From Lachnospiraceae bacterium (GTDB taxonomy: Bacteria > Bacillota > Clostridia > Lachnospirales > Lachnospiraceae), in contig JAILLN010000009.1 of the NCBI GenBank assembly GCA_024693135.1, forward strand, positions 1 through 64,000: DNA of 64,000 bases. The letters are read 5' to 3'. Positions 1-64,000 of this stretch are shown piece after piece. Position 1 is the first letter of the stretch. Each line of letters begins with the position of its first letter. A program made the position numbers and the translations under genes. Under the pieces are notes generated by a model. It did not search any database and had not been told where the DNA came from. It saw only the letters and a program-made list of their open reading frames with translations.

Positions 1-322
1 GAGCTTCCCGCCGGCTTCGACTATGCAATCTCGGCTATGTGAGCCAACGATAAAGCGTGTTGTCTCACATGGCAGCCGATCTTGCAAGTCTACGCAGGCG
101 GCAATCTCCGCGTGTTCGCGGAAAGAGGCTCCTTAGGAAACGTCAAGGCCCTTGGCGGCTCACCCCTCGCAGAACCAATGGAAGCCAGCGAAGGCTGTTT
201 CAAACATGTAATATCTTCTCACGTTCTATGCATCTTTTATTCGTTACGAAGGCGGGGCCGAATATGCACAGCGTGGAGGGGGAGCCGGGGAAAAGGAACT
301 CTGCAAGGCCCTAATGCCGGCG
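1..322 (+). repeat. Copy A of a ~320 bp dispersed repeat (possible structured RNA)
   Basis: This stretch recurs at 40791-41112 on the opposite strand with about 85% identity by eye. It may begin before the window. Bases 31-43 pair with 64-79 (TCGGCT/AGCCGA, then ATGTGAG/CTCACAT with a 3-base bulge). The other copy keeps the whole stem with three compensatory base-pair changes. An invariant CCGCG-TGTT-CGCGG hairpin lies near 108-121. Reading frames across it differ in length and stops between copies, so it is probably not a conventional gene. Function is unknown; a structured non-coding RNA or a repetitive intergenic element fits best. Confidence 0.7.
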
Positions 323-423
323 ACCCCGGGCGACCACCGGCACTTCAATCAAGCAGCCTTCCCTTGATCAGATTTGTGCAATATTCACAAAAATAGAATC
401 CTAAAATGAGTATATTTGTCATA
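323..423. other. AT-rich intergenic stretch with small inverted repeats
   Basis: Between the repeat and the uronate operon promoter there is no convincing gene. Two short hairpins can be drawn: ATCAAG/CTTGAT near 347-367, and TTTGTG/CACAAA near 373-391. Either could be the 3' end of a transcript from the repeat or a regulator site. Neither is followed by a clear T-run. Confidence 0.35.
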
Positions 424-452
424 TTGCCATAAGCATATCCCAGTGCTAACAT
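424..452 (+). promoter_or_regulatory. Promoter of the uronate operon
   Basis: TTGCCA (424-429) and TAACAT (447-452) are separated by 17 bp. The -10 lies inside the first of two operator-like repeats (446-457). This is the only good sigma-A-like pair upstream of the TRAP binding-protein gene. The -10 matches the consensus at only four of six positions, as expected for a regulated promoter. Confidence 0.5.
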
Positions 453-477
453 GTCAGTAGGATAACTAACATGTCAG
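446..477. promoter_or_regulatory. Two direct repeats CTAACATGTCAG, probable operator
   Basis: CTAACATGTCAG occurs at 446-457 and again at 466-477, with a 20 bp period that puts both on one face of the helix. Each repeat is itself nearly palindromic around ACATGT (10 of 12 positions). The first covers the predicted -10 and the second the likely transcription start. Binding would therefore block transcription. The GntR/FCD regulator encoded in the same operon is the obvious candidate ligand-controlled repressor; this link is inferred. Confidence 0.5.
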
Positions 478-526
478 AGCGCGGATACCAGCGCTCACAA
501 AACAAGAAAACCAGGAGGAACAGGTT

Positions 527-1651
527 ATGAAGATGAAAAAACTGATGTCTCTGTTGCTTGCCGGAACCATGGTACTTTCCATGACAGCCTGCGGTCTTGA
601 GAGCGCAGCTCCGGCCGCTCCGGCTGAGGCCCCCGCAGCAGAAGAAGCCCCCGCAGAAGAGGCTCCTGAAGCTGAGGCAGAAGCTCCTGCAGAGGAAGCT
701 CCCGCAGAGGAGAGCGCGGCTTCCGCAGATCCGGCTGTGACCTTAGTCATGGCAGAAGTGAACCCGCTTGATACCATCGTGGGACAGATGGATACCAAGT
801 TCAAGGAGGAAGTGGAAAGGCTTTCCGGCGGCTCCATTACCATTGACCTGCAGGCATCCGGCGTGCTCGGTTCCGAAAACGATGTGCTCGATACGATCCT
901 TGGCGGTGGCGGCACCATCCAGATGTCCCGTATTTCCGCATTCGCTCTTACAAGCTACGGCGGAGAGAAGTCCAAGCTGCTTTCCATCCCTTATACTTTT
1001 GCAAACAGGGATCATTTCTGGAATTTCGTACACTCCGATCTGGCGAAGGAGTTCCTTGAGGAGCCTTCACAGAAGGGCTCCGGTATCCGCGGCCTCTTCT
1101 ACGGAGAGGAAGGCTTCCGTCATTTCTTCTCCAAGACTCCGGTTGCCGGCATGGAAGACCTGAAGGGCATGAAGATCCGTGTTTCCAATGACCCGGTTAT
1201 GAACGGCATGGTTGAAGGCCTTGGGGCATCTCCGACAGTGGTTGACTTCGGCGAGCTGTATTCCGCACTTCAGACCGGAGTAGTTGATGCGGCCGAGCAG
1301 CCCATCGCAAACTATCAGGCAAATGCATTTGACGAAGTTGCTCCGAACCTGATCCTGGATGGACATACCCTTGGCGCAGTGCAGGTCATCATCACAGATG
1401 AGGCTTGGGACGGACTGACCGAGGCACAGCAGGCGGCCATCACCGAGGCTTCCCAGATCGCATCCGACTACTGCCGTGAGCTTTCCGAAGACGCAGAGAA
1501 CAAGGTGCTCCAGGAGCTGAAGGACAAGGGCGTGAACGTGGTTGACGTGGAAGACAAGACTCCTTGGCAGGAAGCCTGCAAGGCAGTTATCGAGGAGAAT
1601 ACCAAGGATCAGGCTGACCTGTATCAGCAGCTGCTTGACCTGGCAAAGTAA
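527..1651 (+). CDS. TRAP transporter substrate-binding lipoprotein (DctP family)
   Basis: This is the extracytoplasmic solute receptor of a tripartite ATP-independent periplasmic (TRAP) transporter. A lipoprotein signal peptide ends in MTAC with the lipidated cysteine at residue 22. An unusually long Ala/Pro/Glu tether (about 23-70) then leads into a DctP fold. The family-typical segment with GMEDLKGMKIRV and DPVMNGMVEGLGASPT is present. The two membrane subunits follow directly. Given the downstream enzymes, the substrate is probably galacturonate, glucuronate or an unsaturated uronate. AACCAGGAGGAACAGG supplies the ribosome binding site. Family assignment is firm, substrate is inferred. Confidence 0.92.
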   Translation: MKMKKLMSLLLAGTMVLSMTACGLESAAPAAPAEAPAAEEAPAEEAPEAEAEAPAEEAPAEESAASADPAVTLVMAEVNPLDTIVGQMDTKFKEEVERLSGGSITIDLQASGVLGSENDVLDTILGGGGTIQMSRISAFALTSYGGEKSKLLSIPYTFANRDHFWNFVHSDLAKEFLEEPSQKGSGIRGLFYGEEGFRHFFSKTPVAGMEDLKGMKIRVSNDPVMNGMVEGLGASPTVVDFGELYSALQTGVVDAAEQPIANYQANAFDEVAPNLILDGHTLGAVQVIITDEAWDGLTEAQQAAITEASQIASDYCRELSEDAENKVLQELKDKGVNVVDVEDKTPWQEACKAVIEENTKDQADLYQQLLDLAK

Positions 1652-1690
1652 GAAAAACCACAGCCTTTACAAGTTATAAGAGGTACAAAA

Positions 1691-1720
1691 AGGGCACGGG
1701 GTCTTTGGGCTCTGTGCCCT
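1691..1720 (+). terminator. Intercistronic hairpin after the TRAP binding protein
   Basis: AGGGCAC (1691-1697) pairs with GTGCCCT (1714-1720), and the stem extends inward with GGG/CTC. It sits in the 93 bp gap between the binding-protein and small-permease genes and lacks a strong T-run. It may act as a partial terminator or RNA stabiliser, giving more binding protein than permease. Confidence 0.5.
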
Positions 1721-1744
1721 ATCTTTATCAAGAAAGGAGCAATT

Positions 1745-2314
1745 ATGCCGGCCGTATTTGAGAAATTGGACAAGATCAAGCCTGCCTACGATTTGGTTTA
1801 CAACGTGACGGCGGTGATCTGCAAGCTGTTTTTGGTAGCGGATATCCTGGTAGTCAGCTTTCAGGTAGCCGGCCGCTACATTCCCTTCATCCCGGATCCG
1901 TCCTGGACCGAGCAGGTGGTGCTGACCTTGATGTCCTATATGGCGGTGCTTTCCGCCGCCCTGGCGATCCGGAGGGGGGCTCATATCCGCATGACAGCCT
2001 TTGACCGGTATCTGCCAAAGAAACTGTTGAAAGTTCTGGATATCTGTGCTGATGCGGCAATCCTGATCCTTGCCTTCATCATGATCTTTGAGGGCTGGAA
2101 GTATGCGGTCCAGATCGGGAGCAAGGGGAATTATGAGAGCATGCCCTGGCTGTCCCGGTTCTGGATGTATTTTCCGGTATCTCTGGCGGGGATCGCTATG
2201 CTGATCTTTGAGATCGAGGCGATCTATAACCACATCAAATCTTTCTTTGTGCCAGAGAAGGCAAAGGAGGAGGCTGTGGCAGAGGGAGAGAAGGAAGGAG
2301 GGAAAAAGAAATGA
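1745..2314 (+). CDS. TRAP transporter small permease (DctQ family)
   Basis: This is the small integral membrane subunit, 189 residues with four hydrophobic segments (roughly 20-40, 55-75, 95-120, 140-165). The family-typical stretch around WTEQVVLTLMSYMAVLSAA followed by RRGAHIRM is present. The C-terminus is charged (KEGGKKK). It overlaps the large-permease start by four bases (ATGA), indicating translational coupling. With the DctP and DctM neighbours it forms a Na+-driven uptake system for acidic sugars. Confidence 0.9.
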   Translation: MPAVFEKLDKIKPAYDLVYNVTAVICKLFLVADILVVSFQVAGRYIPFIPDPSWTEQVVLTLMSYMAVLSAALAIRRGAHIRMTAFDRYLPKKLLKVLDICADAAILILAFIMIFEGWKYAVQIGSKGNYESMPWLSRFWMYFPVSLAGIAMLIFEIEAIYNHIKSFFVPEKAKEEAVAEGEKEGGKKK

Positions 2315-3603
2315 GTACAAGCACATTGGCCATTGTAGTATTGCTCGGCAGCTTCTTTCTGATGATCCTGCTCCGGTTTCCCATCGCATATGCGGTGGCG
2401 CTTTCCTCGGTGCTCTGCCTTAGGGTGCAGAATCTTCCGCTTTCTACTTTATGCCAGTTTATGGTAAAGGGGATCAGCTCCTTCAGTCTGATGGCGGTGC
2501 CCTTTTTCATTACCATGGGGGTGCTCATGGGCAAGGGAGGCATTTCCGAGAAGCTGATCGACCTGGCAAATGCCTGCGTGGGCTGGATGACCGGAGGCAT
2601 GGCCATGGTGAATATCGTGGCTTCCTATTTCTTCGGAGGCATCTCCGGCTCTGCTTCGGCAGATACCGCATCCCTTGGCTCCATCCTGATCCCCATGATG
2701 GCGGACCAGGGCTATGACAAGGATTTCTCCACGGCCGTCACCATCACCTCCTCCTGCGAGGGGCTTTTGGTGCCGCCCTCCCATAACATGGTCATTTATG
2801 CCATGTCGGCCGGAGGCGTTTCCGTGGGAGCGCTCTTTTTGGCAGGTTATATCCCCGGGGCTCTGCTTGCCGCTACGCTCATGGTTGGATCCTATATCAT
2901 TTCCAAAAGAAGGAAATATCCAAAGGGAGATAAGTTCTCCTTCAAGGTTCTCTTAAAGCAGCTGAGTATTTCCATCTGGGCCCTGGCCGCCATCATCATC
3001 GTGGTGGTAGGCGTGGTAGGCGGGGCATTTACGGCTACGGAGTCCGCGGCCATCGCCGTGATCTACAGTCTCATTGTTTCCGTCTTTATCTACCGGGGCA
3101 TGGACTGGAAGGGTGTCTGGAAGGCTTTGGATGAATGTGTCAATACGCTTTCCATCGTCCTGATCCTGATCGCGACATCTGCCGTCTTCGGCAACTGCCT
3201 TACCCGGCTTCATGTGCCGGATCTGGCGGCCAAGGCGATCATCGGCATCAGTGATAATCCCTATATTATCGCCCTGCTTTTGGATCTGATCCTGCTGCTT
3301 TTGGGCTGCATCATGGATATGGCGCCCATCATCCTCATCGCGACACCGATCCTGCTTCCCATCGCTACCTCGATCGGGATCAGCCCCATCCAGTTCGGCA
3401 TCATCATCGTGCTGAATTGCGGTATCGGGCTTCTTACCCCTCCGGTGGGCGCGGTGCTCTTTATCGGATCTGCGGTGGCGAAGCTTCCCATGGAAAAGGT
3501 GGTAAAGGCGACGATCCCATTCTATCTCTGTATGATCGTGACGCTGCTTTTGGTCACGTTCATCCCGGAGATCAGCTTATTCCTGCCGAATCTGTTTAAG
3601 TGA
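2311..3603 (+). CDS. TRAP transporter large permease (DctM family)
   Basis: This is the large transport subunit, 430 residues with about 12 membrane segments. Family hallmarks include the early PFFITMGVLMGKGGIS stretch, FFGGISGSASADTASLG, and the closing LTPPVGAVLFIGSAVAK. It is coupled to dctQ by an ATGA overlap. It probably catalyses Na+-dependent uptake of uronates delivered by the binding protein. No truncation is visible. Confidence 0.93.
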   Translation: MSTSTLAIVVLLGSFFLMILLRFPIAYAVALSSVLCLRVQNLPLSTLCQFMVKGISSFSLMAVPFFITMGVLMGKGGISEKLIDLANACVGWMTGGMAMVNIVASYFFGGISGSASADTASLGSILIPMMADQGYDKDFSTAVTITSSCEGLLVPPSHNMVIYAMSAGGVSVGALFLAGYIPGALLAATLMVGSYIISKRRKYPKGDKFSFKVLLKQLSISIWALAAIIIVVVGVVGGAFTATESAAIAVIYSLIVSVFIYRGMDWKGVWKALDECVNTLSIVLILIATSAVFGNCLTRLHVPDLAAKAIIGISDNPYIIALLLDLILLLLGCIMDMAPIILIATPILLPIATSIGISPIQFGIIIVLNCGIGLLTPPVGAVLFIGSAVAKLPMEKVVKATIPFYLCMIVTLLLVTFIPEISLFLPNLFK

Positions 3604-3645
3604 TCGGAGGGGAAGAAAAATGTGTTTGGTTAAAGGAGGAATGAA

Positions 3646-4974
3646 ATGGCAAGGGAAAAAGTGATCCAGTTTGGGGAAGGCGGCTTCCTGCGGGGATTTG
3701 TGGACTACTTCCTGCATAAGCTCAATGAAAAGGGAGTATGGGAAGGCAAGGTAGTGGTGGTACAGCCCATCGAGAAGGGGATGTGCGCGATGCTTGAAAA
3801 GCAGAACTGCGAATACAACCTGTATCTCAGGGGGATCGAGGATGGGAAGGTAGTGAACGAGCGCACCCATGTGGAGGTGATCTCCCGCTGCGTGAATCCC
3901 TATACCCAATTTGACGAATACATGAAGCTGGCCGAGAATCCGGATTTCCGCTTCATCATTTCCAATACCACGGAGGCGGGCATCGAATATATCGGGACAG
4001 AGAAGAAGGACGACCGTCCAGCAAAGAGCTATCCGGCCAAGCTGACCCAGCTTCTGTATCACAGGTATGAGCTGAAGCTGCCGGGCTTCATCCTGATCCC
4101 CTGCGAGCTCATCGATGACAATGCAGACCACCTGAAGGAGTGCATTCTGAAATATGCCGCCCTCTGGGAACTGCCGGAGGATTTCGTCCAGTGGATCCAA
4201 AATGAGAATGTATTCTGCAATTCCCTGGTGGACCGGATCGTGACAGGCTATCCCAGGGATGAGGCGGAGGCGCTCTGGAAGGAGATCGGCTATGAAGACA
4301 ATATGCTGGATACGGCGGAGATCTTTCATCTTTGGGTGATCCAGGGAAACCATGAGGATGAGCTGCCCTTTAATAAAGCCGGCTTCCACGTGGTCTGGAC
4401 GGATGACGTGCATCCCTACAAGAGAAGGAAGGTAAGGATCCTGAACGGGGGACATACCTCCATGGTTTTAGGGGCATATCTATATGGGCTTCAGACCGTG
4501 GGGGAATGCATGAAGGATGAGACAGTATCGGCCTTCCTGAGGAAGTGCGTTTTTGAGGAGATCGTGCCTACACTGGGAAATAATGAGACGGACATTGCCT
4601 TCGGAAATGCCGTGATGGAGCGGTTTTCCAATCCCTTCATCAAGCATCAGCTGCTGTCCATCGCGCTGAATTCGGTCAGTAAATTCCAGGTGAGGGTACT
4701 GCCCACCATATTGGAGTATAAGGAAAAATTCGGGGAATATCCGCCGGCATTGACCTTTTCCATGGCTGCGCTTATCGCATTCTACAGGACGGATCATGCC
4801 AATGACGGGGAGGAGATCATGGCTTTCATGAAGGATGCATCAGTGGCGGACATTCTGAAAAAGAAGGAATACTGGGATGCGGACTTAAGCGGGATGATCC
4901 CCATGGTGGAGGATTATTACCGGCTCATCCAGGAGAAGGGCATGAAGGAGGCATACCGGGCTGTGCTTGCCTGA
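3646..4974 (+). CDS. uxaB: Tagaturonate reductase (altronate oxidoreductase)
   Basis: A member of the mannitol dehydrogenase superfamily that reduces tagaturonate to altronate with NADH in galacturonate breakdown. The N-terminal nucleotide-binding start QFGEGGFLRGFVDYFL and the catalytic-domain motif KVRILNGGHTSMV, typical of UxaB, are visible. The 442 residues are slightly shorter than enterobacterial UxaB. The start follows a near-perfect AAAGGAGG. Altronate dehydratase is next, and glucuronate isomerase, which makes tagaturonate, follows. Confidence 0.9.
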   Translation: MAREKVIQFGEGGFLRGFVDYFLHKLNEKGVWEGKVVVVQPIEKGMCAMLEKQNCEYNLYLRGIEDGKVVNERTHVEVISRCVNPYTQFDEYMKLAENPDFRFIISNTTEAGIEYIGTEKKDDRPAKSYPAKLTQLLYHRYELKLPGFILIPCELIDDNADHLKECILKYAALWELPEDFVQWIQNENVFCNSLVDRIVTGYPRDEAEALWKEIGYEDNMLDTAEIFHLWVIQGNHEDELPFNKAGFHVVWTDDVHPYKRRKVRILNGGHTSMVLGAYLYGLQTVGECMKDETVSAFLRKCVFEEIVPTLGNNETDIAFGNAVMERFSNPFIKHQLLSIALNSVSKFQVRVLPTILEYKEKFGEYPPALTFSMAALIAFYRTDHANDGEEIMAFMKDASVADILKKKEYWDADLSGMIPMVEDYYRLIQEKGMKEAYRAVLA

Positions 4975-5044
4975 AGGACAGGCTTTAAGGATACAGAAAG
5001 ACAGGATTTAGGGAAGATAAGGAAGGATAAAAGGAGAGCAGCGG

Positions 5045-6538
5045 ATGCAGGAGGTTTTACGGATCAGCCCGATCGATAACGTGGCGGTGGCTCTTACGGA
5101 GCTGAAGGCCGGGGCAGAGGTTCGCTTTGGCCATGAAGGGATCGTCTTAAAGGAAGCGGTCTCGATGGGACACAAGCTTGCCCTGAAGGATATCCCGGAA
5201 GGGGAAAAGGTGATCAAATATGGATTTCCCATCGGCATTGCGAAAACCTTCATCCCGGCGGGCAGCCATGTGCACGTGCACAACCTGAAGACGGGTCTTC
5301 AAGACAACCTTGCGTATGAATACCATCCGTCTCCGGCAAAGGCCAGGGTGGCGCTGCCGGAGGGAGAGAATACCTTTCTGGGCTATGAGCGGCCGGATGG
5401 CAGGGCAGGGGTCCGCAATGAGCTCTGGATCGTTCCCACGGTGGGCTGCGTAAATGCCATCGCCCGGAGGATCGAGCAGGAGGCGAAGGGGCTTGCCGGA
5501 GGCAATATCGAAAGTGTGGTGGCCCTCAGCCATCCCTACGGCTGCTCCCAGATGGGGGATGACCAGGAAAATACCAGGGAGGCCATCTCTGCCCTGATCC
5601 GGCATCCCAACGCCGGAGGGGTACTGGTACTGGGGCTTGGCTGTGAGAATTCCGGCATTGAAGTCCTTAAGGAGGGCGGCTATCTGGACGGCATGGATGA
5701 GAGCCGTGTCCGCTTCTTAAAATGCCAGGACAGTGACGATGAGGTAAAGGATGGGGTAAGGCTTCTTACGGAGCTTGCAGAGCAGGCCAGGGGCTTTACA
5801 CGGAAAAGCATTCCGGTGGACCGGCTCATCGTGGGCTTGAAATGCGGAGGCTCCGACGGGCTTTCCGGGATCACGGCAAATCCAGTGGTGGGGCGGTTTT
5901 CCGATCTCATCACATCCGCCGGGGGAAGCACGATCCTTACAGAGGTACCGGAGATGTTTGGCGCGGAGACCATATTGATGAACCGTGCCGCTAATGAAGA
6001 GGTCTTTCATAAGACTGTGAAGCTCATCAATGATTTCAAGGATTATTTCCGGGAGCATGGGCAGACGATCTATGAGAATCCTTCCCCGGGAAATAAGGCA
6101 GGAGGCATCTCCACCCTGGAGGATAAGGCCTTAGGCTGTACCCAGAAGTCGGGCTTCGGCCCTGTCATGGATGTGCTTTCTTATGGGGAGAGCCTGAAAA
6201 AGAAGGGCCTGAATCTGCTGAATGCACCGGGCAATGACCTGGTGGCAAGCACCGCCCTGGTTCTCTCCGGAGCCCAGATCGTGCTCTTTACCACAGGGAG
6301 GGGGACGCCCTTTGCCAGCGCCGTGCCCACGGTAAAGATCTCCTCCAACAGCCCCCTTGCCTCCCATAAGAAAAACTGGATCGATTTTGACGCCGGAAGG
6401 CTGCTTGACGGGGCGGGCCTGGATGAGCTGGGGCTTTCCCTCTACCGGATGGTGCTTGACATCGCCTCGGGGCAGAAAGTCTTAAGCGAAGAGGGCTTCC
6501 GGGACTTTGCCATATTTAAGAAAGGAGTGACTTTATGA
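5045..6538 (+). CDS. uxaA: Altronate dehydratase
   Basis: Dehydrates D-altronate to 2-keto-3-deoxygluconate (KDG). The 497-residue protein has an N-terminal SAF domain (about 1-95) and the large UxaA catalytic domain. The latter shows GYERPDGRAGVRNELWIVPTVG, the conserved SHPYGCSQMGDD and GLKCGGSDGLSG motifs. The conserved Cys and His residues fit the family's metal-dependent site. ATGA overlap couples it to uxaC. It has the same full-length single-chain form as E. coli UxaA. Confidence 0.95.
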   Translation: MQEVLRISPIDNVAVALTELKAGAEVRFGHEGIVLKEAVSMGHKLALKDIPEGEKVIKYGFPIGIAKTFIPAGSHVHVHNLKTGLQDNLAYEYHPSPAKARVALPEGENTFLGYERPDGRAGVRNELWIVPTVGCVNAIARRIEQEAKGLAGGNIESVVALSHPYGCSQMGDDQENTREAISALIRHPNAGGVLVLGLGCENSGIEVLKEGGYLDGMDESRVRFLKCQDSDDEVKDGVRLLTELAEQARGFTRKSIPVDRLIVGLKCGGSDGLSGITANPVVGRFSDLITSAGGSTILTEVPEMFGAETILMNRAANEEVFHKTVKLINDFKDYFREHGQTIYENPSPGNKAGGISTLEDKALGCTQKSGFGPVMDVLSYGESLKKKGLNLLNAPGNDLVASTALVLSGAQIVLFTTGRGTPFASAVPTVKISSNSPLASHKKNWIDFDAGRLLDGAGLDELGLSLYRMVLDIASGQKVLSEEGFRDFAIFKKGVTL

Positions 6539-7956
6539 AAGCATTTATGGATCGGGATTTCCTGCTGGATACGGAATCCGCAAGGAGGCTGTACAGGGAA
6601 TATGCCGACATGAAAAAGATACCGGTATTGGATTATCACTGCCATATCAATCCGCAGGAGATCTATGAAGACCGGAAATATGACAATATCGCCCAGGTCT
6701 GGCTTGGAGGCGACCATTATAAATGGAGGCAGATGCGGACCATGGGGGTGGAGGAAAAATACGTGACCGGAGATGCTTCCGACCGGGAGAAATTCCAGAA
6801 ATGGGCCGAGACCCTTCCGAAGCTCATCGGAAACCCGCTTTATCACTGGTCCCATCTGGAGCTCCGCTATTACTTCGGCTATGAGGGAAACCTCAATGGG
6901 GATACGGCCGAGGAGGTCTGGACGCTGTGTAATGAAAAACTCCGTTCCGATGATTTTACGGTACGGAATCTGATCCGCATGTCCAACGTGAAGCTGATCT
7001 GTACTACGGATGATCCGGTGGATTCTCTTATCTGGCATGAAAAGCTGAAGGCGGATGAACGCTTTGAGGTGCAGGTTTTGCCGGCATGGAGGCCGGATAA
7101 GGTCAATAACATCGAAAAGCCGGATTTTGCAGATTATATGAAAAAGCTGGCGGAAGTCTCCGGCGTGGAGATCAACAGCCTTGCTTCCCTGAGGGAGGCT
7201 CTGGAAAAGAGGCTTGATTTCTTTGCGGACCACGGGTGTCTTGTCAGCGATCATGCTCTGGAATACGTGATGTTTGCGCCCGCGTCCGAGGAAGAGCTGG
7301 AGCAGATCCTGAAAAAGGGCCTTCAGGGGGAGGCCGTATCCAGGCAGGAGGAGCTTCAATACAAGACCGGGATGATGCTTTATCTTGCAAAGCAGTACCA
7401 TAAACGTGGATGGGTCATGCAGCTGCATTATGGCTGCAAGAGGGACAATAACGCCCTGATGTATGAGAAGCTGGGGCCGGATACCGGATTTGACTGCATC
7501 AATAATTATGCGCCCTCGGCCCAGCTTGCGGACTTCCTGAACGCGCTTTCTGCTACCGATGAGGTGCCCAAGACCATCCTGTATTCCCTGAATCCCAATG
7601 ATGACGCGGCCATCGGCACGGTCCTTGGCTGCTTCCAGGGCGGCGGGGTCAGGTCCAGGCTCCAGCAGGGGAGCGCCTGGTGGTTTAACGATCATCTTGA
7701 GGGGATGGAGAAGCAGCTGAAGTCCCTGGCCAATCTTTCGGCTTTGGGCAATTTCGTAGGGATGCTGACCGACTCCAGATCCTTCCTTTCCTACACCCGG
7801 CATGACTACTTCCGGAGGATCTTATGCAGGCTCATCGGAGGCTGGGTGGAAAACGGGGAGTATCCCAATGATGACGCCCTGCTGGGAGAGATCATCAAGG
7901 GCATCTCCTTTAATAATGCAGTAGACTATTTTGGTTTTGACCTGAAGAAGGCTTAG
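6535..7956 (+). CDS. uxaC: Glucuronate isomerase
   Basis: Interconverts glucuronate/fructuronate and galacturonate/tagaturonate, the entry step of both saturated branches. It is an amidohydrolase-fold enzyme of 473 residues with the N-terminal DYHCHINPQEI metal-binding signature (His35, His37). Other family segments are CTTDDPVDSLIWH, MQLHYGCKRDNN and the terminal GMLTDSRSF, RHDYFRR. It overlaps uxaA and sits between the galacturonate and glucuronate branch genes, which fits its double role. Confidence 0.96.
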   Translation: MKAFMDRDFLLDTESARRLYREYADMKKIPVLDYHCHINPQEIYEDRKYDNIAQVWLGGDHYKWRQMRTMGVEEKYVTGDASDREKFQKWAETLPKLIGNPLYHWSHLELRYYFGYEGNLNGDTAEEVWTLCNEKLRSDDFTVRNLIRMSNVKLICTTDDPVDSLIWHEKLKADERFEVQVLPAWRPDKVNNIEKPDFADYMKKLAEVSGVEINSLASLREALEKRLDFFADHGCLVSDHALEYVMFAPASEEELEQILKKGLQGEAVSRQEELQYKTGMMLYLAKQYHKRGWVMQLHYGCKRDNNALMYEKLGPDTGFDCINNYAPSAQLADFLNALSATDEVPKTILYSLNPNDDAAIGTVLGCFQGGGVRSRLQQGSAWWFNDHLEGMEKQLKSLANLSALGNFVGMLTDSRSFLSYTRHDYFRRILCRLIGGWVENGEYPNDDALLGEIIKGISFNNAVDYFGFDLKKA

Positions 7957-7962
7957 GAAGAG

Positions 7963-8454
7963 ATGAAAGGCTTCACATACCGGTATCAGGTAAAGGCTTC
8001 GGATATCTGGCAGGTTCGGATGTATTATGCCTATGCTTCTTATCTTGCGGTGGTCAATCTGACCTGCATCATCGCTTCTGTGGCATTGATCGTGACACAG
8101 TGGGCAAAGGCCGGGGCGGTATTCCGGGCGGTCATGCTGATCTTCCTGTCCCTGTTCCTGGTCCTGCAGCCTCTGGTCATCTATCTGAATGCAAGAGCCC
8201 AGGCGAAGCAGCATCCGGAAGAGATCACTCTTTCCTTTGGAGAGGACGCGCTTACCATCGAGACGGCAGGCAGAAGGGAGCGGCATCCCTGGAATGACAT
8301 CATCAGCCTGACGGTGCGGCCGACGCTGGTCATCGTCTATACCGACCCGAGCCACGGATATATCCTGACAAACCGGGTATTAAAGGATACAAGGAAGGAA
8401 TTTTTGGAATTCGCCAGATCAAAAAGAGAAAAGAAAGGGATGAAAACGCGATGA
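7963..8454 (+). CDS. YcxB-like membrane protein
   Basis: A 163-residue protein with two membrane segments (about 24-46 and 52-72), then a cytosolic domain containing FGEDALTIETAGRRERHPWNDI. This resembles the YcxB-like C-terminal domain, a family without known biochemical function. It is embedded in the uronate operon, seven bases after uxaC and overlapping uxuA by ATGA, so it must be co-transcribed. It has no obvious catalytic motif. A role in uronate metabolism is not implied by family knowledge. Confidence 0.6.
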   Translation: MKGFTYRYQVKASDIWQVRMYYAYASYLAVVNLTCIIASVALIVTQWAKAGAVFRAVMLIFLSLFLVLQPLVIYLNARAQAKQHPEEITLSFGEDALTIETAGRRERHPWNDIISLTVRPTLVIVYTDPSHGYILTNRVLKDTRKEFLEFARSKREKKGMKTR

Positions 8455-9518
8455 AAATGACACTCAGATGGTATGGAAAAGGCCATGACACCGTAACGCT
8501 GGAACAGATCCGGCAGATCCCGGGGGTGAAGGGGGTGATCACCACCCTCTATGATACGGCTCCTGGAGATCTCTGGCCCAGGGAGCGGATCCGGGAGATG
8601 AAAAAGGACGTGGAAGAGGCCGGCCTTGTCGTTTCCGGCATCGAGAGCGTGAACGTGCACGATGCCATCAAGACCGGGGTGCCGGAGCGGGAAGAGTATA
8701 TCGACAATTACATCGAGACCCTGAGGAATCTGGGGGAAGAAGACATCCACATGGTATGCTATAACTTCATGCCGGTCTTTGACTGGACCCGCACGGAGCT
8801 TGCCCGCAAAAGAGCCGACGGCTCCACGGTGCTGGCATACAATCAGGAGGCAGTGGATGCCATCGATCCGGAAAAGATGTTTGAGAGCATCGCGGGGGAT
8901 ACCAACGGTACGGTGATGCCGGGCTGGGAGCCTGAGCGGATGGCCCATGTGAAGGAGCTTTTTGCCATGTACCGGGACATCGATGACGAGGCTCTCTTTG
9001 CAAACCTGAAGTATTTCCTGGAGCGGATCATGCCGGTATGTAATGAATACGACATCAATATGGCCATCCATCCGGACGATCCGGCCTGGAGCGTCTTTGG
9101 GCTTCCGAGGATCATCATCAATAAAGAGAACCTGCTTCGCATGATGAAGATGGTGGACGATCCCCATAACGGCGTCACCTTCTGCTCCGGCTCCTATGGC
9201 ACCAATCCGGACAATGACCTGCCGGATATGATCCGTGCCCTGAAGGGAAGGATCCATTTCGCCCATGTGAGAAACCTGAAATTCAACCGTCCCGGGGATT
9301 TCGAGGAGGCCGCGCATCTGTCCAGCGATGGGAGCTTCGATATGTATGAGATCATGAAGGCTTTATATGAAACGGGCTTTGACGGGCCCATCCGCCCGGA
9401 TCATGGAAGGATGATCTGGGGAGAGAAGGCCATGCCGGGCTACGGCCTCTATGACAGGGCCCTGGGAGCAGCATATCTCAACGGGCTTTGGGAAGCCATC
9501 GTCAAATCAAATGCATAA
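8451..9518 (+). CDS. uxuA: Mannonate dehydratase
   Basis: Dehydrates D-mannonate to KDG in the glucuronate branch. The 355-residue TIM-barrel protein shows MTLRWYGKGHDTVTLEQIRQIPGVKGV at its start, though M1 is at 8451 and M3 is also possible. Further family segments are NMAIHPDDPAWSVFGLPRII, GVTFCSGSYG and IRPDHGRMIW. His and Cys residues in these segments match metal ligands of UxuA. Its partner fructuronate reductase is encoded next. Confidence 0.95.
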   Translation: MKMTLRWYGKGHDTVTLEQIRQIPGVKGVITTLYDTAPGDLWPRERIREMKKDVEEAGLVVSGIESVNVHDAIKTGVPEREEYIDNYIETLRNLGEEDIHMVCYNFMPVFDWTRTELARKRADGSTVLAYNQEAVDAIDPEKMFESIAGDTNGTVMPGWEPERMAHVKELFAMYRDIDDEALFANLKYFLERIMPVCNEYDINMAIHPDDPAWSVFGLPRIIINKENLLRMMKMVDDPHNGVTFCSGSYGTNPDNDLPDMIRALKGRIHFAHVRNLKFNRPGDFEEAAHLSSDGSFDMYEIMKALYETGFDGPIRPDHGRMIWGEKAMPGYGLYDRALGAAYLNGLWEAIVKSNA

Positions 9519-9536
9519 AACCTGGGAGGGAAGATC

Positions 9537-11156
9537 ATGCAGTTAAATGATGAAGGATTGAAAAACAGGAAATTCTGGGAAGACAGGGGATACCTCCTGC
9601 CGGAGTATGACCGGGAAGCCATGAAGAAGGAAACGAAGGAGCATCCCCGCTGGATCCATTTCGGAGCCGGCAATATCTTCCGTGCCTTCCATGCGGTGGC
9701 GGCCGGAAAGCTGCTTTCGTGCGGGGAGATGCGGTCCGGGATCACGGTGGTAGAGGGCTTTGACTATGAGATCATCGAAAAGATGTACCGCCCCCACGAT
9801 GATCTGTCCATCCTTGTGACGCTGAAGTCTGACGGGGCTACGGAGAAAACCGTGGTGGGGAGCATCGGGGAATCCTGTATCCTGGATTCGGAAAATGAAG
9901 AGGAATACGCCAGGCTTAAGGAGATCTTCTCCTCCGCGACGCTTCAGCTTGCCACCTTTACCATCACCGAAAAGGGCTACAGCCTGGTGGACGGGAAGGG
10001 AGAGCTGCTGCCTGCGGTAAAGGAGGATTTTGAGAAGGGACCGGAAAAGCCCAAGAGCTATATCGGCAAGGTGGCTTCCCTTCTGTATGAACGATATAAG
10101 AACGGAGCGCGCTCCATCGCCATGGTGAGCACGGACAACTGCTCCCACAACGGAGACAAGCTGAAGGAAGCCATCCGCGCCTTTGCAAAGAAATGGCGGG
10201 AGAAGGGGTTTGCGGATCCGGGGTTTGAGATTTATCTCTTCCAGGAGGGCAAGGTGAGCTTCCCCTGGTCCATGATCGACAAGATCACCCCCAGGCCGGA
10301 TCCGGCGGTAGAGGAGCTCCTGAAGAAGGATGAGATCGAGGGCCTTGAGAATGTGGTGACCTCCAAAAAGACCTGGGTCGCTCCCTTCGTGAATGCGGAG
10401 GAATGCGAATACCTGGTGATCGAGGATGATTTCCCGGCAGGAAGGCCCGATCTGGGGAAGGCAGGCTTCCTCTTTACGGACAGGGAGACCGTGGATAAGG
10501 TGGAGCGCATGAAGGTATGCACCTGCCTCAATCCGCTGCATACGGCGCTTGCCGTCTTCGGATGCCTTCTGGGCTATGAGAGGATCTCGGAGGAAATGAA
10601 GGATCCCCAGCTGAAAAGGATGGTGGAGCGCATCGGCTACGACGAAGGCCTGCCCGTGGTCACCGATCCGAAGGTGATCGATCCGAAGGAATTCATCGAT
10701 ACGGTGCTGAACGTGCGGATCCCCAATCCCTTCATGCCGGATACGCCCCAGAGGATCGCCACGGATACCTCCCAGAAGATCCCCATCCGCTATGGAGAGA
10801 CCATCAAAAACTATATGGCTTCCGGAAGGAGCCTGGAGGAGCTGAAGCTGATCCCCCTGGTCTTTGCCGGCTGGGTCCGCTATCTTACGGGCATCAATGA
10901 TGAAGGAGAGCCCTTTGAGCCAAGCCCGGATCCTTTGCTGGATACCGTGAAGGAATACGTGAAAGGAGTGACCCTGGATCTATCTGCGCAGGAGAAGGAA
11001 AAGGCCGCAAAAGCCATCGGACCGCTGCTCTCCGATCCCGCGATCTTTGGGGTAGACCTCGGAAAGACCGGTTTGTCGGAGAAGGTGAAGGGATATTATA
11101 AGGAGCTTCTTGACGGGAAAGGCGCGGTAAGACGCACCTTGGAAAAATATGTATGA
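9537..11156 (+). CDS. uxuB: Fructuronate reductase (mannitol dehydrogenase family)
   Basis: Reduces fructuronate to mannonate, supplying uxuA. It is a long-chain polyol dehydrogenase of 539 residues with an N-terminal Rossmann start at IHFGAGNIFRAFHAVAAG. The substrate domain carries the conserved segment with RMKVCTCLNPLHTALAVFG (Asn and His of the family active site). It is longer than E. coli UxuB (486) but typical of clostridial forms. It is distinct in sequence from uxaB earlier in the operon, which explains why two members of this superfamily are present. Confidence 0.9.
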   Translation: MQLNDEGLKNRKFWEDRGYLLPEYDREAMKKETKEHPRWIHFGAGNIFRAFHAVAAGKLLSCGEMRSGITVVEGFDYEIIEKMYRPHDDLSILVTLKSDGATEKTVVGSIGESCILDSENEEEYARLKEIFSSATLQLATFTITEKGYSLVDGKGELLPAVKEDFEKGPEKPKSYIGKVASLLYERYKNGARSIAMVSTDNCSHNGDKLKEAIRAFAKKWREKGFADPGFEIYLFQEGKVSFPWSMIDKITPRPDPAVEELLKKDEIEGLENVVTSKKTWVAPFVNAEECEYLVIEDDFPAGRPDLGKAGFLFTDRETVDKVERMKVCTCLNPLHTALAVFGCLLGYERISEEMKDPQLKRMVERIGYDEGLPVVTDPKVIDPKEFIDTVLNVRIPNPFMPDTPQRIATDTSQKIPIRYGETIKNYMASGRSLEELKLIPLVFAGWVRYLTGINDEGEPFEPSPDPLLDTVKEYVKGVTLDLSAQEKEKAAKAIGPLLSDPAIFGVDLGKTGLSEKVKGYYKELLDGKGAVRRTLEKYV

Positions 11157-11168
11157 AGGAGGCGGAGC

Positions 11169-12266
11169 ATGGATTTAGGAATGAGGAAGGAAACAGAATG
11201 TGCCTTTGATGCGGTATCCCTGGGCGAGGTCATGCTGCGTCTGGATCCGGGAGAGGGAAGGATCCGGACCGCCAGACAGTTCAGGGTCTGGGAAGGCGGC
11301 GGAGAGTATAACGTCATAAGGGGCCTGAGGCGCTGCTTCGGCATGAAGACGGCTGTGCTTACGGCCTTTGCAGACAATGAGGTAGGGAAGCTCATGGAGG
11401 ATCTGATCCTTCAGGGCGGAGTGGATACCTCCTTCATCAAGTGGATGAAGACCGACGGCATCGGCAGGATCTGCCGCAACGGGCTGAATTTCACGGAGAG
11501 GGGCTTTGGCATCCGGGGAGCGCTGGGCTGTTCAGACCGGGCAAATACCGCCATTTCCAAGGCGACCCCGGAGGATTTTTCCCTGGAAGGGCTTTTCGGA
11601 GAGCTGGGGGTGAGGTGGTTCCATACCGGAGGCATCTATGCCGCACTTTCGGAGCAGTCGGGCAAGACCGTGATCGAGGCCATCAAGACCGCAAAGAAAT
11701 ACGGCACCATCGTGTCCTATGACCTGAATTACCGCCCCTCCATGTGGAGCGCCATCGGCGGCATGGAAAAGGCCAGGGAGGTCAACCAGGAGATCGCCCA
11801 GTATGTGGACGTGATGATCGGAAATGAAGAGGACTTCACCGCCTGCCTTGGGCTTGAGGTGGAAGGCAACGATGAAAACCTGAAGAAGCTCAACCTCGAG
11901 GGATACAAGAAGATGATCGGGGAGGCCGTAAAGAAATGGCCGAATTTCAAGGTGGCGGCCACTACCTTAAGGGAGGTAAAGACCGCTACCGTCAATGACT
12001 GGAGCGCTCTGTGCTATGCCGATGGGCAGATCTACAAGGCGAAGGATTATAAAGACTTAGAGATCATGGACCGGGTGGGCGGAGGAGATTCCTTTGCATC
12101 CGGGCTGATCTACGGGCTGATGACCACGCAGGATCCAGAGCTTGCGGTAAATTACGGCGCGGCCCATGGAGCCCTGGCCATGACGACTCCGGGAGATACC
12201 ACAATGGCAAGCAAGAAAGAGGTAGAGGCAGTGATGGGCGGCGCGGGAGCCAGGGTACAGAGGTGA
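11169..12266 (+). CDS. kdgK: 2-keto-3-deoxygluconate kinase (PfkB family)
   Basis: Phosphorylates KDG to KDPG, the point where all branches meet. It is a ribokinase/PfkB fold of 365 residues with an N-terminal sugar-binding start FDAVSLGEVMLRLDPGEGRIRTA and the C-terminal anion-hole and catalytic motif DRVGGGDSFASGLIYG, catalytic base Asp307. GAAGGAGGCGGAGC supplies the ribosome binding site. Other sugar kinases share this fold, but context points clearly to KDG. Confidence 0.9.
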   Translation: MDLGMRKETECAFDAVSLGEVMLRLDPGEGRIRTARQFRVWEGGGEYNVIRGLRRCFGMKTAVLTAFADNEVGKLMEDLILQGGVDTSFIKWMKTDGIGRICRNGLNFTERGFGIRGALGCSDRANTAISKATPEDFSLEGLFGELGVRWFHTGGIYAALSEQSGKTVIEAIKTAKKYGTIVSYDLNYRPSMWSAIGGMEKAREVNQEIAQYVDVMIGNEEDFTACLGLEVEGNDENLKKLNLEGYKKMIGEAVKKWPNFKVAATTLREVKTATVNDWSALCYADGQIYKAKDYKDLEIMDRVGGGDSFASGLIYGLMTTQDPELAVNYGAAHGALAMTTPGDTTMASKKEVEAVMGGAGARVQR

Positions 12267-12329
12267 CCGTACCCCGCATCCGGCCGGTGAGAGCCAGATA
12301 AAAAATATGTGTTTACATAGGAGGAAAAG
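12267..12329 (+). promoter_or_regulatory. Leader motif S3 upstream of kduI
   Basis: This 63 bp gap contains CCGCATCCGGCCGGTG (near 12274-12289) followed by an AT-rich stretch and AGGAGG. The same core recurs upstream of the ADP-ribosyltransferase (60449-60464) and, in variant form, upstream of the ACP gene. Function is unknown; an RNA leader element or protein-binding site is possible. TATGTGTTTACATA just after it is a small palindrome. Confidence 0.35.
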
Positions 12330-13172
12330 ATGGATATCAGGTATTCGGTAAATCAGAGAGATGTGAAGCGTTATACGACAGAGGAGCTTCGGGATGAGTT
12401 TCTGATCACGGGGCTTTATGAGGCAGACCATGTGAAGGCCGTGTATTCCCATGTGGACCGGATGGTGACCTTCGGCTGCATGCCCGTGACAAAGGAAGTA
12501 CCCCTGGATGACGGCATCGATGTATATGCCAATTTCGGCACCCATTTCATTTTGGAGCGAAGGGAGATCGGGATCTTCAATATCGGCGGCAAGGGCAGGA
12601 TCCGGGTAGATGACAAGACCTACAGCCTGGATTATAAGGACTGCCTTTATATCACCATGGGAGCCAGGGAGGTCTTCTTTGCATCCGAGGATAAGGAAAA
12701 GCCGGCCAAATTCTACATGGTGAGCGCACCCGCCCATAAAGCCTATGAGACCAAGCTCCTGACCTTTGCGGATGCGGTGAAGCGTCCCTTAGGCAGCGTG
12801 GAGGAGTGTAACAAGCGGGTGATCAATCAGTTCATCCATCCGGCGGTATTGAAGACCTGCCAGCTCTGCATGGGAATGACGGTACTGGAGAGCGGGAGCG
12901 TATGGAATACCATGCCGCCCCATACCCATGAGAGAAGGATGGAGATCTATACCTATTTCGAGGTGCCGGAAAACCAGGTGGTCTTCCACTTCTGCGGAGA
13001 GCCTGGGCAGACCCGCCATATCGTCATGAAAAATGAGGAAGCGGTGATCTCTCCTTCCTGGTCCATCCATGCGGGAGCCGGTACCTCCAACTATACCTTC
13101 ATCTGGGCCATGGGAGGAGAGAACCAGGAGTTTGACGACATGGACAACCTGAAGGCGACAGACCTGAAATAA
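12330..13172 (+). CDS. kduI: 5-keto-4-deoxyuronate isomerase (KduI)
   Basis: Converts 5-keto-4-deoxyuronate (DKI) to 2,5-diketo-3-deoxygluconate in unsaturated uronate breakdown. The 280-residue cupin-fold protein matches the usual KduI length. It carries the metal-binding motif PPHTHERRMEIYTYFE with His198, His200 and Glu205. The start MDIRYSVNQRDVKRYTTEELRDEF is typical. It stands beside kduD, the next enzyme, and the kdgF-type cupin that supplies its substrate. Confidence 0.96.
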   Translation: MDIRYSVNQRDVKRYTTEELRDEFLITGLYEADHVKAVYSHVDRMVTFGCMPVTKEVPLDDGIDVYANFGTHFILERREIGIFNIGGKGRIRVDDKTYSLDYKDCLYITMGAREVFFASEDKEKPAKFYMVSAPAHKAYETKLLTFADAVKRPLGSVEECNKRVINQFIHPAVLKTCQLCMGMTVLESGSVWNTMPPHTHERRMEIYTYFEVPENQVVFHFCGEPGQTRHIVMKNEEAVISPSWSIHAGAGTSNYTFIWAMGGENQEFDDMDNLKATDLK

Positions 13173-13193
13173 ACCACGATAGGAGGAGAAGAA

Positions 13194-13988
13194 ATGGAAG
13201 ATCTGTTTTCATTAGCCGGCAAGACAGCCTGGGTCACGGGAGCGGCCTATGGCATCGGATATGCCATCGCAAAGGCCTATGCACAAGCCGGGGCAAAGAT
13301 CGTATTTAACTGCAGCCGGCAGGAGACGGTGGACAGGGGGCTTGAGGCCTATAAGAAGGACGGGATCGAAGCAAAGGGATATGTATGCGACGTGACGGAT
13401 GAGGAGGCGGTGAAGAAGCTGCTCCATACCATTGAGGAAGAAGTGGGGCCGGTGGACATCCTGGTGAATAATGCGGGCATGATCCGCCGCATTCCCATGA
13501 CGGAAATGGAGGCCTCTGAATTCCGGAGGGTGGTGGATGTGGACCTGATCGGACCCTTCATCGTATCGAAGGCCGTGATCCCCTCCATGATCGAACGGGG
13601 CGGTGGCAAGATCATCAACATCTGCTCCATGATGTCGGAACTTGGCCGGGAGACGGTGTCGGCCTATGCGTCGGCCAAGGGCGGCTTAAAGATGCTCACG
13701 AAGAATATCGCCTCCGAATACGGTGCATACAATATTCAGTGCAACGGCATCGGACCCGGATATATCGCCACGGAGCAGACCGCGCCCTTAAGGGAGAAGC
13801 AGCCGGATGGATCCAGGCATCCCTTCGACCGCTTCATCATTTCGAAGACCCCGGCAGAGCGCTGGGGGGATGCAGAGGATCTGATGGGACCGGCCATATT
13901 CCTGGCATCTAAGGCTTCGGATTTTGTGAACGGGCATATCCTTTATGTGGACGGGGGGATCCTGGCCTATATCGGAAAGCAGCCGTAA
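13194..13988 (+). CDS. kduD: 2-deoxy-D-gluconate 3-dehydrogenase / KduD (SDR family)
   Basis: Reduces 2,5-diketo-3-deoxygluconate to KDG. It is a classical short-chain dehydrogenase of 264 residues with the cofactor motif TGAAYGIG near residue 16, NNAG in the middle, and the catalytic pair Tyr158/Lys162 in SAYASAKGG. The position next to kduI makes KduD far more likely than gluconate 5-dehydrogenase, which has near-identical motifs. Confidence 0.88.
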   Translation: MEDLFSLAGKTAWVTGAAYGIGYAIAKAYAQAGAKIVFNCSRQETVDRGLEAYKKDGIEAKGYVCDVTDEEAVKKLLHTIEEEVGPVDILVNNAGMIRRIPMTEMEASEFRRVVDVDLIGPFIVSKAVIPSMIERGGGKIINICSMMSELGRETVSAYASAKGGLKMLTKNIASEYGAYNIQCNGIGPGYIATEQTAPLREKQPDGSRHPFDRFIISKTPAERWGDAEDLMGPAIFLASKASDFVNGHILYVDGGILAYIGKQP

Positions 13989-14035
13989 GCGGATGCAAAA
14001 GTGAACCATAGACAAGGTGATGGAAGGAGGATCGG

Positions 14036-14680
14036 ATGAAAGATACATTGGAGGAATTAGCGGCCTTTGGGGTAGTGCCCGTGGTAGTGCTCAACCGGGA
14101 AGAGGATGCGGAAAGCCTGGCGGGAGCCCTGGTGAGGGGAGGGCTTAAGTGTGCAGAGGTCACCTTCCGGACAAAGGCCGCGGCAAGCGCCATCCGGATC
14201 ATGACGGAAAAATTCCCGGAGATGCTGGTGGGGGCGGGCACCGTATTGAGCATCAGCCAGGTAGATGCCGCCGTAGCCGCAGGGGGAAAGTTTATCGTAA
14301 GCCCTGGTTTTGATCCGGAGGTGGTGGATTACTGCCTGGATAAAGGGATCCCGGTGCTGCCCGGGGTGGCGACGCCCACGGAAGCGGCCCAGGGCGTGAA
14401 AAGAAACCTCCGCATGCTGAAATTTTTCCCGGCGGAGCAGGCAGGCGGGCTGGCCATGATCAAGGCCATGGCGGCTCCTTTTACCACCCTCCGCTTCATT
14501 CCCACGGGAGGGATCAATGCAAATAACCTTCCGGATTATCTGGGATATGACCGGATCGCCGCCTGCGGGGGCAGCTGGATGGTGAAGAGCAGCCTTATCG
14601 ACGCCGGGGATTTTGACGCTATCGAAAAGCTCACAAGGGAAGCCGTGGAGCTGGTGCATGAGATCAGGGAGGCAAAATAA
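14036..14680 (+). CDS. eda: KDPG aldolase (2-dehydro-3-deoxyphosphogluconate aldolase)
   Basis: Splits KDPG into pyruvate and glyceraldehyde-3-phosphate, the last step of the pathway. It is a class I aldolase of 214 residues with the Schiff-base lysine Lys129 in LKFFPAEQ and Glu41 in CAEVTFRT. GAGTVLS, SPGFDPEVV and the phosphate-binding IPTGGI are also present. The stop overlaps the cupin start (TAATG), giving translational coupling. Confidence 0.95.
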   Translation: MKDTLEELAAFGVVPVVVLNREEDAESLAGALVRGGLKCAEVTFRTKAAASAIRIMTEKFPEMLVGAGTVLSISQVDAAVAAGGKFIVSPGFDPEVVDYCLDKGIPVLPGVATPTEAAQGVKRNLRMLKFFPAEQAGGLAMIKAMAAPFTTLRFIPTGGINANNLPDYLGYDRIAACGGSWMVKSSLIDAGDFDAIEKLTREAVELVHEIREAK

Positions 14681-15003
14681 TGGTTGTGATCAATGAGACG
14701 AAGGAATATCAGGATCTGGGGGGCGGGGTAAGGCGCAAGGTCCTTGCCTACAGCAGCCAGATCATGAATGTGGAGCTGCGATTTGAAAAGGGGGCGAAGG
14801 GAGCCATGCATTCCCATCCCCACGAGCAGCTGGGCTATGTCATCGAAGGAAGCCTCGTATACCATGAAAAGGGGAGCGAAGACGTGACCCTCCATGCCGG
14901 GGATACCTACTATGTGGCTCCCAATGTGGAGCATGGCATCGACTGCCTGACGGACGTGAAGCTTTTGGATATTTTCACCCCCATGCGGGAAGACTTTGTA
15001 TAA
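14680..15003 (+). CDS. kdgF: KdgF-type cupin, unsaturated uronate ring-opening enzyme
   Basis: A single-domain cupin of 107 residues with metal ligands in HSHPHEQLGYVIEG and a second motif with NVEHGID. KdgF converts 4,5-unsaturated galacturonate to linear 5-keto-4-deoxyuronate, feeding KduI. Size, motif and location between eda and the regulator, in an operon with kduI and kduD, support this over a generic cupin. It overlaps both neighbours by one base. Confidence 0.78.
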   Translation: MVVINETKEYQDLGGGVRRKVLAYSSQIMNVELRFEKGAKGAMHSHPHEQLGYVIEGSLVYHEKGSEDVTLHAGDTYYVAPNVEHGIDCLTDVKLLDIFTPMREDFV

Positions 15004-15689
15004 TGGATATTTCACTGAATCAGCAGACTTACGAGCAGTTCAAAAGAGACATCATGACCTTCGCCTTTAAGCCGGGGGAGCTGGTATCTGCCCAGAAGGT
15101 GGCGGAGCATTACAATGTGAGCCGCACCCCGGCCAGGGAGGCTCTGGTCAGGCTCCAGGATGAAGGCATGGTGGATATCTATCCCCAGTCCAGGTCTGTG
15201 ATCTCCCGGATCAAGACCGTCCGGATCCGCCAGGAGTGGTTTGTGCGCAGGAGCCTGGAGCTGGGAATGGTAGACCGCTTTTTTGACAATGTCAGCGAAC
15301 ATGATATGATGGAAATGCGTAAAGCCGCTCTTGAGATGGAAAAGCTGGGGATGGAGCCCAGGACCCATACCACTTCCTATGAATATATCTGCTGTGACGA
15401 CCGCTTTCATGCGATCATGTACCGGGCCACGGGAGAGGGTCTGGCGGCCCGCATCATTGAAAATATGCTTCCCAATTACCGGCGGATGCGTATCCTGGTG
15501 GATTTCGAGGATGCCAATAAGGACAGGACCGTGAATGAGCACAAGCACCTGGTCACCCTGATCGAGCGCCGGGAAAAGGAAGCCTACCGGGAGTTCCTGA
15601 CCATGCATCTGGGGCATATCCTTTCGGACGTGGAGGAGCTCAGGGCAGACTTTCCGGATATGTTTGAGAGCGAAAACGAGGATATATAG
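15003..15689 (+). CDS. GntR family regulator, FCD subfamily
   Basis: A 228-residue transcription factor. The N-terminal winged helix (about 5-70) contains ISLNQQ-like start residues and the recognition region AEHYNVSRTPAREALVRLQDEGM. The all-helical FCD effector domain shows the metal or ligand residues in CDDRFHAIMY, NEHKHL and MHLGHI. FCD regulators often sense acidic sugars and repress their catabolic operons. It most likely controls the promoter at 424-452 through the paired CTAACATGTCAG sites, by inference. Confidence 0.88.
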   Translation: MDISLNQQTYEQFKRDIMTFAFKPGELVSAQKVAEHYNVSRTPAREALVRLQDEGMVDIYPQSRSVISRIKTVRIRQEWFVRRSLELGMVDRFFDNVSEHDMMEMRKAALEMEKLGMEPRTHTTSYEYICCDDRFHAIMYRATGEGLAARIIENMLPNYRRMRILVDFEDANKDRTVNEHKHLVTLIERREKEAYREFLTMHLGHILSDVEELRADFPDMFESENEDI

Positions 15690-15697
15690 AGGGGAGC

Positions 15698-17683
15698 ATG
15701 TCAGAGCATAAAAGACCCGTGGTGGGGGTCATGACCGGGCAGTTCGACGAGGACAATTCCATTAAATTCGCTTCTCTTATGGCAGAGGAATTTGCCGGGG
15801 AAGACATCGACCTCAGGTTTTATTTCGGCGCGGTATCTACCATTGCGCTGGAAAAGCATTCCATAGATGACATCGGATTCGGATGCCATCATTTTTCCAT
15901 TTATTCTTACAGCAATTATGAAGCACCGGATGTGCTGGTGCTGGTCTTCGGCAGCATCAATGTGGGCCAGAAGCAGCCGATGGACATCCATCGCTTTTTG
16001 GAGCATCTGCCCAGGGTACCGGTCATCCTTCTGAAAGAGGATACCCCTATCCCGGAAAATCCCGGAAGCATCAGCGTGAATATCGATAATTACGGCAGCA
16101 TGAAGGAATGCGTCCTTCACCTGATCCAAAACCACGGGAAGAAGAAGATCTGCTTCCTGTCAGGTCCAATTTCCCACTCCGACAGCCGCCTGAGGCTTGC
16201 GGCCTACCGGGATGCCCTTAAGGAAAATGGGATCCCCTATGATCCTTCCATGATTTATTACGGGGATTACCAGAGCCATGTGGATCACGTTGCAGAGCAG
16301 ATGTTTCAGGATCATCCGGATATGGAGGCGGTGGTTTCGGCCAATGACGATATGGCTACCGCAGTATACCGCGTGGCAAAGCTTCACGGGAGGAAGCCGG
16401 GAGAGGATCTGGCGGTGACCGCCTTTGACGATATTCCTATTGCGGCATATATGGAGCCTCCCCTGACCACGGTGGTGCAGGATTATCAAATGATCGCCAG
16501 GACAGCGGCAGAAAAGATCCGGAATCTCTTAAAGGGCAGGCGGATCGAGACACAGCTGGTACCGGCAAGGTTTGTCTGCCGGAATTCCTGCGGCTGCCGG
16601 ATGGGGGCAGGAAAGGCAGGAGAGATCACGGAAAGCCAGAGAGGACAGGAGCTCCTTATGGATAATTGGATGAGCGTAGGACAGGGCCAGATGCAGTCCC
16701 TGCTTTCCACGCTGGTCCTTCGCAATCTGCAGATGAGCGTCTCCAGCGAAAAAGAATTTTTCGGAAAGCTTGCGGCCCAGCTTTTCCACTTAAAGACCAG
16801 GAGCTCCTTTGTATGCCTTCTGCCCGAGCCGGTAGTCATGGAGGATGGACAGATGCTGGAAGCCCCGGAGCGGCTGAAGCTTTACATGCGGCAGGACGGG
16901 GAGAAGTGTGAAGCCTATGGCAGAGAGGATGCCCCGGATGTGGGCTTTGGGGAGATGAAAAAGCTGATCCACACGCCGGATCGGGGAGCCGTCCATATGA
17001 CGGATTTTATCCTTTTTCATGGCAGGGCTCAATATGGCGTGCTTAGCGTGGAGATCAGCCTGAAGGATGCCATGTTTTATGAGATCCTTTCCCTGCAGAT
17101 CGGAAGCGCCATCTTCTCCCTCAGGGTATCTTTAGAGGAGCAGGCCATGCACCAGGCCCTGGAGGAAAAGAATGAGATCCTGAAATATGCCGCAAGCCAT
17201 GATGAGCTTACCGGCATATTGAACCGCACCGGAGTCATGAGCCGGATCGTGGACTTCATCCATGAAAAGGAAGGCGGAAGGGAAGGGAGCCTTTATCTTG
17301 TGATGGCTGATCTGGATCATCTGAAGCAGATCAATGACAATTTCGGCCATGCCGAAGGGGACAGCGCCATCCGCACGGCAACAAGGATCCTGCAGGAGGC
17401 CCTGCCGGAGGGAAGCCCTTTGGGCCGGTCCGGAGGGGATGAATACATGGCGGTCATGTTCTTGAGGGATGCCGGGGAGGTGGAGCTTATCGCAAAGAAG
17501 GTAAAGGATCTCTGCCGGGAATACAACGAAGGCTCCGGCAAGGGCTATTATGTGGATGTATCCGTAGGCTTCTGCAGATTGAAGGAAGGAGAGGTGGCAA
17601 GGGAGCTGAAAGCCGCCCTGAAGTCGGCAGACGATGCGCTTTATGAGGCAAAGAAACGCCGGCGGCCCTCCGTCTTAAGGTAA
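15698..17683 (+). CDS. LacI-type ligand-binding domain fused to a GGDEF diguanylate cyclase
   Basis: A soluble 661-residue fusion. Residues 1-300 match the sugar-binding part of LacI/PurR regulators (VVGVMTGQFDEDN, CFLSGPISHSDSRLRL, AVTAFDDIPIAAYMEPPLTTV), but there is no helix-turn-helix and no membrane segment. A linker of unassigned fold (about 305-480) and a short helix precede the GGDEF domain (about 500-655). The active-site loop reads SGGDEY at 578-583, a tolerated Phe to Tyr change. It probably makes c-di-GMP in response to a cytosolic sugar. It closes the uronate operon, so the ligand may be a uronate or intermediate. Ligand and output are inferred. Confidence 0.82.
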   Translation: MSEHKRPVVGVMTGQFDEDNSIKFASLMAEEFAGEDIDLRFYFGAVSTIALEKHSIDDIGFGCHHFSIYSYSNYEAPDVLVLVFGSINVGQKQPMDIHRFLEHLPRVPVILLKEDTPIPENPGSISVNIDNYGSMKECVLHLIQNHGKKKICFLSGPISHSDSRLRLAAYRDALKENGIPYDPSMIYYGDYQSHVDHVAEQMFQDHPDMEAVVSANDDMATAVYRVAKLHGRKPGEDLAVTAFDDIPIAAYMEPPLTTVVQDYQMIARTAAEKIRNLLKGRRIETQLVPARFVCRNSCGCRMGAGKAGEITESQRGQELLMDNWMSVGQGQMQSLLSTLVLRNLQMSVSSEKEFFGKLAAQLFHLKTRSSFVCLLPEPVVMEDGQMLEAPERLKLYMRQDGEKCEAYGREDAPDVGFGEMKKLIHTPDRGAVHMTDFILFHGRAQYGVLSVEISLKDAMFYEILSLQIGSAIFSLRVSLEEQAMHQALEEKNEILKYAASHDELTGILNRTGVMSRIVDFIHEKEGGREGSLYLVMADLDHLKQINDNFGHAEGDSAIRTATRILQEALPEGSPLGRSGGDEYMAVMFLRDAGEVELIAKKVKDLCREYNEGSGKGYYVDVSVGFCRLKEGEVARELKAALKSADDALYEAKKRRRPSVLR

Positions 17684-17694
17684 AGCATGTTTTA

Positions 17695-17724
17695 TTTACA
17701 GACCCGGATTGCCTGTGGTAAACT
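17695..17724 (+). promoter_or_regulatory. Promoter of the ECF sigma / leader-peptide operon
   Basis: TTTACA (17695-17700) and TAAACT (17719-17724) are 18 bp apart, about 75 bp before the sigma factor gene. The promoter lies within the terminator hairpin of the previous operon. An ECF factor may also recognise its own site here, which I cannot identify. Confidence 0.4.
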
Positions 17725-17749
17725 ATACCTTTGGAATCCGGGTTTTCTT
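17703..17749 (+). terminator. Terminator of the uronate operon
   Basis: CCCGGATT (17703-17710) pairs perfectly with AATCCGGG (17735-17742) and is followed by TTTTCTT. The 24-base loop can fold a small GGTA/TACC inner stem. It follows the last uronate operon gene by 20 bases. Confidence 0.6.
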
Positions 17750-17798
17750 CCGGTGGGGAAGGAGTACAGAGTTTAGCGGTTTATCTTAGGGCATAAAT

Positions 17799-18332
17799 AT
17801 GGACATTGAGGAAATCTACAGAGAATACGGAAGCAAGGTCAGGGCATATATCCGAAGCCGGGTCAATAATCCTCAGGATGCAGAGGATCTGCAGTCAGAG
17901 GTCTTTTTGAAGATCCAGAAGAAGGCGGCCGATTATGAAAAGGAAAAGGGGGCCGTATCCACCTGGATCTATACCATCGCCCACAATACGGTCATTGATT
18001 ATTACCGCACCAGCCGTCTGACGGAATCCATCGACGAGGAAAGGGAGGGGGAGCTGATCCCTTCCCAGCTGATCGCTGAGGATGAGGTGGACCGGGAATT
18101 GCTTCAGAGAGAGACTCTGCGTGAGTTATCTGAAGCCATGGAGGAGCTTTCGGAGGAAGAAAGGCTGGTCATCGTCTATCATTATTATGACGGCATCACA
18201 TTGCAGGACATTGCAGAAAAGACAGGGCTTTCCTACGGGCAGGTGAAGCTCCGGCATGGTTCTGCCCTGAAGGTGATGAAAAAGTTTTTTATGAAAAAAG
18301 CTGCCGGCGGAAGATTTACTTCGTATCAATGA
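17799..18332 (+). CDS. ECF-type RNA polymerase sigma factor
   Basis: A 177-residue sigma-70 family protein. Region 2 spans about 5-75 with DAEDLQSEVFLKIQKKA and STWIYTIAHNTVIDYYR. Region 4 spans about 110-165 with LSEEERLVIVYHYYDGITLQDIAEKTGLSYGQVK. No anti-sigma gene follows; the next two genes are small leader-type peptides. It may direct transcription of these peptides or the export genes. The missing anti-sigma factor suggests control at expression level. Confidence 0.9.
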   Translation: MDIEEIYREYGSKVRAYIRSRVNNPQDAEDLQSEVFLKIQKKAADYEKEKGAVSTWIYTIAHNTVIDYYRTSRLTESIDEEREGELIPSQLIAEDEVDRELLQRETLRELSEAMEELSEEERLVIVYHYYDGITLQDIAEKTGLSYGQVKLRHGSALKVMKKFFMKKAAGGRFTSYQ

Positions 18333-18378
18333 GCAGAAGGCATTGGAATGATGGCTCGGAGATATAGGAGATGATGAG

Positions 18379-18672
18379 ATGAAAGACAATACAGAAGCAA
18401 AACTGAAGGGATTGTTTGATTATCAAAGGTTTGAGCAGGAGCCGCACCTTCAGGGCATGATCGATGGGGTGAAGGCCATGGGCAGAGCAGTACCGCTTGA
18501 TGATGAGGAGCTTACCTTTGCGGCAGGCGGGATTGAGGAAGTCGGGACAGGCGGATCCAATCCAAACTATCATTGGTGTGAGCGATGCAAGGCCTTCCGG
18601 GTTTTCAGGATCTGGTCGGGCGGGAGGGAAGCCTGCTCAAAGTGCAATTGGCAGCCCGGTGAGCCGGTATAA
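18379..18672 (+). CDS. Small double-glycine-leader protein with a four-cysteine ribbon
   Basis: A 97-residue protein of unknown function. The N-terminal part contains FDYQRFEQEPHLQGMIDGV and ends in LDDEELTFAAGG, which resembles the cleavage site of peptides processed by C39 peptidases. The remaining 46 residues hold CERC and CSKC, an apparent zinc ribbon, with several aromatic residues. The C39 exporter is encoded 7 kb downstream. It could be a secreted peptide precursor; a cytosolic zinc protein is the alternative. A GGAG ribosome binding site precedes the ATG. Confidence 0.6.
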   Translation: MKDNTEAKLKGLFDYQRFEQEPHLQGMIDGVKAMGRAVPLDDEELTFAAGGIEEVGTGGSNPNYHWCERCKAFRVFRIWSGGREACSKCNWQPGEPV

Positions 18673-18728
18673 TGGAGCGGCATTCAGCCGGGAAGGTACA
18701 GGCGGCAGAAGTTGATTTGGAGGATGAA

Positions 18729-18992
18729 ATGATTGAAATGAACAGGATATCCGATGATGAGCTGGAGGCAGTATCCGGCGGAGCAAGGAAGGAGTACGGC
18801 GACGAAGAGCTGAAAAAATCCGGGGTCATCGTGGCATGGGAGAAGAGACAGAAGGTGTATAAGGTCAGGGTGTTCGGCCAGCTTAAGACCGTCGGCAAGG
18901 GCGTCGCCTTCAGCATCGCAGACTGCTATGCCCTTTCCGGAGGGATGCAGCTTTCTGACCAGCAGCTTTCGGATCTCATTACACAGAGCTGA
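18729..18992 (+). CDS. Double-glycine-leader peptide precursor
   Basis: I choose ATG 18729 because GGAGG lies five bases upstream and the product then begins with a typical short leader, MIEMNRISDDELEAVSGG, for an 87-residue protein. An upstream in-frame ATG at 18672 overlaps the previous stop (TAATG) and would add 19 residues. The SDDELEAVSGG pattern is the classic substrate of C39 peptidase exporters. The putative 69-residue mature part is mixed charged and hydrophobic with one cysteine and no known bacteriocin signature. No modification enzyme is nearby. Confidence 0.65.
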   Translation: MIEMNRISDDELEAVSGGARKEYGDEELKKSGVIVAWEKRQKVYKVRVFGQLKTVGKGVAFSIADCYALSGGMQLSDQQLSDLITQS

Positions 18993-19079
18993 TCTCTCCT
19001 TAACGGAGGTGGCCGGATCATCCGCTTATGCGTCAAAGCGAGGGTATTGAGCTGGTTTTCCCCTTAAAAAGAACCGGCG

Positions 19080-19119
19080 ACGGGAATCTGTTTGATAATG
19101 ACAGATTCCCGTTTCTTTG
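19080..19119 (+). terminator. Terminator after the leader-peptide genes
   Basis: ACGGGAATCTG (19080-19090) pairs perfectly with CAGATTCCCGT (19102-19112). The loop is 11 bases and TTCTTTG follows. This is a strong rho-independent terminator ending the sigma/peptide operon. The next promoter starts inside it. Confidence 0.8.
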
Positions 19120-19126
19120 TTATAAT
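19098..19126 (+). promoter_or_regulatory. Strong promoter of the sensor-kinase/exporter operon
   Basis: ATGACA (19098-19103) and a perfect TATAAT (19121-19126) are 17 bp apart. The -35 overlaps the 3' arm of the preceding terminator. It lies 29 bp upstream of the chosen REC-HD-GYP start, so the leader is very short. It probably drives 19155 to at least 32208. Confidence 0.75.
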
Positions 19127-19154
19127 GAAATTTACGGGGATGGGGGACGTGTCC

Positions 19155-20180
19155 ATGAGTGACTGGATCACAGTGGTTGACGATGATACATCAAACCTGA
19201 GGATGGCAAGCCATATCCTGAGCGGGGAGCGGCTCAGGGTCAGCTGTCTGCGTTCCGGGGAGGAGCTGCTGAAATTTTTGGAAAGCAACCGTCCGGATCT
19301 GATCCTGCTTGACATTCATATGCCGGGATTGAGCGGATTTGAGACCTTAGAGAGGATAAGGGCTGAGAAGGAATTAAGCGATATTCCGGTAATTTTCCTT
19401 ACTGCAGACGATGATACGGATACCGAGACAAAAGGACTCTCCGTGGGAGCGATGGATTTTGTAAAAAAACCCTTCGTTCCGGAGGTCCTTTTGCTGCGTG
19501 TAAGGCATACCATCGACCTGATCCGCCTGCAGGGAGACCTTTCCCGGGAGGTGGAGCAGAAGACCAGCGAGCTTCTGCAGGAGCATGAAAAGAATGAGAG
19601 AATGTCCCTGCAGATCGTTCTTGCCCTGGCCAGTGCCATCGACGCGAAGGATACCTATACCAACGGCCATTCCTCCAGGGTGGCGGATTATTCAAAGATG
19701 CTGGCCAGAAAGGCAGGCTATGGAGAAAAGGAGCTGGAGGAGATCTATATCATGGGGCTGCTCCATGACGTGGGAAAGATCGGGATCCCGGATGTGATCA
19801 TCAATAAGCCCGCCAGGCTTACCGAGGAGGAATATGACGTGATCAAGAACCATCCCGTCATGGGAGCCAGGATCCTGAAGAATATCACGGAATTTCCCAA
19901 GCTGGTGACGGGTGCCCGGTGGCATCATGAGCGCTACGACGGCATGGGCTATCCGGATGGGCTGAAGGGAGAGGACATCCCGATCGAAGCCAGGATCATT
20001 GCCGTGGCGGATGCTTACGATGCCATGACTTCAAGAAGGAGCTATCGCGACATCCTGCCCCAGGCCCAGGTCCGAAATGAGATCCTGACGGGAAAGGCGT
20101 CGCAGTTTGACCCATACTTTGCCGATCTCATGCTGACCATGATCGACGCAGATCCAGATTATCTGATGAGGGAGAGATAA
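19155..20180 (+). CDS. Response regulator with HD-GYP c-di-GMP phosphodiesterase domain
   Basis: I start at ATG 19155 (341 residues), because the longer frame from 19092 begins inside the terminator and promoter. The receiver domain (about 3-120) carries phospho-acceptor Asp53 in LILLDIHMPG. The HD-GYP domain (about 150-335) has HD at 204-205 in GLLHDVGKIGIPD and HHERYDGMGYPDGL. These domains usually hydrolyse c-di-GMP. It is the first gene of the kinase/exporter operon, and its likely phosphodonors are the hybrid kinases that follow. Confidence 0.92.
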   Translation: MSDWITVVDDDTSNLRMASHILSGERLRVSCLRSGEELLKFLESNRPDLILLDIHMPGLSGFETLERIRAEKELSDIPVIFLTADDDTDTETKGLSVGAMDFVKKPFVPEVLLLRVRHTIDLIRLQGDLSREVEQKTSELLQEHEKNERMSLQIVLALASAIDAKDTYTNGHSSRVADYSKMLARKAGYGEKELEEIYIMGLLHDVGKIGIPDVIINKPARLTEEEYDVIKNHPVMGARILKNITEFPKLVTGARWHHERYDGMGYPDGLKGEDIPIEARIIAVADAYDAMTSRRSYRDILPQAQVRNEILTGKASQFDPYFADLMLTMIDADPDYLMRER

Positions 20181-22904
20181 GTGGGAGAGGAGATCAGACA
20201 GAGGGAAAGACAGAAGATATCACATCTTGTCATCCTGGTGAGCTATACCATCCTCACATTGGCTTTGACATGCGAGACCGTGCTTCTGGGCTGGGAATAC
20301 TGGATGATTCCCATCCTGTTTTTCTTTTTAGGGGGATCCTGGGTGCTGCATGTCCTGCAGATCCTTCCGGAGCGGAGCCGGATGTGGATCTATGTCTGGC
20401 TCATGATGTGCGTGTTCTTCTTCTACGGCATCCACGAAACCAGTATTTTTGACCTGGCGCCCCTCATGTGCGTCGTGATCATGATCTATTCCATGACGGG
20501 AGCCCCCGGGCCGGTCATCGTGGGCATGTTCACTTATTTCCTGACCATGATCTATGATTTTACCTTTGAGATCATCCGGGGGTACCGGCCGGATTCCCTT
20601 GTCATCTCCAGGACGATGCTTCATTTCATGCTGGTCATCATGGCGGGATATCTGGCCCGGTTCATGATCCTGAGGCAGAGGAACGACCGGAAAAAATACG
20701 AGGAACGGATCGGGGAGCTGGAAAGCATCAACCAGAGGACGGAGGATTTCCTGGCCAATGTATCCCATGAGCTGCGCACCCCCATTAACGTGGTAACCGG
20801 CATTACCGGGGTCATGCTGAAGAGGGAGAGGAATGCAGAGAACAGGGAGCAGCTATCTTCGGTAAGGGATGCGGGGCGGAGGCTTTATGAGACCATAGAA
20901 GATATCCTGGACTATACCGAGATCGATACGGGACGGGTCACGGTCTCTGCTGAGCCATACCTGATGGATTCCATCATCAATGACCTGATCACGGAAAACC
21001 GGCAGTTCATGATAGACGGAGACTGTGAGGCGATCTTTGATGTGGCGCCGGAGATCCCGGCCCAGCTTATAGGAGACGGCGTCAAGATAAAAAAGATCCT
21101 GCGGCATCTTCTGACCAATGCCGTGAAATTCAGCCGGGGAGGGGGAGTCTATGTCCGGGTCACCGCATTGAAAAAAAACTACGGCGTGAACCTCTGCCTC
21201 CTTGTGGAGGATACCGGCATCGGGATGAGCAGGGAGGAAACGGAGCGGATCACGGAAAGCTTTTATCAGGCAGACTCCGGGAGGAACCGGGCGGCGGGCG
21301 GCCTAGGCCTGGGGCTTTCCATTGTAAACGGACTGACCCGGGCCATGGACGGCTTCATCCAGATCGAAAGCCAGAAGGGGAAGGGGACGTCCATCCGGCT
21401 CAGCATCCCCCAGGGCGTGGCAGATGATTCTCCCTGCATGTCCGTGGCAGACAAAGAGCACCTATGCCTGGCCTGTTACTTAAGGCCGGAAAAATACGAG
21501 ATACCGGAGATACGGGATTATTATAATGCCCTGATCGCCAATCTGGTGAACGGCCTGGGGGTGTCCCTCCATAGGGTGAACAGCCAGGAAGACTTAGAAA
21601 AGCTTATGGAGGTATACCAGATCACCCATATTTTCATCGGCAGGGAGGAATATGAGGGAAATACCACCTGGTTTGAGACCCTGGATGAAAGCATTTCCGT
21701 AGTGGTGGTGGCAAATGACGGCTTCGTGCCGCGCAACCGGACCAGGGTGAGGGTGCTGAGGAAGCCCTTCTGCGGCGTGCCGATCGCCATGATCCTGAAT
21801 GCAGATTCTGACCTGTCCGAATTTGACCTATCCTCTGAAAAACAGATGTACTGCCCGGGAGTCCGTGCCCTTGTGGTCGATGACGAGACCATGAACCTTA
21901 TGGTGGCGGAGGGGGTATTCCGGGATTATGGCATGACTGTGCGCACGGCATTAAGCGGGGAGGAGGCATTACGGGTCTGCGCTGAGGAAGAATTTGATGT
22001 CATCTTCATGGACCACATGATGCCCGGCATGGATGGGGTAGAGACCATGAAGCAGCTTCGCAGGCAGCGTAAGAGCGGGGAGAGGAGGCGGATCATCATC
22101 GCCCTCACAGCCAATGCCGTGAGCGGAGCCAGGGAAATGTTTCTTTCGGAGGGCTTTGACGGCTTTATTCCCAAGCCCATCGAGCTGATGGAGCTGGAGC
22201 GTGTGTTAAAGAGGCTCCTTCCGGAGGAAATGATCCAATATGCCGAGCAGGATAAGAGCGCAAGGGAGGAAAAGGACGAGGTCTTAAAGGCCTTGGATGC
22301 CTATGGGATCAATACCAGGGAGGGCATCGGATATTGTCGGAATGACCGGGCCTTTTACCGGGAGCTTCTGCTTCGCTTTGCGAAGGACATGGAGGCGAAG
22401 AAGAAGGAGATCGAGGACTGCTATGACAAAGGAGACTGGGAGGGCTACCGGATCCGCGTCCATGCCTTGAAAAGTACAGCAAAGATGATCGGGGCGGACC
22501 GGCTTTCCGAGCTGGCCAGGAAGGCGGAGGATGCCTCCCGGACAAAGGACATTCCATACCTGAAAAGCCATGGCGGGGAGCTTATGGAGATCTATGAGGA
22601 TGCGGCCTTCGGCATCGAAGGGGTCATGTCGAATTCCATGGAGGAAGCCAGGGATGCGGGTACGGAGATCGCCATGCCGGATTATCTGAAGAGGCTCAGG
22701 GAGCTGAAGGAAAGGCTGGATACCTTTGAGGCCGAGAGGGCGGAGGAACTGCTGAATGAGATGGCCGGATTTCGGTATGAAGGGAAGCCTCTTTCGGAAT
22801 CCCTGGGGGAAATCTCCGTGCTGGTAGGCGATTTTGCCCTGGCGGAGGCATCGGAAAAGACAGGGGAGCTTATCGGCTCCATACAGGGAGGGCACGGGTC
22901 ATGA
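20181..22904 (+). CDS. Hybrid sensor histidine kinase (TM-HisKA-HATPase-REC-Hpt)
   Basis: A 907-residue membrane sensor with a GTG start overlapping the previous stop (TAAGTG). Six hydrophobic segments fill about 15-172 with no extracellular domain of note. The HisKA motif NVSHELRTPIN has His196, and an ATPase domain with GLGLGLSIV follows. A receiver domain has Asp611 in VIFMDHMMPGMDG and an Hpt domain has His761 in HALKSTAKMIG. It therefore contains a full four-step phosphorelay. It overlaps the DegV-fused kinase by ATGA and is paralogous to the protein at 32326. Confidence 0.93.
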   Translation: MGEEIRQRERQKISHLVILVSYTILTLALTCETVLLGWEYWMIPILFFFLGGSWVLHVLQILPERSRMWIYVWLMMCVFFFYGIHETSIFDLAPLMCVVIMIYSMTGAPGPVIVGMFTYFLTMIYDFTFEIIRGYRPDSLVISRTMLHFMLVIMAGYLARFMILRQRNDRKKYEERIGELESINQRTEDFLANVSHELRTPINVVTGITGVMLKRERNAENREQLSSVRDAGRRLYETIEDILDYTEIDTGRVTVSAEPYLMDSIINDLITENRQFMIDGDCEAIFDVAPEIPAQLIGDGVKIKKILRHLLTNAVKFSRGGGVYVRVTALKKNYGVNLCLLVEDTGIGMSREETERITESFYQADSGRNRAAGGLGLGLSIVNGLTRAMDGFIQIESQKGKGTSIRLSIPQGVADDSPCMSVADKEHLCLACYLRPEKYEIPEIRDYYNALIANLVNGLGVSLHRVNSQEDLEKLMEVYQITHIFIGREEYEGNTTWFETLDESISVVVVANDGFVPRNRTRVRVLRKPFCGVPIAMILNADSDLSEFDLSSEKQMYCPGVRALVVDDETMNLMVAEGVFRDYGMTVRTALSGEEALRVCAEEEFDVIFMDHMMPGMDGVETMKQLRRQRKSGERRRIIIALTANAVSGAREMFLSEGFDGFIPKPIELMELERVLKRLLPEEMIQYAEQDKSAREEKDEVLKALDAYGINTREGIGYCRNDRAFYRELLLRFAKDMEAKKKEIEDCYDKGDWEGYRIRVHALKSTAKMIGADRLSELARKAEDASRTKDIPYLKSHGGELMEIYEDAAFGIEGVMSNSMEEARDAGTEIAMPDYLKRLRELKERLDTFEAERAEELLNEMAGFRYEGKPLSESLGEISVLVGDFALAEASEKTGELIGSIQGGHGS

Positions 22905-25576
22905 GCAGGAAAAAATGGCTGGAAGTGCTGGAGGATCACAGCCTCAGCCTTCAGGAAAGGATGTTCCGGCTGCTCTCCGGCATCGCCATCGCGGCATTGA
23001 GCGTCCTGGTGGTCATGGGGCTCTGCCTGAGCGAATCCCTGGTCTACAATATCATGCTGATCCTTTCCCTTGCCCTATGCATCCTGATCAGCGGCTATGC
23101 CGTCCGCACCGGGAAGATCCAGCTTTGTGCCAATATCCAGTCCTTCCTCATCATATTCATCCTGATCCCGGTCACGTTCTTTACGGGAGGCGGCATCCGG
23201 AGCGGAGCGCCTCTCTGGTTTGTGTTTGCCTTCGTATACGTGAGCGTGGTGGTATACGGCAGGACCCGGTATGTATTCATCATCCTCGCGAGCCTCATGG
23301 CGGTGCTGGAGTATGTGGTTTCTTATCTGTATCCGGAATTTGTGACGGAGCACTCGGATGAGGTGTCATACTTAAGCTCCCTGATCGCTGTCCTGGTGGT
23401 GGGATCCTTATTCTGCCTGCTTTTCATCTTTGAGTCCAAGATCTACGAGTCGGAAAACAGGCTGGCACAGCAGCAAAAAAAAGAGATCGTGGAGCTGAAC
23501 GAGGCGCAGAACCGCTTCTTTTCCAGCATGAGCCATGAGATCCGGACGCCCATCAATACCATCATCGGGCTGGATGAGATGATCCTAAGGGAGGAGATCT
23601 CGGAGGAGGCCGCCGCAGACGCCCAGGATATCCAGAACGCCAGCAAGATGCTGCTGGCCCTTATCAATGATGTACTGGACATGTCCAAGATCGAATCCGG
23701 AAAGATGGAGGTGGTCTACGCCGCATACAGCGTGGGAGAAATGCTTTCGGATATTGTCAACATGATCTGGTCCAGGGCGAAGGAAAAAGGACTTGATTTT
23801 CATGTGGAGGTGGATCCTGCCATGCCGTCGGAGCTCATGGGGGATGAGGTGCGGCTGAAGCAGGTCATGATCAACCTCTTGACGAATGCCGTGAAATATA
23901 CAAAAGAAGGATCCGTGACCTTTTCCATCCAGTGCAGGAAGCTCTCGGCCAGCCGGGTCGTGGTGACCTATACCATCCGCGACACCGGCATGGGCATCCG
24001 GAAGGAAAATATCCCATATCTCTTCAGTGCCTTCAAGAGGGTGGATGAGGAAAAAAACCGCTTCATCGAGGGTACGGGCTTAGGCCTTTCCATCGTCAAG
24101 GAGTTTGTAGACCTTATGGGCGGGACCATTACCGTAGACAGCGTATATACCAAGGGCTCCACATTTGCGGTGGAGCTGGAGCAGGATGTGGCGGATGAGA
24201 ATGTGCTCGGGGATATCAATTTCGAGCTGCGCCATACCATGAATACCAGGGAGCATTACAGGCAGACCTTTGAAGCCCCGGATGCCAGGATCCTGATCGT
24301 GGACGACAATGAGGCGAACCTCATGGTAGAGGAAAAGCTTTTACGGGACACCCGGGTGCGGATCGATACGGTGCTGAGCGGGGAGGAAGCCTTGAAAAAA
24401 ACCGTACAGACCCAGTATCACGTGATCCTTATGGACCATCTGATGCCCGGGATGGATGGGATCACCTGCCTCCATCAGATCCGGGCGCAGACCGGAGGCA
24501 TGAATAAGAAGACCCCCGTGGTGATCCTGACAGCCAATGCCGGAAGCGACAACCGTGCCCAGTATGAGAGGGAGGGCTTTGAAGGATATCTCCTGAAGCC
24601 TGTCCGGGGAGCGGAGCTGGAGGCTGAGCTGGTCAGGCGGCTTCCCAAGGAGATGGTGAAGCTTACCAGCGCCTCGGAGGTGGTGGAGGAGATCCAGACA
24701 GCGGGCAGCAGGTCCATGAAGCGCAGACATGTCCTGATCACCACGGACAGCGTATGCGATCTGCCCCGGGAGATCCAGGAGCAGGGAGGCATCGAGGTAT
24801 TGCCCTACCGGATCCGGACAGACAAGGGAGAGTTTCTGGATGGGATCGAGACGGAGACCGGCGGCATCCTGGCCTATATGGCAGATGGAAAAAGAAGTGT
24901 CGTGTCCATGGCTCCTGAGGTGAGGGATTATGAGGTGTTTTTTGCCGACTGCCTTCTTCAGGCCAGGCATATCATCCACATTTCCATGGCAAAGAAGGAG
25001 AGCAAGGGGTATTTCAATGCTCTTGAGGCCGCCAAGTCCTTCAGCAACGTTACCGTGGTGGATTCCGGGCATCTTTCCAGCGGGCTGGGACTTTTGGTCA
25101 TGGAGGCGAGGAGGCTTTCAGAGAAGGACGTGCCGGTGGAGGAGATCGTATCCGGGATCGATGAAGCCGCGGAACGGATCCATACCTGCTTCATGGTCAG
25201 CGACACGGAATATCTGGCCCGCTCCGGCAGGGTCAGCCAGTTTGTGGATAATCTCTGCAGGGCATTCATGCTGCATCCTTCCATCGCAATGGATAAAAGC
25301 AGGATGAAGCCGGGGAATTTTACCTTTGGAACCCTGGAAAGAGCCAGGAGCCGTTTTATCCGCTATATCTTTGCCGACATAGACAGCATGGATAAGAGCT
25401 GCCTGTTTCTGATCCATTCGGGCATGAGCCTGGCGGAGCTGAAGGAGATCGAGGAGCAGATCCGGCAGAGGGCTTTGTTTGACCGGATCATCATCCAGCA
25501 GGCCGGCCCCGCCATTTCGGCAAACAGCGGTCCCGGAGCCTTTGGATTTGCATATATGAAAAGGAGAGCAGTATGA
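22901..25576 (+). CDS. Hybrid sensor kinase fused to a DegV (fatty-acid-binding) domain
   Basis: An 891-residue protein. About six membrane segments (20-185) precede HisKA with His212 in SMSHEIRTPIN, then HATPase_c (GLGLSIVKEF) and a receiver with Asp512 in VILMDHLMPGMDG. From about 608 to the end it carries a DegV domain: ITTDSVCDLP, VSMAPEVRDYEVFF, VVDSGHLSSGLGLLV, SDTEYLARSGRVS. DegV/FakB proteins bind fatty acids, so the fusion could let lipid state modulate phosphotransfer. There is no Hpt; the upstream partner kinase has one. I know of no characterised protein with this architecture. Confidence 0.9.
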   Translation: MSRKKWLEVLEDHSLSLQERMFRLLSGIAIAALSVLVVMGLCLSESLVYNIMLILSLALCILISGYAVRTGKIQLCANIQSFLIIFILIPVTFFTGGGIRSGAPLWFVFAFVYVSVVVYGRTRYVFIILASLMAVLEYVVSYLYPEFVTEHSDEVSYLSSLIAVLVVGSLFCLLFIFESKIYESENRLAQQQKKEIVELNEAQNRFFSSMSHEIRTPINTIIGLDEMILREEISEEAAADAQDIQNASKMLLALINDVLDMSKIESGKMEVVYAAYSVGEMLSDIVNMIWSRAKEKGLDFHVEVDPAMPSELMGDEVRLKQVMINLLTNAVKYTKEGSVTFSIQCRKLSASRVVVTYTIRDTGMGIRKENIPYLFSAFKRVDEEKNRFIEGTGLGLSIVKEFVDLMGGTITVDSVYTKGSTFAVELEQDVADENVLGDINFELRHTMNTREHYRQTFEAPDARILIVDDNEANLMVEEKLLRDTRVRIDTVLSGEEALKKTVQTQYHVILMDHLMPGMDGITCLHQIRAQTGGMNKKTPVVILTANAGSDNRAQYEREGFEGYLLKPVRGAELEAELVRRLPKEMVKLTSASEVVEEIQTAGSRSMKRRHVLITTDSVCDLPREIQEQGGIEVLPYRIRTDKGEFLDGIETETGGILAYMADGKRSVVSMAPEVRDYEVFFADCLLQARHIIHISMAKKESKGYFNALEAAKSFSNVTVVDSGHLSSGLGLLVMEARRLSEKDVPVEEIVSGIDEAAERIHTCFMVSDTEYLARSGRVSQFVDNLCRAFMLHPSIAMDKSRMKPGNFTFGTLERARSRFIRYIFADIDSMDKSCLFLIHSGMSLAELKEIEEQIRQRALFDRIIIQQAGPAISANSGPGAFGFAYMKRRAV

Positions 25577-25797
25577 GTGAATCGATATTTCGGGAAAAGA
25601 GCATAGAGAGGGTATCCTCTCCGGAGCAGCTGAATGACTATATCCATGTATCCGGCCCGAGCGTGTGGCTTGTCATGGCGGCCATGATCATTGTCCTTCT
25701 GGGGGTTCTCATCTGGAGCATTTTTGGCACGGTGGAAATGAATACGGCAGAAGGGAAGGCAGAGACAGTCCACCCGATTTCTTTTGTGATCAATTGA
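25573..25797 (+). CDS. Short NHLM/HlyD-like membrane anchor, apparently truncated
   Basis: A 74-residue protein whose first 55 residues match the start of NHLM-type HlyD secretion proteins (SIFREKSIERVSSPEQLNDYI, then a membrane segment at about 32-55 ending VLIWSIFGTVE). The periplasm-spanning HlyD part, normally hundreds of residues, is absent. Translation stops two bases before the peptidase exporter start. Tight packing and ATGA overlap with the upstream gene argue against a sequencing artefact. It may still be a functional small subunit. Confidence 0.7.
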   Translation: MSESIFREKSIERVSSPEQLNDYIHVSGPSVWLVMAAMIIVLLGVLIWSIFGTVEMNTAEGKAETVHPISFVIN

Positions 25798-25798
25798 T

Positions 25799-27964
25799 AT
25801 GAAAAAAGCGGAAAAAGGAAGGGTAAAAGTGCCGGTGATCATGCAGATGGAAGCCCTGGAATGCGGGGCGGCCTGTCTGACCATGATCCTGGCGTATTAT
25901 GATAAATGGATCCCCTTAGAGCAGGTAAGGAAGGACTGTGGCGTATCAAGGGACGGCTCCAATGCCAAAAACGTACTGAAGGCCGCCAGGGAGTATGGGC
26001 TTTCCGCCACGGGTTATAAAATCGAGCCCGAGGCACTTAGGGAAGAGGGGGAGTTTCCCTGTATCGTTCATTGGGAATTCAATCATTTCATTGTACTGGA
26101 CGGCTTCAAGGGGGATAAGGTCTATGTGAACGATCCTGCCCGGGGAGCCCTGACCATGTCCATGGAGCAGTTTGATGCCGGCTTCACCGGAATCTGCCTC
26201 ATGTTTTCTCCCGGGGAGAATTTTGAGCCGGGAGGAAAGCCGAAGAGCATCCTGGGCTTTGCCAGAAAAAGGCTTTCCGGTGCCGGGACGGCTGTGGCTT
26301 TTGTCGTCCTGACGACCTTGATCACTTCCCTGGCAGCCATCATCAATTCAGGATTATCCAGGGTCTTCATCGACCAGCTTCTGACCGGCCTCAACCGGAA
26401 CTGGCTCATGCCCTTCATTGTGGGACTGGGCATCCTTTCCCTGGTCCAGATCGTGGCCGCATGGATGCAGGCGATCTATTCCCTGAGGATCAACGGCAAG
26501 CTTGCCGTGGTGGGCAATACCTCCTATATGTGGAAGGTCCTCAGGCTTCCCATGGAATTTTTCACCCAGAGGATGGCGGGGGATATCCAGCAGAGGCAGA
26601 TCACGAATGCCTCCATTGCCAGCAGCCTGGTGGATACCATCGCTCCGCTGGCTCTGCAGACCTTTATGATGGTATTTTACCTGGTGGTCATGATCCGGTA
26701 CTCCCCGCTCCTGACGGCGGTGGGCCTGGGGGCCGTGCTGGGGAATGTGTGGATATCCCGTGTCATTTCCTCCAAACGGGTCAATATCACCCGGGTCATG
26801 ATGCGGGATGCAGGGAAGCTTGCCGGCACTACGGTATCCGGCATCGAAATGATCGAGACCATCAAGGCCAGCGGCGCGGAAAACGGATTTTTTGAAAAAT
26901 GGTCCGGATATCAGGCGAGCGTAAATACCCAGCAGGTCAGGTTCCTGAAGCTGAACGCTTACCTGGGGCTGATCCCTCAGATCCTGACCTCCTTAGCGGA
27001 TGTGGCTGTGCTGATCATCGGGGTGGGGCTTTGCATGAGGCATCATTTTACCACCGGCATGATCATGGCTTTCCAGGGATATATGACTTCCTTCATGGCT
27101 CCCGCCCAGTCTCTCATCAGCGCCGGCCAGATCATACAGGAAATGCGCACGGAGATGGAGCGCATCGAGGATGTCATGGAATACCCGGAGGATGAGAACA
27201 GCAAAAACGAAAGAGAATTATCCGAGGAAGGAAATTACGACAAGCTGGCCGGCCGGATCTCCATGAGGAATGTGACCTTTGGCTATTCCAGGCTGTCTCC
27301 TCCCCTGATCGAGAATTTCTGTCTGGAGCTTGAGCCCGGACGGAAGGTGGCTTTTGTGGGCGCCTCCGGCTGCGGTAAATCCACCTTAAGCAAGCTGATC
27401 TCCGGGCTGTATCAGCCTTGGAGCGGGGAGATCCTCTTTGACGGAAAGCCCATACAGGACATAGACCGCAGCGTTTTCACCGGATCTGTGGCCGTGGTGG
27501 ATCAGGATATCATCCTTTTTGAGGATACCATCGCCAACAATATCAAGATGTGGGACAACTCCATCGAGGATTTTGAAATGATCATGGCCGCCAGGGATGC
27601 CCAGCTCCATGAGGACGTGATGATGAGGGAGGGCGGTTACCAGTATAAGATCACAGAAGGCGGGAAGGATTTTTCCGGAGGCCAGAGGCAGAGGCTGGAG
27701 ATCGCCAGGGTGCTGGCACAGGATCCTACCGTCATCATCATGGACGAGGCCACCAGCGCATTGGATGCCAAGACAGAGTATGAGGTGGTGAAATCCATCG
27801 AAAACCGCGGGATATCCTGTATCGTCGTCGCCCACCGGCTGTCCACCATCCGGGATTGTGACGAGATCATCGTCATGGATAAGGGCAAGGTCATAGAGCG
27901 GGGGACCCATGAAGAGCTGATGAAGGCCGGGGGATATTATACCACCCTGGTCACGGCGGAATAG
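25799..27964 (+). CDS. NHLM-type ABC exporter with C39 peptidase domain
   Basis: This 721-residue protein cleaves double-glycine leaders and exports the peptide. The N-terminal C39 peptidase has Cys22 in ALECGAACL, His96 in NHFIVLDG and Asp112 in VNDPARG, a complete triad. Six membrane segments (about 160-450) and an ATPase with VGASGCGKST, SGGQRQR and IIMDEATSALDA follow. Its likely substrates are the two double-glycine leader proteins at 18379 and 18729. It pairs with the next ABC protein, as in NHLM systems. No lanthipeptide or YcaO enzyme accompanies it. Confidence 0.93.
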   Translation: MKKAEKGRVKVPVIMQMEALECGAACLTMILAYYDKWIPLEQVRKDCGVSRDGSNAKNVLKAAREYGLSATGYKIEPEALREEGEFPCIVHWEFNHFIVLDGFKGDKVYVNDPARGALTMSMEQFDAGFTGICLMFSPGENFEPGGKPKSILGFARKRLSGAGTAVAFVVLTTLITSLAAIINSGLSRVFIDQLLTGLNRNWLMPFIVGLGILSLVQIVAAWMQAIYSLRINGKLAVVGNTSYMWKVLRLPMEFFTQRMAGDIQQRQITNASIASSLVDTIAPLALQTFMMVFYLVVMIRYSPLLTAVGLGAVLGNVWISRVISSKRVNITRVMMRDAGKLAGTTVSGIEMIETIKASGAENGFFEKWSGYQASVNTQQVRFLKLNAYLGLIPQILTSLADVAVLIIGVGLCMRHHFTTGMIMAFQGYMTSFMAPAQSLISAGQIIQEMRTEMERIEDVMEYPEDENSKNERELSEEGNYDKLAGRISMRNVTFGYSRLSPPLIENFCLELEPGRKVAFVGASGCGKSTLSKLISGLYQPWSGEILFDGKPIQDIDRSVFTGSVAVVDQDIILFEDTIANNIKMWDNSIEDFEMIMAARDAQLHEDVMMREGGYQYKITEGGKDFSGGQRQRLEIARVLAQDPTVIIMDEATSALDAKTEYEVVKSIENRGISCIVVAHRLSTIRDCDEIIVMDKGKVIERGTHEELMKAGGYYTTLVTAE

Positions 27965-27972
27965 GGGACGGA

Positions 27973-30189
27973 ATGGGCTGGTTTGATGAACAGATAAAAT
28001 TGAGGAAGCAGGCAGACCGCGAGATATTTGAGGATTCTTTCCTGGAGATCGCGGGTGCCGTCATGGGAAAGAAGCTTTCCGCCGCATTGAATGACAGGAC
28101 AAAGCAGGCAAAGGATGCCATCGATGAGATCCTGAAGTATTATCATGTGAAATCCCAGGAGATCCCTGACGGCATGGAGGATATCAATGACGTGCTGGAG
28201 TTTCTCTTAAGGCCCTACGGCATCATGCGGCGGAGCGTGGATCTGGATCCGGGATGGGAAAAGGATGCGGCCTTCGCCATGATGGGCACAAGGACGGATG
28301 ACGGGAGCGTGGTAGCTCTGATCCCGGATCCGATCTATGGCTATACCTTTTACGATTCGGCTTCGGGAAAGCGCTTAAGGGTCACAAAGCAGAATGAGGG
28401 CATGATCGACCGGGAAGCGCTGGCCTTCTATAAGCCCTTCCCCATGAAGAAGATCGGGGTCCCGGGCCTTTTGAAATATATCTGGGAGAATATTTCCGTT
28501 TCCGACGTGGTCTTCTTTGTCCTGATCCTTGCCATCGTCACCCTGGTGGGGACGCTGCTGCCGAGGATCAATAAGCTGCTCTTTTCTGTGGTGGTGAAAT
28601 CAGAGAGCATGCAGGTGCTCTTTGCGGTGGCATCCTATCTGATCTGCGTCATCATCGGTACCCAGCTCTTTACCGCGGCCAAGAACCTTTTGATGACAAA
28701 GATTACCACAAAGCTGGATGTTTCGGTGGAGGCCGCCACGATGATGCGGATCCTGTCCCTGCCGGCCAGCTTCTTTAAGGACTATGGCTCCGGAGAGCTC
28801 TCCAGCAGGTCCCAGCATATCAAATCCCTGGTGCAGCAGATCCTGGATATGGGCTTTACTACGGGGCTTACTTCTGTATTTTCCCTGATATACATCGGCC
28901 AGATCTTTGTATTTGCCCCGGCCCTGGTGGTCCCCTCCGTGATCATCACTCTGATCACGGTAGCCGTTTCCATCATCAGTGCCTTGATGCAGATGGGGAT
29001 ATCGAGAAGGCTGATGGAGATCGAATCTAAGGAGCAGGGCATGGGTTATGCGCTGATCTCCGGGATCCAGAAGATCAAGCTTGCCGGAGCGGAAAAAAGA
29101 GCCTTTGCCAGATGGGGACGGCTTTATTCCAGGGAAGCGGAGCTCCTCTACAGCCCGCCGCTTTTCATCAAGATCAACAGCGTGATCACCACAGCGGTAT
29201 CCCTGATCGGTACCCTGGTGCTTTACTATGTGGCCGTGGTAAACGGCGTGCAGGTGGCGGATTATTTTGCCTTTAATTCGGCCTATGGCATGGTAAGCGC
29301 CGCCTTTCTTTCCCTGGCCGGGGTGGCCCTGGAGCTTGCCCAGATCAAGCCTACCCTGGAAATGGCAAAACCCATCCTGGAGGCTGTGCCGGAGATCGCA
29401 GAAGACAAGCAGGTGGTGGAAAAGCTTTCCGGAGGCATAGAGCTTAGCAATATCACCTTCCGGTATAAGGAAAATATGCCGCCGGTGCTCAATAACCTGT
29501 CATTGAAGATCAGGCCGGGGCAGTATGTGGCCATCGTGGGCAAGACCGGCTGCGGAAAATCCACTTTGATGCGGATCATGCTTGGATTTGAGACCCCCCA
29601 GAAGGGAGCGGTCTATTACGATGGGAAGGATCTGTCCCGGATCGACCTCAAATCCCTCAGGAGGAAGATCGGCACGGTAATACAGAACGGTAAGCTTTTC
29701 AACGGGGATATATTTTCCAATATCGTGATCTCCGCCCCCTGGCTGACATTGGATGATGCCTGGGAAGCCGCGGAGATGGCCGGCATGGCAGAGGACATCC
29801 GGGACATGCCCATGGGGATGTTTACCATGATATCCGAGGGGCAGGGCGGGATATCCGGAGGGCAGAAGCAGAGGCTCATGATCGCCAGGGCAGTGGCGCC
29901 CAAGCCCAGGATATTGATGTTTGATGAAGCCACCAGCGCCCTGGATAATCTGACCCAGAAAAAGGTGTCGGATTCCCTGGATGCCCTGAAATGCACCAGG
30001 ATCGTGATCGCGCACCGGCTTTCCACCATCCGCAACTGCAACCGGATCATTGTCATGGACGGGGGAAGGATCATCGAGGATGGCACCTATGATGAGCTGA
30101 TCGCAAAGAATGGCTTTTTTGCGGAGCTGGTCAAGAGACAGAGGATCGATCAAGAGGGACCGGAGAAGGATGCCGGGAAACAGGAATAA
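27973..30189 (+). CDS. NHLM-type ABC transporter, second subunit (ATP-binding/permease)
   Basis: 738 residues with an N-terminal soluble region (about 1-170) typical of the second NHLM exporter, a membrane domain (about 170-450), and an ATPase with VGKTGCGKST near 522-530, SGGQKQR near 627 and MFDEATSALD. It lacks the C39 domain, so it probably forms a heterodimer or parallel exporter with the preceding protein. Eight bases separate the genes. Confidence 0.9.
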   Translation: MGWFDEQIKLRKQADREIFEDSFLEIAGAVMGKKLSAALNDRTKQAKDAIDEILKYYHVKSQEIPDGMEDINDVLEFLLRPYGIMRRSVDLDPGWEKDAAFAMMGTRTDDGSVVALIPDPIYGYTFYDSASGKRLRVTKQNEGMIDREALAFYKPFPMKKIGVPGLLKYIWENISVSDVVFFVLILAIVTLVGTLLPRINKLLFSVVVKSESMQVLFAVASYLICVIIGTQLFTAAKNLLMTKITTKLDVSVEAATMMRILSLPASFFKDYGSGELSSRSQHIKSLVQQILDMGFTTGLTSVFSLIYIGQIFVFAPALVVPSVIITLITVAVSIISALMQMGISRRLMEIESKEQGMGYALISGIQKIKLAGAEKRAFARWGRLYSREAELLYSPPLFIKINSVITTAVSLIGTLVLYYVAVVNGVQVADYFAFNSAYGMVSAAFLSLAGVALELAQIKPTLEMAKPILEAVPEIAEDKQVVEKLSGGIELSNITFRYKENMPPVLNNLSLKIRPGQYVAIVGKTGCGKSTLMRIMLGFETPQKGAVYYDGKDLSRIDLKSLRRKIGTVIQNGKLFNGDIFSNIVISAPWLTLDDAWEAAEMAGMAEDIRDMPMGMFTMISEGQGGISGGQKQRLMIARAVAPKPRILMFDEATSALDNLTQKKVSDSLDALKCTRIVIAHRLSTIRNCNRIIVMDGGRIIEDGTYDELIAKNGFFAELVKRQRIDQEGPEKDAGKQE

Positions 30190-30216
30190 AGAAATCAAGG
30201 AAAGGGATAGGGGAAA

Positions 30217-32208
30217 ATGAAAGCATTGAAAAGAAGCGTGAAGGCAAGGCTGATCACGGTCAGCATTTTGGTCGCGGCCCTGCCGCTGCTGTGCTCGATC
30301 ATCATCAGCTATGTGGGTACCATGAACCGTTCTCTTGCCCAGGCCGAGGAAGTGAACGGCATGCAGGCTCAGATCATTGAGGATGACCTTCTGGATATCC
30401 TGAACCAGCAGATGAGAGCGATCCAGACTGCGGGGCAGAGCCCCTATTCGGCCGAATTCCTGATGGCAGAGGAAGGCGGGAGGGATATGGACGGGATGCT
30501 CCGGTTCCTTCTCGATATCGATGCCCAGTTTAATGATGGAAACAGCACGGTCATCACGGGAGCGGACGGGATGCAGCTGGTCCGCACGGTGGGGAAGCCT
30601 GTGGATGTGGCAGACCGGGAATACTTCCGGCAGGGGATCAGCGGCAGCCTCTATATCTCGGAGGTGATCGTAAGCAAGTCCACCGGAAGCAGGATCGTCA
30701 CCCTGGCCGTCCCGGTGGTGGGGCCGGAGGGAAATCCCATAGGCATCATCCAAAGGAATTACGATCTTTCCGCCATCCATGCCTTTGCCGAGGCGGAGGC
30801 GGATGAGGACAGGGAGATCTTTATCCTGGACCGGGAGGGCGGCCTGGTGGCACATTCCGGCCATGAGATCGCCCCGGACGAGGATACGGATTTAAGCGGC
30901 AGGGATTTTTTTCTCCGGACGAAGGATATGGACAGCGGAACCCTCGTGATGGCGGTGGATGGGGACAAGAGGATCCTTTCCTGCAAAAGGGAGCCGGCTA
31001 CCGGATGGATCATTTACTGCTCCGAGGATTATGATTCGGTGATGACAAATGCCCTGAAGCAGGCCATGGGCCTTGTGATCGTGGGGCTTATCATCATCAT
31101 TGCCGTGGCCGTGGCGGCTGTATTTCTGTCCGGTACCTTCACGGATCCGGTGCTGGTCGTGAATCATTCCCTGGGGATGCTGGCTCAGGGGCATTTTGAA
31201 AAGATCGAAAAATATACGGATAAAGAGGATGAATACGGGCAGATGGTCAATGAGACCAATGCCGTGATCGACAGGCTCGAGGCCATCGTGCGGGACATCA
31301 AGGATTCTGCACAGACGCTGGGGCACTCCTCCACAGAGCTTGCGGATACGGCAGGCCAGATCTCACGGACAGCGGATGATGTATCGGATGCCATCCAGGA
31401 GATCGCAAAGGGAGCCACGGAGCAGGCGGATTCCATCCAGCAGGCCACGGAAAACGTGGGAGCCATCGACATGGCGGTTCAGAGCGTGAATGACAATACC
31501 AATATCCTTTCCAGCACGGCAGAGGACATGGACGAAAGCAGCAAGTCCTCTGCAAGGGAGATGGAAAAGCTGCAGGAGAGCTTCCGGCTGATGATCTCCA
31601 GCGTGGAAGAGATCGCGAAACGGATCCATTCCACCGGGGAGGCAGTGGATCACATCAATGACAAGGTGGATTCCATCTCCTCCATCGCATCCCAGACAAA
31701 CCTGCTGGCATTGAATGCTTCCATCGAGGCGGCCAGGGCCGGGGAAAACGGCAGGGGCTTTGCCGTGGTGGCCGAGGAGATCGGAAAGCTTGCCGATGAT
31801 TCTGCAGGTATGGCAAAGGATATCCGGGAGGAAATGGACAAGCTGCTTACAGAGTCCCAGAGCGCGGTAAAGACGGCGGAGTCGGTGCGGCAGACCGGGA
31901 CTGAGGTACAGGGGGTATTGGAGCAGACCGCCCAGAGCATCCGTTCCCTGACCCATGATATCGAGATCACGGTAGACGGGGTGACGGCCATCGAAAACGA
32001 TGCCCAGACCTGCCAGGATTCCAAGACCGTGGTGGTGGATGCCATGGCTTCTCTTTCCGCCATATCCGAGGAGAATGCAGCAGCCTCCGAGGAGACCTCT
32101 GCCTCCATGCAGGAGCTCAATGCCACGGTCAATGTGCTGGCGGCTTCGGCAGATGAGCTGAAAAGCCTGGCAGAAAGGCTAACCGATGAGGTAGGCTTCT
32201 TTCGGTGA
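30217..32208 (+). CDS. Methyl-accepting chemotaxis protein with Cache sensor domain
   Basis: A 663-residue chemoreceptor. One membrane segment (about 14-34) and an extracellular dCache-like domain (about 40-275) precede the second segment (about 286-308), HAMP and a long cytosolic coiled coil. The hairpin tip [28 protein letters not shown] is well conserved. It closes the exporter operon. No che or flagellar genes are in the window, so its output partners are elsewhere. Confidence 0.92.
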
Positions 32209-32325
32209 TCCCTTTTGTTATGATCTGCCTGGCCTGAATCTGGCAGGGATCAAGGCTTTGCAATGAAGCATTTCCCTGCAAATTCCTTTGTCACGGGGAA
32301 ACATCACTGATCAGAAAGGAAAGCC
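32209..32325. other. Intergenic hairpin region before the second kinase pair
   Basis: The 117 bp gap holds an imperfect stem, TGATCTGCC with GGCAGGGATCA (32221-32252, two-base bulge), and a second TTCCC/GGGGAA pairing. There is no T-run after the first stem, so it is a weak terminator candidate. A TATGAT at 32219-32224 lacks a convincing -35. Confidence 0.35.
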
Positions 32326-34362
32326 ATGAATCAAAGGAACAATGAAAAATTCATTGTCTTTGTCGCCACGCTGGGTTCGGTAGGGCTGATCCTGGAAAAC
32401 ATGCTGATGGGATGGGAATTCTGGGTTCCGCCAGTGGTATTGATCGGGACGGTCTATCTCTGGGTCATCCATCTGTCGGAACGGATCGATGAGAGGATCC
32501 GGAGAGGCTTTTATTTTGCTTTTGCGTCACTTCTTCTTTTTTATCACAGCGTACATAAGACGAGTTTCTTTGACATTGCGCTGTCGGCCATCCTGGTAAT
32601 GACGATCTACTCCCTGCTTAACAGCGTTTATATGATGCATGCCGTTCTGCTTGAATTTTTTGCCCTTCTGTTCATCCATTTCATCAATCTTCCGGGAGGA
32701 GAGGCGCTTTCATATGACAGGCTCACCGTTTCCCGGATCCTGCTCCATATCGCCATCGTGCTCCTGATCTATTATTTCTGTGTCAGATCCATCGGGGACA
32801 GGCTGGATGATGAGGAAGAAAACCGGATCAAGGACGAACGGATCGCAAGAAATGATTCCAGCATGGAGGATTTCCTGACCAATATTTCCCATGAGCTGAG
32901 GACGCCGGTCAATGTCGTAAACGGCATGTCCGATCTGCTGATCAAAAAAGGCGTGGGATATGAAGCGGATTCCATCAAAAGCGCGGGAGTGCGGCTTGCC
33001 TGGCAGATCGAGGATATCCAGGATTATACCGAATGCAAGAGAAATAAGGTATTCCTGGAGGAAGATAATTACATGAGCACCTCCCTGATCAATGATGTGG
33101 TCACGAGCTTCCGGTCGAATGAGAATGCCCAAGGCCTGGAGCTGGTGGTGGATCTGGATCCGAGAGTTCCTGCCATGCTTAAGGGCGATATCAAAAAGCT
33201 CCATAAGATATTCCGGCATCTGCTGGAAAATGCCGTGAAATTCACGAAGGCCGGCGGGATCTACGTGAGATTGTTCACGGAGAAAATGGATTATGGGGTG
33301 AACCTGAGCATCGAGATGACGGATACGGGGATCGGCATGGAAAAGAAAGCACTGCAGGTCCTTACCGAAGGGATGTATCAGGAAAATAAAAAGAGGAACC
33401 GCAGCTCCGGCGGCATCGGACTGGGCCTTTATATCGTATATGGGTTTGCCCACTCGATGGGAGGCTTCGTCAAGATCGAAAGCGAGAAGAGAAACGGTAC
33501 CATGATCCGGGTCACCGTGCCGCAAAAGGTGGTGGATGAAACACCCTGCCTGACCCTGGCGGATTCCTTTGAGGGAGTGGTCTTATTCCATGTCAAGCCG
33601 GATAAGTACAAGGTACCGAAGCTGCGTGATTTCTACCGCGGCATGGCTTCAAATCTTGCATCGGGGGTCCATGTTCCCCTGTATGCCGCCGAGACGGTTT
33701 ATGAGGTAGAGCGGCTGAAAGAGAAAATGAATGTCACCCATATCTTCATGGGGGAGGAAGAATATGAGGAGAACCGGGGATATTTCGAGGAATTGGCCAA
33801 AGAGGATATTGTGGTCGCCGTATCGGCAGGCGCAGACCTCAAGATTTCCGAAAACAGCAGAGTCTGTCTGATGCCCAAGCCGCTTTACGCCTATCCGGTC
33901 ATCAAGATCCTGAATGAAGGCAGATATGAACAGGAAACGGACGATCACGAGAAAAAGGAACGGCCGTCATTCCATGGCATAAGATCCCTCGTCGTGGATG
34001 ACGAGCCCATGAATCTTATCGTGGCGACCTCTCTTTTCAGGGATTACGGAATGCTCGTGGATACGGCGGGAAGCGGAAGGGAAGCCATCCGCAAATGCAG
34101 GGATAATGCATATGACCTGGTCTTTATGGATCATATGATGCCGGAGATGGACGGCGTGGAAGCCATGAAGCAGATCCATTCCCAGTCGGAAGAGCTGAAT
34201 CAGGAGCTTCCGGTGATCGCGCTTACGGCGAATGCGGTATCGGGAGCCAGGGAAATGTTTATCCGGGAGGGCTTTGAGGGTTTTATCGCCAAGCCTATCA
34301 ACCGGTCGGATTTTGAAAGAGTGGTGCAGAGAGTGCTTCAGGGAAAGGGGGTGGAGGCATAA
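32326..34362 (+). CDS. Hybrid sensor histidine kinase (TM-HisKA-HATPase-REC)
   Basis: A 678-residue membrane sensor paralogous to the protein at 20181, sharing features such as H(E/K)TS(I/F)FD and IYSLLNS-like membrane segments (about 10-160). The HisKA motif NISHELRTPVNVVNG has His189. HATPase_c with GIGLGLYIV and a receiver with Asp602 in LVFMDHMMPEMDG follow. It lacks the C-terminal Hpt present in its paralogue; the next protein carries one instead. The stop overlaps the next start by one base (TAATG). Confidence 0.92.
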   Translation: MNQRNNEKFIVFVATLGSVGLILENMLMGWEFWVPPVVLIGTVYLWVIHLSERIDERIRRGFYFAFASLLLFYHSVHKTSFFDIALSAILVMTIYSLLNSVYMMHAVLLEFFALLFIHFINLPGGEALSYDRLTVSRILLHIAIVLLIYYFCVRSIGDRLDDEEENRIKDERIARNDSSMEDFLTNISHELRTPVNVVNGMSDLLIKKGVGYEADSIKSAGVRLAWQIEDIQDYTECKRNKVFLEEDNYMSTSLINDVVTSFRSNENAQGLELVVDLDPRVPAMLKGDIKKLHKIFRHLLENAVKFTKAGGIYVRLFTEKMDYGVNLSIEMTDTGIGMEKKALQVLTEGMYQENKKRNRSSGGIGLGLYIVYGFAHSMGGFVKIESEKRNGTMIRVTVPQKVVDETPCLTLADSFEGVVLFHVKPDKYKVPKLRDFYRGMASNLASGVHVPLYAAETVYEVERLKEKMNVTHIFMGEEEYEENRGYFEELAKEDIVVAVSAGADLKISENSRVCLMPKPLYAYPVIKILNEGRYEQETDDHEKKERPSFHGIRSLVVDDEPMNLIVATSLFRDYGMLVDTAGSGREAIRKCRDNAYDLVFMDHMMPEMDGVEAMKQIHSQSEELNQELPVIALTANAVSGAREMFIREGFEGFIAKPINRSDFERVVQRVLQGKGVEA

Positions 34363-37300
34363 TGAATCTGACCGAATGGATCAAATCTGCAATCCATGCC
34401 GTGAAGGATCCCGAGAGGGATTTCTCTGAACGGATCTTTCTGATCCTTTCCCTGGCATCCGAGGCGGCCATGATCATCGCCCTGATCGGGGATCTGTGCA
34501 TAAAGGAGAACCCATTTGAGATCGCGGTGATCACAGGAACCCTGATCGTTGTGCCCATCATCTCCCTGCTGGGCCTGCATTTCGATAAGCTGAAGATCGC
34601 CATCCGGACCACCGTGATCTGCCTGGTATTCATCATCCTTCCTGCGTTGTTTTTCTTTGGCGGAGGCGTGAAGGGCGGAGGCGTGATCTGGATCATCTAT
34701 GCGTTTATCTATGTGGGACTGCTTCTCCGGGGCACCTGGCGCAATGTGATGTTTTCCTGCATTGCGGTTTTTGCCATGATATGCTATTTCATCAATTACT
34801 ATTATCCCTGGCTGGTATACCGGCATTCGATAAGCAAGTTCTATGTGGATAACCTGATCTCCCTTATCCTGGTGGGCGTCCTCTCTTATATCATGACCTG
34901 GTCCCAGGGCCAGCTTTTTAAGGATGAAAATGAGCGGGCAAAGAAGGCGGCAGAGAAGGCAGAGGAGCTTACACGCAGCCAGAACCGGTTCTTTTCCAGC
35001 ATGAGCCATGAGATCCGTACCCCCATCAATTCCATCCTGGGATTGAATGAGCTGATCCTGAGGGATGAGTACGCTTCGGATGACATCGTAAGGGATGCGT
35101 CCGGCATCCAGGGCTCCGGGAAGATGCTCCTGTCCCTGATCAATGACATCCTGGACTTTTCCAAGATCGAAGCCGGGAGCATGGATATCGTTCCCGTGGA
35201 TTATAAGATCGGGGACATGCTGTCGGAGATCGTGAACATGCTTTGGCTCAGGGCACACGATAAGGGCCTCAGCTTTGAGGTGAGCGTGGATCCGGACGTT
35301 CCCATGGTGCTCTATGGGGATGAGGTCCGCATCAAGCAGGTGATCATCAATCTCTTAAATAATGCGGTAAAATATACGAAGGAAGGGAGCGTGGAGCTCC
35401 GGATCGAAAGCAGGGAGCCCGACAACGAGTCGGTAGAGCTGGTGATCTCCATCTCAGATACCGGAATGGGGATCAAGAAGGAGGATATCCCATACCTGTT
35501 TGACGCATTCAAGAGGGTGGACGAGGGAAAGAACCGGCATATCGAAGGGACGGGCCTGGGGCTTTCCATCGTGAAGCAGCTTGTGGAGCTGATGGATGGA
35601 AACGTTACCGTAAACAGCGTCTACGGCGAGGGCACGACCTTTACGGTGGTGGTAAAGCAGGGCGTATCGGATCATACCAGGGTGGGTGAATTGAACATCC
35701 ACAACCAGCAGGTGGTGAGGAGGAGCGCCTATGAGAGCAGCTTCCTGGCGCCGGAGGTGAGGATCCTCATTGTAGATGATAACGAAATGAATCTGGAGGT
35801 CGAACGCAGGCTTCTGGAGGATACGGATATGGGCATCGACACGGCGCTGAATGGGAAAGAGGCTTTGGAGAAAAGCCAGAAGGTGCATTATGATGCCATA
35901 TTCATGGACCACCTTATGCCGGAAATGGACGGCATAGAGTGCCTGGAGTGCTTAAGGAACCAGCAGGGAGGGCTCAACAGGAATACGCCGGTCATCGTGC
36001 TGACGGCCAATGCGGGAAGCGAGAATAAGGAGCTGTACAACCGGGCCGGCTTTGACGGATATCTGGTAAAGCCTGTTTCAGGTGAGGCCATGGAAGAAAC
36101 CCTGATCAAGCATATCTCCAGCGAAAAGATCATCCTGCGCTCCGTGATGTTAGGGAATGATGAGGAGATCCATGCTTCCGAAGGATATGCGGACAAAGTG
36201 CCCGTCATCATCACCTCCTCCAACATGTGCGACCTTCCCGAATCCCTGATCCGGAAGCTGCATATCCCCATCATCCCCTTTGTGATCAAAACCGAGGAGG
36301 GCGTGTTCAAGGATGGGGTCCATATGGATGCGAATGAACTGATCCGGCATATTTCCGCCGGAAAAGAAGCGGTCTCCTTCCCGCCGGATGAAGCGGCATA
36401 TACGGACTTCTTTGCTGAAATATTGAAAAGGACCCACCATATCATCCATATTTCCATCACCACGAGCATGAGTGAGGATTATGCCAGGGCCAGTGAGGCC
36501 GCAAAATCCTTTGACAATGTTACGGTGATCAATTCGGAATGCCTCTCCAGCGCCACGGGGATTTTGGTCATGATCGCCTGTAAGCTGGTACAGCAGGGAA
36601 TGCAGGCGCAGGAGATCATTGCAGAGCTTGAAGTGATAAAACACCGCCTGAGGTGCAGCTTTGTGATCGACAACACGGAATACATGGCAAGGAAGGGCCT
36701 CGTGAGCATGCGCCTGCATAAGTTCGCAGAAAGCTTCAACCTGCATCCGGCCTTAAGGATACGGGAGGATAAAGCGGGACTTGGCGGCATCTGGTTTGGA
36801 CGGACCCGGAGAGCTTACAAGAAATACATCCACAGTGCCCTGCCGCCGGATACGATCCCGGAGTCGGAGGTAGTATTTATCACATATGTGGATGTTCCCC
36901 TGGAGACACTGACATGGATCGAAGAGGAGATCCGGAAGACGGCATATTTTGAACATGTGATCTTCCAGCAGGCCTCTGCGGCCATTTCATCGAACTGCGG
37001 GCCGGGAACCGTCGGCATCCTGTATATGCTGAAGTCGAATAAGACCTATAACATTGCTTCATTTATCGACAGCGAGGTGGCATCGAGGGAGGATCTCCAG
37101 GAAGAACCGGGTAATGAGGTCCAGGGATCCGGGGGAGGCACCGCGGATGAGGCTTCCCCGGAAGAAGAGGAGTACCTCGAAGAGGAAACCGGCCTGGAAG
37201 AGGGGACTTATCCGGAAGAAGACCAGGAGGAAACCGAAAAGGAACTGCAGGAAGAAAAGTGGTATGATAAAATAAAAGGCATCGATGCAAAGGCGGCCAT

Positions 37301-37844
37301 CCAGAACAGCGGATCAGAGGAGGCATTTAAGGCTGTGGTCCGGATCTTTTATGATTCCATACAGGATAAGCATGGGGAGCTTGAAGGCAGCTTCACTTCC
37401 GGAGACTGGGAAAATTATACCATCAAGATCCATGCCCTGAAGAGCTCGGCCAGGCTTGTGGGTGCCATGGAGCTTGGCCGAGAGGCAGAGCTTCTGGAAG
37501 CGGCGGGGAAGGAAGGCAACATCTCCTATATCGAAGAGCATCATGCTTCCGTCATGGAGGATTACCTGCATTACAAGGAAGCCTTCGCAGAAGTCTTTGA
37601 GCAGGAGGCAGAAGGAGCAGAGGAAGGATCCGGGAAGCCGGAAGCAGATGAATTCTTGATGGAGAGCATTTACGAGGAGCTTCGTGATGCGGCAGAGAAT
37701 ATGGACTGCGACAGGATCGAGGCTGCCTTGCAGGAGATCGGGGAATACGCCATTCCGGCGAAGGAAAAAGATCGGTTCGCCCTTGTCTGCGAGAAGGCGG
37801 ATCTTCTCGATTATGAGGGAATGCTTCAGGCACTTGAAAAATAA
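34362..37844 (+). CDS. Hybrid sensor kinase with DegV and Hpt domains
   Basis: An 1160-residue paralogue of the protein at 22901. Membrane segments fill about 25-185. HisKA has His216, HATPase_c shows GLGLSIVKQL, and the receiver has Asp516 in AIFMDHLMPEMDG. A DegV domain spans about 610-905 (ITSSNMCDLP, IDNTEYMARKGLVS, AISSNCGPGTVG), somewhat diverged from the usual TDSTADLP start. A very acidic linker rich in EE pairs (about 910-965) leads to an Hpt domain with His1024 in HALKSSARLVG. It joins kinase, possible lipid-binding and phosphotransfer functions in one chain. Confidence 0.9.
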   Translation: MNLTEWIKSAIHAVKDPERDFSERIFLILSLASEAAMIIALIGDLCIKENPFEIAVITGTLIVVPIISLLGLHFDKLKIAIRTTVICLVFIILPALFFFGGGVKGGGVIWIIYAFIYVGLLLRGTWRNVMFSCIAVFAMICYFINYYYPWLVYRHSISKFYVDNLISLILVGVLSYIMTWSQGQLFKDENERAKKAAEKAEELTRSQNRFFSSMSHEIRTPINSILGLNELILRDEYASDDIVRDASGIQGSGKMLLSLINDILDFSKIEAGSMDIVPVDYKIGDMLSEIVNMLWLRAHDKGLSFEVSVDPDVPMVLYGDEVRIKQVIINLLNNAVKYTKEGSVELRIESREPDNESVELVISISDTGMGIKKEDIPYLFDAFKRVDEGKNRHIEGTGLGLSIVKQLVELMDGNVTVNSVYGEGTTFTVVVKQGVSDHTRVGELNIHNQQVVRRSAYESSFLAPEVRILIVDDNEMNLEVERRLLEDTDMGIDTALNGKEALEKSQKVHYDAIFMDHLMPEMDGIECLECLRNQQGGLNRNTPVIVLTANAGSENKELYNRAGFDGYLVKPVSGEAMEETLIKHISSEKIILRSVMLGNDEEIHASEGYADKVPVIITSSNMCDLPESLIRKLHIPIIPFVIKTEEGVFKDGVHMDANELIRHISAGKEAVSFPPDEAAYTDFFAEILKRTHHIIHISITTSMSEDYARASEAAKSFDNVTVINSECLSSATGILVMIACKLVQQGMQAQEIIAELEVIKHRLRCSFVIDNTEYMARKGLVSMRLHKFAESFNLHPALRIREDKAGLGGIWFGRTRRAYKKYIHSALPPDTIPESEVVFITYVDVPLETLTWIEEEIRKTAYFEHVIFQQASAAISSNCGPGTVGILYMLKSNKTYNIASFIDSEVASREDLQEEPGNEVQGSGGGTADEASPEEEEYLEEETGLEEGTYPEEDQEETEKELQEEKWYDKIKGIDAKAAIQNSGSEEAFKAVVRIFYDSIQDKHGELEGSFTSGDWENYTIKIHALKSSARLVGAMELGREAELLEAAGKEGNISYIEEHHASVMEDYLHYKEAFAEVFEQEAEGAEEGSGKPEADEFLMESIYEELRDAAENMDCDRIEAALQEIGEYAIPAKEKDRFALVCEKADLLDYEGMLQALEK

Positions 37845-37866
37845 ACAGATAAGAGAGGACAAAGAC

Positions 37867-38085
37867 ATGGATGCAGTGATCCAGGAAAAAATGGAAAAGA
37901 TCCTTAAGGGAGAGCTCAAGTATACATCCGCAAACCTTGCATTCAACATGCTGATCTCAAAAATGAAGAAAAAGCTTCAGACAGATCCCGGGAATCTGGA
38001 TGCGTGCATGAAGGAGCTGGAAGTATTTTTGGGAAAGTATCCGATTGTCGCTAAGGTAGACCTGGCAAATATCGCGGCACTTTAA
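37867..38085 (+). CDS. Small conserved-looking protein of unknown function
   Basis: I start at ATG 37867 after AGAGAGGACAAAG (72 residues); a longer frame from 37684 only overlaps the kinase gene. The product is charged, predicted mostly helical, with no membrane segment, signal peptide or double-glycine motif. It lies 22 bases after the DegV-Hpt kinase and is probably co-transcribed. I do not recognise the family. A small phosphorelay or adaptor partner is possible, but unsupported. Confidence 0.6.
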   Translation: MDAVIQEKMEKILKGELKYTSANLAFNMLISKMKKKLQTDPGNLDACMKELEVFLGKYPIVAKVDLANIAAL

Positions 38086-38148
38086 GACATAAGGAAGACC
38101 ATCCGGACATAGGGCACAGACCGGGCAGGAGATGGGCAGATAGGCAAA

Positions 38149-39672
38149 ATGGAGACGATTGTAAAGATCAATGATGCGTTAAACGGATTTGCATGGGGGA
38201 CCTTCGGCATATCCCTTCTTCTGGGTACCGGGGTGGTCTGTACATTGGCCACCGGATTTTTCCAGATCACGCATATAAGACATTGGTGGAGCAGGACCTT
38301 TGGGGTTATGCAGAAGGAAGGCCGCATTATCAACGATGCAGGCGCCCTGTCCCAGTTCCGCGCGTTCTGCACCGCACTCTGTGCTACCATTGGGACAGGA
38401 AATATCGCCGGAGTTTCTACCGCGATCTGCTTAGGGGGTCCGGGGGCAGTCCTGTGGATGTGGGTGGCGGCCTTTCTGGGAATGATGGTCAAATACTCCG
38501 AAAACGTGCTGGGACTTTACTACAGGAGGCGCAACCGGGAGGGCGCATGGTCCGGAGGGCCGATGTATTACCTGCAAGACGGGATCGGCTTTAAGAAACA
38601 CGGCAGGAGGCTTGGAAAGGTGCTGGGGGTGCTGTTTTGCGCATTCACGGTACTGGCATCCTTCGGGATCGGAAATATGGGCCAGATCAATAAGATCACG
38701 ATCAATTTCCAATCCGCCTTTTTCTCCGGCGTAGATTATGGCACATTCCTTGGATCGTCCAAAGTCAATTGGATGATCGGGGCGACTTTGATGGTGGTGG
38801 CTGCGGTCATCATCCTGGGAGGCTTCAGGCGCCTTGCCGCCGTATCGGAAAAGCTGATCCCCTTCATGTCCGTTGCATATATCCTGGGATGCCTGATCAT
38901 GATCCTGATCCATTTCCGGTCATTCCCGGCAATCGTCGCTTCGATCTTCCGGTTTGCACTGGGGCCGGATGCAGTCAAAGGAGGGGCGGCGGGAACTGCG
39001 GTACAGATTGCCTTCAATACAGTCAAGAACGGATGCAAGCGGGGAGTCTTTTCCAATGAGGCGGGCCTGGGTTCCTCTGTCATGGTCCATTCAAACAGCT
39101 GCGTGAGAGAGCCGGTGAGGCAGGGCATGTGGGGGATCGCGGAAGTATTTCTCGACACCATGGTGATCTGCACCCTGACCGCATTTGTGGTGCTTGGATC
39201 CGGAGCCGTAGATCTCAAGACCGGCCTGGTGAAGGAAGGAACCAATGACGCGACCCTTGTCGCCAAGGCCTTCGGCAATGTCCTGGGAAAGCCGGGGGAA
39301 TACTTCGTGGTCCTGGCAGTCACCCTGTTTGCTTTTACCACCGTCCTGGGCTGGTCTTATTACGGAGCCAAGGTGACGGAATATCTCCTGGGGGTCACCA
39401 TGAGCAGGATATACCGCCTTGTGTTCATCGGGCTGATCGTATTTGGCGCGGTGGTGGAATCCAACCTGGCATGGGATATATCCGATACCTTCAATGGCCT
39501 GATGATGATCCCGAACCTGATGGGGCTGATCGTGCATATCCCTTTGCTGATCAGGCTAACGCAAAACTACACGGACAGGAGGATCAAGGGAATGGACATC
39601 ACGCCGATGCTTTCCTATGATCCGGACATACAAAGAGATGCTCAGGCGGCGATTCAGAGGGGCCTGGATTAA
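38149..39672 (+). CDS. Sodium:alanine/glycine symporter (AGCS family)
   Basis: A 507-residue amino-acid carrier with about ten membrane segments. Hallmarks are LLLGTGVVCTLATGFFQI near the start, GTGNIAGVSTAICLGGPGA, ENVLGLYYRRRNREG with GGPMYYLQDG, and FSNEAGLGSS. The family imports alanine or glycine with Na+. It lies between signalling genes, with no other amino-acid metabolism nearby. Confidence 0.93.
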   Translation: METIVKINDALNGFAWGTFGISLLLGTGVVCTLATGFFQITHIRHWWSRTFGVMQKEGRIINDAGALSQFRAFCTALCATIGTGNIAGVSTAICLGGPGAVLWMWVAAFLGMMVKYSENVLGLYYRRRNREGAWSGGPMYYLQDGIGFKKHGRRLGKVLGVLFCAFTVLASFGIGNMGQINKITINFQSAFFSGVDYGTFLGSSKVNWMIGATLMVVAAVIILGGFRRLAAVSEKLIPFMSVAYILGCLIMILIHFRSFPAIVASIFRFALGPDAVKGGAAGTAVQIAFNTVKNGCKRGVFSNEAGLGSSVMVHSNSCVREPVRQGMWGIAEVFLDTMVICTLTAFVVLGSGAVDLKTGLVKEGTNDATLVAKAFGNVLGKPGEYFVVLAVTLFAFTTVLGWSYYGAKVTEYLLGVTMSRIYRLVFIGLIVFGAVVESNLAWDISDTFNGLMMIPNLMGLIVHIPLLIRLTQNYTDRRIKGMDITPMLSYDPDIQRDAQAAIQRGLD

Positions 39673-39698
39673 TCTATGATCAAGGAGGGCAGATTCAA

Positions 39699-40463
39699 AT
39701 GAGCGAAGGAAACAAGAAGATCGTCATCGTTGCGCTTCAATACAGCGTCATTGTAAAGGGCGTGGAGCGCAAGCTGATGGATGCGGGATACTGGGTGGAG
39801 ATCCTTTCGGAGAAATTCGAGACCATAAAGGACATAGCATGCACAACCGACTTGTTCCTGCTTTACCTTCCCAACGACATTTCAAATAATCTGGTCATGC
39901 TGGAGAGGCTGATCTCGATCCATGACATGATAAAGACCAGCGGGAGGAAAGAGCTGCTTGTGGGAGAAGCCAATGACCAGGGACAGCTGCGGCAGAAGAA
40001 TCAGGCTCTTGGGGAGCTGCCCTGGATCAGCAGGCCCATCGAGATGAGCGTGCTCGGTCCTGCCATAGAGGGTGTCATTTCCGGGAAAGACATCCCCGGC
40101 AGGAGGAAGAGGCTTTTGATCGTGGATGATGATCCTTCCTATGCCAAGATGATCAGGGAATGGATCAAGACGGATTTCCAGATCGACATCGTGACCGCAG
40201 GAATGCAGGCCATTACCTTTCTGCTGAAGAATGAGGTGGACCTGATCCTGCTGGACTATGAGATGCCGGTGGTGGATGGCCCTCAGGTGCTGCAGATGCT
40301 GAGGCAGGAGCCGGTGACGGAAAAGATCCCCGTGATCTTCCTTACCGGGATCGGCACGAAGGAGGCGGTAGAGCGGGTCATGGCCCTGAAGCCGGACGGA
40401 TATATCCTGAAATCCACCACACGAGATAATCTCCTGACATATCTTCACGGGAAGCTCGGCTGA
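39699..40463 (+). CDS. Atypical response regulator with two receiver-like domains
   Basis: 254 residues. The C-terminal receiver (about 135-254) has Asp186 in LILLDYEMPVVDG plus the acidic pair VDDD and Lys in YILKS. The N-terminal half (about 8-130) resembles a receiver fold but lacks the phospho-acceptor motif, so it may be a pseudo-receiver. There is no DNA-binding output. It probably works by protein contact with the kinases upstream. GGAGGGC provides the ribosome binding site. Confidence 0.85.
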   Translation: MSEGNKKIVIVALQYSVIVKGVERKLMDAGYWVEILSEKFETIKDIACTTDLFLLYLPNDISNNLVMLERLISIHDMIKTSGRKELLVGEANDQGQLRQKNQALGELPWISRPIEMSVLGPAIEGVISGKDIPGRRKRLLIVDDDPSYAKMIREWIKTDFQIDIVTAGMQAITFLLKNEVDLILLDYEMPVVDGPQVLQMLRQEPVTEKIPVIFLTGIGTKEAVERVMALKPDGYILKSTTRDNLLTYLHGKLG

Positions 40464-40790
40464 CAGCACACGGCTAAGCTCGCTCGGCGCTGTTCTGGTC
40501 TTGCGCCATCCTGGTTTTCGCAAGGTGTTCGCCTCGGGTCGCATTATCAAAGAGAAGGGGTTTGCGTGGGGCCGCATTATCAAAGTGAAAGCGTTTGCGT
40601 GGGGTCGCCGAAAAAATGATATCTGCCGGCGCTCGGTCGTTTCTAACCTCGCCCGTCGCCGCATGACAAAATTTCGCTCGGCGCTGTTCCGGTCTTGCGC
40701 CATGCCGGTTTTTCGCAGTGCGGCTGGCTGTGCGACACAAGCCCGGCCTTCGCACTCGCGAAATTTATGCGTCTCGGCCTCGGTAAGAAA
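40464..40790. repeat. Intergenic block with a 30 bp direct repeat and a 33 bp tandem repeat
   Basis: There is no convincing gene here. A 30 bp sequence at 40480-40509 recurs at 40674-40703 with one mismatch. Between them, a 33 bp unit beginning CGCATTATCAAAG is tandemly repeated at 40540-40572 and 40573-40605 with a few changes. The block directly adjoins repeat copy B and may be the distal part of the same element. Frames on both strands contain repeat-derived peptides and look spurious. Confidence 0.6.
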
Positions 40791-41112
40791 CGCCGGCATT
40801 AGGGCCTTGCAGATATCATTTTTCCCGGCTCCCCCTCCACACTGTGCATATTTGGTCCAGCCTTCGTAACGAATAAAAGAAGCATAACCCGCGAGGAGAT
40901 AATATATGGTTGAAACAGTCTTCGTTTGCTTCCGTATATTTTGCGAAGGGTGAGCCGCCTGCGGGCCTTGGTGTTTCCTAAGGAGCCTCTTACCGCGAAC
41001 ACGCGGAGATTGCCGCCTGCGTAGACTTGCAAGATCAGCCGTTATGCGAGACAACACGCTTTTCGTTGGCTCGCATGGCTGAGATTGCATAGTCGTAGCC
41101 GGCGGGAAGCTC
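40791..41112 (-). repeat. Copy B of the ~320 bp dispersed repeat, inverted
   Basis: The reverse complement of this stretch matches 1-322 at about 85% by eye. The hairpin arms (41035-41082) keep full pairing while three base pairs differ from copy A. The pair flanks the whole uronate and signalling regions in inverted orientation. It ends abruptly at 40791, where sequence diverges from what follows copy A. Confidence 0.75.
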
Positions 41113-41237
41113 CGCATTAAGTGAGCGGTGAGGCGACGTGGAAATGCAAGGCCCGCGGGCGGCGCAGACCAACCACAATGCACAGCCCGCGGGCGGCGCA
41201 TCCAAGATCAAAGAGCAGGACTCCATGTCTTCTGCAT
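41113..41237. other. Intergenic spacer with a short repeated GC-rich motif
   Basis: GCCCGCGGGCGGCGCA occurs twice (near 41152 and 41187). Nothing else is recognisable; there is no gene. It separates repeat copy B from the rimP operon promoter. Confidence 0.4.
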
Positions 41238-41266
41238 TTGACAAGAGTAGGGGAGTGTGCTATTTT
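41238..41266 (+). promoter_or_regulatory. Promoter of the rimP-nusA-infB operon
   Basis: A perfect TTGACA (41238-41243) and TATTTT (41261-41266) are separated by 17 bp. They lie about 65 bp before rimP, consistent with a strong housekeeping promoter. Confidence 0.8.
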
Positions 41267-41283
41267 ACTAAAGTGTGATGGGA

Positions 41284-41303
41284 GTGGGCTTGAAAGAGCC
41301 CAC
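41284..41303 (+). promoter_or_regulatory. Hairpin in the rimP leader
   Basis: GTGGGCT pairs with AGCCCAC around a six-base loop in the short 5' leader, followed by TTTCCTTATCTT. It looks like an attenuator or leader hairpin of the nusA operon. The T-run is interrupted, so full termination is doubtful. Confidence 0.45.
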
Positions 41304-41330
41304 TTTCCTTATCTTGACCGGGAGGGCGCT

Positions 41331-41642
41331 ATGGATAGCCAGAAAATCGCAGAAAAATTTGAGGCACTGTTGAAGCCGGTGCTTAAGCAAAACGGTCTCG
41401 AGCTGATCCGGGCCGAATATGTGAAGGAATCCGGGAACTATTACCTCAGGGGATTCATCACAAGGCCGGAGGGAGACATAAACATCAATGACTGCGCCAC
41501 CGTCAGCCGGATCATGAGCGACAAGCTGGATAAGGAGGACTTCATCCCGGACGCTTATACCATGGAGATCTGTTCCCCCGGGTTTTTGGAAAACCCGCAT
41601 ACGGATGAAATCAACTATATAGAAGAAGGAGAAGAACAATGA
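41331..41642 (+). CDS. rimP: Ribosome maturation factor RimP, lacking its C-terminal domain
   Basis: The chosen ATG follows GGGAGGGC. The product of 103 residues matches the RimP N-terminal domain (LIRAEYVKESGNYYLRGFI, DCATVSRIMSDKLDKEDFI, YTMEICSPG). RimP is normally about 150 residues with an SH3-like C-terminal domain after the SPG motif. Here only about 20 unrelated, acidic residues follow before the stop, which overlaps the nusA start by ATGA. It helps assemble the 30S subunit; whether the short form is active is unknown. Confidence 0.82.
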   Translation: MDSQKIAEKFEALLKPVLKQNGLELIRAEYVKESGNYYLRGFITRPEGDININDCATVSRIMSDKLDKEDFIPDAYTMEICSPGFLENPHTDEINYIEEGEEQ

Positions 41643-42976
41643 ACACTGAATTGATGGAGGCGCTTGATATACTGGAAAAAGAAAAGGATATCAGCCGGGA
41701 AACGCTCTTTGAGGCGATCGAGAATTCTCTGATCACTGCCTGCCGCAACAGCTTTGGAAAAGCGGAGAATATCCATGTATCCATCGATCGGGAGACCTGC
41801 GAGTATAACGTCTATGTAGAAAAGACCATCGTAGAGACTGTCGAGGACGAGAGTTCAGAGATCAGCCTGGAAAATGCCAGGTTCAAGGATCCCAATGCAA
41901 AGATCGGCGGCACCATCCGGCTTTTCGTGGATTCCAAGGAATTCGGACGGATCGCGACACAGAATGCGAAAAACGTGATCCTGCAGAAGATCCGGGAAGA
42001 GGAGCGGAATTCTGTCTATAATAAATTTGCCGGTAAGGCCAGGGAGATCATGACGGGATCCGTACAGCGGATCAACGGAAGGAATATCAGCATCAACCTG
42101 GGAAGGGCGGATGCCCTGCTGGCCGAGGGAGAGCAGGTGAGGGGCGAGTACCTGCATCCTACGGAGCGGATCAAGGTCTATATCCTTGAGGTCAAGAATA
42201 CGCCAAAGGGTCCCAGGATCCTGGTTTCCAGGACACATCCGGAGCTGGTGAGGAAGCTTTTTGAATCCGAGGTCACGGAGGTGGCTGACGGTACCGTGGA
42301 GATCAAGAGCATCGCAAGGGAGGCCGGCAGCAGGACGAAGATCGCGGTATACAGCAACAACCCGGATGTGGACGCGGTGGGCGCCTGCGTGGGTATGAAC
42401 GGCACCCGCGTCAATTCCATCGTGGATGAGCTGAAGGGAGAAAAGATCGATATCGTAAACTGGGACGAGAATGTGGCGATCTTTATCGAGAATGCCCTTT
42501 CTCCGGCGAAGGTGATCTCCGTCATCGTGGATCCGGATGAAAAAACGGCCAAGGTCGTGGTGCCCAACTTCCAGCTTTCCCTCGCCATCGGAAAAGAAGG
42601 CCAGAATGCAAGGCTTGCCGCCAAGCTGACGGGATATAAGATCGACATCAAGTCAGAGGAACAGGCAAAGAATGCTCCGGGCTTCCATATCGAGGATTAT
42701 CTGACCGATGAAGATGAGGATGAGGAGTACGTAGAAGGCTACGAGGAGTACGAAGAGGGCTATGAAGAAGGGCAGTATCCGGCAGAAGGAGCTTTGGAGG
42801 ATGAAGCCGGAATGGAAGATGGATATGAAGATGAGGAGGATGCTCCGGGAGAGGAAGAGCCGTCAGCTGACGGGATGTCCGTAGAGTGGCCGGAGGAGCC
42901 GGAAAACGAGGGCTCCGTGGTGGAATGGCCTGAGGAGATCACGAAGGACGGCGAAGATGGCACAGAAACCAAATAA
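41639..42976 (+). CDS. nusA: Transcription termination/antitermination protein NusA
   Basis: 445 residues. The N-terminal RNA-polymerase-binding domain (about 1-130) is followed by S1 and two KH domains (about 135-345), with GVNG-equivalent VGMNGTRVNSIVDEL and AIGKEGQNARLAAKLTG. The C-terminus has a long, very acidic tail (about 355-445) rich in Glu, Asp and Tyr that is not part of the core family. It overlaps rimP and the following ylxQ-like gene. Confidence 0.96.
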   Translation: MNTELMEALDILEKEKDISRETLFEAIENSLITACRNSFGKAENIHVSIDRETCEYNVYVEKTIVETVEDESSEISLENARFKDPNAKIGGTIRLFVDSKEFGRIATQNAKNVILQKIREEERNSVYNKFAGKAREIMTGSVQRINGRNISINLGRADALLAEGEQVRGEYLHPTERIKVYILEVKNTPKGPRILVSRTHPELVRKLFESEVTEVADGTVEIKSIAREAGSRTKIAVYSNNPDVDAVGACVGMNGTRVNSIVDELKGEKIDIVNWDENVAIFIENALSPAKVISVIVDPDEKTAKVVVPNFQLSLAIGKEGQNARLAAKLTGYKIDIKSEEQAKNAPGFHIEDYLTDEDEDEEYVEGYEEYEEGYEEGQYPAEGALEDEAGMEDGYEDEEDAPGEEEPSADGMSVEWPEEPENEGSVVEWPEEITKDGEDGTETK

Positions 42977-43289
42977 GGCCGAGTTCATGCTTTCCCTAGC
43001 GGCACGTGCCGGCAAGGCCGCAAGCGGGGAGACCGCAGCAGAGCATGCGATCCGCACAGGAAAGGCGTGGGTGGTCATTGTCGCAGAGGATGCATCGGAT
43101 AATACAAAGAAGAAATTCACCAATAAATGCCATTATTACGGGACGCCGGTTTATATATACAGTACGAAACAAAGGCTGGCTCATGTCATCGGCAGAGAGT
43201 TAAGATCCGTGGTTGCGGTGACGGATGAAAAGATGGCTTCGGCGGTCATAGAGAAGTTGGAGGAGATGGACGTACATGGCGAAGAGTAA
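42957..43289 (+). CDS. L7Ae/L30e-family RNA-binding protein (YlxQ-like)
   Basis: 110 residues with the L7Ae fold pattern (LSLAARAGKAASGETAAEHAIRTGKAWVVIVAEDAS, then DNTKKKFTNKC). YlxQ-like proteins bind kink-turn RNA. Its start lies 20 bases inside the end of nusA. In most Firmicutes ylxR sits between nusA and this gene; here it is absent. It overlaps infB by 14 bases. Confidence 0.88.
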   Translation: MAQKPNKAEFMLSLAARAGKAASGETAAEHAIRTGKAWVVIVAEDASDNTKKKFTNKCHYYGTPVYIYSTKQRLAHVIGRELRSVVAVTDEKMASAVIEKLEEMDVHGEE

Positions 43290-46200
43290 AAGGATTTATG
43301 ATATCAGCAAGGAGCTGGTAAACCAGGGGGCGGGAGACGACAGCAAGACGATCAATAAAAAGATCATCGCTTATCTGGAAAGCCAGGGCATCGAGGGCAA
43401 GACGCCAAGCTCGTCGATCGATGAGGATGAGGAAAAGATGATCCTGGATCATCTCCTCGGGAAAAAATCCCCATCGAAGAGCATGGAGAAAAAAGAGGCA
43501 AAGGAAGAAGTGAAGCCAGAGACGAAGGAAGAGGCAAAGAATCCAGAAAAGCCCCAGGCAAAAGAGGCGGTGAAAAGGGAGGAGAAGCCCCGGGAAAAGG
43601 AAGAGGCCGGAAGCGTGGAAAAGCCGGTGCCTAAGGCTGTCCCTCCGAAAAAACCGGTCAGCACAAAGCCGGGAGCAGGCACGCCTTCGCAGTCTCCTGC
43701 GGGAAAAAGCCCGGTGCTCGTGAAAAAGAAAAAATCGAATATCATCTTTTCCACTTCGGGAGGAAACTATGGCGGCGGACGTCAGGTAGGCCAGATCAAC
43801 CGGGGAAAGATCGAGGATCCCTATGCAAGGCCCAGGGGAGGCTTCATCAAGCCCTCCATCAAGCCTTCTCCGACGCCGGAGGCCAGCATCATCAGGCCGA
43901 ATCAGCAGCCGAAGAAAAGGCTCCAGCCGAAGCCGGAGATCAGGCCGGAGGAGCCGAGGAAGACGGCAGCCCCTGCCGCTGGCACGGAGCCCAAAGAGGC
44001 CCCGGCAAGGCAGCAGCAACAGCCGCCCCGGCAGGCAGCTCCCCAGGCTGCGGGTACGGCACGTCCTGCCCAGGACGCATCCAGAAATACAGCCCGTACC
44101 GAGGCACCGGCAAGGAGCGGTTCTTATACACAGGGAAGGAGCGGCAGCTACAATGTCAGGAGGGACCAGAATGGGTACCAGCCGAGAACGGGCACGCAGT
44201 ATGTACAGCGTCCTCAGGGCACATATTCGCAAGGCCGTGGGGATGGTTCGAATTATAATCGTGGCTTTGGCGCTGGCGGAAATAACCAGAACCGTTTTGG
44301 AAGCAATGCAAGGCCGCAGAATAAAGCCGGAGCTCAGGGAAGGGGCGGAGCATTTGGTTCAGCGCCTTCGCAGAAGGACGGAGGAAAAAACCGGTCCGAC
44401 GACAGGAGAAGACAGAACGAGAAGCGGAAGAGAGACAACAGCTTCGTAATCGGAGAGGACGAGAAGGAGAGGAAGCGGTCTAATCCGCATAAATTCAACA
44501 AGCCTGCTCCGGTACAGAAGCCGCCGGAAGAAGAGATCAAGGTCATTACCATACCGGATACCCTGACGATCAAGGAGCTGGCCGACCACATGAAGATGCA
44601 GCCCTCCGTGATCATCAAGAAGCTTTTCCTTGCGGGAAAGGTCGTTACGGTCAATTCGGAGATCGACTATGAGGAGGCGGAAAACATCGCCATCGATTAT
44701 GAGATCATGTGTGAGCATGAAAAGACGGTGGACGTGATCGCCGAGCTTCTGAAGGAGGACGAGGAGGATGAGAGCAGGATGGAAAAGAGGCCTCCCGTGG
44801 TCTGCGTCATGGGCCACGTGGATCATGGCAAGACCTCGCTCTTAGACACGATCCGCAAATCCCACGTGACCGAGAAGGAGGCCGGAGGCATCACCCAGGC
44901 CATCGGTGCCTATACCGTAAGCATCAATGACCGCAAGATCACCTTCCTGGACACCCCGGGACATGAGGCCTTCACCGCAATGAGAATGCGGGGAGCCAAT
45001 GCTACGGATATCGTCATCCTGGTGGTGGCGGCGGATGACGGCGTCATGCCGCAGACCGTGGAAGCCATAAGCCATGCCAAGGCGGCCGGGGTGGAGATCA
45101 TCGTGGCCATCAATAAGATCGACAAGCCCAATGCCAATCCGGACAGGGTGAAGCAGGAGCTTTCGGAGCATGAGCTGATCCCCGAGGATTGGGGCGGAAG
45201 CACGATCTTTGTGCCGGTGTCGGCAAAGGCCGGTACCGGAGTAGACGACCTTTTGGAAATGATCCTGCTTACGGCAGACGTGATGGAGCTCAAGGCAGAC
45301 CGGAAGAGAAAGGCCAGGGGCATGGTCATCGAAGCAGAGCTGGATAAGGGACGCGGCCCCGTGGCGACGGTGCTGGTGCAGAAGGGCACCCTCCATGTAG
45401 GGGACTTCGTGGCGGTAGGCCCCTGCCATGGCAAGGTCCGGGCCATGATCGATGACAAGGGCAGGCGGGTCAAGGAAGCCGGACCCTCCATCCCGGTGGA
45501 GATCCTGGGTCTGGATGATGTGCCGGATGCCGGAGAGATCTTCGTGTCTCCGGAGACCGAGAAGGAAGCACAGAATTTTGCCAATACCTATAAAGAACAG
45601 CATAAGAGGGATCTCCTCAGCGAGACCAAGAAAAAGAATGTCACTCTGGAGCAGCTGTATAAGCAGATCAAGGAAGGCGAGCTGAAGGAGTTTAACGTAG
45701 TGATCAAGGCAGATGTCCAGGGTTCAGTGGAAGCCCTGAAGACTTCCCTCCTGAAGCTTTCCAACGAAGAAGTGGCTGTGGATGTGATCTATGGAGGCGT
45801 GGGAACCATCAGCGAGTCCGACGTGACCCTGGCCTCTGCATCCAATGCCGTGATCATCGGCTTCAACGTAAGGCCGGACAGCACGGCAAAGGCCATCGCA
45901 GAGGCACAGAATGTGGATATCCGCCTGTACAAGATCATCTACCAGGCCATCGAGGATGTGGAGTCTGCCATGAAGGGCATGCTTGCGCCGGTTTATGAAG
46001 AGAAGGTCATCGGCCATGGCGAGATCCGCCAGATCTTCAAGGCATCCGGCATCGGCAATATTGCCGGCTCCTATGTGACGGACGGCATCGTGGAAAGAGG
46101 CTGTTCCGTCAAGATCACCAGGGGAGACGAGGAGCTCTTCGACGGCCCTCTGTCCTCTCTGAAGCGGTTTAAGGACGATGTCAAGGAAGTCCGGGAGGGC

Positions 46201-46293
46201 TATGAATGCGGCCTTGTCTTTGACGGATTTGATAAAGTGGAGGAAGGAGACCTGCTGGAATTCCACAAGACGGTAGAAGTGGAGCGCACGTAG
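43276..46293 (+). CDS. infB: Translation initiation factor IF-2
   Basis: 1005 residues. A small N-terminal domain is followed by a long low-complexity region (about 50-400) of Lys/Glu/Pro, then Arg/Gly/Gln-rich sequence. The GTPase core shows [20 protein letters not shown] and NKIDKPNA. Domains II, III and the fMet-tRNA-binding C-terminus complete it. It places initiator tRNA on the ribosome. The length of the disordered linker is at the high end for the family. Confidence 0.97.
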
Positions 46294-46305
46294 GTTTAGC
46301 TTAAA

Positions 46306-46686
46306 ATGCGAAAAAACAGTACGAAAAATAACCGGATCAATACAGAGGTGCGTCGTGCCCTGTCAGACATCATCCGGGAGCTGAAGGATCCAAGGATCGA
46401 TCCCTTTGCCTCCGTGACAGATGTGGCGGTGGCTCCGGATCTCAAGACCTGTAAGGTTTATGTCAGCGTGCTCGGGGAGGACAAGCAGGAGGAGACCATG
46501 GAGGGCTTGCGGAGCGCCGTGGGCTTCATCCGCAGGGAGCTTGCCCATACGGTGAATCTCCGCAACACGCCGGAGCTTACCTTTATCGCAGACGGATCCA
46601 TCCGTTACGGGGTGGAGATGTCCGGAAAGATTGCGGAGGTGATCCGCCAGGACATGGAAAAGCATCAGGGGGAGACGAATGCTTAA
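46306..46686 (+). CDS. rbfA: Ribosome-binding factor A
   Basis: 126 residues with the single KH-like RbfA domain: RINTEVRRALSDIIRELKDPRI, SVTDVAVAPDLKTCKVYVSVLG and LRNTPELTFIADGSI. It matures the 16S 5' end during cold or normal growth. It overlaps nrnA by eight bases. Confidence 0.95.
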   Translation: MRKNSTKNNRINTEVRRALSDIIRELKDPRIDPFASVTDVAVAPDLKTCKVYVSVLGEDKQEETMEGLRSAVGFIRRELAHTVNLRNTPELTFIADGSIRYGVEMSGKIAEVIRQDMEKHQGETNA

Positions 46687-47647
46687 TCTGGAAGAAATCT
46701 GTGCAAATGCCCAGACCATAGGGATCAGCGGACATGTACGCCCGGATGGGGACTGCTTCGGGGCAGTGCTTGGGCTATACAATTATCTCAAGAAACGCTA
46801 TCCCGAAAAGGAGGTAAGGGCGCATTTACTCAACCCGAATCCCCTCTTTTCCTTTCTCGCCGGATTCAGCGAGCTTGTGACGGAGCCGTCGGATGTAAGC
46901 TATGACCTTTTCTTTGCCTTGGATCTGTCGGAAAGATCAAGGCTTGGGGACAATGCGGTGCTTTTTGATCAAGCAAAGGATACGGCCTGTATCGACCATC
47001 ACCTTTCTAATGCGGGGGGTACTTTTTCCCGGCATGATGACATCGATCCGGAAGCCAGCTCGGCCAGTGAGCTGGTTTATCATGTGCTGGATAAGGAGAG
47101 GCTTGACCGGGATGCGGCGGAGTGCCTGTATACCGGCATTGTCCATGATACGGGGGTGTTCCGGTTTTCCTGTACGAAAAGAAGCACCATGGAGGCGGCG
47201 GGCCATCTCATGGAGTATGGCTTTGACCATGCGGCCGTGATCCGCAATACCTATTTCGAAAAGACCTACCGGCAGAATCTGATCCTGGGGAGGGCTCTCT
47301 TAGAGAGCATCCGGATCCTGGACAAGAGATGCATCGTGTCGGTGATCCGCAAGCGCTCCATGGAATTTTACGGAGTGGAGCCGAAGGACCTGGAGGGCAT
47401 CGTAAACCAGCTCATGGATACGAAGGGAGCCGACTGTGCTGTCTTCATGTATGAGATCGGCTTCCAGGAATTCAGGGTATCCTTAAGGTCCAATGAAAAC
47501 GTGGACGTGGAAAAGGTAGCCAGGGCCTTTGGGGGAGGCGGGCATAAGCAGGCGGCCGCCCTTACCATGTCCGGCATGTATTATGACGTGATCAATAATA
47601 TCTCGGAAGAGATCGAAAAGCAGTTTACGGGGAAAGATGCAGTCTGA
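46679..47647 (+). CDS. nrnA: DHH-family phosphoesterase, nanoRNase/pAp phosphatase NrnA
   Basis: 322 residues with DHH-family motifs: SGHVRPDGDCFGA near the start, ACIDHHLSN, TGIVHDTGVFRF, and the DHHA1 signature GGGGHKQAAAL at the end. It degrades short RNA oligomers and 3'-phosphoadenosine 5'-phosphate; some relatives hydrolyse pApA or pGpG from cyclic dinucleotides. The position after rbfA is standard in Firmicutes. Confidence 0.92.
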   Translation: MLNLEEICANAQTIGISGHVRPDGDCFGAVLGLYNYLKKRYPEKEVRAHLLNPNPLFSFLAGFSELVTEPSDVSYDLFFALDLSERSRLGDNAVLFDQAKDTACIDHHLSNAGGTFSRHDDIDPEASSASELVYHVLDKERLDRDAAECLYTGIVHDTGVFRFSCTKRSTMEAAGHLMEYGFDHAAVIRNTYFEKTYRQNLILGRALLESIRILDKRCIVSVIRKRSMEFYGVEPKDLEGIVNQLMDTKGADCAVFMYEIGFQEFRVSLRSNENVDVEKVARAFGGGGHKQAAALTMSGMYYDVINNISEEIEKQFTGKDAV

Positions 47648-48533
47648 GATTCCAAGCGGATTGCTGGCAGTCTATAAGGAGAAGGGCTGGACTTCAAGCG
47701 ATGTGGTGGTGAAGCTGCGCCATATCCTTAAGATAAAAAAGATCGGACATGCCGGAACCCTGGATCCCGAGGCGGAGGGCGTGCTTCCCGTGCTTATCGG
47801 CAGGGGAACGAAGCTTTCCGGAATGCTCATGGATACCGATAAGATATATCGTGCTGCCGCCATTCTGGGGATCGAGACCGATACCCAGGATCTTACCGGC
47901 ACCATCCTTAAGGATTGCAGGGAGGATGTGGCATATCCCGGGAAGGATCAGATCGAAAGCGTGGCGGCGGGGTTTGTGGGGCCATACCTGCAGACGCCGC
48001 CCATGTATTCCGCAAAGAAAGTAGGCGGGAGGAAGCTTTACGAGCTGGCCAGGAAGGGGCAGGAAGCCGAACGGACGCCGTCAGAGGTATATATCCATTC
48101 CCTCAAGGTATTGTCCGTGGATGAAAAGGAGCATTCCTTTACCTTTGAAACAGCCTGCTCGAAGGGCACTTATATCCGGACCCTGTGCCATGATATCGGG
48201 CAGAAGCTGGGGGTAGGAGCTGCCATGAAAAGCCTTGTCCGCCTGAGGGCTGCTGGATGCGGCATTGAAGATTCCTTGAAAATACAGGAGATCGAGGAGC
48301 TTGCCGAAAAGGGCAGGATCGGGGAGAAGATCATTCCGGTGGATGAGATCTTCCGGGATTATGGACGGGTGACGGTATCCTCCGGACAGGAGAAGATGCT
48401 GCGAAACGGAAACGTGCTTCGGCTGGATGTGCCGGATGGGAAATACCGGGTCTATCTGCCGGACGGCCGGTTTGCGGCTCTGTATGAGGTGACGGAAAAA
48501 AAGGCTGTATTATGCGGATATTTTCTGACATAA
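47637..48533 (+). CDS. truB: tRNA pseudouridine(55) synthase
   Basis: 298 residues. The catalytic aspartate lies in GHAGTLDPEAEGVLPV, followed by KIYRAAAILGIETDTQD, TPPMYSAKKVGGRKLYELAR and CSKGTYIRTLCHDIG. It makes the universal pseudouridine 55 of the tRNA T-loop. It overlaps nrnA by 11 bases and ribF by 22. Confidence 0.96.
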   Translation: MQSEIPSGLLAVYKEKGWTSSDVVVKLRHILKIKKIGHAGTLDPEAEGVLPVLIGRGTKLSGMLMDTDKIYRAAAILGIETDTQDLTGTILKDCREDVAYPGKDQIESVAAGFVGPYLQTPPMYSAKKVGGRKLYELARKGQEAERTPSEVYIHSLKVLSVDEKEHSFTFETACSKGTYIRTLCHDIGQKLGVGAAMKSLVRLRAAGCGIEDSLKIQEIEELAEKGRIGEKIIPVDEIFRDYGRVTVSSGQEKMLRNGNVLRLDVPDGKYRVYLPDGRFAALYEVTEKKAVLCGYFLT

Positions 48534-49456
48534 ATTCATTATCAGAGCATCTCCTCGATGCAGGGGAATATTGTGCCGTGCTCATCGGTAAATTTGACGG
48601 GGTGCATGCCGGACACAGGAGGCTCATCCGAAGCGCTGTGGAGGCGGGAAAGGAGGAGGGGCTCAAAACCCTTCTCGTTACCTTCGACCGTCCCCTGGGG
48701 AGTTATTTTTCCCGGGAAGCCGTAAAGGTGCTCCTTACCAATGAGGAAAAGGAGGCGGAGCTTCAGGCTCTGGGGCTTTCTTATGAATTCATCCTGCCGG
48801 TGAATGCCTCCACCATGGATATGGCTCCGGAGGATTTTTTATCCATGCTCTCCGGGAAGCTCCGGGCAAGGCTCATTTCGGCCGGAAGGGATGTGAGCTT
48901 CGGGAAGGGCGGCGCCGGGGACGAGGAGCTTTTGCGGAAGCTTTCCGGTGTCCTGGGTTATAAGCCGGTTTTTGTGGACAAGGAACTGTATGAAGGAGAG
49001 GCCATCAGCTCCAGCAGGATCCGGGATGCCCTGACAGAGGGACGGATGGAGGATGCGGAAGCCATGCTTTCCTATCCCTGGTACCTTAGGGGCAGGGTCG
49101 TAAGGGGAGCGGCCCTGGGCCGTAAGATCGGTTTTCCCACGGCCAATGTTCCCTTTCAGCAGGAAAAGGTGATGCCCCCTTATGGGGTTTATTTTTCAGA
49201 GATCCTCGCCGGCGGGAGGACCTATCCCGGAGTGACGAACCTCGGAGTGAAGCCCACGGTATCGGATGACGGAGAGGTCATGGCGGAGAGCGTCCTCCTT
49301 GGATTCGATGGGGATCTGTATGGCAGGGAGATACAAATACGGCTGAAGCATTTTGAGAGGCCGGAGCAGAAGTTTGAAGGCATCGATGCCCTAAAGGCCC
49401 GGATTAGCCGGGATCTAAAAGAAGCGGCCGTTTATTTCGGAGAAGGAAATCTATGA
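48512..49456 (+). CDS. ribF: Bifunctional riboflavin kinase / FAD synthetase
   Basis: 314 residues. The N-terminal adenylyltransferase domain has GKFDGVHAGHRRLI, and SSSRIRDALTEG closes it. The C-terminal kinase domain has RGAALGRKIGFPTANV and GVTNLGVKPTV. It makes FMN and FAD from riboflavin. The start lies inside truB, and the stop overlaps the phosphate symporter start by ATGA. Confidence 0.95.
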   Translation: MRIFSDINSLSEHLLDAGEYCAVLIGKFDGVHAGHRRLIRSAVEAGKEEGLKTLLVTFDRPLGSYFSREAVKVLLTNEEKEAELQALGLSYEFILPVNASTMDMAPEDFLSMLSGKLRARLISAGRDVSFGKGGAGDEELLRKLSGVLGYKPVFVDKELYEGEAISSSRIRDALTEGRMEDAEAMLSYPWYLRGRVVRGAALGRKIGFPTANVPFQQEKVMPPYGVYFSEILAGGRTYPGVTNLGVKPTVSDDGEVMAESVLLGFDGDLYGREIQIRLKHFERPEQKFEGIDALKARISRDLKEAAVYFGEGNL

Positions 49457-51114
49457 GCGCAACAGATATTTTAGCCATGATGGGAGGCCTTGGGCTCTTT
49501 CTGTATGGCATGAAACTGATGGGAGACAGCATAGAGAACGCGGCCGGAGCGAAGCTTCGGAGCATCCTCGAGACCCTGACCACCAACCGGGTCATGGGCA
49601 TGCTGGTGGGAATCTTTTTTACCGCGGCGATCCAGTCCTCCAGCGCCTGTACGGTGATGGTGGTATCCTTCGTCAATTCCGGACTGATGGATCTCTACCA
49701 GGCGGCAGGCGTCATATTTGGAGCCAATATCGGTACCACGGTGACCTCTCAGCTGGTTTCCTTTAACCTTTCCCAGTATGCGCCGGTCATCCTGCTCATT
49801 GGGGCGCTGGTCATGATGTTTTCCAAACGGGCCAGAGTGAAAAAGATCTCCGGGATCGTGGTAGGCTTCGGGATCCTTTTCCTGGGGCTTTCCTCCATGT
49901 CATCGGCCATGTCCGGCATGGCATCCGATCCTTCCATGCTGCATATCTTTGCTTCCCTGAAGCATCCTGCCCTGTCCATCCTGGTGGGTGCGCTGGTGAC
50001 AGGCATCATCCAGAGCTCTTCGGTCACGGTTTCCATCATCCTGCTGATGTGCAGGGAAAACCTTCTGGATGTGGGGATCTGCCTGTATATCATCCTGGGC
50101 TGTAATATCGGAGCCTGCGTGCCGGCTCTCCTTACCGGCCTTGCCGGAAAAAAGAACGCCCTGCGTGCGGCCCTGATCCATCTGTTTTTCAATATCATCG
50201 GCACCATCCTTATGGTCATCATCCTGATGCTTGGAGAGGATTTCGTCATCTCCATGCTGAATGTCCTGTCCGGAGGGGAGAAGGGCAGGATCATCGCCAA
50301 TGCCCACTCCATCTTCAAGGTCTTCCAGGTGCTGGTGCTGCTTCCCTTCTCCGGCTTCATCGTGAAGCTGACCCTTCTTGCCGTGCCCGGAAAGGATGAG
50401 GATGTCAATTACCGCGGCCAGTACCAGCTGAAGTATATCGGGGAGAAGGTCATGTTTTCGCCGGCTACCGTGGTGGTGGATGCGATCCGGGAGCTTGAGC
50501 GGATGGGGACGCTTGCAAGCGAAAACCTGAACCGGTCCATGAATGCCCTGATCACGCTGGATGAAGAGGATATCGAGGAGGTTTATGAGGTCGAGAAGAA
50601 TATCAACTTCTTAAACCATTCCATCACCAACTATCTGGTGAAGGTGGGACAGATGAACCTGCCTGTGGACGACCGGAAGCAGATCGGCGCCCTCTTCCAT
50701 GTGGTCAATGACATTGAGCGCATCGGAGACCATGCGGAGAATGTGGCCGATGCCGCCAAGGTACGGATCGAAAAGGATGTAAGCTTTTCCAAGGATGCCC
50801 AGACAGAGATGGGCGATATCCTGGGCATGGTCAATACCATCGTCCAGTATTCCCTGGAAAGCTTTTCGGGCATGGACGACCGGCTGGACCAGGTGAGAAA
50901 GCTGGAGGATGAGATCGATAAGAAGGAACGTGAGCTGCAGAACCGCCATATCGAAAGGCTGGCAAGGAATGAGTGCACGCCGGAAGCCGGGATGCTTTTT
51001 TCGGACATCGTATCCGGGCTGGAGCGGGTGGCAGATCATGCCACGAACATCGCCTTTGCCATTTCAGATGCAGAGAGGGAAGACATGAGCCTGAAGGAAG
51101 CAGGCAGGATCTAG
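49453..51114 (+). CDS. Na/Pi cotransporter family protein with PhoU-like domain
   Basis: 553 residues. Two Na/Pi repeat units carry QSSSACTVMVVSFVNSG (about 58-74) and QSSSVTVSIILLMCR (about 190-204). The family hallmark QSSS is thus present twice among about nine membrane segments. Residues 350-545 form a helical PhoU-like domain. It likely imports phosphate or regulates its uptake. Confidence 0.92.
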   Translation: MSATDILAMMGGLGLFLYGMKLMGDSIENAAGAKLRSILETLTTNRVMGMLVGIFFTAAIQSSSACTVMVVSFVNSGLMDLYQAAGVIFGANIGTTVTSQLVSFNLSQYAPVILLIGALVMMFSKRARVKKISGIVVGFGILFLGLSSMSSAMSGMASDPSMLHIFASLKHPALSILVGALVTGIIQSSSVTVSIILLMCRENLLDVGICLYIILGCNIGACVPALLTGLAGKKNALRAALIHLFFNIIGTILMVIILMLGEDFVISMLNVLSGGEKGRIIANAHSIFKVFQVLVLLPFSGFIVKLTLLAVPGKDEDVNYRGQYQLKYIGEKVMFSPATVVVDAIRELERMGTLASENLNRSMNALITLDEEDIEEVYEVEKNINFLNHSITNYLVKVGQMNLPVDDRKQIGALFHVVNDIERIGDHAENVADAAKVRIEKDVSFSKDAQTEMGDILGMVNTIVQYSLESFSGMDDRLDQVRKLEDEIDKKERELQNRHIERLARNECTPEAGMLFSDIVSGLERVADHATNIAFAISDAEREDMSLKEAGRI

Positions 51115-51131
51115 GAGACGGAGGAGGCTTG

Positions 51132-52223
51132 TTGAAGGGAACCAGACGGGGTAAGCGGATGAATGCTCTTTTCGGAGTCCTGATGGCAGGTCTTCTTTTT
51201 GCCATGCCTGTTTTTGGCGCGACCCTGACTTCCTCCCTGGGAGAGCTGGTGACCGCCGGAGCCGCCCATATCCTGGAGCCGGGGATCTTTGATACGGTAT
51301 CCGCAAACCGCGTGCTTTCCAGTGCAGGCGCTACCACCACCATCGAGACCCTGAAGGCCGAGCAGATCGAGGAATCCATCGCAGGCTATAAAAACCTTGG
51401 GGTCGCCCATGTGGAAAACCACCTGAATGTGCGCACGGAGCCTAATGAAGAATCCGAGCTTGCAGGCAAGATGACGAAGAATGCCGGATGTGAGATCCTG
51501 GAAGTAAACGGGGAATGGGCTCATATCAATTCCGGCAAGGTGGACGGCTATGTGAATACCCAGTACCTCCTCACCGGGGATGAGGCCAAGGAAAGAGCCA
51601 GGCAGGTCATGACCCTGATGGCCACGGTCACCACCACTACCCTTTTTGTACGGGAGGAGCCTACCACGGAATCCAGCGTGATCACCATGGTTCCCATGGA
51701 AGAGGAGCTGGAGGTCACCGAGGGAGAGGAGGGCGACGACTGGATCAAGATCGCCATCGATGAGGATGAGGGCTATGTCAGCACCCAGTATGTGACGATC
51801 TCGGAGAGGCTGGACAAGGCAGTGACCATGAAGGAGCTTCGCTATGGCATGGGCGTGTCCGACCTGAGGGTCAATATCGTGAATTATTCCAAGCAGTTTC
51901 TGGGGAATCCTTATGTATGGGGCGGTACCTCACTGACGAAGGGAGCCGACTGCTCCGGTTATGTGCAGTCCGTATTCCGTCATTTCAATATCCGTCTGCC
52001 CAGGACCTCCAGGGAGCAGGCCAGGGTGGGGCAGAAGATCTCCGCCTCCGATGCAAAGCCGGGGGATCTCTTCTTCTACGGCAAGGGCGGAGTGGTAAAC
52101 CATGTGGCCATCTATATCGGGGGAGGCCAGGTCATCAACGCCTCCAATCCCAGGAGCGGCATCAAGATCTCCAATGCCTATTACAGGACCCCCTATGCGG
52201 TAAGGCGGGTGATCAGCGATTGA
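51132..52223 (+). CDS. Secreted SH3-NlpC/P60 cell-wall peptidase
   Basis: I prefer the TTG start at 51132, because GGAGGAGG precedes it and the product then has a positive KGTRRGKR stretch before the hydrophobic signal. ATG 51159 is the alternative. Two bacterial SH3 domains (about 95-235) follow the signal peptide. The NlpC/P60 domain has Cys274 in GADCSGYVQSVF and His324 in VVNHVAIYIG. It cleaves peptidoglycan stem peptides outside the cell. Confidence 0.9.
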   Translation: MKGTRRGKRMNALFGVLMAGLLFAMPVFGATLTSSLGELVTAGAAHILEPGIFDTVSANRVLSSAGATTTIETLKAEQIEESIAGYKNLGVAHVENHLNVRTEPNEESELAGKMTKNAGCEILEVNGEWAHINSGKVDGYVNTQYLLTGDEAKERARQVMTLMATVTTTTLFVREEPTTESSVITMVPMEEELEVTEGEEGDDWIKIAIDEDEGYVSTQYVTISERLDKAVTMKELRYGMGVSDLRVNIVNYSKQFLGNPYVWGGTSLTKGADCSGYVQSVFRHFNIRLPRTSREQARVGQKISASDAKPGDLFFYGKGGVVNHVAIYIGGGQVINASNPRSGIKISNAYYRTPYAVRRVISD

Positions 52224-53728
52224 AGAAGGATGCCGTCAAAATCCTATGCTTTCTTATACTCCTTGTCCTATTGGGCTTTTTTTTCCAAAGTATTTTAAGC
52301 TATGACTGGAACCTGGATAATTCCGGCAGGGTCCGGGGCAATAACATCACGGGCCGTAATAAGGCCTATGCCGGGGAAGAGCCGGGGAGCATCGACGTGC
52401 TGGTGATCGGAACCAGCGAGATCTTTCAGGGCTATTCCCCCGCAGTCGCCTACGAGGAGGAGGGGATCACGGGCTATAATTTCGCGATGCAGACAAGGTC
52501 GGCCCTGTCTGCATATTATATGCTGAAGTATGCCCTGAAGCACCAGACGCCGAAGCTTGTCATCTGTGATTTCATGGCGCTTTTTGACCCGGCAGGGGTA
52601 TCGGAAAATGACGTGAATTACCGGAAGGCGGTGGACGTGATCCCGGACTTTGGGATAAGGCTTCAGATGGTGCGGGATATCTGCCGCATGGATCCCTCCC
52701 AGAAAAAAGGAGACTGGCTTCTTCCGATCCTGCATTACCACAGCGCCTGGGATGAGATCGGGGAGAAGAATTTCGTGACGAAAAAGGCTGTCCTGTCCGG
52801 CTATAAGGATTATACCTGCGGATGGGATTATAAGGTCCCGGGGAAGTTTACGGGAGAAAAGGTGCCCGTCAGCAGGGAGCATTGGGAGACCGAGACGGAT
52901 CCGCTTCCTCCGGATGAAGGGAGCGCGGCTTATTACGACAAGCTGATCTCGCTCTGCAGGGAAAAGGGGATCCGGATCGCCGCGGTGCAGCCTCCCATGA
53001 TCAAGGATGTCCCGGTGCTGATGTCCCATGCGCCTGCCATGGAAGCCTATCTTTCCTCCAGGGGGGTGGACTTTTTGAATTACAGCACTTATGAGGCCGT
53101 GACGGCCATGGGGATTTCCATGGATACGGACTATACGGACGAGGTCCACATGAACGGCATCGGAGCCTGTAAGTTTACCCGGGCGCTTTCCGCAGAGCTG
53201 AAGGAACGCTACGGCCTGAAGGACCACCGGGGCACGGATTATGCCATAGACGGGCTGTGGCAGAGGAGGGTGAGGGATTATCATACGGATCTCATGGAAT
53301 CCCAGAAGATGCTTTATGGCTTTCTGGAATGCCTGGACCTGTATAAGGACATGCCCTTTGTCCTTCAGGTGATCTCCCCGGAGGCGGCAGGGGATGAACG
53401 GTATATCCCGCTATGGGAAAGCCTGGGCATAGACCTTACGAGAGCCACGGAAAAGACGCCCTATATCCTCCGACTGCCGGATGGGACCATCGACTATCAG
53501 GAAGGCTCCGATCATGACAGCCTGATCTGGACCAGCTTTGACCTGGCAGATGCGGCTCTTCTGGGATCGGACGATCTTGAGGAAGGGGATCTGGAAGGCG
53601 CTGCGCTGCGCTGTGTCACCTTTTATCCCTCCTCTACCGTGGTCTGCTCCGATACAGCCTATGATGCAAAGCCGGAGCCGGATGATTATGCCGACATGTT
53701 CCCCGAGGTAAGAAAAAAGCTGTTCTGA
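52220..53728 (+). CDS. Membrane-anchored SGNH hydrolase-like protein (DltD/AlgX-like)
   Basis: 502 residues from a TTG start that overlaps the previous stop (TTGA); there is no better in-frame start. The N-terminal anchor is at about 6-24. The extracytoplasmic domain has IGTSEIFQG with candidate nucleophile Ser66 and the closing DEVHMNG with Asp307 and His310, an SGNH-type triad. The FkbH-ACP-MBOAT module 3 kb downstream makes a role in O-acyl transfer or removal on a wall polymer likely. The start assignment is uncertain. Confidence 0.68.
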   Translation: MKKDAVKILCFLILLVLLGFFFQSILSYDWNLDNSGRVRGNNITGRNKAYAGEEPGSIDVLVIGTSEIFQGYSPAVAYEEEGITGYNFAMQTRSALSAYYMLKYALKHQTPKLVICDFMALFDPAGVSENDVNYRKAVDVIPDFGIRLQMVRDICRMDPSQKKGDWLLPILHYHSAWDEIGEKNFVTKKAVLSGYKDYTCGWDYKVPGKFTGEKVPVSREHWETETDPLPPDEGSAAYYDKLISLCREKGIRIAAVQPPMIKDVPVLMSHAPAMEAYLSSRGVDFLNYSTYEAVTAMGISMDTDYTDEVHMNGIGACKFTRALSAELKERYGLKDHRGTDYAIDGLWQRRVRDYHTDLMESQKMLYGFLECLDLYKDMPFVLQVISPEAAGDERYIPLWESLGIDLTRATEKTPYILRLPDGTIDYQEGSDHDSLIWTSFDLADAALLGSDDLEEGDLEGAALRCVTFYPSSTVVCSDTAYDAKPEPDDYADMFPEVRKKLF

Positions 53729-53732
53729 CCTA

Positions 53733-53816
53733 GCCATTCCGTGGCCGGCCGGTCACAACACAGGCCGGCATCGAAGCGGCGGCACGGAATGGCAACATAC
53801 GGACGGGCTTTTTTTT
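53733..53816 (+). terminator. Large inverted repeat with downstream T-run
   Basis: GCCATTCCGTG (53733-53743) pairs perfectly with CACGGAATGGC (53783-53793), and inside it GCCGGCC (53744-53750) pairs with GGCCGGC (53763-53769). An eight-T run starts 16 bases after the outer stem (53809-53816), unusually far for a rho-independent terminator. It ends the upstream operon or structures the leader of the next. Confidence 0.5.
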
Positions 53817-53836
53817 GCCAGGCAGGGTAATAAATC

Positions 53837-53865
53837 TTGCATTTTCCTGCGGTATATGATAGGAT
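53837..53865 (+). promoter_or_regulatory. Promoter of rpsO
   Basis: TTGCAT (53837-53842) and TAGGAT (53860-53865) are 17 bp apart, about 98 bp before the rpsO start. Spacing is ideal and both hexamers are recognisable. Confidence 0.65.
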
Positions 53866-53871
53866 GGTGAA

Positions 53872-53963
53872 GTTCGCACGAAGCGGAATGCCTCCGCCCG
53901 GCACCCGGCATCTCCGGCCGGTGCTTAGCGGCAGGCGGATCAAAGATTAAAAGGAGAAGAAGA
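53872..53963 (+). promoter_or_regulatory. Structured rpsO leader, possible S15 autoregulatory site
   Basis: The leader folds GCACC/GGTGC with an inner CGG/CCG stem, enclosed by CCGCC/GGCGG, just before AAAAGGAG. S15 represses its own mRNA through such leader structures in several bacteria. Identity with a known S15 leader class is inferred. The core GGCATC-CGGCCGGTG resembles the leader motif found at three other genes here. Confidence 0.5.
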
Positions 53964-54230
53964 ATGATCACAAAGGAAAAGAAGACGGAAATCATCAACA
54001 CCTATGCCAGGTCTGAGGGCGACACCGGCTCGCCGGAGGTCCAGATCGCCATCCTTACGGAGAGGATCCGGGAGCTCACGGAGCACTTAAAGCAGCACAA
54101 CAACGACCATCATTCCAGGCGCGGCCTATTGAAGATGGTAGGACAGAGGCGCGGGCTTCTGGATTACCTGAAGAAGAAGGACATCACCCGGTACAGGGAG
54201 ATCATCGAGAAGCTTGGTATCAGAAAGTAA
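53964..54230 (+). CDS. rpsO: 30S ribosomal protein S15
   Basis: 88 residues, the standard length. Family motifs [48 protein letters not shown] and [12 protein letters not shown] are intact. It binds 16S rRNA in the 30S platform. rpsO-pnp adjacency is classical. Confidence 0.98.
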
Positions 54231-54250
54231 TCAGGGCTTATGATCATAAA

Positions 54251-54281
54251 GGCGGGATGCTTCATCCCGCCTTGCTTCGTT
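54251..54281 (+). terminator. Terminator between rpsO and pnp
   Basis: GGCGGGATG (54251-54259) pairs with CATCCCGCC (54263-54271) and is followed by TTGCTTCGTT. The T-run is interrupted, so read-through into pnp is likely. Confidence 0.7.
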
Positions 54282-54369
54282 ATGGATGATCGGGGGAGAA
54301 AGCTTAAGGTAACTTTATTTTTATCATAAATTGCCACAGTCCGTGGCAGACGAAGAGAAGGAGAAGAAA

Positions 54370-56466
54370 ATGGCAGACTACAGGACTTACACAATGGAAC
54401 TTGCGGGCAAGACCCTGTCCATCGACATCGGAAGGGTAGGAAAGCAGGCAAACGGATGCGCCTTCATGCATTACGGCGAGACGACTGTGCTTTGTACGGC
54501 CACGGCATCCAAGCAGCCCAGGGAAGGGATCGATTTCTTCCCCCTTTCCGTGGAGTATGAGGAGAAATTTTACGCGGCAGGGAAAATGCCGGGAGGATTC
54601 AACAAGCGGGAGGGCAAGCCTTCGGAAAATGCCATCCTGACTTCCCGTGTCATAGACCGTCCCATGAGGCCGCTGTTTCCGAAGGATTACCGAAATGATG
54701 TGACACTGGATGCCATGGTCATGGCCGTGGATCCCGAGTGCCGTCCGGAGCTTACCGGCATGCTGGGCTGCGCTCTGGCCACCACCATTTCCGACATCCC
54801 CTTTGACGGCCCCTGCGCCATGACCCAGATCGGCATGGACGAGAACGGCCAGTTCATCGTAAATCCCAGCCAGATCCAGTGGGATAAGGGCGACCTGAAG
54901 CTTACGGTGGCATCCGTGGGGCAGAAGGTCATCATGATCGAGGCAGGCGCCAATGAGATCAGCGACGAAAAGATGCTGGAGGCCATCTACAAGGCACACG
55001 AGGTAAATCTCCAGATCATCGAGTTCTTCAAGGGCATCGCCGAGAAGGAAGGCAAGCCGAAGCATGATTATGTCAGCTGCGCCATCCCGGAGGCCATGTT
55101 TGAGGAAATGAAAAAGATCGTACCGCCGGAGGAAATGGAAAAGGCTACCTTCAATGACGACAAGCAGGCCAGGGAAGCGGCGGTGGATGCGGCCCAGAGC
55201 AAGATCCAGGAAGCCATGAATGACAACGAGGAATGGGCTGCTTTGGTACCGGAGGCGGTATACCAGTACCAGAAAAAGACGGTCCGCAAGATGATCCTGA
55301 AGGACCACAAGAGGCCGGACGGCAGGGATATCAAGCAGATCCGCCCGCTTGCCGCAGAGGTAGACATCATTCCCAGGGTACACGGCTCCGCCATGTTTAC
55401 CCGGGGCCAGACCCAGATCTGCGACGTGATCACCCTGGCTCCCCTTTCTGAAAAGCAGAAGGTGGACGGTCTGGATGAAAATATCACAGAGAAGCGCTAT
55501 ATCCATCAATATAATTTCCCCTCTTATTCCGTAGGGGAGACCAAGGTTTCAAGAGGCCCGGGACGGCGTGAGATCGGCCACGGCGCATTGGCAGAGCGTG
55601 CCATGCTGCCGGTGCTTCCCAGCGAGGCGGAGTTCCCTTATGCCATCCGTGCGGTATCGGAGACCTTCGAATCCAACGGATCCACCTCCCAGGCTTCGGT
55701 CTGCGCATCCTGCATGGCTCTCATGTCGGCAGGCGTGCCCATTAAGGACCAGGTGGCAGGCATCTCCTGCGGTCTGGTGACCGGGGATACGGATGATGAT
55801 TTCATCGTCCTCACGGATATCCAGGGACTGGAGGATTTCTTCGGCGACATGGACTTCAAGGTAGCCGGCACCCACAAGGGCATCACCGCCATCCAGATGG
55901 ATATCAAGATCCACGGACTGACCCGCCCCATCGTGGAGCAGGCCATCCGCCAGTGCCATGAGGCAAGGGATTATATCATGGACAACGTGATGAAGGCCGC
56001 CATTGCAGAGCCCAGGAAGGAGCTTGGCAAGTATGCACCCAAGATCATCCAGATCCAGATCGATCCGGAGAAGATCGGCGATGTGGTGGGCCAGAGGGGC
56101 AAGACCATCAATGAGATCATTGCCCGTACCGGCGTGAAGATCGACATCGAGGACGACGGCGCCGTATCGGTCTGCGGACAGGATCAGGCATCCATGGACA
56201 AGGCCATCGAGATGATCCAGATGATCGTCACCGATTATGCAGAGGGCGATTATTATGAGGGCACCGTGGTGTCCATCAAGGAGTTCGGCGCCTTTATTGA
56301 GTTTGCTCCCGGCAAGGAGGGCATGGTCCATATCTCCAAGATCGCAGACCACCGCATCAACCGCGTGGAGGATGAGCTGACCTTAGGCGACCATGTGCGG
56401 GTGAAGTGCTTAGGGAAAGACAAGATGGGACGCATGAGCTTCTCCATCCGTGACGCAAAGAAATAA
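54370..56466 (+). CDS. pnp: Polyribonucleotide nucleotidyltransferase (PNPase)
   Basis: I start at ATG 54370 after GAAGGAGAAG (698 residues) rather than the in-frame 54331. Two RNase PH domains (about 10-220 and 315-545) surround a helical domain. KH (about 555-615, with VVGQRGKTINEI) and S1 (about 620-690) domains follow. GTD-like catalytic segment GDTDDDFIVLTDIQGLEDFFGDMDFKVAG is present. It degrades RNA from the 3' end by phosphorolysis. Confidence 0.97.
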   Translation: MADYRTYTMELAGKTLSIDIGRVGKQANGCAFMHYGETTVLCTATASKQPREGIDFFPLSVEYEEKFYAAGKMPGGFNKREGKPSENAILTSRVIDRPMRPLFPKDYRNDVTLDAMVMAVDPECRPELTGMLGCALATTISDIPFDGPCAMTQIGMDENGQFIVNPSQIQWDKGDLKLTVASVGQKVIMIEAGANEISDEKMLEAIYKAHEVNLQIIEFFKGIAEKEGKPKHDYVSCAIPEAMFEEMKKIVPPEEMEKATFNDDKQAREAAVDAAQSKIQEAMNDNEEWAALVPEAVYQYQKKTVRKMILKDHKRPDGRDIKQIRPLAAEVDIIPRVHGSAMFTRGQTQICDVITLAPLSEKQKVDGLDENITEKRYIHQYNFPSYSVGETKVSRGPGRREIGHGALAERAMLPVLPSEAEFPYAIRAVSETFESNGSTSQASVCASCMALMSAGVPIKDQVAGISCGLVTGDTDDDFIVLTDIQGLEDFFGDMDFKVAGTHKGITAIQMDIKIHGLTRPIVEQAIRQCHEARDYIMDNVMKAAIAEPRKELGKYAPKIIQIQIDPEKIGDVVGQRGKTINEIIARTGVKIDIEDDGAVSVCGQDQASMDKAIEMIQMIVTDYAEGDYYEGTVVSIKEFGAFIEFAPGKEGMVHISKIADHRINRVEDELTLGDHVRVKCLGKDKMGRMSFSIRDAKK

Positions 56467-56492
56467 GCGTCGTTCAAAAGAAACAGGCAAAA

Positions 56493-56519
56493 GGCATCGG
56501 ATGCTCCGGTGCCTTTTTT
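56493..56519 (+). terminator. Terminator of pnp
   Basis: GGCATCGGA pairs with TCCGGTGCC (one G-T pair) around a three-base loop and runs straight into TTTTTT. It is a textbook rho-independent terminator. Confidence 0.88.
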
Positions 56520-56520
56520 C

Positions 56521-56549
56521 TTGCAAAACCGCCGTCCATGCATCATAAT
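56521..56549 (+). promoter_or_regulatory. Promoter of the FkbH-ACP-MBOAT module
   Basis: TTGCAA (56521-56526) and CATAAT (56544-56549) lie 17 bp apart, immediately after the pnp terminator and 56 bp before the FkbH gene. Confidence 0.65.
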
Positions 56550-56604
56550 GAGTGGGACGGAAGCAGCATTTTTTTAGCAAAGCAGAGGTTCAGGTACAGA
56601 TAAA

Positions 56605-58389
56605 ATGCAGGAATTGGACTATCCCTTTGACAGCCGGGTGGTAAGACGGAAAAAGCTTTCTCTGAAAAGAAAGCTTCTGGAACAGGAAGGGCTGATGGAC
56701 AAGAAAATAGCGGTCCTGGGCGGTTCTACCACGGCAGAGATCAAGGACATGCTGGAGCTTTTCCTCCTGAATGAGGGTATCCGCCCGTCTTTTTTCGAGT
56801 CGGAATATGCCCAGTATTGGCAGGATGCGGTTTTTGGAAATGAAGAGCTGAAAGCCCTGAAGCCCGACATCATCTTCATCCATACCACCAGCAGGAATAT
56901 CAGCGAATATCCGGAGCTTTCCGATCCGGAAGAGGAGATCAGCCGGAAGCTTGACCGGGAGAGGGAGCGTTTTCAGCGGATGTGGGATCAGCTTTCCCAA
57001 GACTATAGCTGCCCCATCATCCAGAATAATTTCGAGTATCCGCCCTTCAGGCTCCTGGGGAATCTGGAGGCGGCCGATCCCCATGGCCGGGTAAACTTCA
57101 TCAGCCGGCTGAATGCCTGCTTTGCGGAGTATGCCAGGCATCATTCCTCTTTTTATCTCAATGATATCAATTATCAGGCGGCAGAATACGGACTGGATCG
57201 ATGGCATGACCTTTCGGTCTGGTATCTGTATAAATACGCCTTGAGCCTTGAGGCCATTCCCTTCCTTGCCTTCCAGGTATCCAATATCATAAAGTCCATC
57301 TTCGGCAGGAATAAAAAAGCCCTGGCCCTGGATCTGGATAATACCCTCTGGGGCGGAGTAGTGGGAGACGACGGGCCGGAGAATCTGGAGCTTGGGCCGG
57401 AGACCGGGCTGGGGGAGGCCTATCTGGAGTTTCAGGCCTATCTGAAGGAGCTTTCCAAGTGCGGCATCCTGCTTACGGTGATCTCAAAAAATGATGAAGA
57501 AAATGCCCTTGCCGGCCTGTCCCATCCCCAGATGGTCCTTAAAAGCAAGGATTTCATTTCCGTGACGGCAAACTGGGAGCCCAAAAGCGAGAACCTGAAA
57601 AAGACGGCGCAGAGCCTGAACCTCCTGCCGGAGAGCTTTGTCTTCGTGGATGACAATCCTGCGGAGAGGGAGATCGTAAGGCAGCAGGTAAGCGGGGCAG
57701 GGATCCCGGAGCTTTCCCATGTGGAAGGATATATCGCTGCCCTGGACCGGGCCGGGTACTTTGAGGCGACCACCCTTTCCGGGGATGACCTGAAGAGGAG
57801 CGAAATGTACCGGGAGAATGCAAAACGGGCAGAGCTTCAGGCAAGCTTTTCGGATTATGGGGAGTATCTTGCATCCCTTGAGATGAAGGCTGAGATCAAG
57901 CCCTTTTCCCCGGTCTATATGGCCCGGATCGCCCAGCTTACGAATAAGAGCAACCAGTTTAACCTGACCACCAGGCGCTATACGGAAGAGGAGATCCGCA
58001 TGGCTTCTGCCGAGAAGGATACGGTAACCCTTTATGGCGCATTGGCAGACCGTTTCGGGGACAACGGGGTGGTGAGCGTGGTGATCGCAAGGGAGGAAGG
58101 GGAGGCTCTTAGGATCATACTCTGGCTCATGAGCTGCCGTGTGCTGAAGAGGGGCATGGAGGATGCCATGATGGATGAGCTGGTGAGGATTGCCGTAAAA
58201 CGGGGTAAGGTGAGGCTGATCGGGGAATATATCCCGACACAGAAGAACCGGATGGTAAAGGATTTTTATCCCGGCATGGGCTTTGTGCAGACAGCCGGGG
58301 CAGAGGACGGGAGCGCGGAATATGAGCTTACCGGCTTAAGCGGCTACGAAAAGAAGAACCGGTTTATCCGGGTGAATGAAGGAGCATGA
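56605..58389 (+). CDS. FkbH-like HAD-IIIC family protein
   Basis: 594 residues. An N-terminal SGNH-like region (about 30-215) is followed by a HAD domain with the nucleophile motif ALDLDNTLWGG (Asp243, Asp245) and FVDDNPAERE. The C-terminus (about 415-585) resembles a GNAT domain (TNKSNQFNLTTRRYTEEEI). FkbH-type proteins load a glyceryl group from 1,3-bisphosphoglycerate onto an acyl carrier protein. The ACP and MBOAT genes that follow support such a role here. Confidence 0.85.
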   Translation: MQELDYPFDSRVVRRKKLSLKRKLLEQEGLMDKKIAVLGGSTTAEIKDMLELFLLNEGIRPSFFESEYAQYWQDAVFGNEELKALKPDIIFIHTTSRNISEYPELSDPEEEISRKLDRERERFQRMWDQLSQDYSCPIIQNNFEYPPFRLLGNLEAADPHGRVNFISRLNACFAEYARHHSSFYLNDINYQAAEYGLDRWHDLSVWYLYKYALSLEAIPFLAFQVSNIIKSIFGRNKKALALDLDNTLWGGVVGDDGPENLELGPETGLGEAYLEFQAYLKELSKCGILLTVISKNDEENALAGLSHPQMVLKSKDFISVTANWEPKSENLKKTAQSLNLLPESFVFVDDNPAEREIVRQQVSGAGIPELSHVEGYIAALDRAGYFEATTLSGDDLKRSEMYRENAKRAELQASFSDYGEYLASLEMKAEIKPFSPVYMARIAQLTNKSNQFNLTTRRYTEEEIRMASAEKDTVTLYGALADRFGDNGVVSVVIAREEGEALRIILWLMSCRVLKRGMEDAMMDELVRIAVKRGKVRLIGEYIPTQKNRMVKDFYPGMGFVQTAGAEDGSAEYELTGLSGYEKKNRFIRVNEGA

Positions 58390-58475
58390 ACCCGTACGAG
58401 GCGTATTTTGGCGAGTTACGGGTTCAGCATCCGACCGGTGTGAATCAAAATAAAATCAAGTGTATATAGAGGAGC
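58388..58475 (+). promoter_or_regulatory. Leader element S1 before the ACP gene
   Basis: GAACCCGT (58388-58395) pairs with ACGGGTTC (58418-58425). The following CATCCGACCGGTG and AT-rich tail to GAGGAG align with the leader of the ADP-ribosyltransferase gene (S2, 60424-60495) at about 80% over 75 bases. Two unrelated genes sharing a leader suggests a mobile or conserved regulatory RNA element. Function is unknown. Confidence 0.5.
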
Positions 58476-58481
58476 ATGAAC

Positions 58482-58724
58482 ATGGAAAGACAGGAGATTT
58501 ATGCGAGGCTGAAGGAAGTCTTTGCGGATGTATTTGACCGGGAGGTGGAGCTTCATGACGAGACCACCGCCTCGGATGTGGAGGGCTGGGATTCCCTGAG
58601 GCATATCATGCTGATCTCTGCCGTGGAGGAGGAATTTGAGATCAAATTTGACATGAAGGCCGTCCGGGAATTAAAGAATGTGGGAGCCATGGTAGATGTC
58701 ATTTCGGAAATGGCGGCGCCATGA
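58482..58724 (+). CDS. Acyl carrier protein
   Basis: 80 residues from ATG 58482, seven bases after GGAG; ATG 58476 is too close to the site. The phosphopantetheine serine is Ser38 in GWDSLRHIML. It is a specialised ACP, not in a fatty-acid operon. It probably carries the acyl or glyceryl unit made by the FkbH-like protein to the MBOAT transferase, whose start overlaps by ATGA. Confidence 0.9.
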   Translation: MERQEIYARLKEVFADVFDREVELHDETTASDVEGWDSLRHIMLISAVEEEFEIKFDMKAVRELKNVGAMVDVISEMAAP

Positions 58725-60256
58725 GCCCGGCATCCCTTTCCTTTCTAGTCCTTTTAGCTATTGCCCTTCCGGTTTATTTCCTGATCCCGAAAAAGGGAAG
58801 GACAGCCTTCCTGCTCCTTGCAGGCGCTGTTTTTTATGCCTTTTCCCCAAGACCCTGGACCCTGGTCTTTGTTCTCCTTAATATTTTCGTGACGCATTTT
58901 TCGGCTCGTTCCATGGCCGGATGCGAAGGCGGTGAGGGAAGAAAAAAAGCAGGCTGGCTGCTCTTTTGGGGCTTATTCTGTGATATCGGAATATTGGCCG
59001 TCTTGAAATACAGCGGTTTCTTCATCGGGATCTGGAATGGCCTGGCCGGCTTCATCGCTCCGTCTGCCGTCCTGCCGGTGCCTGTATTTCCGGCTCCCAT
59101 GGGGATCAGCTTTTATACCCTGATCAGTGCCGGCTACCTCCTAGACTGCTATTGGGGGATCATAAGCCCCAATGGAAGCATCCTGAAGACAGGCCTTTTC
59201 ATCGGCTTCTTTCCCCAGCTCACCTCCGGACCCATCACGCGGCTGCCGGAAGTGGAGGGGACGCTTTTTGAAGGCGGAGCCTTTGAATGGAAGAGGATCA
59301 TCTTTGGGGCGGAACGGATCCTTTTTGGCTTCTTCAAAAAGTTTGTGATCGCATCCCGTGCTTCCATCCTGGTGGATGCCGTCTATAGAGATCCCGATGG
59401 GCATCCCGGCATCTATATCTGGACCGCGGCCTTTCTTTTCATGCTTGAGCTCTATGCGGATTTTTCCGGCTGCATGGATATCGTCCTGGGAGCCGCAGAA
59501 TGCTTTGGCATCCGTCTGCCGGAAAATTTCAGGAATCCATTTTTTTCCAGGACTGTCCAGGAATTCTGGCAGAGATGGCATATCACCCTGGGAGTATGGA
59601 TGCGGGATTATGTGATGTATCCCATCCTCCGTTCTTCCTTTGTCCGCTCCCTGAAAAAAAGGCTGAAGGAGCCGCTGGGACGGAAGGGTGCAGAACGTGC
59701 GGCTACTTATTTCGCCATGTCTGTGCTCTGGTTTCTTATCGGGCTCTGGCACGGGGGAGGCTGGAATTATATCGGCGAGGGGATCTATTTTTGCTGCTGC
59801 ATCATCGCCGGGGATCTGCTTTCGGCCAGGGCGCACCGCTTGTGGAAAAGGCTGGGGGTGGACGAATCCTCCTTCGGCTGGCATTTCCTGCAGTCGGTGA
59901 AGGTTTTCCTGCTTGTGGCCGTAGGAAATATGTTTTTCCGGATCCAGGGGCTTCGGAGGGTATTTCATGTGATGCGGCTTGGGCTTTCCGTGTTCAATCC
60001 CTGGGTGCTTTTTGACGGGAGCGTGCCGGAAATGGGGCTTTCCCATGGGGATATCAATATCCTGATCCTGGGCGTGCTTTTATTATTTGCCGCGGGATGG
60101 ATCCGGGAAAGGAGGGGCTCGGTGAGGGAGTGGCTTTCCCGGCAGGTTCTGCCCTTCCGCTATCTTTTGATCATCGGCCTTTTTTATTTCACGCTGATCT
60201 ATGGAGTATACGGCCCCGGCTTTGAATCCGCCGCCTTTATTTACGAGAAGTTTTAA
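58721..60256 (+). CDS. MBOAT family O-acyltransferase (AlgI/DltB-like)
   Basis: 511 residues, about eleven membrane segments. Family signatures PMGISFYTLISAGYLLD, FIGFFPQLTSGPI, FWQRWHITLGVWMRDYV and the catalytic His344 in LIGLWHGGGWNYI are present. It moves an acyl group across the membrane from the ACP to an extracellular acceptor. The SGNH protein at 52220 is a likely partner. The acceptor polymer is not revealed. Confidence 0.92.
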   Translation: MSPASLSFLVLLAIALPVYFLIPKKGRTAFLLLAGAVFYAFSPRPWTLVFVLLNIFVTHFSARSMAGCEGGEGRKKAGWLLFWGLFCDIGILAVLKYSGFFIGIWNGLAGFIAPSAVLPVPVFPAPMGISFYTLISAGYLLDCYWGIISPNGSILKTGLFIGFFPQLTSGPITRLPEVEGTLFEGGAFEWKRIIFGAERILFGFFKKFVIASRASILVDAVYRDPDGHPGIYIWTAAFLFMLELYADFSGCMDIVLGAAECFGIRLPENFRNPFFSRTVQEFWQRWHITLGVWMRDYVMYPILRSSFVRSLKKRLKEPLGRKGAERAATYFAMSVLWFLIGLWHGGGWNYIGEGIYFCCCIIAGDLLSARAHRLWKRLGVDESSFGWHFLQSVKVFLLVAVGNMFFRIQGLRRVFHVMRLGLSVFNPWVLFDGSVPEMGLSHGDINILILGVLLLFAAGWIRERRGSVREWLSRQVLPFRYLLIIGLFYFTLIYGVYGPGFESAAFIYEKF

Positions 60257-60533
60257 GCGGATCATCCATTCCGGGAGCCGGGGAAAGATGAAAATTCTGT
60301 GTTCCGGCTGACCATAGCCATAAGGGCACGTATCATTTAATGGGAATAACTATGGCAGGCGCCACAAGGGCAGGCCTTCAAAGACGGCGGATATCGTTTT
60401 CGGAGCGGAATACCGTTGGCACCGCGTTTTTGGCCGGTTACGGGATCCGCATCCGGCCGGTGTAAGTCAGAGATAAACATGCGTTGATAGAGGAGAACAG
60501 TACTAGAAAAAGCAAAAAAAGGAGGGCAAACGT
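60257..60533 (+). promoter_or_regulatory. Leader region S2 of the ADP-ribosyltransferase gene
   Basis: The 277 bp gap has no gene. CCATAG...CTATGG (60312-60356) forms an inverted repeat. At 60424-60495 lies the S2 element homologous to S1 before the ACP gene, with GGCCGG/CCGGCC able to pair around TTACGGGATCCGCAT. A strong AAGGAGGG precedes the start. I find no clear promoter pair. Confidence 0.5.
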
Positions 60534-62012
60534 ATGGAAAACGTTGGGACCGCTCAGCTGACCCAACTACAGCAGGAGCAGCGCCAAAAGGAGATCCTGG
60601 AACAGATGGACAGCCAGACCGGCTACGAGTTCTACCAGACCAATCTGCAGCTGGATGCGAATCATAAGACGACAGAGGTTGACCGGCATATCGTCCGGCT
60701 CCAATCCCGGATCGAGCTGACCCAGAAGGAAAAGAATGAGCTGACGGAAAATGCTCCTCCTGAACCGGATTTTCAGGTAAAAAGCGCAGATGAGGTCAGG
60801 AGGCTCGGCCATTTCAAGAAAAAAAGCTACAACCGGAAGGTGAATGCATACCGGGAGCAGCGCCTGGCCTGGGAGACGGATGTAAGAGCAGACCGGTACC
60901 GTTCGGTCGTTGGCAGGGTAGAAGCACGGGCCGAAAAAAAAGAAAAGCTTGAGGCGCTCACGGGCACGGACGGCCAGCCGCTGTATCAGGAGGTCGCCGC
61001 GACTCCCCAAGCCATGAACCAGTCCCTGAAAAGAATGAGCCTTGAGGGAAATTCAAACCAGGAAAAGAACCAGGGTGCAGAGGATGTGAAAGAAGCGCTG
61101 TACAGGGCCGGCTCACAGATGGGAAAGCTCAGCTATGCCATGTGCGCCTATGTCAATGAGACCTATAGGTATATGAATACTTACCTGAGGACCGGGGAGA
61201 TGCCGCCTGAAACCGACCGCAGGACAGGAAAGGTAAAGATCGATGAAAGGACAAAAAAACCAGCTTCGAGAGTATACAGCGGCTATGATTTGGCCGAGCT
61301 TACGGATCTCATGGCCGAACAGATGAAAAAGTGCAGGATCAGCCGGGATATCGTGGTCAGACGCGGGGTTACCGGATTTGACACCCTCCGGTGCATGCTC
61401 GGGCTAGGGCAGAATGATGTGGCAGATGGGAACCTGCCGGAGCTGATGAGAAGGAAGCTTAACGAGGGGGAGGTGACCCTGACCGATAAGGCCTTTGTCA
61501 GTACGGCCATAAGGGACATGTCCGGTTTTCCTGCGGGAGAGGTGAGGACCTACAAGGAGACCAAGGAGGTGGTTAAGAAAATGGTGGAGGGGGAGGAGAA
61601 GCTCTATGAGGTCACCACCACCACCATCTCCGAGAAGGGCATCGTGCGGATGAGCAAGAAAGAAGAGACGCCGATTGAGAAGGATGATGTAAGGGCGGCA
61701 CAGAAAAAAACCGAAAGGACCTGGGAAGAGGAGGGCCAGCCCGGGATCGAATTTGTGATCCTGGTCAAAAAGGGAACCCCTGCCTTAAGCGTATCCCAGG
61801 TGGGCCTCATGGGGCAGCAGGCCAGTGAGGAGGAGCTGATCATCGGGGCAGATACGAAATTCCGGGTGGTCAGGGCTTTCTTCAATGACGGAAAGGATGA
61901 GGCAAAGGAAGGGGACGGAGAAGGCGCCGGAGATATCCTCAAGGGACACAAGGGAAGCTGGAAGATCTACCTGGAAACCATCCCCAGCGCAGATGACGGG
62001 GAAGAAAACTGA
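60534..62012 (+). CDS. Putative ADP-ribosyltransferase (ART exoenzyme-like)
   Basis: 492 residues, no signal peptide or membrane segment. The N-terminal 200 residues are charged and helical, probably coiled coil. The C-terminal half has the R-S-E signature of clostridial ADP-ribosyltransferases: Arg277 in VVRRGVTG, Ser323-Thr324 in KAFVSTA, and Glu432-x-Glu434 in SEEELIIGADTKFRVV. An ExE pair usually means an Arg-directed (or similar) modification. A roughly 80-residue acidic/basic insertion separates the last two motifs. Target, export route and toxicity are unknown. No obvious immunity gene is next, but two GNAT proteins follow. Confidence 0.75.
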   Translation: MENVGTAQLTQLQQEQRQKEILEQMDSQTGYEFYQTNLQLDANHKTTEVDRHIVRLQSRIELTQKEKNELTENAPPEPDFQVKSADEVRRLGHFKKKSYNRKVNAYREQRLAWETDVRADRYRSVVGRVEARAEKKEKLEALTGTDGQPLYQEVAATPQAMNQSLKRMSLEGNSNQEKNQGAEDVKEALYRAGSQMGKLSYAMCAYVNETYRYMNTYLRTGEMPPETDRRTGKVKIDERTKKPASRVYSGYDLAELTDLMAEQMKKCRISRDIVVRRGVTGFDTLRCMLGLGQNDVADGNLPELMRRKLNEGEVTLTDKAFVSTAIRDMSGFPAGEVRTYKETKEVVKKMVEGEEKLYEVTTTTISEKGIVRMSKKEETPIEKDDVRAAQKKTERTWEEEGQPGIEFVILVKKGTPALSVSQVGLMGQQASEEELIIGADTKFRVVRAFFNDGKDEAKEGDGEGAGDILKGHKGSWKIYLETIPSADDGEEN

Positions 62013-62032
62013 CCGGAAAGGAGAGGAAAAGC

Positions 62033-63073
62033 ATGGAATATAGAAAGATCAGCCCGGATGCGGCAAGAGAGGCAAAGGGATATCTGATGCCTGAGGTCCA
62101 GGATCATCCGGATTTCGAGGAATTGCTTTTTTACGGGGCGGTGAAGGAGGACGGGGGTCTCACGGGACTCTTAGCCATCGACCCGGATGTAGAGGATGCA
62201 CAGATCCTGAGCATCGGAATGAGCCCGGAGTACTGCCGGAAGGGCTATGGAAGCGAACTTCTGCGGTTTGCCATGAGGGATCTTGTAAGCCTGATCGGGG
62301 AGGCGTCCCTGGATTTTCTTCCGCTTCGGGCAAGCTTCCGCGGAGAGGCTTCCGGGGAGGATCCGCTGGGCAGATTCCTTGTTCAAAACGGCTTTTTCCC
62401 TGAGTCACAATGCCCGGCCTATTGTATCCCCTTATCGGTCATGGCCAAGGCGCCGATGCTTAAGGAAGCCATGGAAAGAAAGACACTTTCGGGGGTTCTT
62501 CCCTTAAAGGAGGCTCCGGACTATGCCGTGAATGCCCTGAGCGCCAGATGCCGGAAGGATGGGCTTTATCCCGGGATCAGCAGGGCAGGATTGGATGAAG
62601 AGATCAGCATGTGCTACCTTCCGGACCGGGAGATCGAGGGCTGTGTCCTTTTTGAAAAGGAGATGGAGGGAACCCTGCAGAATACCTGGATGTATGTGTC
62701 CGAGGAGGCCTCAGGGAAGATGGTCTTTCCCATGATGCTGTCGGAGGCCCTGAAGCAGGCTCTGAAATCCTGCCCTGAGGATACGGGGGTGAGCATCCTG
62801 GCGGCAGAAGAGGAGAGCAGGGAGCTTCTTGAGAAGATATTCCCCGGAGAGGAGCCGGTATCGGAATACCTGACCTATATCCGCATATTGTCGGCCGGCC
62901 GGGAGTCTTTGCCGGAGGCAGACGATCCGGTATTTGAAGAGGTCACGGAAGAGGGAATGTGCTGCAGGGACTGCGCCCTTTCAAAGGGACAGGTATTTAG
63001 CTGCGGGAAATATAAGAGGAAGCCGGATGCCGTGATTAACGGGGAGGGCTGCCTGTATTATGAGGTCAGATAG
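62033..63073 (+). CDS. GNAT-domain protein with a cysteine-rich tail
   Basis: 346 residues. The N-terminal GNAT domain (about 5-140) has the acetyl-CoA-binding pattern SPEYCRKGYGSELL. A second, diverged GNAT-like half covers about 150-300. The C-terminus carries a cysteine cluster (CCRDCALSKGQVFSCG, then GCLYYEV), possibly a metal site. Substrate is unknown. It follows the ADP-ribosyltransferase by 20 bases with GGAAAGGAGAGG as ribosome binding site. Confidence 0.75.
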   Translation: MEYRKISPDAAREAKGYLMPEVQDHPDFEELLFYGAVKEDGGLTGLLAIDPDVEDAQILSIGMSPEYCRKGYGSELLRFAMRDLVSLIGEASLDFLPLRASFRGEASGEDPLGRFLVQNGFFPESQCPAYCIPLSVMAKAPMLKEAMERKTLSGVLPLKEAPDYAVNALSARCRKDGLYPGISRAGLDEEISMCYLPDREIEGCVLFEKEMEGTLQNTWMYVSEEASGKMVFPMMLSEALKQALKSCPEDTGVSILAAEEESRELLEKIFPGEEPVSEYLTYIRILSAGRESLPEADDPVFEEVTEEGMCCRDCALSKGQVFSCGKYKRKPDAVINGEGCLYYEVR

Positions 63074-63076
63074 AAA

Positions 63077-64000
63077 ATGGAATATCGTTTTGTGAAATTG
63101 GGGGCGGAGCTGCTTTATCTGACCGCTCCCTCTTATCTGGAGAAGCTGATGCAGGACAGGAGCTTTGAAACCCTGTCTGTGGCAGGATTCGAGGGGGGAA
63201 AGGCCGTCTGCCTCAGTTTTTTTTCTAGGCTGAAGGGAAGTGCGGATTGTTATCTGGAGTATATTTATTGCACTCCGCCCTGCAGGGGAAAGGGCTATGC
63301 AGAGGCTCTTTTCGGACACTGCATTTCTGTCCTGAAGGAGCTTGGCTTTAAGAGGCTGCTGGTAAAAAAAGCCGTGAACCCGGAGGAGGCGGAGAGGCTT
63401 CACCGGATGCTGACGCGCCATGGATTCCTTCCCTTAAACTGCTCCCAGAGGCTTATGCTGTACAGCCTGGAGGATATCCAAATGGCTGGGCTCATTCCCC
63501 TGATCCTGGGGAATCAGGATAAGCTTCCGCAGATCCTGTCCTTTAAGGAGGCAGGGGAGGGATGCTTCCGGCGGTATATGGAAAAGATCGGCCGGAAAGA
63601 TGTGACGGGCATGGGCATCTTCGTCCCCTATTCCCAATTTTTCCTGGAGGGGGATGAGATCAGCGGAGCGATGCTTGCCTGGGCGGCGGCGCCTTCCCTG
63701 CTTGCGATCTCCCTGATCAGCCTGGATGAAACGGCAAAGAAGCAGGGGGTGTTTCCGGAGCTTCTGGCAAAGACTCTGGATGCGGCAGAAAAAAGCCTGG
63801 GAGAGGGCTTCTCCTTCCTGGCAAATGTGGAGGAAAAGACGGTATACGACGGGCTCTTGCAGGTATTCAATCCGCCGGATGATGAGGGCTTCTTCCTGGA
63901 GTATGCGATGGATCTTGGAAATCCGGAAAAGGAAGACGGATCCATGCCGCAGGACGGATGCATCGCCCTTACCCCGGAGGACGTCGAGGGACTTCCTTCC
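63077..64000 (+). CDS. GNAT-domain protein, partial (runs off the window)
   Basis: The frame is open for 308 codons to the window end, with no stop. The GNAT pattern TPPCRGKGYAEALF (about 68-81) matches acetyl-CoA binding. The rest is unassigned but parallels the tandem-domain layout of the preceding gene, starting three bases after its stop. The two may be an ancient duplication. Confidence 0.75.
   Translation, partial: MEYRFVKLGAELLYLTAPSYLEKLMQDRSFETLSVAGFEGGKAVCLSFFSRLKGSADCYLEYIYCTPPCRGKGYAEALFGHCISVLKELGFKRLLVKKAVNPEEAERLHRMLTRHGFLPLNCSQRLMLYSLEDIQMAGLIPLILGNQDKLPQILSFKEAGEGCFRRYMEKIGRKDVTGMGIFVPYSQFFLEGDEISGAMLAWAAAPSLLAISLISLDETAKKQGVFPELLAKTLDAAEKSLGEGFSFLANVEEKTVYDGLLQVFNPPDDEGFFLEYAMDLGNPEKEDGSMPQDGCIALTPEDVEGLPS

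Follow-up and report, generated by a model that had tools for sequence, protein, structure and literature searches.

What does a fatty-acid-binding fold do at the end of a hybrid histidine kinase? The question is raised by one gene of the window, by which we mean the whole 64,000-nucleotide stretch of Lachnospiraceae DNA analysed here. The earlier note had read its product as a complete TM-HisKA-HATPase-REC kinase followed by a DegV domain, placed where an output or Hpt domain is normal, and had proposed a lipid-controlled signalling output. The fused kinase, called HK2a below, and its parts are as follows:

22901..25576, + strand: HK2a, hybrid histidine kinase fused to DegV, 891 aa (open reading frame and profile searches)
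22970..23428, + strand: membrane region (hydropathy scan; hydrophobic segments within aa 24-176)
23504..23701, + strand: HisKA domain with phospho-His 212 (domain profiles and residue check)
23840..24184, + strand: HATPase_c domain (domain profiles)
24290..24628, + strand: receiver with Asp 512 (domain profiles and residue check)
24731..25561, + strand: DegV/FakB-fold domain, aa 611-887 (profiles, alignment and structure comparison)

Our results confirmed that a DegV/FakB-fold domain lies behind the receiver. It matched PF02645 with 148.6 bits (curated cut-off 27) and TIGR00762 with 164.8 bits (cut-off 99.7), and it has the two-domain DegV fold at full length. The solved structures nearest to it (top Foldseek chains, VIA re-alignment) were DegV/FakB proteins, many of them with a fatty acid bound. 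The part in front is a hybrid kinase, as had been claimed: the HisKA His, the HATPase N box and the receiver Asp and Lys are the same in 40 of 40 HK2 rows. According to the hydropathy scan, the membrane region of HK2a has too little room for a large extracytoplasmic domain.

Although real, the fusion is not a single case. The window holds a second copy, and of the eight DegV matches in the genome four lie within frames of at least 852 aa (the fused ones) and four are stand-alone. The earlier note had asked whether DegV and HisKA/REC occur together across the family, and they do: in at least 28 of 150 sampled Lachnospiraceae genomes a DegV match falls inside an open frame of at least 786 aa, a lower bound among the matches listed. 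With E up to 1e-55 and frames longer than 700 aa, fused-type DegVs were found in 6 of 291 genomes of the class sample and in 3 of 398 of the phylum sample. When named genomes were scanned, 350 pattern matches and 319 relatives came up, and the best 80 were kept; in 79 of these 80, which are the closest of the 319 and not a random sample, DegV is joined to receiver or kinase domains, the exception (L069) being cut by the start of its contig. Judged by genome names, which for MAGs can mislead (the Treponema one above all), the 80 comprise 40 Lachnospiraceae, 20 Oscillospiraceae, 3 Eubacteriaceae, 1 Acutalibacteraceae, 1 Treponema MAG and 15 loci unplaced to family. Thus, the kinase-DegV fusion is a widespread family and not a lone fusion. 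An assembly artefact or a chance fusion was rejected on the same wide recurrence.

Two loci deserve separate mention. The Treponema MAG contig, from roe deer reticulum (L050), carries a complete kinase pair and a REC-HD-GYP gene, by either horizontal transfer or mis-binning. On contig C18 of the genome under study (L120, 4810-7332 and beyond), the DegV of a fused kinase is broken by a frame change, which may reflect a pseudogene or an error of assembly; the kinase beside it, of the partner type described below, has an Hpt, and no receiver was recognised in it by the domain models.

HK2a does not stand alone either. Immediately upstream lies a second hybrid kinase (HK1a), preceded by a regulator, and the second fused kinase of the window (HK2b) also has a partner (HK1b):

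19092..20180, + strand: receiver-HD-GYP regulator (profiles; the sequence contains HHExxDGxGYP, which we take to be the HD-GYP motif)
20181..22904, + strand: HK1a, partner hybrid kinase, HisKA-HATPase-REC-Hpt (profiles)
32326..34362, + strand: HK1b, partner of HK2b, HisKA-HATPase-REC without Hpt (profiles)
34362..37844, + strand: HK2b, second fused kinase, HisKA-HATPase-REC-DegV-Hpt, 1160 aa (profiles)
36207-37028, + strand: DegV of HK2b (profiles)
37335-37529, + strand: Hpt of HK2b, behind DegV (profiles)
38149-39672: Na/alanine symporter gene, between HK2b and the next gene
39699..40463, + strand: receiver protein, 254 aa, C-terminal REC (profiles; N-terminal degenerate receiver judged by eye)

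The HK1a and HK2a genes overlap by 4 bp, and those of HK1b and HK2b by 1 base. The true start of the receiver-HD-GYP gene may be the ATG at 19155, which fits a promoter-like site at 19098-19126, found in a scan whose total number of sites is not above chance. No receiver-HD-GYP gene was found within 500 bases of the second pair, and the 254-aa receiver protein is a possible output for it. A symporter gene also follows the DegV-Hpt kinase in L121 (9047-10573), the closest relative found for HK2b, and its product is 74% identical to the window symporter.

This pairing holds throughout the family. One of its carriers is the cultured commensal Schaedlerella arabinosiphila DSM 106076 (L042). Neighbourhoods were compared at 120 loci with flanks (the 80 named ones and 40 hand-picked regions of the same class, again no random sample) and in the window. 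After removal of the duplicates L128 and L205 there were 116 distinct fused HK2 copies, six of them too close to a contig edge, which left 110 with upstream room. An HK1 lies at most 800 bases upstream of HK2 in 109 of the 110; in the exception, L199, HK1 is about 2.75 kb upstream, with a receiver gene in between. The 109, together with two pairs in which the DegV is unfused, make 111 pairs, whose kinase genes overlap in 41 cases, are separated by 0-149 bases in 69 and by a longer gap in one. As a control, the same models found a kinase gene beside none of 12 stand-alone DegVs (L001-L004, L181-L187, L195), with flanks of at most 1.5 kb for most of them (L001-L004, L181-L187) and of about 6 kb for L195.

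As a rule, the two kinases of a pair have a single Hpt between them. Across 109 pairs, the Hpt is on HK1 only in 98, on HK2 only in eight, on both in none and on neither in three. Two of the last group (L130 and L191) have a separate adjacent Hpt gene; in the other, L072, HK1 has a short frame of 391 aa, in which neither HisKA nor Hpt was found. A Fisher test of this exclusivity gave p = 4e-10 on counts of 0, 100, 8 and 3, which include duplicates and related copies. Given the kinship of the copies and the mere two or so changes of Hpt position that the tree suggests, we prefer the exclusivity itself to the p value as evidence. By its profile matches, the HK2 Hpt is a member of the same family as the Hpt of HK1: a model built on 73 HK1 tails scored 88-129 bits on the seven Hpt-bearing HK2 proteins tested and 108.6 bits on the separate Hpt gene of L130, and reported no match at E up to 10 in nine kinases without Hpt. 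Since this domain can be carried by HK1, by HK2 or by a gene of its own, it provides a neat natural example of how domains are shuffled inside one signalling unit. Note that the one-Hpt rule applies to the HK1-HK2 pair itself and not to the whole locus. An extra Hpt kinase adjoins the pair in some loci, for example L121, L124 and L112. The idea that DegV takes the place of the Hpt domain must accordingly be given up, as the Hpt sits on the upstream partner kinase or, in a sub-family, behind DegV.

Different regulators adjoin the 111 pairs. Single receivers shorter than 200 aa, and not c-di-GMP enzymes, are the commonest (61 pairs), followed by receiver-HD-GYP proteins (18 pairs; the one in L200 also has a GGDEF motif), other proteins with a GGDEF motif (six), receivers of about 250 aa (four, once along with a receiver-Hpt gene) and a receiver-receiver protein (one). 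By the criteria used, no adjacent regulator was found in 21 pairs, one of which lies at a contig edge. At 39699-40463 of the window and in L123, L125, L130, L191 and L192 the receiver protein is about 250 aa long; its REC is C-terminal, and at the N terminus a degenerate receiver can be made out by eye. Such proteins recur next to pairs whose Hpt is carried by HK2 or encoded separately.

Whether DegV serves FakA or the kinases can be judged from its residues. We take the relevant FakB2 positions to be T61, S93, R170, R202 and H266, and in the 4x9x alignment Thr, Ser, Arg, Arg and His were found at positions 61, 93, 170, 202 and 266. F263 is presumably an acyl-tail position of FakB1, to judge from the title of a structure entry. 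PMC8892158 gives T62, S95, R173, R205 and H270 as the FakB1 equivalents; it describes Arg205 as the key FakA-binding residue, at the centre of the membrane-encounter patch, Arg173 as required in catalysis, and A121 and A158 as near the acyl tail. Compared were 118 fused DegVs, two unfused ones beside HK1 and 51 other stand-alones, the last found through the fused profile and not sampled at random; L031 and L069, fragments of fused proteins, were left out of both classes.

The docking Arg is where the classes part. The R202 column, which is the Arg of the Arg-Gly pair common to stand-alone DegVs, has Arg in 51 of 51 stand-alones, in neither of the unfused copies beside HK1 and in 1 of 118 fused copies (L179); in 101 of the 118 the residue is hydrophobic (Met, Ile, Val, Phe or Leu). 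HMMER puts FakB1 Arg205 one column further, and there no fused copy has Arg (117 Gly, 1 Ser); the column two places to the right of R202 has it in 4 of 114. Position H266 is His in 48 of 51 stand-alones and Asn in both unfused copies and in 115 of 118 fused ones, an exchange that alters the carboxylate network. At R170, Arg is found in 51 of 51 stand-alones, one of the two unfused copies and 63 of 118 fused copies; in this genome only HK2a has it, the other three fused copies having Leu (HK2b), Phe and Gln.

The pocket gives a more mixed picture. Both hydroxyls, at T61 and S93, are present in 50 of 51 stand-alones, both unfused copies and 96 of 118 fused ones, and after thinning to less than 70% identity in 29 of 50 fused copies versus 47 of 48 stand-alones, so that their retention is weaker than the raw count implies. 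The positions of FakB1 A121, A158 and F263 are occupied in fused copies by Leu (103/118), Ser or Thr (106/118) and Ala (109/118), residues that neither prove nor close a pocket. HK2a itself has Ser, Ser, Arg, Phe and Asn at T61, S93, R170, R202 and H266: it has lost the docking Arg and the pocket His and kept the catalytic or latch Arg. Fatty-acid binding by its DegV is a plausible prediction because the two hydroxyls and the R170 Arg are present. In the pocket that the earlier note wanted checked, these three residues are in place in HK2a; they are not uniform over the family, whose members probably differ in ligand or function, to judge from these alignments. The fused DegVs of L188 and L189, which belong to a different family of the same class, have Pro and Glu at the hydroxyl positions, which suggests a different ligand or none.

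How such a protein arose is indicated by the two unfused copies. In L196 (3176-4084) and L197 (7191-8042) the arrangement consists of two genes, as a stand-alone DegV gene overlaps the end of the kinase gene (HisKA-HATPase-REC-Hpt). Their products (tree rows L036 and L033) share the marks of the fused ones, Asn for His266 and a hydrophobic residue for R202. In a quick tree of 105 rows, with SH-aLRT support and no bootstrap, the two fall into one clade with all fused copies (support 99) and outside the fused clade proper (93). The likeliest order would be that a FakB-like gene joined the HK1 operon, lost FakA docking and was then fused to a second kinase; fusion first, with later loss of the kinase part, is possible.

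We therefore considered how the parts might work together, and give an even chance to a model in which HK1 and HK2 are two halves of one phosphorelay, with DegV as a FakB-derived acyl sensor that sets its balance. Both kinases would be membrane-bound, and each would autophosphorylate and pass the phosphate to its own receiver. The one Hpt common to both would then hand it to the adjacent response regulator, here the receiver-HD-GYP c-di-GMP phosphodiesterase and elsewhere mostly a single receiver or sometimes a GGDEF protein. The tethered cytoplasmic DegV may take a fatty acid or a similar acyl ligand from the inner membrane leaflet; ligand-bound DegV would alter HK2 and so shift the kinase/phosphatase balance of the pair and, via HK2, the shared Hpt. 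Lipid state would thereby set the c-di-GMP level or another receiver-mediated output. The anatomy, the gene pairing, the Hpt position, the kinase residues, the DegV fold and the loss of the docking Arg are observed; phosphate flow, the input role of DegV, the acyl ligand and the direction of control are what we infer here.

The opposite direction, in which the phosphorelay gates fatty-acid delivery to FakA and so controls the incorporation of exogenous fatty acids, would suit the place of DegV behind the receiver, the usual output position, and the genome does encode a FakA (YloV, TIGR03599, 627 bits). However, four stand-alone DegVs of the genome could serve this FakA, and the fused copies have lost the docking Arg in 117 of 118 cases and the R170 Arg in 55 of 118, both being kept in 51 of 51 stand-alones. 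Because the docking Arg is gone, a FakA-feeding output was rejected; we regard it as very improbable, and input or modulation as the likelier role on these residues. That HK1 and HK2 are independent systems, neighbours by position alone, is the least credible reading of all: each has its own membrane region, kinase and receiver, but the near-constant presence of HK1 beside HK2 and the mutually exclusive Hpt positions speak against it.

Two other readings leave DegV with the kinases. It could be a ligand-free scaffold that joins HK1 and HK2 or sets their geometry, its lipid pocket being vestigial. The thinned hydroxyl count and the Pro and Glu of L188/L189 would agree with this, the hydrophobic residue at R202 could be a protein contact, and the unfused DegV beside HK1 suggests a role with HK1; yet 96 of 118 fused copies keep both hydroxyls and HK2a retains the full-length DegV fold, and we consider a scaffold unlikely. 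It is also rather doubtful that DegV senses another small ligand instead of a fatty acid, as its nearest neighbours among solved structures are DegV/FakB proteins, of which many are fatty-acid-bound.

Since the kinase and receiver residues of HK2 are the same in all 40 rows, the simplest reading of DegV is a second input. Taken together, the residues and gene order make it improbable that the fused DegV partners FakA; more probably it derives from FakB and serves the twin-kinase relay as a sensory part.

Downstream of HK2a, the window continues with genes of NHLP type:

25573..25797, + strand: short gene (74 aa); 4-bp overlap with the stop of HK2a
25799-27964: NHLP exporter ABC subunit 1 (family profiles)
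27973-30189: NHLP exporter ABC subunit 2 (family profiles)

The 74-aa product aligns with the NHLP secretion protein over just the first 44 of its 421 positions and scores 42 bits, below the cut-off of 156.2; it is probably a truncated NHLP secretion adaptor. Its gene stands between the kinases and the exporter genes, and the relay may be co-transcribed with the exporter in this genome. The NHLP leader family had no match in the genome, but none in 14 control genomes either. When the two transporters of the window were compared by blastp with all open reading frames of the other loci, just partial ABC-transporter matches of 36-39% identity were found, in L115 and L201, and there was no hit among the further neighbours examined. 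The exporter was therefore rejected as part of a conserved unit.

The gut is rich in long-chain fatty acids, and to our knowledge their perception by gut Clostridia is poorly known. The twin-kinase relay is a concrete, testable candidate sensor whose output could be read as c-di-GMP turnover or as phosphorylation of a receiver, and the loss of the docking Arg provides a simple annotation mark to separate signalling DegVs from FakA-serving FakBs. As to novelty, published papers report that DegV genes adjoin hemolysin III genes (PMC3146951), that DegV in some cases forms part of a multidomain protein (PMC12288450) and that one FakB4 is thought not to feed phospholipid synthesis (PMC10138225). 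The earlier note had not seen the fusion described, and our search agrees with it: among the matches listed in the open-licence literature, outside which most subscription papers lie, no title has a kinase-DegV fusion as its subject. NCBIfam release 20 has no model for the full architecture of HK2a among the best 25 of 139 families. The architecture is probably already in domain databases; what seems new is a hybrid-kinase phosphorelay with a repurposed fatty-acid carrier.

Unlike the known FakB/DegV fatty-acid-binding proteins, the fused ones are carried on a hybrid kinase, and almost all of them have other residues in place of the docking Arg and of the pocket His. In the Vibrio LuxN/LuxQ/CqsS relay, several hybrid kinases share one common Hpt, LuxU, as the twin kinases are proposed to do; here, however, there are two kinases, encoded by adjacent genes, and the Hpt is usually built into one of them. 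DhaQ of Lactococcus lactis (entries 2iu4 and 2iu6) is a co-activator that acts as a regulatory sensor with a transcription factor. It resembles the fused DegV, in the role proposed here, as a metabolic ligand-binding subunit of related fold turned regulatory sensor, but its partner is a transcription factor and not a histidine kinase.

The closest likeness in layout is to RpfC/RpfG of Xanthomonas, in which the fatty acid DSF activates the kinase, according to PMC5391125, a study that used inverted membrane vesicles for RpfC. As in that system, HK1a consists of membrane segments, kinase, REC and Hpt and lies beside a receiver-HD-GYP gene (19092-22904), and a fatty acid is the signal that we propose. 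The present system is set apart by its additional, DegV-bearing hybrid kinase, and the likeness is claimed for the layout alone. Our broadest proposal is tentative, and we hold it at somewhat less than an even chance: gut Clostridia may have a fatty-acid relay of their own, built on a captured FakB, convergent with RpfC in layout and with an unrelated sensor, through which membrane acyl lipid (their own, the host's or microbial) would control c-di-GMP and other receiver outputs via the shared Hpt.
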